Below, in pieces: positions 1 through 39,764 of a stretch of 39,764 nucleotides of DNA. Below the pieces are notes generated by a model. The model saw nothing but the letters and a program-made list of their open reading frames with translations. It had not been told where the DNA came from and did no database searches. The position numbers and the translations under genes were made by a program. Origin of the DNA: Candidatus Roizmanbacteria bacterium RIFCSPHIGHO2_02_FULL_37_13b (GTDB lineage: Bacteria; Patescibacteriota; Microgenomatia; UBA1406; HO2-37-13b); contig MFZK01000013.1 of assembly GCA_001789395.1 (NCBI GenBank), positions 1 through 39,764 on the forward strand, given 5' to 3'. Within the stretch, counting starts at the first letter, position 1. Each line of letters starts with the position of its first letter.

Positions 1-420
1 AACGATGGTTATTCAACAGTTCTCGCTGCAGAAGGAACAAGAAGCTCAAAGCCTTTTCTGGAGCGACGAGTCACATCAGGATTGGCAGATTTGGCGCTTC
101 GTAGTGGAGCTCCGGTTGTCCCAGTTGTTCTTCGTGGATTTAGTCATATTCAGACAAAAGATGATAGATTTCCTAAACTATTGCCAGAGAGGAGAGAGGA
201 TGGAGAACTGCATCGTCGTCATGTCTTAGTTTATTTTGGTGAACCGGTTTCTTTTCCTCAAGTTGATGATCCTAGGAGACCTGATCGACTTCCAGTGATG
301 CATCGGCTGGACGCCATATATCAAGGGATATATGAAGGACTAGAACAAGCTCCCTATTCTGATATCTGGGATCAGTCGTTATCAACCTCGGAGGTTGATA
401 ACGTTGTTGCACCGGGATAA
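1..420 (+). CDS. 1-acylglycerol-3-phosphate acyltransferase-like protein (PlsC family), 5'-truncated
   Basis: The frame is open at the window edge and ends at TAA 418-420, so only the C-terminal 139 residues are present. The partial protein contains EGTRS followed by a run ending GLADLALRSGAPVVPV. These match blocks III and IV of PlsC/LPLAT acyltransferases (the EGTR substrate-binding motif and the later VPV block). The family transfers acyl groups to lysophosphatidate at the inner membrane. The catalytic NHxxxxD block would lie upstream and cannot be seen. The last about 15 codons run through a REP palindrome (378-402), so the C-terminal residues LSTSEVDNVV are partly repeat-encoded. Family is fairly sure; exact acyl acceptor is unknown. 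Confidence 0.75.
   Translation, partial: NDGYSTVLAAEGTRSSKPFLERRVTSGLADLALRSGAPVVPVVLRGFSHIQTKDDRFPKLLPERREDGELHRRHVLVYFGEPVSFPQVDDPRRPDRLPVMHRLDAIYQGIYEGLEQAPYSDIWDQSLSTSEVDNVVAPG
378..402. repeat. REP-1 palindrome, copy 1
   Basis: Perfect palindrome with 12-base arms (GTTATCAACCTC and GAGGTTGATAAC) around a single G. The core is found again at 1236, 13061 and 22140. It lies inside the 3' end of the PlsC gene and, with the 1236 copy, brackets RAYT 1. Confidence 0.9.
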
Positions 421-467
421 AAGTGCATTTATGACCCATTGCTGGTCTTGAAAATGGTAAAGTAATT

Positions 468-1142
468 CTATGATTCATAATCTTTTATAGCTCCTAATTT
501 TTTTTGCGTTTCAGCGTGATCTAGAGTGAATTTGATTAAACTCTCTCGATTATGCTTGAATTCGGTTAAGACCATATCAGTGCTGATAAGCTTTATACCA
601 CCTTTTTTTGCGTATTCATGTAATGATGACCATTGATAATTCACTAATTGTTCCTTAATTTTAATAACACGAGTTGTATAGGGATTTAAATGAATATAGC
701 GGGTACCGTGAATTAATTGCTCACGAGTGACAATTTCTACCGCTTTAAATTGTGTTAAGAAAATAGGACCATTTCGTACTGTTTTTGTGTTGGTAAAACG
801 GGTAAATGAATTCAGTACATCGGCGATATATTTAGAAATTCCATTTGCTTTTAATTGCTGTAATAGTAAATGAAAGTGATTAGGCATCAGGCAATATGCA
901 AGTATTCTTACTTTGTGTGAATTTTTTATAGAAATTTTATTGATTATTTGGCCTTGCAATTTTGGTGGCATTTTTTTGAATTTAGAATAAGAAACCGTAG
1001 CATTATTAGAACGGTAATATTTAAGAAGATCCAAAAAAAGATAAGAGGATGCAGTAAATTCGAAAACCTTCTTATGATCAATAGTTTTATTGAAAATATG
1101 GTAAATTTTGTCATTTACGAGCGGTATCTTTCTGCCTGGCAT
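468..1142 (-). CDS. REP-associated tyrosine transposase (RAYT 1, Y1_Tnp/IS200-like)
   Basis: A 224-residue Y1-type single-strand transposase. The HUH signature is in MPNHFHLLL, and YIHLNPY follows in the C-terminal half, as in the other two RAYTs of this window. I start the gene at the ATG of MPGRKIPLVNDKIYHIFNKT. The two sister proteins begin MPRRR and MPSRR at the same place, so the 17 extra residues available upstream are probably not translated. RAYTs are thought to cut and move REP palindromes rather than themselves. The gene is complete, with no frameshift, and is bracketed by REP-1 palindromes. About 30 percent identical by eye to RAYT 3 over the core. Confidence 0.85.
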   Translation of the reverse strand: MPGRKIPLVNDKIYHIFNKTIDHKKVFEFTASSYLFLDLLKYYRSNNATVSYSKFKKMPPKLQGQIINKISIKNSHKVRILAYCLMPNHFHLLLQQLKANGISKYIADVLNSFTRFTNTKTVRNGPIFLTQFKAVEIVTREQLIHGTRYIHLNPYTTRVIKIKEQLVNYQWSSLHEYAKKGGIKLISTDMVLTEFKHNRESLIKFTLDHAETQKKLGAIKDYES

Positions 1143-1235
1143 GCAATTATTATCCACAAGTGAAACACAATTGCAACGGACTATTATCATCAAAAATCGC
1201 TATTTAGCTTGTTGTGAAAACCTAAATATTTTCAA

Positions 1236-1256
1236 TATCAACCTCGGAGGTTGATA
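1236..1256. repeat. REP-1 palindrome, copy 2
   Basis: Arms TATCAACCTC and GAGGTTGATA around G. Lies about 95 bases upstream of the RAYT 1 start codon. Confidence 0.9.
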
Positions 1257-1331
1257 GATGAGAGAGGATGGATTATAAAGACGATTTAAACGCATGGCAG
1301 AATTTAGTTTTAACGGATTAAAAAAGAGTTG

Positions 1332-2567
1332 TCAACACTTCGGATCATCACATTTTAAGTCGCGCGTGCCGCCGGAGACACAGGTAAATCCTCGCTCTAG
1401 ACAATAAGCTTTACAAATAGAATATTCATCGAATTTAAATTCCCGACAAGCGGGTTTACCAACGCTTTTGCAACATATCAAATTTGCGGCAAAATCCCAA
1501 TCCCATCCACCTTTGTCGCTTTTTTTAGCAGCGCAGTAATTCATCGATACCTGATAGACTTTATCGTTATTACACGTAATTTCAGCTTCATAGTAGCATG
1601 ACGAAGTAGACCGGCCCAGCTTTGAACAACTGATGAATTCTCCTGTGAATTGCTTAGGGGATAGGTTTAACTTCTTATAAACGCAATCAAATCCAGTCTC
1701 AGGTTCAGGCACACATCGGCAGATCGTGACGGCTTCTTTTTTCCAATCAGCTTCAGAAAGACAACCCCCGCGACCAGTTGGTACCTGGCGACTAATGGTT
1801 CTATTATCGTTTTGTGTATTACCGTGGCATGTAAAAGTTGCACCATCATAACATGGAGTCCCTCCAAAAGCATGTACTAAACGGCCCCATCGGAAGCCGT
1901 CAGCATAACAACTTGCATTTGGTGATTCATCAGGAGATGAAGTATCTGTTTTTACATTGACCGGAACTACATAGTTTTTTCTGCAATCAATAACATCAGT
2001 GGCATTTATATCGTTTTTTGAAATGTTGGAATCATCGGCAGTGACCCCTGGAATACAGATTACACTAATCTTGCTTTTTCCTTGTTTAATGGCTTTGAAA
2101 GTTATCGTAGCGACTTTGCCTTTTCCTGTTCGATAGTCTTTTGCCTCCTCGACAACGCTAGCGAGATAAATATTCCCCGGTTTTGAGTAAAGATCAGAAT
2201 AAACCAGTGTCATAAAACCACCATCTTCTGCCGATAGTGGCTCAATAGAAGATTTGTCATATTGGAGACGTACATCTGAACTTAGAATTTCATATTGCCC
2301 GGCATCAACATAGACATCGACCTTAAATGTTTGGTTTACTGAAGTCGTTTTTTCTGAAGTATCCAATTTAATAATGGCTGGAAAATTTACACTTTGTTTA
2401 TCGAATGTTTTTGCAATCATCCCATATGAGGTCGGATTAAGTGATTGTTGTTTTATTTGTTCGATTGATGCGACGATCAAGACCGTAAATAAAACTAAAA
2501 AGAAAAAAATCGCATAGAGAAATATTTTTTGTCGTCTTAAAGATGCGCTTATTTTTTTTAACTCCAT
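1332..2567 (-). CDS. Membrane-anchored cohesin-domain protein with Cys-rich C-terminus
   Basis: 411 residues. An N-terminal membrane helix (about residues 14-36, uncleaved-anchor type) is followed by a cohesin-like beta-sandwich at about 60-195. It has the usual layout: a phrase like FKVDVYVDAGQ, then the V-LQYD block, then GKGKVATITFKA. Cohesins bind dockerin modules, and dockerins occur in two proteins of this window (3984-7406 and 28298-31942). Residues 215-411 hold roughly twenty cysteines, suggesting a disulfide-rich extracellular region of unknown function. The start is supported by a promoter (TTGACA, 16 bases, TATTTT) that ends 7 bases before the ATG. No C-terminal sorting signal is seen. 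Cohesin assignment is by pattern; partner specificity is inferred. Confidence 0.75.
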   Translation of the reverse strand: MELKKISASLRRQKIFLYAIFFFLVLFTVLIVASIEQIKQQSLNPTSYGMIAKTFDKQSVNFPAIIKLDTSEKTTSVNQTFKVDVYVDAGQYEILSSDVRLQYDKSSIEPLSAEDGGFMTLVYSDLYSKPGNIYLASVVEEAKDYRTGKGKVATITFKAIKQGKSKISVICIPGVTADDSNISKNDINATDVIDCRKNYVVPVNVKTDTSSPDESPNASCYADGFRWGRLVHAFGGTPCYDGATFTCHGNTQNDNRTISRQVPTGRGGCLSEADWKKEAVTICRCVPEPETGFDCVYKKLNLSPKQFTGEFISCSKLGRSTSSCYYEAEITCNNDKVYQVSMNYCAAKKSDKGGWDWDFAANLICCKSVGKPACREFKFDEYSICKAYCLERGFTCVSGGTRDLKCDDPKC

Positions 2568-2574
2568 TAAATTA

Positions 2575-2602
2575 AAAATAACAAATATTCAAAATATGTC
2601 AA
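2575..2602 (-). promoter_or_regulatory. Promoter of the cohesin gene
   Basis: TTGACA (2597-2602), 16-base spacer, TATTTT (2575-2580), then 7 bases to the ATG. Predicts a leaderless or nearly leaderless mRNA. Confidence 0.55.
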
Positions 2603-2717
2603 GTAATTTCAAATCACCTATATTTTATTAAAAATAGACGAAGTATCTGTCAACGTAAATGTAGGAATAAAACTCGAAGAACGTACAATTAAGTAGAACG
2701 AAGGTTATTCACAACTA

Positions 2718-3395
2718 TTACCTAGATTTTCTGAGCTTCAAGCCGACAAAACCGCTGATGGCCGAAAAAGTAGCGATAAATATCGCATATTCAGGACCAG
2801 CTGAAGGAACTTTTTCTATCCTAGTCATCTCTCCTTTTACCGCTGTTGAGGTGATAGCAGGTGTAGTATAAGCAGTTGTTTTTTGTTCAATACAAAACTG
2901 CGCGACATCAGAATCATTAACTTTATCGTTGTAGCTTTCTGCTTTGTTATTTAGACAAGAAGCACTAATATTGCCGGGTAAATTTGCCCGCATTTTAAAG
3001 TAATAAATCTTTTCTTCACCTGCAGCAAAATCGCCTATATTAGCGGTAACGACACGACTTCCAGAATCAAATGTTCCAATTCCATCCATAGGATCAACGT
3101 AAGTAGGCACGAAGTCTCTTAAAGTCACGCCTGTAATGGTAGTATTGGATGTGTTTTTGACCTTGACTTGGAACCAAATATCTTCACCCTGGTTAAAATA
3201 ACGGTCACCAGTGGGAATATTATCGACATAATTTTTAGTGTCATTAGCATCTCCATTGGGTCGACCTACGAGTTTGTCAACGGTTATTGAATATGAAAAT
3301 GTAGATGGTTGATAAGCCCCATATTCGGCTCTGACGCCAGATGCAATAAATAGACTAAGAAAAATCAAAGTTGAAAAAAGAGCAAGTTTTTTCAT
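2718..3395 (-). CDS. Secreted surface protein with DUF11-like domain and VPSAGPE sorting-type C-terminus
   Basis: 225 residues. A clear signal peptide (MKKLALFSTLIFLSLF...VRA) precedes an extracellular domain. That domain contains IWFQVKVKNTSNTTITGVTLRD, a pattern typical of DUF11/conserved-repeat beta-sandwiches. The C-terminus is VPSAGPE, a hydrophobic span, then KLRKSR. This is the three-part layout of a sortase-type or related cell-wall sorting signal. No sortase is in the window, so the tail could equally be a simple membrane anchor. A longer frame from a TTG at 3434 is ruled out because that TTG is the first half of the -35 box. The consensus promoter ends 10 bases before the ATG chosen here. 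Confidence 0.75.
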   Translation of the reverse strand: MKKLALFSTLIFLSLFIASGVRAEYGAYQPSTFSYSITVDKLVGRPNGDANDTKNYVDNIPTGDRYFNQGEDIWFQVKVKNTSNTTITGVTLRDFVPTYVDPMDGIGTFDSGSRVVTANIGDFAAGEEKIYYFKMRANLPGNISASCLNNKAESYNDKVNDSDVAQFCIEQKTTAYTTPAITSTAVKGEMTRIEKVPSAGPEYAIFIATFSAISGFVGLKLRKSR

Positions 3396-3405
3396 ATATG
3401 AAGGT

Positions 3406-3434
3406 ATTATACTATAAGTTTTTTTATTTGTCAA
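3406..3434 (-). promoter_or_regulatory. Consensus promoter of the VPSAG surface-protein gene
   Basis: TTGACA (3429-3434), 17-base spacer, TATAAT (3406-3411): a perfect sigma-70 consensus. The expected transcription start is only a few bases before the ATG at 3395, and there is no Shine-Dalgarno site. Confidence 0.85.
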
Positions 3435-3511
3435 CCTATCATATCAAATGTGCGAATTAAGCGGCTTATGATTGATTCTGAGCGTAGCCGAATATATCCA
3501 CTATAGGGTAA

Positions 3512-3934
3512 TCATCGACAAAGTTGTTTTTTTAGAAGTTCTTTTTGCCCGTCAGGTAATTTATTAAATTGATCGACAAAGGGCTTCAGCGCTGCATCAT
3601 ATATAATCGCCTGAGCGGTATTACCTGCAACAGAGGCGGTTTTTTCGATTTGATCAGTAGTTTCAGTGACAAGATAATCTGCCAAATCTTCCGACTTCTT
3701 TTTAAGGCTGTCTGCATTAAATTGGCTCATCAATCCTTTGACGTCGCCTAATGGATTTTTTATATCTTTTATGCTAGATGAATTATTTTGTGGATCTTTG
3801 TTTTGGGATTGCGGTTTTTTCACAAAACGCGACACGACTAAGCCCAAACAAAGTAAAATTACTAAAAATAGTACTTTGATTGAGATAATTTTTGTATCGA
3901 TAGGCTCAACTTTTCTCAGTCTAATTTTTTTCAT
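3512..3934 (-). CDS. Small single-pass membrane protein, unknown function
   Basis: 140 residues. A basic N-terminus (MKKIRLRKVEP) leads into one membrane helix at about residues 19-40. A charged, Ser/Asn/Gln-rich extracellular or periplasmic part follows. It ends in a possible amphipathic region (QFNKLPDGQKELLKKQLC) with a single C-terminal cysteine. I do not recognise a family. It is divergent from the dockerin phosphoesterase gene, with only 49 bases between the two starts, so the two may share control. Size, start and hydrophobic span argue that it is real. Confidence 0.6.
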   Translation of the reverse strand: MKKIRLRKVEPIDTKIISIKVLFLVILLCLGLVVSRFVKKPQSQNKDPQNNSSSIKDIKNPLGDVKGLMSQFNADSLKKKSEDLADYLVTETTDQIEKTASVAGNTAQAIIYDAALKPFVDQFNKLPDGQKELLKKQLCR

Positions 3935-3948
3935 AGCTATTATTATTA

Positions 3949-3977
3949 TTGATTATGCCACAAATTTTCATTAAAAT
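3949..3977 (+). promoter_or_regulatory. Promoter of the dockerin metallophosphoesterase gene
   Basis: TTGATT (3949-3954), 17-base spacer, TAAAAT (3972-3977), then 6 bases to the ATG at 3984. Predicts a leaderless mRNA. Confidence 0.65.
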
Positions 3978-3983
3978 GAAAAA

Positions 3984-6900
3984 ATGAGTAGAAAGAGTCT
4001 ATTTTCTTCCCGGTCAGGTGAGGTCTTGACTACATTAGCTATTGCATCGCTTGTTATAGTCGCGTTGGGTGTAATTCTTGGTGGTCGTTCAATAACACAA
4101 ACTAAAAGATCATCTAGTTTTGCCCAACAGCCGACGTCTTCAGTTTGTGATTATGGCAGTTATAGTCAAGTAAGATACAAAGGTCAGATATTAACCGGCA
4201 TCTCTGGATTTGGCTATCACAGAACTTTTCCCTTTATCACAGGAACTCCCATTGCGTCATTAAGCGGTGAATTTAAAATAGTCAATCCTCAGGATAAAGC
4301 CGAAGTTGTTTGGACGCCGGCAGACATTAGTACAAATACCGCAAAGAATCAAACTGCAGTAATTCAACTGACCTCTCAAGAAGGCACTAAGGCAAAAGAT
4401 TACCAGGTAGTTGGCACTTTTTGCTATGATTTAGACCCAAGTGGCAAAATATCTGGTGACCCTTTAACGTGTAGTTCCTTTTGTAAAGATAAACAATCAC
4501 AGTATCCATCGACAAAGATAAGTTCCTGTGAATACGGATGGGAAAAAGCTGTGGCAGCAATTGATGGTATTCGCGTCGGATGCGGCGGGCGAGTGCAATA
4601 TGGATGGAATGTATTGCTTAAAGGTGAAATAACCCCCTCGCCGACAGCCAGTCCGACTCCGACAAAATCAAAAATTCAACCAACCGAGCCGAAGACGGAG
4701 TCTCAACCAACCCTCGGTGTTGTCAATTGTCCAAGCAATCAAGGAATTATCAAGGGGAAAATCACTCCTTCTGGAAGTGATCCTGATTGCACGTCAGAGG
4801 TCGGATGTCAGGTAAAGCTAAGTCTGTGTGGATTAAATGCAGCAGGTAATATCGATTGCGGCATCAATACTAATTATGGATTTGCGTTTACCGGAGAGGC
4901 TAAAAATTGGAATTATCAGATAAACTATACAATACCGGCTAATAAAAAAATGGGTTTAGTCCTTTGGTCAAGCCTTTATGATAAAAATAATACCTGGTTA
5001 AAGTCTTACGCCATCAAATCAGAAGCGGTTTCATGCACGGGTGTTGGTAAAAAAGCGGGTTATTATCCTCAAGACTGTATTTTGGATCTTCTGGAGATGG
5101 TAAGTTCTTGTACAGTTGAACAGGATTATAAGTTTAATTATGGCACTCCATTTGTTACCATCGCACCAATTAAAACCCCAACACCGGTTCTTAGTCAATC
5201 AGTTCTACCTTCGAGCGTGCTGGTTTCACCGACCTCTACTATCGACCCAAGCTCGACTCTGCCGCCTCCGACCAGGATACCGACGCCGACAAGCAGGCCG
5301 ACCTCAACTCCAATTCCTCCAACTTCAACGCCAATACCGACAGTCACAACCGGACCAATCAGCTGTAATATATTATCTACAGGACATTTACATCTAAATA
5401 CATTGATTGGGGAGCGAGATTTCACTGAAATTAAAGATTTCAATCGTCAATGGCATATGTTGACCAATCAACCAAATTCTCAACCTGTCTATTTCAAAAA
5501 TGGTCATTATGGTTTAAATAATGATGGATCAAGAATTTCATATAATCGTACTTATGTACCCGGGACAGATCGTGAAATTTGTGTTAAATTAAATTACGAT
5601 CAAGAATACTACAAAATAAACAGAGCCTTCATGAATAGTAATAATAGCCAAAAAGCCACATCCCGAACCATTGATTCTGACAATAATGGCGAATCGGAAA
5701 CGCTCTGTATTCCTTTTGACTGCACCTTGACTGATTTTGATTATGGCTTTGTCGTAGAGCAAAAGATGGTGTCAAGACCGTTAAAAGTCGCTGTTGTATC
5801 AGATCAAGGCCTGGATGGACAAAATTCTCCAGGTCTTACGTCACCATTGGCAGATCCAAGTGAAGTCTGGAAGCTTGTAAGAAGCGTCTCGCCAGATTTA
5901 ATTTTAAATGGTGGCGATTTTGATCGAGTGGGTGATTCCGAAGGCTGGTATAGGATGATAACCAATGGTATTGCAAACTTACCGATTCTTCTTGAAGCTG
6001 GAAATCATGAAACTTTTGAGAATTATTGGTTGCGCTATCAACCGAAAGTAATAGAACTTGTCAAGAAAAATTCCAATGCTTACTGTGACTACAGCGATGA
6101 GAGCCAAATAGGGCTTAATTATTCCTGTACTTTCAAGGGAATCACGACGGTATTCGTAAATAATAATGAAGGTAATCCGCAAGCTTGGTCTGATGATCGT
6201 CGAGCCACATATATAACCAATATTTTCTCCGAGACACGTTCCCCATGGAAGATATGTATATGGCACCGACCAAATACTGAAATTCAACTTGGTACGAAAT
6301 CCTATAATTCTGGATGGTTATCATATGAAGCTTGCCGACGTGCCGGAGCTATAATCATCAACTCTGATGAGCATATGTATTCGCGTACCAAGACAATTTC
6401 TGATTTTGTCAATTTAACTGCTGATCCTGCATGTAATCAGACGGATAATGTTTGTGTCAGTCCGGGTAAAACGATATCCATTGTCAATGCATTGGGGGGT
6501 ACTCATGAACATCGGAGTCAGTGGCGATGTCGATTAAACGATGAATCAACAGATAAGAACGGTTTGGGAACAATAAATTGCAATGGGAAAGACGGTCGAC
6601 AAATTTGGGCAAAAAGTTATGCTAATAATATTAAAACTTATAAAGACAAACAAGGTTCAAATTGGGGAGAAAGAAATAGTATCAATTATTCCGATAATAT
6701 CGTCTCACATACTAAGTCGGGAGCTTTGTTTTTTACCTTTAATGATGGAGCTTCAAATCGGGCAAGTGCTACTTTTAAGACTGTTGATGGTACTGAAATT
6801 GACAGATTTACGATTAATGCCGGTGATATTTCGACTAAACCAATGAGTTCTCCTGCTGTGTCACCCAGTATATCAAATAGACAGTCAATTCCCAGTCAGA

Positions 6901-7406
6901 ATTTCTTCGTAAAATTAAATATTAGTAATCCGTCTAAATTAAGTATAAGTAAAGTTGAAATCAAGGTTTGCCGTAGGGGTAATCCAAATGATTGTACGAC
7001 GATTACTAAAACAGTAGATCTATCAAAAGACACCGTGTCTCTAATTGAAAATTTACTACAAATTAATGGTACGCCCATACTTCAAAACGACAAGCTGGAT
7101 CTATCATGCACCATGTTTTTTAGTTCTGGCCAGACAGCAGACTGTTCATCAAGATCTCTGAGCGGAGATAATGGAGCCATATTTGATGTTGATGTAATGA
7201 GCAATGGTCAGGTCGTTTCCGATGCTAAGACGCAAAGAGAACTTTGTGATATCCGTCCACCACGAGATCTAATTACTAATGGTTTGGACTTTGCCTACAT
7301 GGTGTCTAATTATTTGACTCCTGCAGCTGATGTCAATGGAGATGGGACGACCAACGCTGGTGATCTTTCTGCCTGCTATCGCTGGATAGATGAAGTTGAA
7401 GACTGA
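3984..7406 (+). CDS. Giant secreted metallophosphoesterase with C-terminal dockerin
   Basis: 1140 residues. An N-terminal membrane helix (about 14-36) is followed by two Cys-containing domains separated by Pro/Thr/Ser linkers (about 219-243 and 396-456), and then a calcineurin-like phosphoesterase from about residue 600. Motifs in order: SDQG (D607), GGDFD (D645), GNHE (N674, H675), WHRP (H761) and DEHMYSR (D795, H797). This resembles the purple-acid-phosphatase order DxG/GD/GNHE/H/HxHxYxR, except that the first His of the last motif is Asp. The C-terminus (about 1090-1137) has a dockerin-type calcium loop, DVNGDGTTNAGDLS. The protein probably docks onto a cohesin at the cell surface. Phosphoesterase activity is plausible, but the substrate is unknown. 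Its 3' end overlaps the convergent methyltransferase gene by 31 bases. Confidence 0.8.
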   Translation: MSRKSLFSSRSGEVLTTLAIASLVIVALGVILGGRSITQTKRSSSFAQQPTSSVCDYGSYSQVRYKGQILTGISGFGYHRTFPFITGTPIASLSGEFKIVNPQDKAEVVWTPADISTNTAKNQTAVIQLTSQEGTKAKDYQVVGTFCYDLDPSGKISGDPLTCSSFCKDKQSQYPSTKISSCEYGWEKAVAAIDGIRVGCGGRVQYGWNVLLKGEITPSPTASPTPTKSKIQPTEPKTESQPTLGVVNCPSNQGIIKGKITPSGSDPDCTSEVGCQVKLSLCGLNAAGNIDCGINTNYGFAFTGEAKNWNYQINYTIPANKKMGLVLWSSLYDKNNTWLKSYAIKSEAVSCTGVGKKAGYYPQDCILDLLEMVSSCTVEQDYKFNYGTPFVTIAPIKTPTPVLSQSVLPSSVLVSPTSTIDPSSTLPPPTRIPTPTSRPTSTPIPPTSTPIPTVTTGPISCNILSTGHLHLNTLIGERDFTEIKDFNRQWHMLTNQPNSQPVYFKNGHYGLNNDGSRISYNRTYVPGTDREICVKLNYDQEYYKINRAFMNSNNSQKATSRTIDSDNNGESETLCIPFDCTLTDFDYGFVVEQKMVSRPLKVAVVSDQGLDGQNSPGLTSPLADPSEVWKLVRSVSPDLILNGGDFDRVGDSEGWYRMITNGIANLPILLEAGNHETFENYWLRYQPKVIELVKKNSNAYCDYSDESQIGLNYSCTFKGITTVFVNNNEGNPQAWSDDRRATYITNIFSETRSPWKICIWHRPNTEIQLGTKSYNSGWLSYEACRRAGAIIINSDEHMYSRTKTISDFVNLTADPACNQTDNVCVSPGKTISIVNALGGTHEHRSQWRCRLNDESTDKNGLGTINCNGKDGRQIWAKSYANNIKTYKDKQGSNWGERNSINYSDNIVSHTKSGALFFTFNDGASNRASATFKTVDGTEIDRFTINAGDISTKPMSSPAVSPSISNRQSIPSQNFFVKLNISNPSKLSISKVEIKVCRRGNPNDCTTITKTVDLSKDTVSLIENLLQINGTPILQNDKLDLSCTMFFSSGQTADCSSRSLSGDNGAIFDVDVMSNGQVVSDAKTQRELCDIRPPRDLITNGLDFAYMVSNYLTPAADVNGDGTTNAGDLSACYRWIDEVED

Positions 7407-8056
7407 TTATCTTGAGTTGGTTTTTTAATGATTAATCTTGATTGGCCGGATGATTGATTGGGATCGGGATACATATCCGTTAGTCCAAGATCTGCTATTG
7501 TTATATCTTGGATATTTACAGTAAGACCCGCTTTTTTCCATATGCTGTCTAAGTCTTGATACTCATCCTTATACGATTCTGCATATATGGGGGCTAATCT
7601 AGCTTCACCTCCTGGCTTCAAGACTCTCGCTAATTCGGAAGCCCATTGTTTTGCCAACGTGGATTTGAGGTGTGGTGATGCAAACACTGTCACTGAATAG
7701 TTAGCGAAGATGAAATCAAAACTTTCAGCTGCAAAAGGCAGGCTTTGAGCAGTTGCTGCGACAGATTGGTGCTGCCAATCCGGAATTCCGGTAATTATTT
7801 CACGAAATCTATTTGGATTATCGAGACCATAATCAGGATTAAGACAGATAACTGTTGTTTTTATACCAGCGTCTTTGAGTTCACGCGAGAATCTTTCAGT
7901 TTCGCCCGAGCCTAAATCTAAAATAGTCTTATCTCGTAGATCTTCACGATTAAAACCCAAAAAACCCTCATACATTTCAAGATTGCGTTCTCTACCTTCA
8001 CGTGCGGTTGTTTCGGGGATAAACCACGAAGAATCGTTTGAATCTTTAACATCCAT
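7376..8056 (-). CDS. Class I SAM-dependent methyltransferase
   Basis: 226 residues. Motif I is ILDLGSGETE, preceded by a region like EMYEGFLGFNREDLRDKT. Motif IV/post-I elements are FDFIFANYSV and LARVLKPGGEARLAPI, all typical of the Methyltransf_11 type. The substrate cannot be told from sequence. I start at the ATG of MDVKDSN, because a TATAAT (8063-8068) ends exactly 6 bases upstream. The alternative TTG six codons earlier lies across that -10 box. The gene is convergent with, and overlaps, the dockerin phosphoesterase gene. Confidence 0.75.
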   Translation of the reverse strand: MDVKDSNDSSWFIPETTAREGRERNLEMYEGFLGFNREDLRDKTILDLGSGETERFSRELKDAGIKTTVICLNPDYGLDNPNRFREIITGIPDWQHQSVAATAQSLPFAAESFDFIFANYSVTVFASPHLKSTLAKQWASELARVLKPGGEARLAPIYAESYKDEYQDLDSIWKKAGLTVNIQDITIADLGLTDMYPDPNQSSGQSRLIIKKPTQDNQSSTSSIQR

Positions 8057-8062
8057 AAATTT

Positions 8063-8068
8063 ATTATA
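8063..8068 (-). promoter_or_regulatory. -10 box of the methyltransferase gene
   Basis: TATAAT six bases before the ATG at 8056. The -35 region is weak. Fits the leaderless pattern seen elsewhere in the window. Confidence 0.5.
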
Positions 8069-8159
8069 CAGCAAAGTAAATTGCTTAGAATCAATATATA
8101 AATGGCAGCGACCGATTTCTAGATTGCAGAATTAATCGTGCGATGAAAGTTTTAAAATG

Positions 8160-8232
8160 AGCCCGGAGCGGGAATCGAACCCGCGACCTTCCCCTTACCA
8201 AGGGGACGTTCTGCCACTGAAACTACCCGGGC
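8160..8232 (-). tRNA. tRNA-Thr (anticodon GGT)
   Basis: Full cloverleaf on the minus strand. The acceptor stem is GCCCGGG with TCCGGGC, the anticodon stem is TCCCC/GGGGA with loop TTGGTAA (anticodon GGT), and the T-arm contains GGTTCGATTCC. The discriminator is T and no CCA is encoded (TCA follows), so CCA must be added after transcription. Confidence 0.95.
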
Positions 8233-8424
8233 TAATTGTTACATTATAGTATATCAGAGGTTGATTTGATGTGAGAAATGGGAGTTCTTTGAATTGGATA
8301 TCTTGATTTTTTGAGTTTTTTGAAGTGGGACTAATTTCTCATCTCAAAAATATCAAATATTCAAAACATCAACATCAAAAATTCCCACTTCACACATTGA
8401 GGCAATTGAATCAATTCAATATTA

Positions 8425-10167
8425 CTACACCATAGTAGGTGGAGCCTGTGGTTCTTCATCAAGACCACCTTTTTTCTTCAGCTTAAAGTAAACCAAAACA
8501 CCTACTGCAACGATGAGAATCAGAAGCATTGATAAGGCAAGTACTAATGAGCTGTTTGATTGTTCTGGTTGAGTAGTAGGCAACTGGTTTAGATTTCCTT
8601 GTGAACCTGTGTTTTCTTCTGGCATTTGAGTTGTCTCTGATGGTAAGTCTTCTTTTCGTTTTTCCATCAGAGGAACACCATTTTTCGTCGCTGTCATCAG
8701 ATTGATATTATTTGCCGCTAAATATTCCTTATTTAAACTTGCAAATTCAACCGGTGTTTGCTTAACAGATGCGAGTGAATTTGGCGCCGTGATTTCAAGA
8801 AAATATGGAATGATAGGCACCTCATCAGGGTTGAATTTAAAGATACCGTTTTGGTCGGCGTCAGTTTGACTTTCTACTTTGTCAGAACCTTTAATCTTGA
8901 TAACGACTTTCGCATTGGGCACCACGCCACCGGTTTTGGGATTAATCGCTTTTCCCTCGATATATGGGGGATAAGGATTGATGGAAATACTTTTTTTAGG
9001 TTGTGCTGTTTGTGTTTCTTGCGTTAAATCAACTTTAGTCAGATAAACGTCGATTTTACTATCAGGTAGAAGGTCGACGTTAGGAATAAGCACTTCATAA
9101 AAACCAAACCGATCAGCTGAGGTTGATTTAATTTCTTTATCCCCTTGTTTAAAAGTAATTACAGTTAATGGGTGGGATTGTTTGCCACTGATCTTAAAGA
9201 CGTCACCATGCTGATAAGTACCATATTTCATGTTTACTGGCGTGCCGCGATACGGTTGATTGACTCCCGGATTTAAAGCAATATCTCGGTGCTCCGGCAT
9301 GTCCGGATTCTCATTGATGACTTCATCCGGTTTATAAATATTAGAATAGGCGCGGACGTAGTTTGGATGGATATACGGTTGAGCTTCAAATCCATATTTA
9401 TTTATCGCTTTGGGGTCCAGATAATACATACCCTCTGGAACTACAAAGTTAAATAATCCATCGACCTCAGTGGTCACGGGATTAGGAACGCCTTCTAATT
9501 TAAATACATTTTTATTACTGTCTAAAAGTGTCAAAGAAACCTCAGGAAGCGGTTCCAGACTTTGAGAATCAAAGACGACACCATATGGATCAGCCCGATA
9601 AGTCATGCATTGTTCTTCGCCTTCAAATTGAATAGTGCCATATTCCAGAGCGGCCGCATCTCCCTGATTGCTTATTTTAGTCGTTCGCTGACCGACGGCA
9701 AAAAAAGACCATTGAATATCAGGACCAGCTAAAATTTTAACATCAACGTCGACATTCCCGCTCGATTGATATTTAGCATCTGGAATTACTTCAAATACAA
9801 AGTATGGAATTTTTGTTTTTAGAGAAGTGTAATTGTTTTTACCATACCCGAGAGCCTCATCATAGGCGTCATTGCCGGAAGTACATCGAGTGTCATCAGT
9901 AGTTGTAACACAAGTAGTTATGTAGCATGCTCCAACATCAGATTCACACTTTCCAGTCAAATGGATTCTTTGTTTACCTTCACCGAGAGTTGCATTTCGA
10001 ATTTGATCAATAGGCGTTGTTGAAGTTAGACAACTTCGTGCGACGGTCATTTTGACCGCAGAATTTTCTGGCGGAGTATTTGGATCTGCTTGAGCTTGTA
10101 CAAATGAATATTTTGTAACTGCTAATACCGTGAAAATTAAAAAAGCAATAAAAAAACTTTTTTTCAT
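8425..10167 (-). CDS. Large surface protein with carboxypeptidase-regulatory-like repeats and C-terminal membrane anchor
   Basis: 580 residues. It has a signal peptide (MKKSFFIAFLIFTVLAVTKY...QAQA) and an extracellular part. At least three segments look like CarboxypepD_reg/prealbumin-type beta-sandwiches, with phrases such as DGLFNFVVPEGMYYLDP, DRFGFYEVLIPN and DQNGIFKFNPDEVP. A Glu/Gln/Asn/Ser-rich stalk follows, then a membrane helix (about 537-560) and a basic cytoplasmic end. Residues near 175-190 carry ISNQGDAAALEYGTIQFEGE, which is closely matched in the next gene upstream. The promoter is TTGACA (10225-10230), 18 bases, TACTAT, giving about 30-40 bases of leader. Probably structural or adhesive; no enzyme motif seen. 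Confidence 0.7.
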   Translation of the reverse strand: MKKSFFIAFLIFTVLAVTKYSFVQAQADPNTPPENSAVKMTVARSCLTSTTPIDQIRNATLGEGKQRIHLTGKCESDVGACYITTCVTTTDDTRCTSGNDAYDEALGYGKNNYTSLKTKIPYFVFEVIPDAKYQSSGNVDVDVKILAGPDIQWSFFAVGQRTTKISNQGDAAALEYGTIQFEGEEQCMTYRADPYGVVFDSQSLEPLPEVSLTLLDSNKNVFKLEGVPNPVTTEVDGLFNFVVPEGMYYLDPKAINKYGFEAQPYIHPNYVRAYSNIYKPDEVINENPDMPEHRDIALNPGVNQPYRGTPVNMKYGTYQHGDVFKISGKQSHPLTVITFKQGDKEIKSTSADRFGFYEVLIPNVDLLPDSKIDVYLTKVDLTQETQTAQPKKSISINPYPPYIEGKAINPKTGGVVPNAKVVIKIKGSDKVESQTDADQNGIFKFNPDEVPIIPYFLEITAPNSLASVKQTPVEFASLNKEYLAANNINLMTATKNGVPLMEKRKEDLPSETTQMPEENTGSQGNLNQLPTTQPEQSNSSLVLALSMLLILIVAVGVLVYFKLKKKGGLDEEPQAPPTMV

Positions 10168-10200
10168 ATATATAAAATATTTTAATAATGACTTAATTTA

Positions 10201-10230
10201 ATAGTAGAGCATCAAACTTTGGTTTGTCAA
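10201..10230 (-). promoter_or_regulatory. Promoter of the 8425-10167 gene
   Basis: TTGACA (10225-10230), 18-base spacer, TACTAT (10201-10206). The -35 box directly abuts the repeat element at 10254-10301. Confidence 0.55.
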
Positions 10231-10253
10231 GAGGAATGCCGTACGGCATTGCT

Positions 10254-10301
10254 CGCAGACCCTTGTAGTCCCGACGATACGTCGGGATCTAGCGGTGTCA
10301 A
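10254..10301. repeat. Repeat element C, copy 1
   Basis: About 48 bases starting CGCAGACCCTTG, with a hairpin of arms TCCCGAC and GTCGGGA, and ending near GCGGTG. A second copy is at 38768-38815 with only a few changes, one of them inside the hairpin loop. In both copies a TTGACA box follows on the minus strand. The flanking palindromes differ (GCCGTACGGC here). Confidence 0.8.
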
Positions 10302-10342
10302 GGGGGATACCATACGATATTCATCGATTATAGATTTTTGCG

Positions 10343-10518
10343 GGTGGCGCGAAACGGGGAGCCCCATCCAAGCGCGCAGTTTCGGCGCTTGATACCACTT
10401 TTTTCCGCAAAATTCACCCGACGGGTCACCCAATTTATGCTTCAAAAAGGGTATCTGCGCTTGAAACTTTAATAACGAGCACTTGATGGGGCTGTTTCGC
10501 GACAGAATCTGCTAAAAT
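10343..10518. repeat. Long interspersed repeat element A, copy 1
   Basis: About 176 bases, matching 16793-16991 at both ends but not in the middle. Conserved blocks: GGTGGC-CGAAACGGGG, GCCCCATCCAAGCGCGCAG, ATCTGCGCTTGA, CGAGCACTTGATGGGGCTG and GACAGAATCTGCTAAAAT. The first and later blocks are inverted relative to each other (GCCCCATC with GATGGGGC). The TAG stop of the 10512-12932 gene lies in the last block. Confidence 0.85.
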
Positions 10519-12932
10519 TGTGTATTAGGATCAACCATCACTCCGACTTCAACGACAGAGAAGCCAGTGCGAGTGATTGGACTAAGTTTTGGTGGAAGAA
10601 CAGACTCCTCAGAAGTAGTAGGGGAGAGGTAAAGAATTATTCTGGATGTTGATTTTGGTTGTGGATTCACTTTAATTGGAAGATACTTTGACAGCAATTC
10701 TTGTTCGACAAAAGACACTTTTATCAGCCCTTCGGGTAAATTATTTAGTTCTCGTTTCACCTCAGCGCTCAGACCTGAGGTTTCCTCGGTTTTTAAACCG
10801 AAGTGTGGCGCTAATTTATTTTTTATAAAATCTAAAAGTTGGCTTTTTTGTACTTTGTAACCTGAAGATTTATCATGAAGCGGTTTTATCTTTGGTAAAA
10901 CTGTTTTTGCATCAAATTCGTAATAAAGAGGTGATTGAGAATTTGTGACGTCCCAAGTCTGAGAGGAAAGATTGCTAAATTTTGGATCAGCATAAGTAGC
11001 TCCACCGAAAGGCAAAACTGATACAGACGTCTTGGTTTTTTGAGGTAGGTTATACAAATATATAAAGGGTGAAGCTGTGGTGATATGGTAACACCGCTCG
11101 GCGACAGCTTTTTTTAGGTCGGATGGCACTGGGCAAGTAGAAGCATTGGCTGGATTGCAAGCTGCGAGAGCTTTTGTACGAGCTGCAAACCACTTGGTTT
11201 GTGTAGTTGAATCTGCTTGAATCGTCTCGTTGTCACATGGGATATAATACCAACTTCGACCGACATCGCCTTCTTTTCTGGCTTCAGCCAATGTTGAAGG
11301 ATAAAAACATATTTTTCCACAAAGATCTTTCGGTTGGTAGCAGTTGGTGAAGAAAGGACATTGACCAGCCGGTGGGTTGTCTGGAGGTAAAGTCGGTTCG
11401 GCTTTAAACTGAAAAGTCCCATATTCCAAAGCATTATTATCACCTTCATTGCTGATAGTCGTATCAGATGAATTTTGTGCGAGAAGTCGTGACGTGCTAG
11501 TTCCTAATACTGAAGCAGATGACGTGATTTGTTGAGTAGCGCTAACCAATTGTACAAAACTGACCCTATAACCCGAAACTTGGGCATTGCCACGCATCAG
11601 ATAGTAGGGGCGATATTCATCATGAGATCGATTCGGTGTTTTATCGATATAAGAGAGAATAAAATCAGTAAGAGTTGCATTTTGACCGATGACGACATCG
11701 CTTGGCGTCAATTTATTGATATCAACGAAACCCGCACCGCTAGGTAAAACTAATGAGAATTCTATTTGACCGTTTTGAGCTCGTTTTAAAGCCTCGTCCG
11801 GGGTGATTAAATATTGAGCAGTGGTACGATTTTGAGCGCTTAATTTCTGTCTGAGAGTCGAGGTGACTGCGATGATCTGGTCATCTACCTGCGATACACC
11901 GATGGTGATAGTATTATACTGGTTAGGTCGCTCCCGTCCATTACCACCGTCTGAGGCATTATAAATTTTAGGATCTGCTATCGCTGAAGCATTGACAACG
12001 CCTGTTTTTATTGAAGATAGTGGAATTTTTGTATCAAGATTTAATGTTGAGACGACTTCCATGTTGGCTAAATTAGTTTTAGAATCAATCCAATGCGCTT
12101 CGACAAATGTGATATTTGGAGCATCAGTCTTTTGATAAGTGGCCGTGACCTGAATCTCCGGGTCAGAAAAACCAATATCAGTCATATATTGTTTGGCGAT
12201 GTCGATTGGATCCTGGGAACTAGTATTTGCAAAATGATTACCTCCGGAAAGAAATGTGAATGCACCGCTAAACTTATGTAAACTTAAAAAACCGTTTGAA
12301 TCGGATTTGGTGTTATCGGTGACGATAAGGTAATCATTTTGGGTCTCAAAGCTTTCCGGATTCATGCCAAATTTATTGGCTAAAGATATCGCATCTTCTT
12401 TTACGAAGTTATTTTTCAGTGGATAGCTGTACACTGTCTCCGGAAGAATAGGAAGAGGAATATTTATTTGATAGCGATCAAATTGTACTTTTGGTACATC
12501 CTTAGCAATGGAATTGGATGTCATTCGTTTCTCAACAGATTGTCCGCCAATAGCGATCTGACTATTCGTATTTCCTTGCATGGATTGCCCGGATCCGCCT
12601 TGATTTGAATCGGGATTGGTTCCTTGTGGCAAATTATTTTGATTAGAAGGTGTTTGACCTTCGGTTTGCGTAGTCTTTCGATTTGTTGAATCTATTTGAT
12701 TTGTATTAGTAGTAATATCTTTGCCGGAAGTCTGGGGATTTTCTGAACCGCTTTTTACAGAAGATTGATTTTGAATTTGTTCTCTGGCTTTTTCAACTGA
12801 GAATCCCGCTTGTTTTGATTTGACTGACAAAAAAACAAATACAAGGGCTACTAAAAAAGCGACTGTTAAAACGCTGACAAAAAGAATAATCCTTTTTTTT
12901 GATCCTTCCGGCGAGAATAATTCATCATTCAT
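10512..12932 (-). CDS. Very large membrane-anchored surface protein, unknown function
   Basis: 806 residues. A short cytoplasmic N-terminus (MNDELFSPEGSKKR) is followed by one membrane helix. Next come a long Asn/Gln/Ser/Thr-rich linker (about residues 40-130) and a large extracellular region with one Cys-rich segment (about 545-660). Residues near 515-540 carry ISNEGDNNALEYGTFQFKAE, shared with the downstream 8425-10167 protein. I recognise no catalytic domain. The start is moved 17 codons down from a possible GTG at 12983: the promoter TTGACA-17-TATAAA lies inside that longer frame and ends 12 bases before the ATG used here. Its stop codon is supplied by repeat element A. Probably works with the 8425-10167 protein at the cell surface. 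Confidence 0.7.
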   Translation of the reverse strand: MNDELFSPEGSKKRIILFVSVLTVAFLVALVFVFLSVKSKQAGFSVEKAREQIQNQSSVKSGSENPQTSGKDITTNTNQIDSTNRKTTQTEGQTPSNQNNLPQGTNPDSNQGGSGQSMQGNTNSQIAIGGQSVEKRMTSNSIAKDVPKVQFDRYQINIPLPILPETVYSYPLKNNFVKEDAISLANKFGMNPESFETQNDYLIVTDNTKSDSNGFLSLHKFSGAFTFLSGGNHFANTSSQDPIDIAKQYMTDIGFSDPEIQVTATYQKTDAPNITFVEAHWIDSKTNLANMEVVSTLNLDTKIPLSSIKTGVVNASAIADPKIYNASDGGNGRERPNQYNTITIGVSQVDDQIIAVTSTLRQKLSAQNRTTAQYLITPDEALKRAQNGQIEFSLVLPSGAGFVDINKLTPSDVVIGQNATLTDFILSYIDKTPNRSHDEYRPYYLMRGNAQVSGYRVSFVQLVSATQQITSSASVLGTSTSRLLAQNSSDTTISNEGDNNALEYGTFQFKAEPTLPPDNPPAGQCPFFTNCYQPKDLCGKICFYPSTLAEARKEGDVGRSWYYIPCDNETIQADSTTQTKWFAARTKALAACNPANASTCPVPSDLKKAVAERCYHITTASPFIYLYNLPQKTKTSVSVLPFGGATYADPKFSNLSSQTWDVTNSQSPLYYEFDAKTVLPKIKPLHDKSSGYKVQKSQLLDFIKNKLAPHFGLKTEETSGLSAEVKRELNNLPEGLIKVSFVEQELLSKYLPIKVNPQPKSTSRIILYLSPTTSEESVLPPKLSPITRTGFSVVEVGVMVDPNTQF

Positions 12933-12944
12933 GTATCTAATAAA

Positions 12945-12973
12945 TTTATAAATGGTTTTTAGATGGATGTCAA
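12945..12973 (-). promoter_or_regulatory. Promoter of the 10512-12932 gene
   Basis: TTGACA (12968-12973), 17-base spacer, TATAAA (12945-12950); 12 bases to the ATG. It lies just downstream of a REP-4 palindrome (12979-12995). Confidence 0.75.
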
Positions 12974-12978
12974 GTTTC

Positions 12979-12995
12979 CTCACCTCGCAGGTGAG
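12979..12995. repeat. REP-4 palindrome, copy 1
   Basis: CTCACCT, CGC, AGGTGAG, followed by GCAGGCACGAG. Related copies at 36852-36866 and 38581-38593. Confidence 0.7.
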
Positions 12996-13045
12996 CAGGC
13001 ACGAGTTTATGTCACTTTTTGCTCACTGATTTTGCTTTGTCAGAA

Positions 13046-13080
13046 TCATCAACCTCGGTCATCAACCTCGGAGGTTGATA
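13046..13080. repeat. REP-1 palindrome, copy 3, with a tandem half-site
   Basis: A half-site TCATCAACCTCGG is followed directly by the full palindrome ATCAACCTC-G-GAGGTTGAT. The tandem half suggests slippage or an abortive insertion. Confidence 0.85.
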
Positions 13081-13162
13081 GAGATGACAGATTAGACTTT
13101 TAGAAACTCTCAAATCAATATGGCGACTCAAAAAATTCGGATCAAAATTGAGGTTAATTATA

Positions 13163-13687
13163 CTATTTAAGATTTGTCAGAATATGGTAGCTGACTATTG
13201 AAGCCGAGACAATCACATTCAAAGATTTGTTGATACCATACATGGGAATTTCAACTATGGCATCGGAATTATCCAGCGCTTCTTTTGACACTCCGTTTGT
13301 TTCATTGCCGAGGATTAAAGCAAGAGGATATATATAATTGTAATTAATATAAGAGACAGCTTTTTTGTGTTGTTCAACAGAGATAACAGCTAGTGTAAAT
13401 TTGTTCCGTAATTCTTCAATCGCCTCAATCGTACTTTTTTTATAAACCCACGGTACGACTTTATACGTGCCGATTGATGCTTTTTTAATTTTATGGTTCG
13501 GTGGTATTTCTGATTCGCCGCAGATGTAAATTCCTGAAGTAGAGATGGCATCAGCTAGGCGAAATAAACCACCGATATTATAAGTGTCATAGATATTGTC
13601 GAGGATAAAATAGATGGGAAGACGTTTTATTTCTGGTATTTGTCGCGACGTATCAAGAGTTCGCAACTCTTTTGCATTTAATTTCAT
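13163..13687 (-). CDS. SpoU/TrmH-family RNA 2'-O-methyltransferase
   Basis: 174 residues, the length of a stand-alone SPOUT methylase without the N-terminal substrate-binding domain. The three SpoU motifs are present: DNIYDTYNIGGLFRLADA (motif 1), LALILGNETNGVS (motif 2) and EIPMYGINKSLNVIVSASI (motif 3). These form the trefoil knot that binds SAM. The family methylates ribose 2'-OH groups in tRNA or rRNA; the exact target is not visible. It is divergent from the TrbL/VirB6-like gene, with 58 AT-rich bases between them that must hold both promoters. Confidence 0.9.
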   Translation of the reverse strand: MKLNAKELRTLDTSRQIPEIKRLPIYFILDNIYDTYNIGGLFRLADAISTSGIYICGESEIPPNHKIKKASIGTYKVVPWVYKKSTIEAIEELRNKFTLAVISVEQHKKAVSYINYNYIYPLALILGNETNGVSKEALDNSDAIVEIPMYGINKSLNVIVSASIVSYHILTNLK

Positions 13688-13709
13688 TATTTATATAACA
13701 ATTTAACAA

Positions 13710-13740
13710 TTGACAATTTTGTTCAAATTTATCATATTAT
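13710..13740 (+). promoter_or_regulatory. Possible promoter of the TrbL/VirB6-like gene
   Basis: TTGACA (13710-13715), a long 19-base spacer, TATTAT (13735-13740), then 5 bases to the ATG. The spacer is longer than ideal. Confidence 0.4.
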
Positions 13741-13745
13741 AAAGC

Positions 13746-16700
13746 ATGGGTCGAAAAAGAACCTTTTTTTTATTAGTGCCAATTTTTTTATTGCTCATTA
13801 ATTTGATGATGCCGTGGAGTGTCCTGGCTCAACCGGCTCCTACAGTGACACCGACACAAAGTCCAGCGGTACCCGGGGCCGGATCTACACCTCAAGTTGG
13901 ACAAATGAGTGCACTTAGTTTCCCCGGCGGTATTTATCCACCCGAACCCTGCAAAAGCGCAGATAGCGAAGAGAGAAGTTTTTGCCCGGGGATGGGAGCG
14001 CCAGGTTCGCAAACAAAAGCGGGTACCGCTTGTACATTTGACGATTGGTTGAAAGATAAACGTCAAAATCTTTGGGTGCATGACCCGGAGATAACCGCAC
14101 TTGGCAAAGGTGGTGAGCGGTCACGGCAATTTATTTCTTGGGTATTGTCTCATCCTTCTGATGATGATTCACCAAATATCATGTCGGTCTGGAAGCTGTC
14201 TCGAAATATTGCTTATTTCATGCTGCTAATTATCGCCATCTTTATGGGACTGGGGATTATGATAGGGCAGAGGGGATATTTTAATCTTCAAGTTGATGTT
14301 TCGCCGCTTTTTATTAAATTGGTGTCGTTACTTTTATATGTTACCTTTTCTGCCGCTATAGTTTTGATGATTGTTCAAGTGTCAGATATATTAATGCAAT
14401 TTTTTATTCGAACGCTTGGAGTTGATAAAGTCTTTAATATTTTTTTTGTACCGGGTAATGTTAAAGTCGATAATAATGTCGCTAATGCCTCAGAACAAGC
14501 TTATCGTACATTTGAGGGTTGTAGTAATATCAGCACCATCGCCCTAGATTCTGTGAGAACTTCTAAGTTTTTGATACGTTTGACAAATATGACGTATTAC
14601 TTTATCGGCATCATGTTTTTATTGCGAAAAATTGTTCTCTGGTTTTTACTGATTGTGTCACCATTTTTGGCAGTGTTAGCACCATTTATTTTTATAAGAA
14701 ATATCGGTTGGATATGGATCGGAGTATTCTTTCAATGGGTTTTTTATGGACCACTTGCATCATTGTTTTTAGGGACATTAGCCAGAATTTGGAATTCACC
14801 GCGTCATATTCCTTTTATATTTGATTTTTCAAGAATCCAGGGCATGGGGACAGATTATGTAAATAAAATTATTTATCCGACAACAACAAATATTTTATAT
14901 GGTGGGCCAGCGCAGACCTTAAAGACTTATAACACCTCAAGTTATGTTGATACCTATGCGGAATATATCATTTCCCTCATCATGCTTTGGACGGTGATTA
15001 TCCTGCCATGGTGGTTGCTTAGAATTTTCAGAGACTACTGTTGTGACGGGATACTAGCGATGAAAAATATATTAATGGCGATGTATGACAGCTTCAAAGC
15101 CGGAGGATTAGGCCCGACTCCGCCTGGACCGGTGCCAGCTGCGCCAGTGCCAACCGGTAGGACATCAACAGCAATGAAATTGCCAAAAGACCGGGATATG
15201 AAAGCCACGGTAAAAATTGCTACAGTTCAGGAAATTAAGCAGGCAAGAACTGAAGAAATTACAAAATCTATCGAGGTCCATGTTTCCAAGCTGACCGATA
15301 TTGCCCATATCGAAACCAACAAACAAACCCGAGAAAATGTTGTCAAGAATATCGACTATCTGAAAAATCCAATGAAAGCAGAGACAACGACAGATAGACA
15401 GCGCTTCATGACCATGCGGACAGAGCTATACGATCGGGCCGTCAAGGGTGACCAAATGGCCAAGCAAGCGGTCATGGCATTTTCATCACAGACTCAAAGC
15501 TTGATTACCGAAAAACAGCGATTGATAAAAACCATGCCACAAGTGACTCCGGTCATAAAGACGACATCGATAAAGGTTGGTCTTCCTCAGGAAAAAACAA
15601 CCAAGGTAGTTAGTTCGGTTTTAAATAGCATTGCGACAAATAAACAGACAGTATCTGCAATAACTCAAATGTCGTCGATGCCGCAACAACAAGTACAGAC
15701 AGTATTGACTTCTCTTTCAAAGAGTGAAAATATGACTCAATCAGCGCCTCAAGTGATAAGCAAAATCAGCAGTGAGACAAGAATTGAAAAAGTTAAGGTT
15801 GAACACATTCTGCAAGAGACAGAAAAATTCTTTGCTCAAGATGATCTACGATCGACAATTGTCAATAATATTTCCCAGACATTTAACGTACCACCCCAAA
15901 AGGTAAACGTTGTTATTGTATCTATGGGGCCCCAAGTTGATCTAAGTCATCCATCACCGGAGCTGCTTAGTCGATTCCAGGAGCAAGCAAAAATCGAACC
16001 GGTTAAATTACAACAAGTCATTTTGAAATCTGTCACTGACTATGCTGAAAAAAAGAATATGATTCATTCCATTGCGGTTGCAGAGGGATTACCCGATGAG
16101 ACAGTACAAAAAGTCATTGCGACTCATATCCCGGCAATCGCTCAACCGGAGAAACATATCGAAGATCAAATTACCATTCCTCCGTCAGTATCAATTGAAG
16201 ATTATGAGGAAGTTAAATCAATGTGGTCTGATCAATATCAAAAAGGCGAGGTCCCAATTTCAAACACAATAAAAGATCGAAAAGAATGGTTAAATACCGA
16301 TATTATCGCGCTGACAAATATTCTCAATAAGATTACATCCTCAAATGAAGATCTTAGATCGCAAGGATTGGATGATGTCGGCTATATATTGCCGATATTT
16401 ATGGTTAATAACCTCAAAGGCGAAGAATTGGCTGTATATCTGAAAGCGAAACTCGAAGCGGCAAAACAAGTGAAACATGATGTTGAAAAAGAAGAAGAAA
16501 TCAGACAAACAATTGACAGTCAAAAGGAGGAAGTATTTGTAGATATAGATCGTCCCAAAGCCCAAGAGGCTGCTAAACACCTTGAGATGAAGCAGGAGTT
16601 GCCGCTAGACCAAACAAGAGAACAAAAAGCTGCTGAATCCAGAGTAAAGCAATCTGTAGTTGATGAAAGAATGACTAAAAGTGAAGTAGCGGAGATAAAA

Positions 16701-16790
16701 GAGCAGCAAAATGTGCAAGTGCCTTCAAAACCTGAAAGTGAAAAACTCAACGACTTAAAAAATCGGATCGAAGAAAAAGCGAAGGAATAG
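13746..16790 (+). CDS. TrbL/VirB6-like polytopic membrane protein with long cytoplasmic tail
   Basis: 1014 residues. It has a signal-type hydrophobic N-terminus (about 1-28) and an extracytoplasmic loop. Membrane segments lie at about 155-177, 188-222, 272-345 (two or three helices) and 405-430. This layout resembles TrbL/VirB6 channel components of type IV secretion. From about residue 440 the protein is soluble and highly charged. A Gly/Pro hinge leads to a helical region with loose repeats of the form V...P...V..VI, and then a Glu/Lys-rich coiled coil to the end. The tail is several times longer than in typical VirB6. No VirB4, VirD4 or pilin gene is in the window, so a secretion role is inferred. 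Its 3' end abuts repeat element A. Confidence 0.6.
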   Translation: MGRKRTFFLLVPIFLLLINLMMPWSVLAQPAPTVTPTQSPAVPGAGSTPQVGQMSALSFPGGIYPPEPCKSADSEERSFCPGMGAPGSQTKAGTACTFDDWLKDKRQNLWVHDPEITALGKGGERSRQFISWVLSHPSDDDSPNIMSVWKLSRNIAYFMLLIIAIFMGLGIMIGQRGYFNLQVDVSPLFIKLVSLLLYVTFSAAIVLMIVQVSDILMQFFIRTLGVDKVFNIFFVPGNVKVDNNVANASEQAYRTFEGCSNISTIALDSVRTSKFLIRLTNMTYYFIGIMFLLRKIVLWFLLIVSPFLAVLAPFIFIRNIGWIWIGVFFQWVFYGPLASLFLGTLARIWNSPRHIPFIFDFSRIQGMGTDYVNKIIYPTTTNILYGGPAQTLKTYNTSSYVDTYAEYIISLIMLWTVIILPWWLLRIFRDYCCDGILAMKNILMAMYDSFKAGGLGPTPPGPVPAAPVPTGRTSTAMKLPKDRDMKATVKIATVQEIKQARTEEITKSIEVHVSKLTDIAHIETNKQTRENVVKNIDYLKNPMKAETTTDRQRFMTMRTELYDRAVKGDQMAKQAVMAFSSQTQSLITEKQRLIKTMPQVTPVIKTTSIKVGLPQEKTTKVVSSVLNSIATNKQTVSAITQMSSMPQQQVQTVLTSLSKSENMTQSAPQVISKISSETRIEKVKVEHILQETEKFFAQDDLRSTIVNNISQTFNVPPQKVNVVIVSMGPQVDLSHPSPELLSRFQEQAKIEPVKLQQVILKSVTDYAEKKNMIHSIAVAEGLPDETVQKVIATHIPAIAQPEKHIEDQITIPPSVSIEDYEEVKSMWSDQYQKGEVPISNTIKDRKEWLNTDIIALTNILNKITSSNEDLRSQGLDDVGYILPIFMVNNLKGEELAVYLKAKLEAAKQVKHDVEKEEEIRQTIDSQKEEVFVDIDRPKAQEAAKHLEMKQELPLDQTREQKAAESRVKQSVVDERMTKSEVAEIKEQQNVQVPSKPESEKLNDLKNRIEEKAKE

Positions 16791-16792
16791 CA

Positions 16793-16991
16793 GGTGGCAC
16801 GAAACGGGGGGCCCCATCCAAGCGCGCAGTATAATCAAGCTTGATGCCACGTTTTCCTGGCTCAGTGGGCCTGCTCGACCCCGCTTCACGGGGTCTGCGC
16901 ACGTCCCAATTCGCGATAAAACGGGCATCTGCGCTTGAGACTTATATACGAGCACTTGATGGGGCTGTTGAGTGACAGAATCTGCTAAAAT
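16793..16991. repeat. Long interspersed repeat element A, copy 2
   Basis: About 199 bases. The end blocks match copy 1 (10343-10518); the middle differs and contains a GC-rich hairpin, GACCCCG-CTTCA-CGGGGTC. On the minus strand it lies just after the stop of the M24 peptidase gene, in the same orientation relative to that gene as copy 1 is to its own. Confidence 0.85.
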
Positions 16992-17014
16992 AATTTGTCA
17001 TTTTTGAGACGAAT

Positions 17015-18106
17015 TTATATCAAATGAATTTCTTTAGGAAATTTCGTCAGAACCTCTTGTAGTTGATTTTCCTTCATAAGTATCGTGTCTTCGATTCTTA
17101 AACCATATTTTTCAGGGAAATAGATACCGGGCTCAATCGTAAACACTTGATTTTTTGACAAAGTATCACAGCTAGACGAGGATATTTTTGGGTATTCATG
17201 GACTTGTAGACCTATACCATGACCGGTAGAGTGAGGAAAATTAGGAAGTCCATTTTTTTCCAGAGACTCCCGACAAAATTTATCAATCATTTTAGCCTCA
17301 GATAGTACAATTAATCGATTAATCGTACTTTTTTGAATTTCTAATAATTGCTGGTATACAGTGATAATTTCATCTTTTTGTTTTCCGATAAAAAAAATTC
17401 TCGTGATATCTGAACAATAATTTTGGTATTTAACTCCAAAATCAATTAAAACAACCGAATTTTTTTGGATTTTCCGGCTGCTTTGTTTTGTATTATAGTG
17501 GGGGGAAGCAGATCCACTATCTGAAGTTACGATAGGATAAAAAGCGGCTTCGGCGTTATGAAATTCGATAAGCTGAATAATCTTTTGAGCGATATTTTTT
17601 TCTGTTAATCCAGGTTTGATGATCAATGCGGCATCTTTTAAGACATCGTCCCCGATTTGACATGCTTGTTTGATTTTATCTATCTCGTCTTGATTCTTAT
17701 ATTTTCTGATGTTAACAATCAATCGATCGGTAGGAACTAAATTGACTAATTCCTTAAACCGCTCATATTCAGAATAGGTTAGATTGCCACTTTCAAAACC
17801 TATTTTTTCCAGTTTTTCCTTTTTGGCGATCATCTGCACATGCATCTGGATGGTTTTTTCTGGAGTGACAAGTTTTGTTTGTAAACTTTTAACTTTTAAC
17901 TTTTCACTTTTAACTTGATTAACGTATCTTCCATCTGTAAAAAAATAATTCTCATCTTTTGTTATCAAAATCCAAGACTCTCTTTCTTCAGGAGCCAATC
18001 CCTGAAAACCTGATAGATAGTAGATATTGTAAGGGTCAGAGATAAGTAAGCCGTCAAGATCAAGTTTGCTCATTTGATCTCTTATTTTTTGATTTTTTTC
18101 AACCAT
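17015..18106 (-). CDS. Xaa-Pro aminopeptidase/dipeptidase (M24 family)
   Basis: 363 residues. The N-terminal creatinase-like domain begins LDGLLISDPYNIYYLSGF. The C-terminal pita-bread domain carries all five dimetal ligands: VLIDFG (Asp), SDITR (Asp), HSTGHGIGLQVHE (His), FTIEPGIY (Glu) and GLRIEDT (Glu). It removes or cleaves next to proline in peptides in the cytoplasm, useful for recycling Pro-rich linkers or imported peptides. I prefer the ATG of MVEKNQK because TAAAAT (18114-18119) ends 7 bases upstream. A TTG ten codons earlier (18136) is also open. The gene is divergent from the UlaG-like hydrolase, with overlapping promoter regions. Confidence 0.9.
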   Translation of the reverse strand: MVEKNQKIRDQMSKLDLDGLLISDPYNIYYLSGFQGLAPEERESWILITKDENYFFTDGRYVNQVKSEKLKVKSLQTKLVTPEKTIQMHVQMIAKKEKLEKIGFESGNLTYSEYERFKELVNLVPTDRLIVNIRKYKNQDEIDKIKQACQIGDDVLKDAALIIKPGLTEKNIAQKIIQLIEFHNAEAAFYPIVTSDSGSASPHYNTKQSSRKIQKNSVVLIDFGVKYQNYCSDITRIFFIGKQKDEIITVYQQLLEIQKSTINRLIVLSEAKMIDKFCRESLEKNGLPNFPHSTGHGIGLQVHEYPKISSSSCDTLSKNQVFTIEPGIYFPEKYGLRIEDTILMKENQLQEVLTKFPKEIHLI

Positions 18107-18129
18107 TTCAGATATTTTATCATTTTGTT

Positions 18130-18158
18130 TTGACAACCCTGACTTGTTTTGCTATGCT
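18130..18158 (+). promoter_or_regulatory. Promoter of the hydrolase-dnaB operon
   Basis: TTGACA (18130-18135), 17-base spacer, TATGCT (18153-18158); 14 bases to the ATG at 18173. The same 60 bases hold the start region of the divergent M24 peptidase gene. Confidence 0.7.
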
Positions 18159-18172
18159 TATCTCACTTTTAT

Positions 18173-18820
18173 ATGGATATCAAATATCTCGGTCATTCCG
18201 CATTTTTATTAAAGGGTAAATCTGATTCAGTTGTTATGGATCCATTCGACAAGTCTACAGGACTTAAATTTCCTAACCTTGAAGCAGGTATTGTCACTGT
18301 ATCCCACGATCACCACGATCATAATGCAGCTTCTCAGATTCAAGGGAATCCATTGATTATTAATATTCCGGGTGAGTACGAGAAAAATGGTATTCGTATC
18401 ACGGGTTACGGCGTTTATCATGACGACAAAAGGGGAGAAGAGCGGGGTAAAAACACCCTTTTTAAAGTGGAAATTGATGGCGTCTCAATCTTACATTGTG
18501 GCGACCTGGGTCATACATTATTTGAAGAATTGACGGAAGAGATTAATGAAATTGACGTTTTGATGATACCTGTTGGTGGTTTTTATACCATCGATTCAAA
18601 GACTGCCTATACAGTGATAAAGTCTATAGAACCATCGGTGGTTATTCCAATGCATTATCGAACAGAAAAACACGACCCAAGTTTTTCATCTGTGGCGCCT
18701 CTTTCGGATTTCTTGAAACAGATGGAAATAAGCAATGTTGAGCCAGTGAAAAAGTTAACATTAAAACCTGGAGATTTTGGCGAAGAAATGAAAGTAGTTG
18801 TGATGGAAGTGTCCGCGTAA
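18173..18820 (+). CDS. Metallo-beta-lactamase-fold hydrolase (UlaG-like)
   Basis: 215 residues. It begins MDIKYLGHSAFLLKG and carries SHDHHDHN (the HxHxDH-type metal site), HCGDLGHT (metal Asp region) and VVIPMHYRT (last His). This is the small single-domain layout of UlaG-like/YtkL-type MBL hydrolases. Substrate unknown. I start at 18173, not at the TTG 24 bases upstream, because the -10 box lies in that interval. dnaB follows after 14 bases, so the two genes very likely share one transcript. Confidence 0.85.
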   Translation: MDIKYLGHSAFLLKGKSDSVVMDPFDKSTGLKFPNLEAGIVTVSHDHHDHNAASQIQGNPLIINIPGEYEKNGIRITGYGVYHDDKRGEERGKNTLFKVEIDGVSILHCGDLGHTLFEELTEEINEIDVLMIPVGGFYTIDSKTAYTVIKSIEPSVVIPMHYRTEKHDPSFSSVAPLSDFLKQMEISNVEPVKKLTLKPGDFGEEMKVVVMEVSA

Positions 18821-18834
18821 TTTGAAAAAATTCT

Positions 18835-21462
18835 ATGTCTGATCAAGATGGTTTTACAAAGCAATCCCTGAAGGTTCCTCCACATGATGTGAATGCCGAG
18901 AAATCGGTATTAGGTGCTATTCTTATTGATCCATCAGCTATGTCAATGGTTGCAGAGATTGTAAATCAAGATAATTTTTATGCCGAAGAACATCGATTGA
19001 TCTTTGGAGCTATGATTTCATTATTTGATCAGCATAATCCAGTTGATATTGTGACTCTCTCATCCGAACTAAAGAAAAAAGGCGATCTGAAAAAAATCGG
19101 GGGAACCGGTTATCTATCAGAACTTATCGATTCAACACCGACTTCAGCCTATGTTGAAAATTACGCTTCAATCGTCAAGAGTCAATATATTAAACGACAA
19201 ATGATTTCACTTTCATCACGCTTGATTGAAAAAGCATATGATGAAAAAGGCGATGTCAAAAAACTGCTGGATTCTACAGAAGCCGACATTTTTGCATTGT
19301 CGCAGGCATATTTACATCAAGATTTTATTGAGCTGAAAAATATCTTAGCTGAGAGTTTTGAGAGACTGGAGGAATTCACAAAAAAAGGTCATGGAGTCAG
19401 AGGCGTTCCAACAGGTTTTAAAGATTTGGATCATAGACTTGCCGGCATGCAAGATTCAAATCTATTGATTTTGGCAGCGCGACCAGCAATAGGAAAAACA
19501 TCACTGGCTTTAAATATTGCGCTGCATACAGCACTACATGAAAAGCAGCCAGTCGGCATATTTTCACTCGAGATGAGTAAGGAGGAGCTAGTCGATAGAC
19601 TTCTGGTCGGTCAGGCTGATATTGACGCATGGAAATTAAAGACCGGCCGATTGAGCGATGATGATTATAGTCATCTGACTCAGGCGATGGGAGAATTATC
19701 AGGAGCCCCGATCTATATAGATGACACACCAGGAGCGTCGATATTGGAAATGCGGACCAAAGCAAGAAAATTGAAAATTGAGAAAGGCTTGAGACTTTTG
19801 ATCGTCGATTATCTTCAACTCATTGATCCGGGACGAAGAATAGAAAACAGAGTCCAGGAGGTTTCTTTCATTTCACAGAACCTGAAAAACATATCAAGAG
19901 AATTAAGAATTCCGGTTCTGGCTCTATCTCAACTGTCACGGGCAATCGAACATCGGGGTGAAAAGAAGCCCCAATTGGCAGATCTTAGAGAGAGCGGATG
20001 TTTAACCGGTGACACCCTAATACCTCTGGTATTGACCGGAAAGCAGATCCCGATTTCCGATTTAGTTGGAAAAAATAATATTTGGGTCTGGAGTGTTGAC
20101 GAACGCTATCGAATTGTTGCCAAAAAAGCAGCTGTAGTTTATTACAGTGGTAAAAAACAAATCTATCAATTGAAATTTAGATCAGGAAGAACCATAAGAG
20201 CTTCCGCTAATCATAAATTTATGAAAGCAAGTAGATGGGTGCGTTTAGATGAAATGAAAGTCGGTGAAAAATATGCATTGCCTTTGCGCTATCCACACAA
20301 TCTAACGTCGAATAATGATTATAGCGATGATCTTTTAATCTTTTTGGCTCATATGGTAGGTGACGGGTGTTATGTTAGACATCAGCCGATTCACTACACG
20401 AGTTCTGATGTTGAAAACATAAACATTGTTAGAAATGCAGCAAAAAAATTATTTGACATTAATGGAAGGATAGTTTCTCAGGGTAATTGGTCTCACGTGT
20501 ATTTACCAAGTTCGTTCAGACTGGCACGTCGCAAATATCATCCTTGGCGACAGTGGCTTTTGTCAAATGGTTTAGATTTTGCTCATTCCTATGAAAAACA
20601 ATTACCAGAATCACTTTTTAATTGTTCTTCTTTACAAATTCAATTATTTTTGAAACACATCTGGGCGACAGATGGCTGTATCAGCTTAAAAAATAAAGCT
20701 ATCGCTGTTTATTATGCGACAACAAGTCAAAAACTTGCTATCCAAGTTCAACATTTACTACTTCGCGTCGGGATACAATCTACATTAAGAAAAGTTTTGC
20801 AGATTAAAGACGGCAGAAATTATCGGCCAAATTATCATATTGTCATTCAGGGAAAAACAAACCAAATGTTTTTTTTCCATAATATCGGTTGTTTCGGCAA
20901 AAGAGGAAAAATAATTAATAAATGTAAATCAATTTTGAATCAGATAAAAGAGAATCCCAATGTTGGCTGTCTTGACGATAGCGCCTGGAAAGAATTAGTT
21001 TTGCCAGCTAAAGAGGCAGTCGGCCTTTCTTGGAGAGGTTTAACTGTAGGATTGCAGACGTCATATTCAGGATCTTCATTATTTAAAAGTGGTATTGGTC
21101 CGTCTCGATTGCAGAAAATTGCCGATGTTACCCACAATGAGAAACTGCAAGATTTAGTCTCGGGTGATATTTATTGGGATGAACTTATAGCGATTGAAAA
21201 ACAACAAGAAGAAGATGTCTATGATATCACCGTACCTGAAACGCATAATTTCATTGCCAATGATATTGTTGTTCACAACTCGATTGAGCAAGATGCCGAT
21301 GTCGTCATGTTTTTATATCACGAAAAAGAATCGGAAGATATACTGGATGCGACAAAGCGCATGGTGAAATTATATATAGCCAAGCATCGAAACGGCCCGA
21401 CCGGTGAGTTTGATCTAATGTTTAGAGGCGATCGGGTGAAATTTTATTCTGTCGAGAAGTAA
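18835..21462 (+). CDS. dnaB: Replicative DNA helicase DnaB, interrupted by an intein
   Basis: 875 residues as translated; 448 after removal of the intein, the usual DnaB size. The N-terminal domain starts at VPPHDVNAEKSVLGAIL. Walker A is AARPAIGKTS (about residue 215), Walker B is LLIVDYLQLI, and the C-terminal extein resumes SIEQDADVVMFLY. DnaB is the hexameric helicase that unwinds DNA ahead of the replisome. The intein (residues 389-815) sits in RESG/SIEQ, the same site as the known Synechocystis and Rhodothermus DnaB inteins. Splicing is needed to form a working helicase. It is the second gene of an operon with the UlaG-like hydrolase. Confidence 0.97.
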   Translation: MSDQDGFTKQSLKVPPHDVNAEKSVLGAILIDPSAMSMVAEIVNQDNFYAEEHRLIFGAMISLFDQHNPVDIVTLSSELKKKGDLKKIGGTGYLSELIDSTPTSAYVENYASIVKSQYIKRQMISLSSRLIEKAYDEKGDVKKLLDSTEADIFALSQAYLHQDFIELKNILAESFERLEEFTKKGHGVRGVPTGFKDLDHRLAGMQDSNLLILAARPAIGKTSLALNIALHTALHEKQPVGIFSLEMSKEELVDRLLVGQADIDAWKLKTGRLSDDDYSHLTQAMGELSGAPIYIDDTPGASILEMRTKARKLKIEKGLRLLIVDYLQLIDPGRRIENRVQEVSFISQNLKNISRELRIPVLALSQLSRAIEHRGEKKPQLADLRESGCLTGDTLIPLVLTGKQIPISDLVGKNNIWVWSVDERYRIVAKKAAVVYYSGKKQIYQLKFRSGRTIRASANHKFMKASRWVRLDEMKVGEKYALPLRYPHNLTSNNDYSDDLLIFLAHMVGDGCYVRHQPIHYTSSDVENINIVRNAAKKLFDINGRIVSQGNWSHVYLPSSFRLARRKYHPWRQWLLSNGLDFAHSYEKQLPESLFNCSSLQIQLFLKHIWATDGCISLKNKAIAVYYATTSQKLAIQVQHLLLRVGIQSTLRKVLQIKDGRNYRPNYHIVIQGKTNQMFFFHNIGCFGKRGKIINKCKSILNQIKENPNVGCLDDSAWKELVLPAKEAVGLSWRGLTVGLQTSYSGSSLFKSGIGPSRLQKIADVTHNEKLQDLVSGDIYWDELIAIEKQQEEDVYDITVPETHNFIANDIVVHNSIEQDADVVMFLYHEKESEDILDATKRMVKLYIAKHRNGPTGEFDLMFRGDRVKFYSVEK
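19999..21279 (+). mobile_element. DnaB intein with LAGLIDADG homing endonuclease
   Basis: 427-residue intein. It starts with Cys389 (CLTGDTL), block B is GRTIRASANHKF, and it ends DIVVHN815 before Ser816. All residues for splicing are present: Cys1, block-B His, the penultimate His, the terminal Asn and a +1 Ser. The middle holds two dodecapeptide-like blocks, FLAHMVGDGCY and FLKHIWATDGCI, each keeping the acidic residue. The endonuclease could therefore still be active. Confidence 0.95.
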
Positions 21463-21504
21463 TCTCGAGAGTTACTTAGCTTTGAACCATCGGATTATTT
21501 TGTC

Positions 21505-21552
21505 ATCCTGAATTTAGTTCAGGATCTATGTCATTCCCGCGAAAGCGGGAAT
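21505..21552. repeat. Two tandem hairpin repeats (possible bidirectional terminator)
   Basis: Hairpin one has arms ATCCTGAA and TTCAGGAT. Hairpin two has arms ATTCCCGC and GCGGGAAT. They lie between the convergent ends of dnaB and the membrane methyltransferase. The second type recurs at 39045-39110. Confidence 0.7.
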
Positions 21553-22116
21553 CTATATAATGTAGATAAATATCTGATGATAACCGGATAAGATTTTATT
21601 CACTGACCAACCTTTCAAAGGATACATATAGGAGACAATCCGGGTTCCTGCAGGCAGTTTATCCAGTTGTGGTTTCAAACGGTGCAAGGCCTCGCGACCG
21701 ACATAGAGGTAGAGAGTAGAGGATTGAGGGTTGAGGGCAGAATAAGATAAAAGCATTTTATTAAAATTCATTTTAAAAATATCACCTCGGATAATATAAA
21801 TATTTCTTTTATTAGGGTGAAAAAGACATTTAAGATGCATGATCAGTAAGAGAAGTGGGTGAATTTCGATGGCGATAAATTTTGTTTTTAATTTTTGCCG
21901 ATATGCCTTTAGTGCCGTAGGGAAAATCACGGTTCCGGTACCAGCGCCAAGATCGATAATCGCAGAATTTGACGGGTCGTTTAGTAGCACATCAATAATT
22001 AAGTTAATATCTTTCTTATTGGTAGGAAAATAGGGGATAGGGGAGAACCGACGACTTGTAAAAGACCACAAAATGCAAAGCAAAATTACTAGAATAATAA
22101 TTATATTTAGCGCCAT
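21553..22116 (-). CDS. Membrane-anchored class I methyltransferase-like protein
   Basis: 187 residues. An N-terminal membrane helix (about 3-20) is followed by a Rossmann-type SAM-binding start, AIIDLGAGTGTVIFPTA, then FIAIEIHPLLL (acidic loop after beta 2) and IYIIRGDIF. The segment LYLYVGREALHRLKPQL fits the later strand region. A DOT1-like or methyltransferase-small protein with an N-terminal anchor is the best description; the substrate is unknown. It is shorter than most free methyltransferases, with a compressed C-terminal half. Its TAG stop touches the hairpin repeat at 21552. Confidence 0.7.
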   Translation of the reverse strand: MALNIIIILVILLCILWSFTSRRFSPIPYFPTNKKDINLIIDVLLNDPSNSAIIDLGAGTGTVIFPTALKAYRQKLKTKFIAIEIHPLLLLIMHLKCLFHPNKRNIYIIRGDIFKMNFNKMLLSYSALNPQSSTLYLYVGREALHRLKPQLDKLPAGTRIVSYMYPLKGWSVNKILSGYHQIFIYII

Positions 22117-22139
22117 AATTCAACAAAAAAGCCTACTTC

Positions 22140-22160
22140 TATCAACCTCCGAGGTTGATA
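22140..22160. repeat. REP-1 palindrome, copy 4
   Basis: Arms TATCAACCTC and GAGGTTGATA around C (the other copies have G). Lies between the membrane methyltransferase and the MFS gene, with no RAYT beside it. Confidence 0.9.
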
Positions 22161-22169
22161 ATGGACCCC

Positions 22170-23327
22170 TCAGATCTCTCTTTTCGAATCTTCAACAAAA
22201 ATTAACATTCCTCCGGCGACGATTGTCAAAATAAGAGAAAAATAGAGCGGTGCATGTATTCCGACTTTATCCCAAAGCAAACCGGCAAAAAAAGAAGCAG
22301 GAAATGAAGAAAGTCCAACGACCATCTGATAACCTCCCATTATGCTGGCTTTTTTATCGACAGGACTAAGCTCAGAAATGAAAGTTCTGCTTGATGTGTC
22401 CATCGAAGCCAAATGCAATCCATAAAAAATAAAACTGAAGATTATTGCTGTATTATTTTTTCCAAAAATTAGTGTCATTAGAGTGAGAGCCCAAAGGACG
22501 AACGAGAGCATCAAAATCGGTTGCCTGCCAATTCGGTCTGTTAACTTTCCAAAATAAAGAGAAGTCACCGAAGCAACTAAAGTAAAAACAAGATACAAGA
22601 GTGGTAAAGTAATAATTCTAAATCCATATTTTTGAGCATAGATTAATAAAAATGAATAACTAAATGAACCAAGGGAAAATATCGTTGAAAGTAAAAACAC
22701 CAGTTTTAAATTTTTACTAATTAATTTAAAACTCAAGCCTTTATAAATTCGAGTTTCGGATTTTGTGCTCTCTTTAATTTTTTTTACAATCAAATAAACG
22801 GCTATAAGTGATGGTATGGCAGCTAAGAAAAAAAGTTTTCTGTATCCTAAAATTGGTAATAAAATTAAAGACAGAATAATTCCGGATACTGCCCCAAAAT
22901 TGTCATAAGTCCGTAAAAGTCCGAAGTTTCTACCACGATTTTCATGGGTGGACAATTCGGCGACAATAGCATCACGTGGAGCAGATCGGATCTTACCGGA
23001 GCGGTCTAAAATCCTGAAAGGGATGATCATAGTCCACGTTGAAGAAATGGTATATCCTATGCGGGAAATAAAGGCAAAGAGATAACCAGTCCAGATAAAA
23101 ATTTTCCGTTTTTTAAATCGGTCTGATAAATAACCGGATACAGCTGAAGATATAGATACAAAAGCTATGCCGATTCCGTCTACAAAACCAAGTACCGCCA
23201 TATTGGCTCCTAAAACACTAGTCAAAAATATTGGCCAAACAGGTGCAATCATATCAGAACCCATGTCATTTAAAAAAGAGGCGAGAGAGAGATGTTTGAG
23301 TGTCTTGTTTGAATTTTCGTCTGACAT
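22170..23327 (-). CDS. MFS transporter
   Basis: 385 residues, about twelve hydrophobic helices. The MFS loop 2-3 signature is GYLSDRFKKRK, repeated in weaker form after helix 8 (FGKLTDRIGRQ). RILDRSGKIRSAPRDA in the helix 4-5 region is typical of a subgroup of MFS_1 proteins. It moves a small solute across the cytoplasmic membrane by ion coupling. Drug or metabolite efflux is the commonest role for this subgroup, but the substrate cannot be told from sequence. No clear partner gene. Confidence 0.9.
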   Translation of the reverse strand: MSDENSNKTLKHLSLASFLNDMGSDMIAPVWPIFLTSVLGANMAVLGFVDGIGIAFVSISSAVSGYLSDRFKKRKIFIWTGYLFAFISRIGYTISSTWTMIIPFRILDRSGKIRSAPRDAIVAELSTHENRGRNFGLLRTYDNFGAVSGIILSLILLPILGYRKLFFLAAIPSLIAVYLIVKKIKESTKSETRIYKGLSFKLISKNLKLVFLLSTIFSLGSFSYSFLLIYAQKYGFRIITLPLLYLVFTLVASVTSLYFGKLTDRIGRQPILMLSFVLWALTLMTLIFGKNNTAIIFSFIFYGLHLASMDTSSRTFISELSPVDKKASIMGGYQMVVGLSSFPASFFAGLLWDKVGIHAPLYFSLILTIVAGGMLIFVEDSKREI

Positions 23328-23393
23328 TTTTTTATACTTTAAGAAATTATTATAGATTTTTTTTTTAGTTTTATCTATAAATATAATTTATAG

Positions 23394-23399
23394 TATAAT
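23394..23399 (+). promoter_or_regulatory. -10 box of the LysM gene
   Basis: TATAAT, 7 bases before the ATG at 23407; weak -35. Leaderless pattern. Confidence 0.5.
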
Positions 23400-23406
23400 A
23401 AATACT

Positions 23407-23970
23407 ATGAGTCGACCAGATCGGGGGCCACATGAAGCTCCCTATGAAGCCACAACCAATTGGGGAAGAGTTGGATGCGTTGGTGTTATTGGTTTAGCAG
23501 CAATAGTAGCTGCTGGTGGTTTATTTATAGCCAGCTTAGGAAGGGGAGGAAGTCCAGTTGGTCCAACTTCATCTCCCGATGGTGGACAGACACCAATAGG
23601 TGCTGCTTGCGTACCTGTAGGATCTGATGGACTTTTAGCCGCTAAGGTTCGACTTGGTGTCATGCCGGCGAGACTTGAATATCCAGGAGGAGGAGTAATA
23701 GATTTTTGTAACGTTGGGGATATGAGATCTTATAACAATGTCCCTAAAGGAGCCCGGTTGTGTCGAAGCACTCGAGATTGTACTGGCTCCGCTCCTAAAG
23801 CTCCTAAGGGATGTGACGATTCTGTTACAGTGCAAAAAGGCGATACTCCATATGGCCTAGCACAATCACAGGGGACGACACTCGATGGTTTAGCTGATTG
23901 TAATCCCACAATATCAGAACGAATTAAAGACGGAGATATTCGTGCCGGCGAAGTACTCAATGCTCCATAG
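23407..23970 (+). CDS. Single-pass membrane protein with C-terminal LysM domain
   Basis: 187 residues. A short cytoplasmic N-terminus leads into a membrane helix (about 23-43). A Gly/Pro/Ser linker and a Cys-containing middle part follow (about six cysteines, 68-134), then a LysM module at about 139-187: VTVQKGDTPYGLAQSQGTTL, then LADCNPTI and IRAGEVL. LysM binds N-acetylglucosamine in peptidoglycan, so the protein probably tethers the membrane to the wall. GC content is visibly higher than in its neighbours. The helix has no cleavage-type end, so it is likely an anchor. Eight bases separate its stop from the end of the opposing tRNA-Leu. Confidence 0.75.
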   Translation: MSRPDRGPHEAPYEATTNWGRVGCVGVIGLAAIVAAGGLFIASLGRGGSPVGPTSSPDGGQTPIGAACVPVGSDGLLAAKVRLGVMPARLEYPGGGVIDFCNVGDMRSYNNVPKGARLCRSTRDCTGSAPKAPKGCDDSVTVQKGDTPYGLAQSQGTTLDGLADCNPTISERIKDGDIRAGEVLNAP

Positions 23971-23978
23971 GATCACTG

Positions 23979-24061
23979 TACCAGAGGAGGGAATCGAACC
24001 CTCACGAGGTTGCCCTCACCAGTTTTTGAGACTGGTCTGTCTACCGTTCCAGCACTCTGGC
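23979..24061 (-). tRNA. tRNA-Leu (anticodon CAA)
   Basis: Cloverleaf on the minus strand. The acceptor GCCAGAG/CTCTGGT has a G-U at the first pair. The anticodon stem CCAGT/ACTGG has loop CTCAAAA (anticodon CAA). There is a long class II variable arm and a T-loop GGTTCGATTCC. The discriminator is A and no CCA is encoded. A TATAAT lies 10 bases upstream. Confidence 0.95.
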
Positions 24062-24094
24062 TATAAATTCCATTATACCAAAAGAGTGTGAGGC

Positions 24095-24156
24095 AAAAAA
24101 AATCCGTGGTTTTTTTCCTTTGATTATTTAGCAAAGGTTGCCCACGGATTTTTTTT
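24095..24156. terminator. Bidirectional intrinsic terminator with inner hairpin
   Basis: Arms TCCGTGG (24103-24109) and CCACGGA (24142-24148) are flanked by A8 on the left and T8 on the right, so it can stop RNA polymerase in both directions. An inner hairpin CCTTTG/CAAAGG fills the loop. Confidence 0.8.
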
Positions 24157-24290
24157 GGTTTACAGAAACTTAAAATTTATTTAGGGAGGTATTGATGAAA
24201 GGTAAGGACCTTTGGCTTTATCCCTAAAGTTATTTAAGCGTTCTTTCAAGATATATTTATTCATATGTATTTAAAGGTACTTTCTGAGAT

Positions 24291-24331
24291 CCTTCGTTTT
24301 CGTTCAGGGTGATCCTGAGCGAAGTCGAAGG
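24291..24331. repeat. CCTTCG...CGAAGG palindromic repeat
   Basis: Imperfect palindrome of the CCTGAGCGAAGTCGAAGG type common in many bacterial genomes. It lies inside the candidate RNA at 24095-24457. Confidence 0.6.
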
Positions 24332-24462
24332 AAACTTTTAATTTATGGGTTTCAGCGCCTGCAGCTTCAATAATATATATATCGACTGCGTGCGCGAAAA
24401 ATTTTTATTGACGCGTCGGTTTTTACATTTCTAGAAAATGTAAAAATTAAACCCATAATATC

Positions 24463-24492
24463 ATCATATACATACTATAAGTTACTTGTCAA
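24463..24492 (-). promoter_or_regulatory. Promoter of the candidate 360-nt RNA
   Basis: TTGACA (24487-24492), 18-base spacer, TATGAT (24463-24468). The -35 overlaps TTGTCA (24486-24491) on the plus strand, which could serve the divergent structured RNA. Confidence 0.6.
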
Positions 24493-24526
24493 GAGGCAAA
24501 TTTATTTACCGTTAATTTTCACAAAT

Positions 24527-24611
24527 TTACCTCGCACCCGACATAAACCGCTCTTTGAGCCGCAGTAGAGATCTACTAAGGCGAAAAGAAAGGTTAGTCG
24601 GGAAGGGGTAA
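24527..24611 (+). ncRNA. Candidate compact structured RNA (multi-helix junction)
   Basis: An unusually regular fold can be drawn by hand. Outer stem TTACC/GGTAA; stem CCCGAC (24537-24542)/GTCGGG (24597-24602); stem AACC/GGTT; hairpin GCTC-TTT-GAGC; hairpin CGC-AGTAG-AGAT-CTACT with GCG closing. It is GC-rich inside a very AT-rich stretch. The strand is uncertain, because the complement folds equally. It ends 135 bases before the Tat-signal gene, but that gene has its own promoter, so a riboswitch role is not clear. Confidence 0.4.
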
Positions 24612-24709
24612 TTGAGTATAAAATCAATTTACTATAAAAAAGTTATACAAAGCTTGTAGTTTATATTATTAATACAATCTCTATAGGTCATCTAATAAAA
24701 TAATTCTGA

Positions 24710-24738
24710 TTGATTAATAAATAAAATATTGATATCCT
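24710..24738 (+). promoter_or_regulatory. Promoter of the Tat-signal gene
   Basis: TTGATT (24710-24715), 17-base spacer, TATCCT (24733-24738), 7 bases to the ATG. Leaderless pattern. Confidence 0.6.
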
Positions 24739-24745
24739 GCTTTAT

Positions 24746-25495
24746 ATGGGGGAGAGTGATATTGATGTTGATCATAAACTAGGTGGCTCAATTTCGCGAA
24801 GAACATTTCTTGGAGGCGTTAGTGGAGTAGTCGTCGGTGGAGCAGTAGTAGGAGTAGCTGATCGCTTGGGCTTACATCGATCACCAGTAGGCCCTGATAC
24901 TGCACCTCCCCAAATTTATTCACTTGATGACCTTGCGAGAGAATGGGCTGGTAAAGAGCCTTCTGGTTGGCCAAAGACTCCTCAAGAAGCAGCGAAAGCG
25001 TTTGGTGGGAAACCAGAGTGGTATACGTACAAAATTGACAATAGTAAAAGGATGGGTGGATTATTCCCTTATTATTGGGATATAGCTAATTTGAATGATC
25101 AGTATGATGCTATGGAGATCTCAATACAATTGGGTGAACCGGGTGCTAGGGGTGTAGCTACAATGGTTGCTCATACCGGGGGGCCTGAAATGGAATTTTA
25201 TTTTGTCTATGGCCATGGGAAAGTTCCGCCAATATACGAAGCTACAATTCATTCAGTAGATACAACCAATCAATCTCCGAAAGTACAAAGCGATCCGCTT
25301 TTTCTTGCGAGATCACAATCTTCAGCTGAAGTGATGAGTTTTGGTCCTGCATACCCCGGCCGGCACTTTGTCTGGACTGAAGTACCAACTGATGGAGGAG
25401 GCACAAAAGGTGGATATTCCAAAGTGACAGTTGATCCTGTATTCGAGTCTGAAGCGACATTTCCTCCAGTTTCTTTACCGAGTCATCTTCCGTAA
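24746..25495 (+). CDS. Tat-exported protein of unknown function
   Basis: 249 residues. The N-terminus reads SISRRTFLGG followed by a weakly hydrophobic Gly/Val stretch to about residue 40. This is a good twin-arginine (Tat) signal, which would export the protein folded. The mature part (about 50-249) has no motif I know. It holds many aromatic and Gly/Pro residues and the phrase GGLFPYYWDIANLNDQYD, and it has no cysteine. GC content is higher than that of its flanking genes and similar to the LysM gene 800 bases away. No tatA/tatC genes are in the window. ATG choice is supported by the promoter spacing. Confidence 0.65.
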   Translation: MGESDIDVDHKLGGSISRRTFLGGVSGVVVGGAVVGVADRLGLHRSPVGPDTAPPQIYSLDDLAREWAGKEPSGWPKTPQEAAKAFGGKPEWYTYKIDNSKRMGGLFPYYWDIANLNDQYDAMEISIQLGEPGARGVATMVAHTGGPEMEFYFVYGHGKVPPIYEATIHSVDTTNQSPKVQSDPLFLARSQSSAEVMSFGPAYPGRHFVWTEVPTDGGGTKGGYSKVTVDPVFESEATFPPVSLPSHLP

Positions 25496-25521
25496 AACAA
25501 GAAATCAAGATTGTTTTGTTC

Positions 25522-26418
25522 TTATTTCCTATTTATCAGTATTATTGCAGTAAAGATGGATAAAACGCCGAACCACTGTAAAATCGACAGACTCTCTCCG
25601 GTGATAAGACCGACAAAAACAGCTATTACCATAGCTCCACTGAGAAGTATCGCTGCTTTTTGGACTTTAATTAAGCCTAATCCTTTGTAAAAAGTGTAGT
25701 AGCCGACTGCTGAAGAAAAAAATCCTAAAAATAAAAGCTTTAGCCAATCTTGAAAAGAGATAGCCATAAGAAGCGACATGACATCATTTTTTGACATTAA
25801 AGTTAATCCCAAGTTAAACATCGCTCCGATAAACAGACGTATAGTTACAATTATAATAGGGACCATCGTCATCGACAGAAGCTTTTTTCCATAAATATTG
25901 GTATAAGCCCAGATGAAAGCTGCGACAATTGCTGCTATAACCCCCAGATAAAAAGTATCTGAGATAGAAATAGCAGTTGAATTTTTGAAAGAAATCAACA
26001 AAACTCCAAAAAAACTTAATATAGTTGCCATTATGATAGTTCGGTTCAGCTTTTCTTTAAGAAGAAAAGCTGCCAAAAGCACTGTCAAGGGTATTTCTAA
26101 TCTTGCAAGAACAATTCCAATTATGCTGCCTGCATGGCGGATTCCATATATAAAAAAAAGATCAGGAAAGCCCGATCCGATGAGACCAAATCCGACAAGA
26201 AGCGCAAGTTGTTTTCTTGTTAATGAAAATAAAGCTTTTCTTGTTTTATTTCTTATAATAATCAGCGAAAAAAGTAGGGAACTAGCCATAATAAAACGGA
26301 TAAAGACGATCATTGAGGCAGGAATAGTAGGTGAGAGTAACTTGATGGTTTTAGGTGCCAGTCCCCAGCAGATTTGGGAAATGAGGATATAAATAAGTCC
26401 TATCGTTTCCGTTGCCAT
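25522..26418 (-). CDS. EamA/DMT-family transporter
   Basis: 298 residues, ten predicted membrane helices in two EamA repeats. The first repeat begins IYILISQICWGLAPKTIK with a later LARLEIPLTVLLAAFLLKEKLN. The second begins VIAAIVAAFIWAYTNIYGKK, with SGAMVIAVFVGLITGESLS near the end. DMT proteins export amino acids, purines or other metabolites; the substrate is unknown. A TATAAT (26427-26432) ends 8 bases before the ATG, again leaderless. A REP-2 palindrome follows immediately upstream. Confidence 0.9.
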   Translation of the reverse strand: MATETIGLIYILISQICWGLAPKTIKLLSPTIPASMIVFIRFIMASSLLFSLIIIRNKTRKALFSLTRKQLALLVGFGLIGSGFPDLFFIYGIRHAGSIIGIVLARLEIPLTVLLAAFLLKEKLNRTIIMATILSFFGVLLISFKNSTAISISDTFYLGVIAAIVAAFIWAYTNIYGKKLLSMTMVPIIIVTIRLFIGAMFNLGLTLMSKNDVMSLLMAISFQDWLKLLFLGFFSSAVGYYTFYKGLGLIKVQKAAILLSGAMVIAVFVGLITGESLSILQWFGVLSIFTAIILINRK

Positions 26419-26448
26419 TGTAGATCATTATACAATACCAATCTTCGG

Positions 26449-26463
26449 ACGATCCCGGATCGT
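26449..26463. repeat. REP-2 palindrome, copy 1
   Basis: ACGATCC-C-GGATCGT. Lies 41 bases before the RAYT 2 start codon, directly upstream of its -35 box. Confidence 0.85.
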
Positions 26464-26469
26464 ATCAGG

Positions 26470-26475
26470 TTGACA
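26470..26475 (+). promoter_or_regulatory. -35 box of RAYT 2
   Basis: TTGACA. The -10 is one of several overlapping TTATTA/TATTAT hexamers at 26493-26500, 4-8 bases from the ATG. Confidence 0.5.
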
Positions 26476-26504
26476 AACCCGGAAAATAAGTTATTATTAT
26501 ATAT

Positions 26505-27149
26505 ATGCCTAGGCGTAGAATTATTTTAGCAAGTGGTGAGTATTATCATATTTTCAATAAAACATTATTGCCACAAAATATTTTTTTTAATAAACGAAAT
26601 AATGACTATTTTATCGCTGCAAGCGATTACTATCGGCATCTGAATGTTCCAGTTCAATTCGCAAAATACAATGAGAATAAGAAAGCCTATTCCATAAATG
26701 GATTAAAACTCGTTGTATCAATTTATGCCTATGCATTGATGCCGAATCATTTCCATTTTTTGTTAAAACAGCACGAAGATAATGGAATAAGGACATTCAT
26801 TCAAAGATTGTCTAATAGTTACGCACATTTCTACAATTTGAAATATTCTCGAAAGGGAGCGTTATTTCAGGGGCCGTTTAAATCAGTACGTATTGAATCA
26901 GAAGAACAACTACTTCATGTTGTTCGTTATATTGATTTGAATGCAACTACATCATACCTGGTTGAAGATCCCGCAGATTTTATTTATTCCTCCTATAGAA
27001 CACATATCGGATTGTTTGATATGAGTTGGATAGAAAAAAGATTTATTCTGGATCATTTTGGAAGTTTTAACAAATATAAAAAATTTGTATTAGATAATAA
27101 AGATTACCAGCGAAGTTTAAAAAAGATCGATTTATCAATTATTGAGTAA
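26505..27149 (+). CDS. REP-associated tyrosine transposase (RAYT 2)
   Basis: 214 residues. It begins MPRRRIILASGEYYHIFNKT, the same N-terminal motif as the other RAYTs. HUH is in MPNHFHFLLKQ. The segment GALFQGPFKSVRIESEEQLLHVVRYIDLNATTS holds the block where RAYTs usually have HLNP; here it reads DLNA, a departure from the family. The reading frame is complete. Flanked by REP-2 palindromes, with the right one inside the end of the amidohydrolase gene. Activity is plausible but the DLNA change is worth noting. Confidence 0.85.
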   Translation: MPRRRIILASGEYYHIFNKTLLPQNIFFNKRNNDYFIAASDYYRHLNVPVQFAKYNENKKAYSINGLKLVVSIYAYALMPNHFHFLLKQHEDNGIRTFIQRLSNSYAHFYNLKYSRKGALFQGPFKSVRIESEEQLLHVVRYIDLNATTSYLVEDPADFIYSSYRTHIGLFDMSWIEKRFILDHFGSFNKYKKFVLDNKDYQRSLKKIDLSIIE

Positions 27150-27167
27150 AAATCCCGGTTCATAGGC

Positions 27168-28181
27168 TCAAGACGATCCAGGATCGTCTGGCTTCAGTCC
27201 CAGTACTTTTCTTCCATTTACTGTCGCGATTTTCACCAGTTCATCGATTTCAGTGACATAACGGTTAGCGATAGCCAATAGTTTAAGGTCGTACCACAAA
27301 TCAGCATCACAAAAGGGGACCATAAAATCAGCGATGTTGTCAGTACCTAAAGCGACGGTGATACCGGCAGGTATCATCTCATCTATCGGTGTCACTGAAT
27401 TATGAAACGGTTGAAGTTCTTCCTTTCTTTTTGAATCAATCCAGGCAGTCGGGCAGGCTATAACAGAGATATCTGTATTTCGTAATTTTTTATATACTTT
27501 TTCCCGGTAAGCTTTGTTATGTGCTGCAATTGAAAGCGCATGAATGATGCTGACACGCCCTTGAAGGCCATATTCCTCAGTCTTATTACAAATCATTTCC
27601 GTACCTTTATCTTCAATTCTATTAAACTGATCAGCGTGGATGTGAAGCCTTTTTTTCAGCTTTTTCGCTGTTTGAAAGATTATATCAAGATGCTCCTCAT
27701 ATTTATCATAGTCGCGCTTATCGCGTTCGGGTAAGCCGCCGATAATATCAACCAGTTCCGCCCCGCGGTCAAACCAATATCGTGCCTGTTTTTCAATCAC
27801 ACCTTTGATTACCTGATTGCTATATATAATTGTAATCTTATCTTTATATACCTCACGAGCCTTGATGGCACCCTTTATTGCTCGATCTTCAGCAATAGGG
27901 TCAATATCTATATTTGAACAAACAGCTGTAACGCCCTGTGAGATCATCAACTCCAAAGCTTGACTGATCCGTCGATAATATTCATCTACACTGGCATTTT
28001 TTTTAACATCATCAACTAAATCCCATTTTTGTTCAAGTGAGTATTTTTTGTAGTCAGCTAATTTTTGAGGATGAATTGTGAAGGCGCGATCAGCATGGAC
28101 ATGTGCATTGATCCAGCCACCATTTTTTTTTATTTCATCTAAAATAAGTTCTTTGAAATTCCACGGATTATTTTTCCTCAT
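27168..28181 (-). CDS. CodA-like amidohydrolase (cytosine deaminase family)
   Basis: 337 residues. Metal and catalytic motifs of the CodA-type amidohydrolase superfamily: NAHVHADR (HxH), LHIHADQ (third His; CodA has His-x-Asp-Glu here), SIIHALS (fourth His) and GTDNIADFMVP (Asp). The usual catalytic Glu appears as Gln, so deaminase activity cannot be assumed. Substrate could be a cyclic amide or pyrimidine. I start at the second Met (MRKNN) because the promoter TTGACA-17-TAGATT (28191-28219) touches the first ATG. The last seven codons run through a REP-2 palindrome, giving a C-terminus PDDPGSS that is probably not original. Confidence 0.75.
   Translation of the reverse strand: MRKNNPWNFKELILDEIKKNGGWINAHVHADRAFTIHPQKLADYKKYSLEQKWDLVDDVKKNASVDEYYRRISQALELMISQGVTAVCSNIDIDPIAEDRAIKGAIKAREVYKDKITIIYSNQVIKGVIEKQARYWFDRGAELVDIIGGLPERDKRDYDKYEEHLDIIFQTAKKLKKRLHIHADQFNRIEDKGTEMICNKTEEYGLQGRVSIIHALSIAAHNKAYREKVYKKLRNTDISVIACPTAWIDSKRKEELQPFHNSVTPIDEMIPAGITVALGTDNIADFMVPFCDADLWYDLKLLAIANRYVTEIDELVKIATVNGRKVLGLKPDDPGSS
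27171..27189. repeat. REP-2 palindrome, copy 2
   Basis: AGACGATCC-A-GGATCGTCT, inside the 3' end of the amidohydrolase gene. Confidence 0.85.
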
Positions 28182-28190
28182 TTCAGACAT

Positions 28191-28219
28191 AATCTAACAT
28201 TAAAGATAAGATGTGTCAA
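28191..28219 (-). promoter_or_regulatory. Promoter of the amidohydrolase gene
   Basis: TTGACA (28214-28219), 17-base spacer, TAGATT (28191-28196); 9 bases to the ATG at 28181. Confidence 0.65.
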
Positions 28220-28251
28220 TTGAAAAATAAGGGACAATTTCAAAATATCTA

Positions 28252-28280
28252 TTGACAATCTTTTTAAATACGTTTATCTT
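28252..28280 (+). promoter_or_regulatory. Promoter of the vWA-dockerin gene
   Basis: TTGACA (28252-28257), 17-base spacer, TATCTT (28275-28280); 17 bases to the ATG, with TAGGAA just before it. Confidence 0.65.
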
Positions 28281-28297
28281 ATTTATGTACATAGGAA

Positions 28298-31200
28298 ATG
28301 AACAAGATAATCTTCAAAAAAAGCAAGGCGGGTGAAATCGCAGCTACAATAGCGATTTTTTCTCTAGGAGTGATGATCCTGGGAGCTTTTTTGGGAAAAC
28401 AAAGTGGAAATACCAGTCTATTTCCCCGTGCAGCTTCGAACAATGAAATTCAAAGGTCATTATTTCCACCTCCACCACTTTTACCGAGAGTCCTATCTGT
28501 TCCTAAACAAATGGCTCTGAGTAAGCCCTATTCATCAACTGGAAAAAATCAACCATTAGTTGTTATTACTCCTCCACCTGGTATTACATTACCTCCTGAG
28601 GGAGCGTATTTTATGGAATTGCCGACTACCTGCGGTGGAGCTTTTTATTTAAAAACATGCCCTAAGGCTGTAAAATTACAGTTGTTTGCCAAGGACGATT
28701 CAGGTAAAGATATAACTCTAGATTTAAGCCACGGAATGCCTAAAATGTTGAGCATGAACGGTGCGGGATTGACTGTATCTTGGGATCCAAGACTTGATCT
28801 TGGTATAAAGCAGGTTCGTCTGGCCGGAATCGGTAATATCAGTGATATTGGTAAAAATCGCATCTATGTTTGGATGAAAGAAGGTGGTGGTTCTGGCTCT
28901 TTACGAGAAGTCATTTATGATAAGGAAAATAAGAAAATTAGAATATATGATACAACCTATATAACCGGTAGTGGTTGTAGTACCCCCCCATGTACAACTC
29001 GATCCGAACAGGACTGGCTTATCGATGACAATATATTAAAAGCAGCTGATGGTAAACGACCAGCGACGATCTATTTTGTCTATGAAGCTGATCGGGGCAG
29101 GGGGTTAGAATTACTTTATCAAGGTATAGTGAGATCGGCGTGTTTACCCGTGACACCGACTCCGACAGGTCCTACACCAACCGGGCCGACTCCGACAGGC
29201 CCGACACCAACCGGGCCGACTCCGACAGGCCCGACCCCAACAGGACCAACACCAACAGGCCCAACACCAACAGGACCAACACCGACTGGTCCTACACCAA
29301 CAGGCCCAACACCAACAGGACCAACACCAACCGGGCCGACGCCGACAGGTCCAACACCAACTGGTCCGACAAGTACGCCGCTGCGAGCATCATGCACTGA
29401 TTCGTGCTCTCGTGATGGGACAGGGCTTCCTCGATGTTATGATATAGATCCGATTTTAAAAGTACCGTTAAAATGTTATAACTTGGCGCGTATGACAGAG
29501 TGTTCACGTTTTGATACATATTGTGAATGTCGTTATACAAAATATCCTAAAAGTCCTACTTGTAGTGGTCCGACTCCGACAATAACCAAGACAATAACTC
29601 CGACAAAGACACCGACGCCTACAAAGACACCGACACCAACCACAATTACACCAACAATTACTAAGACCATAACACCGACTAAAACACCAACACCGACAAA
29701 GACCCCAACGCCAACAGGTACAATCACTCCGACTCCAGAAAGCTGTCCATTTAATGCCGTGGTTAGAGTGTTTATTAAAAACCCCGATGGTACTTTTATA
29801 AATAATATCGCTAAAGAGAGTCGTGGAGATTGGATTTCCCTCAAATCATGGGGAATAGACTATCCACGTGGTAGCGTGTTAGCGGATCAGGATGCAAAGA
29901 AACTGTTTACAGACACACCAAATAAAATTGCCTTTTTAACCTCATCTTCAATTTCCGAGTTTGGTGAAAAGAGAGGTTTTAATATTTTCTCTTCACCTTT
30001 AGATTCTTCACGGATGCTTTTCTATGATCCTGCAGACTATTTGACCGAAGCTAATAGATTTAATTATCGAGTTGTTAACAAATTCTGTAACTATAATCCG
30101 GATAGAGTTGGAAGAAAAGGAAGTTGTAAAGATTTAGAGCCATATCCAATAACAAATCCATTAGATGTTAGCGGTCAATCTTTTCTTCAAAAAAGAACTA
30201 TAGATCTTGCACTTGATTGTGGAAGATATAATTTTGGGTGGATTCTTGAGAAAACAATCTCACCTCCAACAATAACTCCTACACCGCCAATCGGTACTCC
30301 CGGGCCACCAACAAGGACCGTGACGCCTACATCATCACCTAAAATAACACCGACTTCCGTCAACTGTCCTTTCTCAGCCCGAGCACGAGTATTGGTCGAG
30401 AAGCCGGGTAAAGTGCTAAAAGAAACAGATCTTGCTAAGCAAGGAACTCATTATTTTGATCCACAAGACAGCCATTGGGGAGTAATTGATTCGACAAGCT
30501 GTATACAAAAGGTAAATTGTTCAGTGAGTCATTTTAAAGAACAGGCCGACTCACTTTGGAGACCTAATTATGAAGCTTTGAAACAGAATCTAGGTAAGGA
30601 ATATTGGCGTGATCTGGTTTTTGATGATACAAAGTACGAAGTTGTTGGCGCTTGGTGTTATAATCATTCAACCACTGATCCTAAAGAAGGATGTATCCAA
30701 AATCCAGCCGATTACCCGGGAAATCCAAGAGTGTCTTGGGGTCCAATATCAGGTCGAAGGTGGAATGAGGCTTATAGATGGGACAAAAATGATTCAAGAT
30801 ATGATCCGGGTTATACCTCAAAAGGTATTGGTTCTTTACAAATTCAATGTGGATATGATTTAGATTACGGTTGGATTGTTAGACCGCGAGTGCGAGCCTG
30901 TGATGCCAATATTCTTTATGTATTGGATAAATCATCGACGATGTATGACTCGAGCGGTCTAAAGTCGCGAGCGGTACGAAATGCGATGTTAGTTAAAGAT
31001 AAGAGTCAAATTGGAATAAAATACAAATTAATGGCTTTTGATGGAAAGGTTGAAAATAATTTTACTTCCAACTGGGTGGGTTTCCCGGAACTTGATAATG
31101 CTCTTGTAAATATGAATTTGAATGGTTTTGGAACAGCAATTTCATCCGCACTTTCTGCAGCAAGTAGTGAAGTTAAGAAAGACGAAGGAAAAAAACCAAC

Positions 31201-31942
31201 TGCGGTTATCTTTATCTCCGACGGTGTACCGTCGGTGAGCAAAGACAGTTGTTGGTTTAGGAACACTAACATCATGGGTAGTAGTCAAAGAGGGCTTGGT
31301 GATAATCCGTCTGGTTCTGGATCAACGACTAAAAGTGAAGGTTATTGCGATAGAAGTAAACCCGCAAATACTAATCCAATCACTCGATGCAATGGATATA
31401 ACGGGAGTCAAAGTACCCAATGCAATTATTGTGTCAACAGCAAACCTACCTATGGTAGTGCGCTGGAAGAGGTTTTAGATCAAACTAAACTTTTTGTGAA
31501 TCGATCAAAAGTTTATCTCTATACAATAGGAGTTTTAGAAGAGCCATATAATGACCTACTTATGAAAAAGATTGGACTTAACGGTTATTATGCTTATGGA
31601 AAGGGAACTCCCGGAAATCTTACTGTTTCTCAGGCTTTGGACTCTACTTTTGAAGCAGCATTTGAGAAAATGTGCGGATATAAGAGTCAAAGCGGTGCAA
31701 TGTCTGCAGCTGATTGGGGACAAGTTGACCGCTTAAAAAAGTATTGCGATATCGACAATAGCGGTCAATGCGACTCTGAAGACTACAAGATCGCACTTGA
31801 TAATTTCAATCAGTCGTCAAAATCAACGTCGAGAACACAGGCTAAACAGGTAGTAGGAGATTTAAATGGCGATCGAATTTTCAATGCAGCTGATATATCC
31901 AGATGGCAGGAAATCATCAACTCAACCAATCTGCCTTTGTAA
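28298..31942 (+). CDS. Giant secreted protein with vWA domain and C-terminal dockerin
   Basis: 1214 residues. It has an N-terminal membrane helix (about 12-33) and a first domain (about 95-280). A linker of about 14 TPTGP repeats follows (about 284-358), then a small Cys-rich domain and a TPTKTPTP linker (about 424-481). Two related domains each begin CPF and end in a ...GWI(L/V) block. A von Willebrand A domain starts at about 868, with MIDAS-like DKSST (D877) and ISDGVPS (D975). The C-terminus carries two dockerin-like calcium loops: DIDNSGQCDSEDY and DLNGDRIFNAADIS. vWA domains bind protein ligands through a metal. The dockerin would attach it to a cohesin such as 1332-2567. The N-terminus resembles the other dockerin protein. 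Its 3' end overlaps argG by 21 bases. Confidence 0.8.
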   Translation: MNKIIFKKSKAGEIAATIAIFSLGVMILGAFLGKQSGNTSLFPRAASNNEIQRSLFPPPPLLPRVLSVPKQMALSKPYSSTGKNQPLVVITPPPGITLPPEGAYFMELPTTCGGAFYLKTCPKAVKLQLFAKDDSGKDITLDLSHGMPKMLSMNGAGLTVSWDPRLDLGIKQVRLAGIGNISDIGKNRIYVWMKEGGGSGSLREVIYDKENKKIRIYDTTYITGSGCSTPPCTTRSEQDWLIDDNILKAADGKRPATIYFVYEADRGRGLELLYQGIVRSACLPVTPTPTGPTPTGPTPTGPTPTGPTPTGPTPTGPTPTGPTPTGPTPTGPTPTGPTPTGPTPTGPTPTGPTPTGPTSTPLRASCTDSCSRDGTGLPRCYDIDPILKVPLKCYNLARMTECSRFDTYCECRYTKYPKSPTCSGPTPTITKTITPTKTPTPTKTPTPTTITPTITKTITPTKTPTPTKTPTPTGTITPTPESCPFNAVVRVFIKNPDGTFINNIAKESRGDWISLKSWGIDYPRGSVLADQDAKKLFTDTPNKIAFLTSSSISEFGEKRGFNIFSSPLDSSRMLFYDPADYLTEANRFNYRVVNKFCNYNPDRVGRKGSCKDLEPYPITNPLDVSGQSFLQKRTIDLALDCGRYNFGWILEKTISPPTITPTPPIGTPGPPTRTVTPTSSPKITPTSVNCPFSARARVLVEKPGKVLKETDLAKQGTHYFDPQDSHWGVIDSTSCIQKVNCSVSHFKEQADSLWRPNYEALKQNLGKEYWRDLVFDDTKYEVVGAWCYNHSTTDPKEGCIQNPADYPGNPRVSWGPISGRRWNEAYRWDKNDSRYDPGYTSKGIGSLQIQCGYDLDYGWIVRPRVRACDANILYVLDKSSTMYDSSGLKSRAVRNAMLVKDKSQIGIKYKLMAFDGKVENNFTSNWVGFPELDNALVNMNLNGFGTAISSALSAASSEVKKDEGKKPTAVIFISDGVPSVSKDSCWFRNTNIMGSSQRGLGDNPSGSGSTTKSEGYCDRSKPANTNPITRCNGYNGSQSTQCNYCVNSKPTYGSALEEVLDQTKLFVNRSKVYLYTIGVLEEPYNDLLMKKIGLNGYYAYGKGTPGNLTVSQALDSTFEAAFEKMCGYKSQSGAMSAADWGQVDRLKKYCDIDNSGQCDSEDYKIALDNFNQSSKSTSRTQAKQVVGDLNGDRIFNAADISRWQEIINSTNLPL
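29147..29370 (+). repeat. 15-bp coding tandem repeat (TPTGP linker)
   Basis: About fourteen copies of a 15-bp unit encoding Thr-Pro-Thr-Gly-Pro. Codon choice varies between copies, so selection acts on the peptide. A second, irregular Thr/Pro/Lys tract lies at 29568-29740. Confidence 0.95.
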
Positions 31943-33541
31943 CTGCGCTATTAATTTTTTAGCCACTTCAATATCAGTGATTAAAAGCGTTTTCTTTTTC
32001 AGGGCATATTCGCGAATTACTTGTCCATCAGTGATTTCCTTTGATGTTGAATCTTTTGTGGTCGGAATGTTGATGATCAAATCAAACCGATTGGATTGAA
32101 GTAGGTCAAATAGATTGGGTTTTAGATGGCGATTGGATATTTTATTAACTAATATCGCTTCAATTCGACGTACCTTTAAAAATTTATGAGTCTTGTAGGT
32201 AGCATATATTTTATATTTCATTTGATTCAGTGCTTTTGCGACGGGAAGAAGTTTTACCTTATTGCTCCGTTGCCCAAAAGAAAGTAGTACCGTCTTTTCC
32301 GATCTTTGCGCTAATCTCATTTGAAAGGTATAAAGCTCGATAAATCCAGCTGATGCATTTTGATTAAATGACGAATCAGTCAAAAAAGTAGCCAGTTTTT
32401 CTTCAAATATCGTGTTTGGAGTGTCTAGGGCAACCGCCTCTGCTCTACCTTTAAAAAGGCGGACTTTGACCGTCCCGGTCACTTTTTCATTCATACGATC
32501 GATAAAAGCGTTAAGATCGTCCATAAGAGGATCAAGCCACAAAGCCCCATAGCACATGTATGCCCATTTAGTATCGACAATTTGTTTAAATTCATTTTCC
32601 GTCCGGGTCGAGACATATTTTTCGAGGTCACGATGGGCGGTGATGATAATTTCAGCTGCCGGAGCCTCGTAGATGCCTCTGACTTTTAGACCAAGGACAC
32701 GATCTTCGATGTGATGTGCAATTCCGACGGCGTGTTTAGCGCCGATTTTATTAAGCTCGAGGATTATATCTGACAGTTTCATTTGTTTGCCATTTACGGC
32801 TACAGGAATACCCTTGATAAATTCAAGTTCAACTATTTCCGGTTTTGAAGATGCCTTTTCCGGAGTCACGCATGTCTGCAAAATTTTTTCCAAGGGAGGG
32901 ATTAATGCTGGATTTTCTACTTCACCACCTTCAGATGTGACGCCCCACATATTATCATCGGCTGAATAAAGCTTATCTGCAGTTTGTTTAACGGGAATAT
33001 TATGTTGTTTTGCGTATTTCCATTCTTCATCACGTCCCATTGACCATTCTCTAACAGGTGCGATAATTTTTATATCAGGGTTTAAAGCGAGAGCAGTGCC
33101 CTCTATTCGGACTTGATCATTTCCTTTACCGGTACAGCCATGAGCGATGGAATCAGCTCCTTCTTGTGCAGCGATTTTTACCGCCCATTTAGCAAGAAGT
33201 GGACGGCCAACAGGAGTTGAAAGATGGTAATTGCCCTGATAAGAGGCGTTAGCTTTTATAGCTTTTGCGATGTAATCGTCAGCATATTCATCCTTAGCGT
33301 CAATGATAATTGCTTTGATAGCACCAAGTTTCAAGGCCTTTTGACGGATTTGCTCCAAGTCTTCTGTGATTTGGCCAATATCGATTGTCAGGGCAATGAT
33401 CTGTGCCTTATATTCTTCCTGAATCCATTTAAGCATCACTGAGGTGTCAAGCCCGCCGGAGTAGAGAAGGACTGTTTTTTTTACCTCACCCTTCTTAGCC
33501 TCGTAGGAGGCAACTTTTATATATTTTGTCGTTTTCTTCAT
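31922..33541 (-). CDS. argG: Argininosuccinate synthase fused to a C-terminal MGS-like domain
   Basis: 539 residues against about 400 in ordinary ArgG. The N-terminal PP-loop is LLYSGGLDTSV; HGCTGKGNDQVR and LYSADDNMWGVTSEGG are the usual citrulline/aspartate-site blocks. ArgG joins citrulline and aspartate with ATP, giving argininosuccinate, AMP and PPi. From about residue 412 there is a second domain: KVKLLPVAKALNQMKYKIYAT, FDLIINIPT, ITDGQVIREYAL, LLITD. It matches the MGS-like allosteric domain at the end of carbamoyl phosphate synthetase, which binds ornithine, UMP or IMP. This fusion is unusual. The gene is divergent from an AsnRS-like gene with the same added domain. A terminator-like hairpin just before the ATG suggests attenuation. 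The 3' end overlaps the vWA gene by 21 bases. Confidence 0.93.
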   Translation of the reverse strand: MKKTTKYIKVASYEAKKGEVKKTVLLYSGGLDTSVMLKWIQEEYKAQIIALTIDIGQITEDLEQIRQKALKLGAIKAIIIDAKDEYADDYIAKAIKANASYQGNYHLSTPVGRPLLAKWAVKIAAQEGADSIAHGCTGKGNDQVRIEGTALALNPDIKIIAPVREWSMGRDEEWKYAKQHNIPVKQTADKLYSADDNMWGVTSEGGEVENPALIPPLEKILQTCVTPEKASSKPEIVELEFIKGIPVAVNGKQMKLSDIILELNKIGAKHAVGIAHHIEDRVLGLKVRGIYEAPAAEIIITAHRDLEKYVSTRTENEFKQIVDTKWAYMCYGALWLDPLMDDLNAFIDRMNEKVTGTVKVRLFKGRAEAVALDTPNTIFEEKLATFLTDSSFNQNASAGFIELYTFQMRLAQRSEKTVLLSFGQRSNKVKLLPVAKALNQMKYKIYATYKTHKFLKVRRIEAILVNKISNRHLKPNLFDLLQSNRFDLIINIPTTKDSTSKEITDGQVIREYALKKKTLLITDIEVAKKLIAQLQRQIG

Positions 33542-33548
33542 TTATTAT

Positions 33549-33574
33549 AAAAAAATAAGCCGATTACTCGGCTT
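33549..33574 (-). terminator. Terminator-like hairpin in the argG leader (attenuator candidate)
   Basis: On the minus strand: arms AAGCCGA and TCGGCTT, loop GTAA, then A and seven T. It ends about 8 bases before the argG ATG, and no gene lies upstream for it to terminate. Leader attenuation is the simplest reading. No short leader peptide with Arg or Asp codons is visible. Confidence 0.65.
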
Positions 33575-33619
33575 TAAATGTTAATTTTATCAAAAAAATG
33601 GTTATTTCTTTAAAAAGTG

Positions 33620-33648
33620 TTGACAAATTGAAAAAAGTATACTAATCT
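33620..33648 (+). promoter_or_regulatory. Promoter of the AsnRS-like gene
   Basis: TTGACA (33620-33625), 17-base spacer, TAATCT (33643-33648). Transcription would start near 33655, leaving a leader of about 100 bases, long for this genome. Confidence 0.65.
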
Positions 33649-33689
33649 GTTCTGAAATTGTCAAGATGATTAAAAAAATTAAAATTTTG

Positions 33690-33740
33690 ATTACTTTTAC
33701 ATTTATTACGTAGATTTTAGTAAAAAAATGTAAAAGTAAT
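33690..33740. promoter_or_regulatory. Perfect 15-bp inverted repeat in the leader of the AsnRS-like gene
   Basis: Arms ATTACTTTTACATTT (33690-33704) and AAATGTAAAAGTAAT (33726-33740), loop 21 bases, 14 bases before the start codon. It could be an operator for a dimeric repressor or an RNA hairpin that hides the start. Confidence 0.7.
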
Positions 33741-33754
33741 TATTTTAAAAAGTT

Positions 33755-35296
33755 GTGATAAAAAGCATAGATCTTTCAATTCAAAATAACAAAATTTCAC
33801 TTAATTTGATTGAACATTTTTCTCATCTTGCCAGAATTAACGAAAGTTTAAATCGTGGTGTATTAGATCACTATCGAAGGTTGGGATTGACTTACGTCGA
33901 TGTACCGGCAATTGTCGGAATTACCGGCGCCTGCGAAAATATCGATACTCTATTTAAAATAGGCAATCGTTTGGGGTTGCCGCTTTTTTTTACCCAGACA
34001 GGTCAACTTGCGCTGGAGCAATCTCTACAATCATTTAAAGGGTGTTGTACTATCATATACTCAGGTCGTGATGAAGAGGAAGAAGATGAACGTCATTTAC
34101 GTCAGTTTCGATTGACAGAGGAAGAGGCAGATTGTAGTTTTGCCGGAATGACACGTGAAAATTATGATGAAGATAAGATGTATGAAATGCTATTAAGTCA
34201 CATTCAATTGGCAGTACAGTCGATAATAAAACAAGTTTTGCAGGACTACGGAGAAGTTTTGAGAAAGGTCTATCATCGGGATATTTCACGACTTAAACAT
34301 GCGGCTTCCAATGATTTTTTGCGGATTTCATACGAAGATGCAATTACACTTTTGAATAATAATAAATACAAAAAAGTCCGCTTCGGCGATGATTTAAAAG
34401 CAGAACATGAAGCATTGATTGTGAAACTGCTTAATAAAAAGGGTACCGAGTTACCGGTTTTTATCATGAAATATCCAAAAGAAATAAAATTTTTTAATAT
34501 GAAAGTATCAACGACTGACAAGCGAGTTTGTTTATCATCCGATTTGATTTTTCCGTATAGTGGTGAGGGGACAGGTGCTGCAGTCAGGGAGCATGATTTT
34601 GAAAAACTAAAAAAGCGACTTCTGACATCGACTATGTATGATCTTCACCTAAAAAGGGGAGGTAAGTACGAGGATTTTCAGTGGTATTTGGATATCGTAA
34701 AGAGCAAAATTTCAGCACCTCATGCTGGATATGGCTTGGGTAACGAGCGGGTATTGCAGTATATTTTTGCCGAATCAGACATCCGCAATGTTTCCCTTTT
34801 TTCACTGCTTAGTCGTCAGACTGGCGATTGGGACAAAAAACGCTATGGTCAGGCGGCAATTTTAACATCATCACAAAAACATATCCTTTTGGCAATTGGT
34901 CGGCTAGAAGATAAGAAATTTTTGTTGCCTCATGTTAAAAAGTTATTTAAACAGAAAAATTTTGTGCTTTATGCAACCAAACACAGCCATGAATTTTTTA
35001 ATAAAAATGGTGTATTGACTTCATTAGTCCACAAAATTTCCGAAGTCGGCAAAGCCCCAAATATTGGGGATTTAATTTCACGTCACGTCTTTGATTTAAT
35101 CATTAATATTCCAACAGGGGGTAGGGTGAAAGAGGGCCTGCCCACCGAAGCCCGAGGGCGTAGGCGGGAATTCACTGATGGCAAGCTCATAAGAAAAGCA
35201 GCCGTTGATCTTGGAATTTCACTTATTACCGACCCGGAGGTCGCCGCGATGACTCTAGACAATCTAAGCAGATTCCACACTCCTGGAGTGGAATAG
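33755..35296 (+). CDS. Class II AsnRS/AspRS-like catalytic core (asparagine synthetase-type) fused to an MGS-like domain
   Basis: 513 residues with a GTG start. The N-terminal part (1 to about 365) is a class II aminoacyl-tRNA synthetase core. Motif 2 is GRDEEEEDERHLRQF (like FRxE...RHLxEF of AspRS/AsnRS) and motif 3 is AGYGLGNERVLQYI. The OB-fold anticodon-binding domain is absent, so it probably does not charge tRNA. Archaeal AsnRS paralogues of this shape make asparagine from aspartate and ammonia, which is my best guess. The C-terminal domain (about 372-510) has LLPHVKKLFKQKNFVLYAT, FDLIINIPT, FTDGKLIRKAAVDLG and LITDPEVA, an MGS-like regulatory domain. It is clearly related to the one on the divergent argG. 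The last codons run through a REP-3 palindrome. Confidence 0.75.
   Translation: MIKSIDLSIQNNKISLNLIEHFSHLARINESLNRGVLDHYRRLGLTYVDVPAIVGITGACENIDTLFKIGNRLGLPLFFTQTGQLALEQSLQSFKGCCTIIYSGRDEEEEDERHLRQFRLTEEEADCSFAGMTRENYDEDKMYEMLLSHIQLAVQSIIKQVLQDYGEVLRKVYHRDISRLKHAASNDFLRISYEDAITLLNNNKYKKVRFGDDLKAEHEALIVKLLNKKGTELPVFIMKYPKEIKFFNMKVSTTDKRVCLSSDLIFPYSGEGTGAAVREHDFEKLKKRLLTSTMYDLHLKRGGKYEDFQWYLDIVKSKISAPHAGYGLGNERVLQYIFAESDIRNVSLFSLLSRQTGDWDKKRYGQAAILTSSQKHILLAIGRLEDKKFLLPHVKKLFKQKNFVLYATKHSHEFFNKNGVLTSLVHKISEVGKAPNIGDLISRHVFDLIINIPTGGRVKEGLPTEARGRRREFTDGKLIRKAAVDLGISLITDPEVAAMTLDNLSRFHTPGVE
35278..35290. repeat. REP-3 palindrome, copy 1
   Basis: CACTCC-T-GGAGTG, with further outer pairing (TTCC...GGAA). 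Inside the 3' end of the AsnRS-like gene. Confidence 0.8.
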
Positions 35297-35316
35297 AGCT
35301 AAAGAAAGCCTAATTA

Positions 35317-36003
35317 TCACGAAATCCATTTCTCAACATATTTTATCTGATCAAGCATTTTTTGGTGATCGGCATTAGCTAATATAAATTGTTTATATTT
35401 GTCTACACTGTTTTTAAAACAGGATAACACCGGTGTTGGATTACAGAAATTTTGTTTAATATTTGGATTCAAATAGTGCTTTAATGAAGAAAGTTGATAT
35501 GTAGAAAGTTCATCAATATTTTTAACAATACCAGATGAATAGGGATTTAAGTGAATATAACGTGAAACGTGAATAAATTGTTCTTGGTTGACTATCATTC
35601 GTGATTTAAATTGGGGAAGAAAAATTGGTCCTTTTCTTTTATTTAAGATATTGTAATAACGAGTTATAGCATTTAGGATATTTGAAACAAAGGTGAAAAT
35701 ACCGTTGTCCAATTTCTGCATGAGGAGTAAGTGATAGTGATTTGGCATAATGCAAAAAGTCACGATATCGATCAAAAAATATTTTTTTAGGGTAAGTTCA
35801 TATTCTTTGTATCTCTTAATGACGTGTGATAATTGAGCGAAATGAGAATATCGCATGGTTATCTTTGAAGATCGATAATAATACATCAAATCGAGAAAAT
35901 GCTGGGCTAAACGTTCAGTTTGAAAAATTGGAATCCGATCTATTGTTTTATTATAGATATGATAGAAATGTTTATTGACAAAAATATCTCTTCTTGATGG
36001 CAT
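35317..36003 (-). CDS. REP-associated tyrosine transposase (RAYT 3)
   Basis: 228 residues. It begins MPSRRDIFVNKHFYHIYNKTID. HUH is in MPNHYHLLLMQ, and YIHLNPYSSG is the later conserved block. It is closest to RAYT 1 of this window: both share the KGPIFLPQFKS/GPIFLTQFKA and HLNPY segments. The promoter is one of the best leaderless cases: TTGACA (36033-36038), 17 bases, TCTAAT (36010-36015), then 6 bases to the ATG. Intact, so probably active or recently so. Bracketed by REP-3 palindromes. Confidence 0.88.
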   Translation of the reverse strand: MPSRRDIFVNKHFYHIYNKTIDRIPIFQTERLAQHFLDLMYYYRSSKITMRYSHFAQLSHVIKRYKEYELTLKKYFLIDIVTFCIMPNHYHLLLMQKLDNGIFTFVSNILNAITRYYNILNKRKGPIFLPQFKSRMIVNQEQFIHVSRYIHLNPYSSGIVKNIDELSTYQLSSLKHYLNPNIKQNFCNPTPVLSCFKNSVDKYKQFILANADHQKMLDQIKYVEKWIS

Positions 36004-36009
36004 GAAAAT

Positions 36010-36038
36010 ATTAGAATAGAAATGAGTCTTTTTGTCAA
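36010..36038 (-). promoter_or_regulatory. Promoter of RAYT 3
   Basis: TTGACA, 17-base spacer, TCTAAT, then 6 bases to the ATG at 36003. Confidence 0.75.
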
Positions 36039-36088
36039 CGGAATATAATCATCAAAAAGACAAATTATAGCGTATTATCAATCTAAAA

Positions 36089-36101
36089 CACTCCAGGGGT
36101 G
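36089..36101. repeat. REP-3 palindrome, copy 2
   Basis: CACTCC-A-GGGGTG; one G-T pair, otherwise matching copy 1. Ends three bases before the direct repeat at 36104. Confidence 0.65.
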
Positions 36102-36103
36102 TG

Positions 36104-36130
36104 TAAAAAAAAGACCGTGAAATTTGGCCG
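36104..36130. repeat. 27-bp direct repeat, left copy
   Basis: T, eight A, then GACCGTGAAATTTGGCCG. Identical to 36893-36919. This copy lacks the opposite arm (TTTCACGGTC) that pairs with it in the right copy, so it looks like half of a terminator. Confidence 0.9.
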
Positions 36131-36134
36131 GGGT

Positions 36135-36455
36135 TTAATATTCAATTCTTCTACCGGTTTTGAGAGCATCTCTAAGAGTAGTTATATAAGCATTTTTTTT
36201 AACCTCATCTGGAGTAAATCCAAAAGCATTGACGTCTGGATCAAGATCTATAGCTAGACGGTGTAATTTAGATAACCTTTCATCAAAAGATAACCTTTTA
36301 AATGATGACGCGATAACCAGAATGTCTATATCGCTGTATTCATTCGCTGTTCCGGATGCATAAGATCCAAATAGTAATATATTTTCAGGATTAAATTCTG
36401 TTCTTAGTCGACGGACAAATATTTTTAAAGTTTGATCAATTTTGTCTTTACCCAT
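36135..36455 (-). CDS. MNT nucleotidyltransferase-domain protein (antitoxin-like)
   Basis: 106 residues. The minimal nucleotidyltransferase motif is ILLFGSYASGTANEYSDIDILVI, with GSY and the DxD pair in place. In MNT-HEPN systems the MNT protein neutralises the HEPN toxin, in studied cases by AMPylating it. It begins inside the HEPN gene (31-base overlap), so the two are translated from one mRNA in the order HEPN then MNT. Complete and of normal length. The pair sits between 27-bp direct repeats. Confidence 0.88.
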   Translation of the reverse strand: MGKDKIDQTLKIFVRRLRTEFNPENILLFGSYASGTANEYSDIDILVIASSFKRLSFDERLSKLHRLAIDLDPDVNAFGFTPDEVKKNAYITTLRDALKTGRRIEY

Positions 36456-36808
36456 AGGTAAACTGTTTCAGCCATAACTAATAATGGTTTAATGTCATCA
36501 AATTTTTTAAAGTGTACTTGAGCAATATCGGCATAACGAGCCCATGAATAGGCAGTACTTAAGCTCTCTACGGATGGATTATTGATTTCGTTTAAATCAA
36601 GACCAGTTACTTGAACTAATTTTTCGATGAAATGAGTTTTTGGAGGTATTGTCGAGGTGAATTCTGCGATATAGGCTTTCAGTATTTTTTCAACAGATTG
36701 TTGAGCAAAAATGACAGTTCCTCGAAGTCTCTTGGACTTTGCCATAATATGCATATTTTCAAAGTCTTCTTCAGCCAAATCAAACCACAATTCTGTTTCC
36801 TTTTTCAT
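36425..36808 (-). CDS. HEPN-domain protein (toxin-like partner)
   Basis: 127 residues. HEPN pattern: LWFDLAEEDFENMHIM, then VIFAQQSVEKILKAYIAEF and PPKTHFIEKLV. The late segment ARYADIAQVHF contains an Arg and His separated by seven residues. This is one or more residues longer than the common Rx4-6H ribonuclease motif, so RNase activity is not certain. First gene of the HEPN-MNT pair. A TATACT (36815-36820) ends 6 bases before the ATG, another leaderless start. Confidence 0.85.
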   Translation of the reverse strand: MKKETELWFDLAEEDFENMHIMAKSKRLRGTVIFAQQSVEKILKAYIAEFTSTIPPKTHFIEKLVQVTGLDLNEINNPSVESLSTAYSWARYADIAQVHFKKFDDIKPLLVMAETVYLWVKTKLIKL

Positions 36809-36814
36809 ATAAGA

Positions 36815-36820
36815 AGTATA
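36815..36820 (-). promoter_or_regulatory. -10 box of the HEPN-MNT pair
   Basis: TATACT, 6 bases before the ATG at 36808; -35 weak. Confidence 0.5.
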
Positions 36821-36851
36821 ACATTTTTTTGCTTGATAAGTTCGAACCTAT

Positions 36852-36866
36852 CCACCTTAGAGGTGG
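36852..36866. repeat. REP-4-like palindrome, copy 2
   Basis: CCACCT-TAG-AGGTGG followed by TTACGCACGA; compare AGGTGAGCAGGCACGA at 12989. Confidence 0.55.
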
Positions 36867-36892
36867 TTACGCACGAAAGTTGCAGAATTTTA

Positions 36893-36919
36893 TAAAAAAA
36901 AGACCGTGAAATTTGGCCG
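36893..36919. repeat. 27-bp direct repeat, right copy
   Basis: Identical to 36104-36130, 789 bases away. It forms the left arm and tail of the terminator at 36894-36990. Confidence 0.9.
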
Positions 36920-36990
36920 AGCTACTCCTCGGCGAGTCGGACACCCATTGCTAAAACAGCGGGTGACCAATCAAGCTTACTTTCACGGTC
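36894..36990 (-). terminator. Large structured terminator after the 37025-37534 gene
   Basis: On the minus strand, GACCGTGAAA (36981-36990) pairs with TTTCACGGTC (36902-36911), followed by eight T. The 69-base loop holds two more hairpins, CACCC...GGGTG and GCCGAG...CTCGGC. Might be a small RNA as well as a terminator. Confidence 0.65.
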
Positions 36991-37024
36991 AAGTTGCCAT
37001 CCTGCTTCAGGAAGGCATAGGGTC

Positions 37025-37534
37025 TTAGGGATAGCGGGGTGACGAAGCGTACGGCAGGAGGAGCCGATTCCACCTTGGGATCCCGATCAGAGTGATCGCT
37101 GGTTGTCCGAAGCGACCCGCGATATCACGTTCCGAACCGCTCGCGAATCCCATGTTCCGTCCGTCCGCGTCGAACAACCACACTTCGAGCCCCTGGCCAT
37201 TCCATCGTGGGATAATAACAAGGGACCGAACTGGCCATGGCGCGGGCTGCACCCAAACGATTTGGGCTCCGGTGAACGGAAGCGCGATCCGACAATCCCC
37301 GGTGAAGTTTGCTTCCGACCGAATCATAACTGATCCCCGTGGTAACCCATGCGCTTGGTCGCATGGAACCAACTCACTCATGGGGACCGGAGTTGGAGTA
37401 GGTCCCTGCGCCCAAACAGACGTCTGCCATACGAGCTCTGGACGCATGAGCCCGAAGCAGCCCAGCGCTAGGACAAGCAACAGCGCTGGTATGGCAGGTA
37501 CCCCGTAAACTGAACATATATTCTCTAGTAACAT
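37025..37534 (-). CDS. Secreted GC-rich protein, possibly beta/gamma-crystallin-like
   Basis: 169 residues from the ATG at 37534; a TTG 26 codons upstream (37612) is also open. It has a signal-like hydrophobic stretch (VPAIPALLLVLALGCFGL), the linker AQGPTPTPVP, then an extracellular domain. That domain includes SVMIRSEANFTGDCRIALP and SLVIIPRWNGQGLEVWLFD, loosely like beta/gamma-crystallin motifs. I hold that weakly. The first part of the frame is AT-rich and the rest strongly GC-rich with different codon use, as if a local upstream region and signal were joined to foreign coding sequence. It is followed by the large terminator at 36894-36990. Confidence 0.5.
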   Translation of the reverse strand: MLLENICSVYGVPAIPALLLVLALGCFGLMRPELVWQTSVWAQGPTPTPVPMSELVPCDQAHGLPRGSVMIRSEANFTGDCRIALPFTGAQIVWVQPAPWPVRSLVIIPRWNGQGLEVWLFDADGRNMGFASGSERDIAGRFGQPAITLIGIPRWNRLLLPYASSPRYP

Positions 37535-37777
37535 AGACAATATATGGGAAATTTTAAAATCATTAAAAACAACACCGTTAAAATTTCGTTTAAGTAGAGA
37601 ATATTTGTTCAAAGAAATGGGTACTTGACAGTACGACTAGACTGAGGCGGTCTGTAAACATCAGCTTCCTTCCTTGTGCATATTGCGGTTGGTTCGATTT
37701 TGCCCGGCGATTATCCGGGCGGATGATAGCACTAGGGGCGCCTAGTACAAGCGCGCCCCATACTGCCGTCGTGATCG

Positions 37778-38452
37778 TTACGGTTTGAGCGCCAGATCTT
37801 GCAGTTGGCTTGACACCTTATGAAGCGCGTCGAGCCCGGTCTGCAGCTGTCCTGAATCCTGCTGTTCCAGGCCGGATCGAACCTGATCGATGGCAGTGCG
37901 ATATTCCTTCATCGCCGCAGCCACTTCGGGCCTGTCTGCCTTCTGACTGACTTCGTCGGACAAGCTCGACACTTCGTCTAGGAGGCTCATCACCTCCTTG
38001 CGGCCCTCATCGCTCAAGTCCGTTGTTGAGAGCTGGGTCACAAGCTGGTCGCTGAGTGCGGCCAACTGCATCAGCGGCATGAGATTACCAATGCCGCCAA
38101 CCAAGCTCCCGATCGTCTTGCCGAGCTCGCCCGCGTCCTGCGGGGCGTATCGGCCAACCAACGTCGGATTCGAGGTCTCGAAAGACGTCTTGAAGTCGGA
38201 GCAGACCGACCAGTGGCGGTCGATACAGACCGCCTCGATGGGTCCCCTCATCCAGGCGAGGCCGAACATGATGCCGACCGTGCCCATGAGCAGGCCGGCG
38301 ACGGTCAGACCAGCTCCCCACAAACCGAGAATGGTCTGAACGGTCTTCACGGCGACTCTCGATCCGTCGTTGTTGACGATGTAGACGGGAAACGGCTCCG
38401 GTCGCGACAGAATCTCGGTGGACGGTGCAGTTTGACTTGAATCGGCGCTCAT
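37778..38452 (-). CDS. GC-rich membrane protein with helical C-terminus, unknown function
   Basis: 224 residues. A polar N-terminus (about 1-40) is followed by one or two membrane helices (about 42-70), a loop with two cysteines (CIDRHWSVC), a Gly-rich helix near 110-125, then a long alpha-helical coiled-coil tail rich in Ser/Asp/Glu/Gln. No family recognised. It is far more GC-rich than the rest of the window and has a strong Shine-Dalgarno site (GGGGGAG, 8 bases before the ATG), which almost no other gene here has. An 8-bp perfect hairpin, AAACCGGG/CCCGGTTT (38477-38497), lies in its leader. Probably acquired from another lineage, together with 37025-37534. Confidence 0.6.
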   Translation of the reverse strand: MSADSSQTAPSTEILSRPEPFPVYIVNNDGSRVAVKTVQTILGLWGAGLTVAGLLMGTVGIMFGLAWMRGPIEAVCIDRHWSVCSDFKTSFETSNPTLVGRYAPQDAGELGKTIGSLVGGIGNLMPLMQLAALSDQLVTQLSTTDLSDEGRKEVMSLLDEVSSLSDEVSQKADRPEVAAAMKEYRTAIDQVRSGLEQQDSGQLQTGLDALHKVSSQLQDLALKP

Positions 38453-38476
38453 CAGGTTTTCTCCCCCTGTGTGGTG
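38453..38476 (-). promoter_or_regulatory. Strong Shine-Dalgarno site of the 37778-38452 gene
   Basis: GGGGGAG followed by 8 bases and ATG. Notable because the other genes in the window lack clear ribosome binding sites. Confidence 0.7.
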
Positions 38477-38497
38477 AAACCGGGCTGATCCCGGTTT
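38477..38497. other. Perfect GC-rich hairpin in the leader of the 37778-38452 gene
   Basis: AAACCGGG, loop CTGAT, CCCGGTTT. No T-run follows in the minus direction, so it is not a standard terminator for that strand. Confidence 0.6.
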
Positions 38498-38580
38498 TGA
38501 CTGGCATAAATCTGCCTAGCTTGGCACAAAAAATCAAATTTTATACCAAGGTAGGCAGATGCCAGATTATTGAAGTTCCT

Positions 38581-38593
38581 CACCTCGCAGGTG
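38581..38593. repeat. REP-4 palindrome, copy 3
   Basis: CACCT-CGC-AGGTG, inside a longer match to 12975-12993 (AAGTT-CCTCACCTCGCAGGTG). Confidence 0.65.
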
Positions 38594-38767
38594 TTTAGCC
38601 TCGACTTTGTGACGCTTTTTCCTTAAATTTAAAATTTTCCCTTCCCACTTCGTCCCTCGATAAACTTGGGACTTCGTGGGATAGTTCTGCGTATTTCTAA
38701 TCCTAAATTCTTCACTGGATTAGAAACGCAGTCCTAAAAACCCTATATTGTCAAGGTGCGATAGCAC

Positions 38768-38815
38768 CGCAGACCCTTGCAGTCCCGACGATGTGTCGGG
38801 ATCTGGCGGGGACAA
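38768..38815. repeat. Repeat element C, copy 2
   Basis: Matches 10254-10301 with a few changes; the hairpin arms TCCCGAC/GTCGGGA are kept while the loop differs. Preceded by a small hairpin GGTGC-GATA-GCACC in place of GCCGTACGGC. Confidence 0.8.
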
Positions 38816-38915
38816 AGTGCAGCAGGCGATAGGTGAATTTGGATTATGCAAAATAAACCCAAACTCTTCATTCCAATCGATTAAACGATTGGATATTAGT
38901 CACCTGCTATTAGAT

Positions 38916-38983
38916 AAAAAAAATCCACGCAAAAATTTCTCGGTAAAAAGCAAATATTTTATCCGAAAAATGTGTGGACATAA
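38916..38983 (-). ncRNA. Candidate small RNA of about 65 nt
   Basis: Promoter TTGATT (39013-39018), 17 bases, TATACT (38990-38995). Predicted start near 38983; a single long hairpin TCCACAC...GCGTGGA (38924-38978) with a second inner helix; then eight T. Promoter, hairpin and T-run fit a short terminated RNA. A 23-codon frame through the hairpin is unlikely to be a protein. Confidence 0.4.
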
Positions 38984-38989
38984 ACCTAT

Positions 38990-39018
38990 AGTATAGCATA
39001 AAAGCGTTGGAAAATCAA
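38990..39018 (-). promoter_or_regulatory. Promoter of the candidate 65-nt RNA
   Basis: TTGATT (39013-39018), 17-base spacer, TATACT (38990-38995). Confidence 0.5.
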
Positions 39019-39040
39019 TGTGAATAATTTAACCATCAAA

Positions 39041-39114
39041 TGTCATTCCCCTGAAGAGGGGAATCTATAAAATTAAATGATTAGAGACTGGCTTCCCGCC
39101 TTCGCGGGAATGAC
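39041..39114. repeat. Paired TCATTCCC...GGGAATGA hairpin repeats
   Basis: Hairpin ATTCCCCT-GAAG-AGGGGAAT (39045-39064) and hairpin TTCCCGC-CTTC-GCGGGAA (39093-39110). TGTCATTCCC and GGGAATGACA form an outer inverted pair. Same type as 21533-21552. Confidence 0.75.
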
Positions 39115-39183
39115 AAAATAATCACGAGAATAAATCACACTTCTCATTTCATTATCTAGTTTCTCACTTCTCACATCTCATTT

Positions 39184-39764
39184 CTATACTTTATTTAAAG
39201 CTTTCTCCAGCGCAGAAATTGCATCGGTTACACCTTCAAGCCCAACAGAATAGCGGATGAGGTTGTCAGCAATTCCGGCAGCTTTTCTTTCGTCATGCGT
39301 CATCTGTCCGTGAGTCGTGGTCGCATTATGCACCCATACGGTGTAGCTACCGCCCAAGTGTGTTACCTGGACACCAAAATCCAAATTTTCCGCAAACTTT
39401 TTGGCTTTCTCCAGTCCGCCTTTAATATTAAAAGATAAAAGATGTCCGTAAGCATTTGTGCCGTCTGGCAGTTTCATCAATCTTTTGGCAATTTTATGCT
39501 GTGGATGAGAAATTAACCCCGGGTAATTAACTTTTTCAATCTTTGGATGTTTCTCCAAATATTTAGCAATATTCATGGCATTTTCCGATACTTGTTTTAC
39601 TCGAAGCCGAAGCGTAATCAGTTCATCCCAGATAATTTGGGCATTAAAAGGAGATAGGCAAGGCCCCATGTTGCGGAAATGTCCGCCTTTAACTTGATTG
39701 GCAAAATTTTCTCTCAGAGATTTAATATTAGTGGTAATTTTATCCAGTGATATCAAAGCGCCGC
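39184..39764 (-). CDS. Cys/Met-metabolism PLP-dependent enzyme, O-acetylhomoserine sulfhydrylase-like (partial)
   Basis: The frame runs off the right edge, so only the C-terminal about 193 residues are present and the PLP lysine is not seen. What is present matches the small domain of the family. FRNMGPCLSPFNAQIIWDELITLRLRVKQVSENA is followed by KIEKVNYPGL, HLLSFNIKGG, THLGGSYTVWVHNATTTHGQMT and NLIRYSVGLEGVTDAI, where the last Arg binds the substrate carboxylate. The family includes O-acetylhomoserine sulfhydrylase and cystathionine gamma-synthase/lyase. The ATTTHGQMT and long insertion style favour the sulfhydrylase, which makes homocysteine from O-acetylhomoserine and sulfide. Confidence 0.82.
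   Translation of the reverse strand, partial: GALISLDKITTNIKSLRENFANQVKGGHFRNMGPCLSPFNAQIIWDELITLRLRVKQVSENAMNIAKYLEKHPKIEKVNYPGLISHPQHKIAKRLMKLPDGTNAYGHLLSFNIKGGLEKAKKFAENLDFGVQVTHLGGSYTVWVHNATTTHGQMTHDERKAAGIADNLIRYSVGLEGVTDAISALEKALNKV

What the first reader, a model, noticed from the sequence alone, without database searches (positions are those of the whole stretch)
31922..35296. Divergent pair of aspartate-using adenylating enzymes that both carry the same extra MGS-like regulatory domain
ArgG is about 140 residues longer than normal and the AsnRS-like core is fused in the same way. The two added domains are clearly related (both hold FDLIINIPT, a [IF]TDGxxIRxxA block and LITD) and resemble the allosteric end of carbamoyl phosphate synthetase. 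The enzymes share chemistry: each uses ATP to form an acyl-adenylate-type intermediate, and each probably consumes aspartate. Finding one regulatory module placed on both, back to back, suggests a jointly tuned aspartate branch point (arginine versus asparagine) controlled by one small molecule such as ornithine, UMP or IMP. No other arginine genes are nearby. The domain calls are from pattern; the shared control is inference.
Basis: partly seen in the sequence, partly recalled or inferred. Interest (0 to 1): 0.85.

Follow-up and report, generated by a model that had tools for sequence, protein, structure and literature searches.

The report
Pyrimidine front end built from ArgG
In a group of tiny uncultured bacteria, an arginine-making enzyme and an asparaginyl-tRNA-synthetase-like enzyme each carry the control domain that normally regulates pyrimidine synthesis, and they sit with pyrimidine genes where the usual first three enzymes are missing, which points to an undescribed route to the building blocks of RNA and DNA.

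Summary
Both C-termini are significant MGS domains (PF02142, 2.8e-12 and 1.1e-9), the only two in this genome. They keep the nucleotide-site residues of E. coli CarB and group with each other rather than with CarB.

The "arginine versus asparagine branch" reading misses the context. In related Patescibacteria, ArgG-MGS and/or AsnRS-MGS head operons with pyrD, pyrE, pyrF and pyrG. An AtzC/cytosine-deaminase-type amidohydrolase (window 27168-28190) occurs in 15 of 17 ArgG-MGS genomes and in 0 of 25 others. CarB and dihydroorotase are absent from 16 of the 17. The own genome's only carbamoyltransferase is OTC-like, beside carbamate kinase. ArgGs without MGS in the same class sit beside ArgH instead.

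Best explanation: ArgG-MGS makes argininosuccinate for pyrimidines, not arginine. The ring is closed, in this genome perhaps by AsnRS-MGS, and the amidohydrolase releases ornithine to give dihydroorotate, with nucleotide feedback through MGS. Replacement of the first three steps is supported by gene content and linkage; the chemistry is inferred and unassayed. The AsnRS-MGS role is the weakest step: eight ArgG-MGS genomes lack it, and it also occurs without ArgG-MGS.

No paper in the library searched describes this.

The parts
31922..33541 (-). ArgG-MGS: argininosuccinate synthase with C-terminal MGS domain (539 aa)
   Evidence: citrulline/aspartate/ATP motifs kept in alignment; AF2 model matches ArgG and, more weakly, carbamoyl phosphate synthetase structures
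31979..32251 (-). MGS domain of ArgG-MGS
   Evidence: PF02142 2.0e-13 in the own-genome search; nucleotide-site residues kept
33755..35296 (+). AsnRS-like-MGS: class II (Asx) catalytic core without anticodon domain, plus MGS (513 aa)
34928..35230 (+). MGS domain of AsnRS-like-MGS
   Evidence: PF02142 3.7e-10 in the own-genome search
27168..28190 (-). AtzC/cytosine-deaminase-type amidohydrolase (NCBIfam PRK06886), proposed to release ornithine and form dihydroorotate
   Evidence: NF005365 467 bits vs cut-off 340; nearest solved structure AtzC 3e-19; AtzC His60/62/217/249, Gln160 and Asp303 equivalents invariant in 12 members; co-occurs with ArgG-MGS 15/17 vs 0/25
33636..33664 (-). promoter-like site (TTGACA-17-TATACT) reading towards ArgG-MGS
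   Evidence: consensus match only
33547..33574 (-). terminator-like hairpin plus T-run between that promoter and the ArgG start; possible attenuator
   Evidence: such hairpins precede 4 of 9 divergently placed ArgG-MGS/AsnRS-MGS genes vs 3 of 55 other divergent genes, p 0.006, one start corrected by hand

Best explanation
The pair, with the amidohydrolase 4 kb away, is the front end of a rewired pyrimidine pathway. ArgG-MGS joins citrulline and aspartate to argininosuccinate. This lays down the N1-C2 bond of the pyrimidine ring. Ring closure (N3-C4) onto the beta-carboxylate gives a cyclic argininosuccinate, that is 2-(ornithylamino)-dihydroorotate. In this genome AsnRS-MGS could drive that step by adenylating the carboxylate; elsewhere it must be spontaneous or done by another enzyme. 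The AtzC-like amidohydrolase then hydrolyses the exocyclic C2-N bond and releases ornithine and dihydroorotate for PyrD, PyrE and PyrF. Citrulline is regenerated from ornithine (carbamate kinase plus OTC in the own genome) or made from arginine (dimethylargininase-like enzymes elsewhere). The shared MGS domains are inferred to sense UMP and shut both ligases, as in carbamoyl phosphate synthetase. Shown: domains, conserved residues, gene linkage, absence of CarB and PyrC from the draft genomes. Inferred: every reaction, the UMP ligand, the AsnRS-MGS step.
For: Operons with pyrD/E/F/G: L033, L034, L035-L039, L042, L044, L136-L141. Tightest form is ArgG-MGS, amidohydrolase, pyrD (G047, G400, G167). 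Amidohydrolase PRK06886 in 15/17 ArgG-MGS genomes and 0/25 others, p 1.4e-9. CarB and over-cut-off PyrC absent in all ArgG-MGS and AsnRS-MGS genomes except G219. Own pyrD, pyrE, pyrF present. The own carbamoyltransferase is OTC-like (283 bits vs cut-off 281; aspartate carbamoyltransferase 114 vs 237) and follows arcC. Nearest structures of the amidohydrolase are AtzC, which removes an N-alkylamine from a ring carbon (PMC4577212). In G431, which lacks it, a different amidohydrolase in the same operon is nearest to hydroxydechloroatrazine ethylaminohydrolase / 8-oxoguanine deaminase; AtzB homologues hydrolyse N2,N2-dimethylguanine, again an amine on the carbon between two ring nitrogens (PMC13054789). 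Dimethylargininase-like genes lie in the ArgG-MGS operon or contig of G149, G219, G431 and G020, and elsewhere in the genomes of G445 and G437. MGS-less ArgG of the same class pairs with ArgH. CarB residues for UMP/IMP kept in both MGS sets (PMC6245113). Aspartate ammonia-lyase-like gene in the G273 operon.
Against: No assay exists. AsnRS-MGS is missing from eight ArgG-MGS genomes and occurs in seven genomes without ArgG-MGS or PRK06886; an MGS-less form lies in an operon with complete carAB-pyrB-pyrC (L050). Its role is therefore not fixed by genomics. What closes the ring where it is absent is unknown. Seven ArgG-MGS genomes showed no citrulline source in the two searches made, one of which (PF02274) is known to miss a family member in G431. 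PyrD is common in the phylum (160/380), so PyrD without CarB is not in itself proof. ArgH lies beside ArgG-MGS or the amidohydrolase in three genomes. Absence calls rest on draft genomes.
Confidence: 0.55

Rival explanations
1. Aspartate branch point: ArgG-MGS makes arginine, AsnRS-MGS is an asparagine synthetase, and both are tuned by a pyrimidine nucleotide because aspartate is shared with pyrimidine synthesis. The amidohydrolase does something separate.
For: ArgH beside ArgG-MGS or its amidohydrolase in G725, G445 and G437. AsnRS-like core without anticodon domain resembles asparagine synthetases derived from AsnRS. An AsnRS-like gene sits in a full canonical pyr operon with an aspartase-like gene (L050).
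Against: Near-exclusive link of ArgG-MGS to the amidohydrolase and pyr genes; MGS-less ArgG is the one paired with ArgH; no canonical AsnRS found in the own genome; scores far below asparagine synthetase A models (60 vs 368 bits).
Confidence: 0.2
2. Remnant or salvage pathway: PyrD/E/F are fed by imported dihydroorotate or orotate, the amidohydrolase is a cytosine-deaminase-like salvage enzyme, and ArgG-MGS merely shares the operon and its control.
For: Many Patescibacteria keep PyrD without CarB. AsnRS-MGS-only genomes keep PyrD/E/F with no known source of dihydroorotate. Cytosine deaminase is the second-best structural relative.
Against: Salvage does not explain why the amidohydrolase occurs only with ArgG-MGS, why ArgG carries the CarB control domain, or why a different amine-releasing type of amidohydrolase takes its place in G431.
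Confidence: 0.15
3. As in the best explanation, but the amidohydrolase acts first on open-chain argininosuccinate to give N-carbamoyl-aspartate plus ornithine, and AsnRS-MGS (or another enzyme) then closes the ring as an ATP-driven substitute for dihydroorotase.
For: Same gene content; would let AsnRS-MGS-only genomes use scavenged N-carbamoyl-aspartate.
Against: The amidohydrolase relatives act on ring substrates; ArgG-MGS genomes without AsnRS-MGS would then lack a closing enzyme.
Confidence: 0.1

Closest known systems
Carbamoyl phosphate synthetase large subunit (CarB) C-terminal allosteric MGS domain
   Same: PF02142 fold, nucleotide-site residues (Lys954, Thr974, Thr977, Lys993, Asn1015) and Thr1042 kept; control of the first committed step of pyrimidine synthesis
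   Different: Attached to ArgG and an AsnRS-like core instead of an ATP-grasp synthetase; Thr1017 position is Pro
Argininosuccinate synthase (ArgG)
   Same: Whole catalytic core and ligand motifs; closest solved relative is the Thermus thermophilus enzyme at 345 bits
   Different: Added MGS domain; linked to an amidohydrolase and pyr genes rather than ArgH
AtzC (N-isopropylammelide isopropylaminohydrolase) and cytosine deaminase
   Same: Metal ligands His60/62/217 and Asp303, catalytic His249, Gln160 and His219 equivalents invariant
   Different: Distant sequence similarity (73 bits); Trp309 position not kept; proposed amine leaving group is ornithine
AsnRS-derived archaeal asparagine synthetase (3P8T, PRK06462)
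   Same: Class II Asx core without anticodon-binding domain
   Different: Weak profile similarity only (52 bits vs 228 bits to AsnRS); separate long-branched clade; MGS domain
Thermococcus kodakarensis arginine-derived carbamoyl phosphate route (PMC13260591)
   Same: Arginine/citrulline carbon feeds pyrimidines in an organism without CPS
   Different: There citrulline is phosphorolysed to carbamoyl phosphate, which enters the canonical pathway
Ornithine carbamoyltransferase plus carbamate kinase (arcB, arcC)
   Same: Own genome has the pair
   Different: Proposed here to run towards citrulline, feeding ArgG-MGS

Membership tests
Argininosuccinate synthase | Full-length match above curated cut-off | tested here: met
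   TIGR00032 456 vs 268 bits; NF001770 503 vs 334
Argininosuccinate synthase | ATP, citrulline and aspartate motifs | tested here: met
   SGGLDTS, GxTGKGNDQxR, YSxDxN, EDR and YE motifs kept; the usual GTS-ARP loop reads STP-GRP, which is also seen as STP-GRA in MGS-less ArgG paired with ArgH
Argininosuccinate synthase | Makes argininosuccinate | not testable with these tools
   needs assay
MGS allosteric domain (PF02142) | Profile match above cut-off | tested here: met
   47.0 and 38.8 vs 24.1 bits
MGS allosteric domain (PF02142) | Nucleotide-site residues of E. coli CarB | tested here: met
   Lys954, Thr974 and Lys993 in all 31; Thr977 Thr in 30, Ser in the window AsnRS-MGS; Asn1015 in 30
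MGS allosteric domain (PF02142) | Binds UMP/IMP | not testable with these tools
   needs binding assay
Asparaginyl-tRNA synthetase | Score above equivalog cut-off | tested here: not met
   180 vs 343 bits
Asparaginyl-tRNA synthetase | N-terminal anticodon-binding domain | tested here: not met
   alignment begins at profile position 131-132
Asparagine synthetase A, AsnRS-derived (PRK06462) | Score above equivalog cut-off | tested here: not met
   60 vs 368 bits
AtzC / cytosine deaminase type amidohydrolase | HxH, H, H, D metal and catalytic residues of the AtzC site | tested here: met
   invariant in 12 members
Dihydroorotase (PyrC) | TIGR00857 match in the own genome | tested here: not met
   no match
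Canonical de novo pyrimidine pathway in the own genome | CarB, aspartate carbamoyltransferase, dihydroorotase | tested here: not met
   CarB and PyrC absent; only carbamoyltransferase is OTC-like; draft genome 93% complete
Canonical de novo pyrimidine pathway in the own genome | PyrD, PyrE, PyrF | tested here: met
   L151, contig C3; PyrF (225 vs 111 bits) and PyrE (112 vs 107) above cut-offs; PyrD is a DHO_dh-family protein above the Pfam cut-off but below the pyrD equivalog cut-offs

The most novel reading that the evidence does not exclude
Pyrimidine rings are made through argininosuccinate rather than carbamoyl-aspartate, with ornithine as a recyclable carrier. In genomes with a dimethylargininase-like gene this would bypass carbamoyl phosphate altogether. 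In the own genome it would bypass aspartate carbamoyltransferase and dihydroorotase, with AsnRS-MGS as an ATP-driven ring-closing ligase, and both ligases would be shut by UMP through shared MGS domains.
Probability: 0.35. Interest if true: 0.95.

Novelty: new variant of a known kind. Interest (0 to 1): 0.85.

Why it matters
Carbamoyl phosphate is described as the precursor of arginine and pyrimidines in all domains of life (PMC13260591, PMC6245113). A route in which argininosuccinate supplies the pyrimidine ring would be a new front end to a core pathway, would account for Patescibacteria that keep PyrD/E/F but lack the first three enzymes, and would give a natural role to an AtzC-like amidohydrolase family that NCBIfam names only as hypothetical. 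It would also be a clear case of a regulatory domain moved from CarB onto replacement enzymes. The three enzymes are separately testable.

Tried and rejected
AsnRS-MGS as a plain dihydroorotase substitute: weakened by L050 (full carAB-pyrB-pyrC plus an AsnRS-like gene) and by ArgG-MGS genomes without it. Riboswitch or other Rfam RNA in 26.5-37 kb: none up to E 0.5. CarB/ArgG mutual exclusion as a statistic: not used, because CarB is present in only a minority of the phylum sample, so one CarB among ten ArgG-MGS genomes there is near chance; the operon linkage and amidohydrolase co-occurrence are used instead. ArgG substrate change inferred from the STP-GRP loop: rejected, nearly the same loop occurs in ArgG paired with ArgH. 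Plasmid search with the amidohydrolase listed only distant hits, at most 27% identity. AF2 of ArgG-MGS is of moderate confidence (pLDDT 75.5) and was used only for fold matching. Literature: no hit linking ArgG-MGS or argininosuccinate with dihydroorotate; subscription journals are largely outside the library.
Full report
The observation. The window encodes ArgG-MGS (31922-33541, minus) and AsnRS-like-MGS (33755-35296, plus), start to start across 213 bp. ArgG passes the argininosuccinate synthase models and both C-termini pass the Pfam MGS cut-off. A whole-genome search finds just these two MGS domains, so there is no CarB, PurH or MgsA to be confused with. The AsnRS-like protein matches the catalytic core of AsnRS from about profile position 131 on and lacks the anticodon-binding domain. 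The model of AsnRS-MGS is confident (pLDDT 88) and its core is nearest to AsnRS structures. The two MGS domains are 37-38% identical. In a tree, ArgG-MGS and AsnRS-MGS domains lie together apart from four CarB domains (87/87 support), with one case (G058) where the two domains of one genome are each other's nearest.

Control site. Aligned to E. coli CarB, positions Lys954, Thr974 and Lys993 are the same in all 31 domains. Thr977 and Asn1015 are the same in 30 of 31; Thr977 is Ser in the window's AsnRS-MGS. In E. coli, Thr977 and Lys993 are crucial for UMP inhibition and binding, and Ser948 affects the UMP/IMP response (PMC6245113). The ornithine-binding Thr1042 is also kept in nearly all, but may be a general feature of the fold. 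That the ligand is UMP is inference.

Context. A scan of 84,980 species genomes with AsnRS-MGS returned the fused form only in Microgenomates and other Patescibacteria. In L033, L034 and L044 both enzymes are in one operon with the amidohydrolase, in the order ArgG-MGS, amidohydrolase, AsnRS-MGS, pyrD in L033 and L034; in L035-L039 and L042 AsnRS-MGS precedes pyrD, pyrE and/or pyrF (most pyr identities outside L151 are read from sequence and from the DHO_dh search). In G047, G400 and G167 the operon is ArgG-MGS, amidohydrolase, pyrD. In the window the amidohydrolase lies at 27168-28190, separated from ArgG-MGS by a surface-protein gene; own pyrD, pyrE and pyrF are on contig C3.

Gene content. 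Over 42 distinct genomes, the amidohydrolase family PRK06886 is in 15 of 17 with ArgG-MGS and 0 of 25 without (p 1.4e-9; the comparison genomes were chosen by relationship and by MGS content, not at random). CarB and over-cut-off dihydroorotase are absent from all ArgG-MGS and AsnRS-MGS genomes except G219, which carries both systems side by side. In the own genome the only carbamoyltransferase scores as ornithine carbamoyltransferase and directly follows carbamate kinase. G047 and G733 also have OTC-type enzymes; G058 has a divergent aspartate-carbamoyltransferase-like protein below cut-off. Six genomes carry a dimethylargininase/arginine-dihydrolase-like gene, four of them in the ArgG-MGS operon or contig. 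Seven ArgG-MGS genomes showed no citrulline source in the searches made. PyrD is more frequent in ArgG-MGS genomes than in the phylum sample (9/10 vs 152/371, p 0.002), but its base rate is high.

What the amidohydrolase suggests. Its nearest solved structures are AtzC, then cytosine deaminase. AtzC takes isopropylamine off a triazine ring carbon using one zinc held by His60, His62, His217 and Asp303, with His249 essential (PMC4577212). All equivalents are invariant in 12 family members. G431, the one ArgG-MGS genome that lacks both this family and CarB, has instead an amidohydrolase of the AtzB / 8-oxoguanine deaminase group in the same operon. AtzB relatives hydrolyse N2,N2-dimethylguanine (PMC13054789). 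Two different amidohydrolases whose relatives remove an amine from a carbon between ring nitrogens, each beside ArgG-MGS, are the basis for proposing that the substrate is the ring form of argininosuccinate and that ornithine is the leaving amine. The existence of cyclic forms of argininosuccinate is from general knowledge, not tested here.

Two kinds of ArgG. ArgG without MGS in the same class (G479, G199, G436, G506) lies next to ArgH, as expected for arginine synthesis (ArgH identity there read from sequence); three of the four are 57-60% identical to the window's ArgG core and G506's is 39%. G199 has both kinds. ArgH also lies next to ArgG-MGS in G725 and G445, and next to the amidohydrolase in G437, which fits argininosuccinate as a branch point between arginine and pyrimidines in those genomes.

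AsnRS-MGS. This is the least certain part. Its CPR clade sits on a long branch away from archaeal and other relatives, and the MGS domain has been gained or lost more than once. It is absent from eight ArgG-MGS genomes, present in seven genomes without ArgG-MGS or PRK06886, and an MGS-less TPR-like fusion lies in a complete carAB-pyrB-pyrC operon (L050). It falls far below both the AsnRS and asparagine synthetase A cut-offs. The own genome shows no canonical AsnRS at the threshold used. Ring-closing ligase and asparagine synthetase both remain open; the first is favoured here only because of operon position and because an Asx-type core that activates a carboxylate fits the missing step.

Transcription. 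A terminator-like hairpin with a T-run lies between a promoter-like site and the ArgG-MGS start, in a region whose other flank is the divergent gene, so it can act only on the ArgG leader. Similar hairpins precede 4 of 9 divergently placed ArgG-MGS or AsnRS-MGS genes against 3 of 55 controls (p 0.006, one start corrected by hand). Attenuation is plausible, not shown.

Verdict. Observation confirmed; interpretation partly supported and redirected. The replacement of the first pyrimidine steps by an ArgG-based module is the best reading of the gene content (about 0.55); the exact chemistry and the AsnRS-MGS step are hypotheses for assay.

Noticed in passing
G645, G677, G592, G417, G655, G413, G552: AsnRS-MGS genomes with no ArgG-MGS, PRK06886, CarB, carbamoyltransferase or PyrC; most still have PyrD, so their source of dihydroorotate is unknown.
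   Followed up: partly
L050:6585-9110: 841-aa fusion of a TPR-like region with the AsnRS-like core (no MGS), in an operon with carA, carB, pyrB and pyrC and near pyrD/F/E/G and an aspartase-like gene.
   Followed up: partly
L143:4393-5757 (-): 454-aa protein with a CxxxCxxC stretch and no family match, in the ArgG-MGS operon of G431, which has no PyrD match; possible replacement enzyme.
   Followed up: no
L138:12555-13433, L143:2778-3725, L036:10490-11329: Family of about 280-315 aa beside pyrE/pyrF, one member weakly similar to uracil phosphoribosyltransferase; function unknown.
   Followed up: no
window 18835-21462: Replicative helicase (DnaB-like) ORF that appears to carry an intein, read from sequence.
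   Followed up: no
window 26505-27149 and 35317-36003, also 468-1193: Y1-type (IS200/REP-associated) transposase-like ORFs flank both ends of the ArgG-MGS / AsnRS-MGS / amidohydrolase stretch; family match tested for the second only.
   Followed up: no
window 28298-31942: 1214-aa protein with a long PTPTG repeat and a von Willebrand A domain lies between the amidohydrolase and ArgG-MGS, interrupting the order seen in relatives.
   Followed up: no
window 36135-36808: HEPN-domain gene beside a nucleotidyltransferase-like ORF, a toxin-antitoxin-like pair.
   Followed up: no
window 37000-39000: GC rises to 52% against about 38% in the rest of the window; possible foreign or misassembled segment.
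   Followed up: no
L154 (G058): The MGS domains of the ArgG and AsnRS-like proteins are each other's nearest relatives within this genome (96/91 support), suggesting exchange between the two genes.
   Followed up: partly
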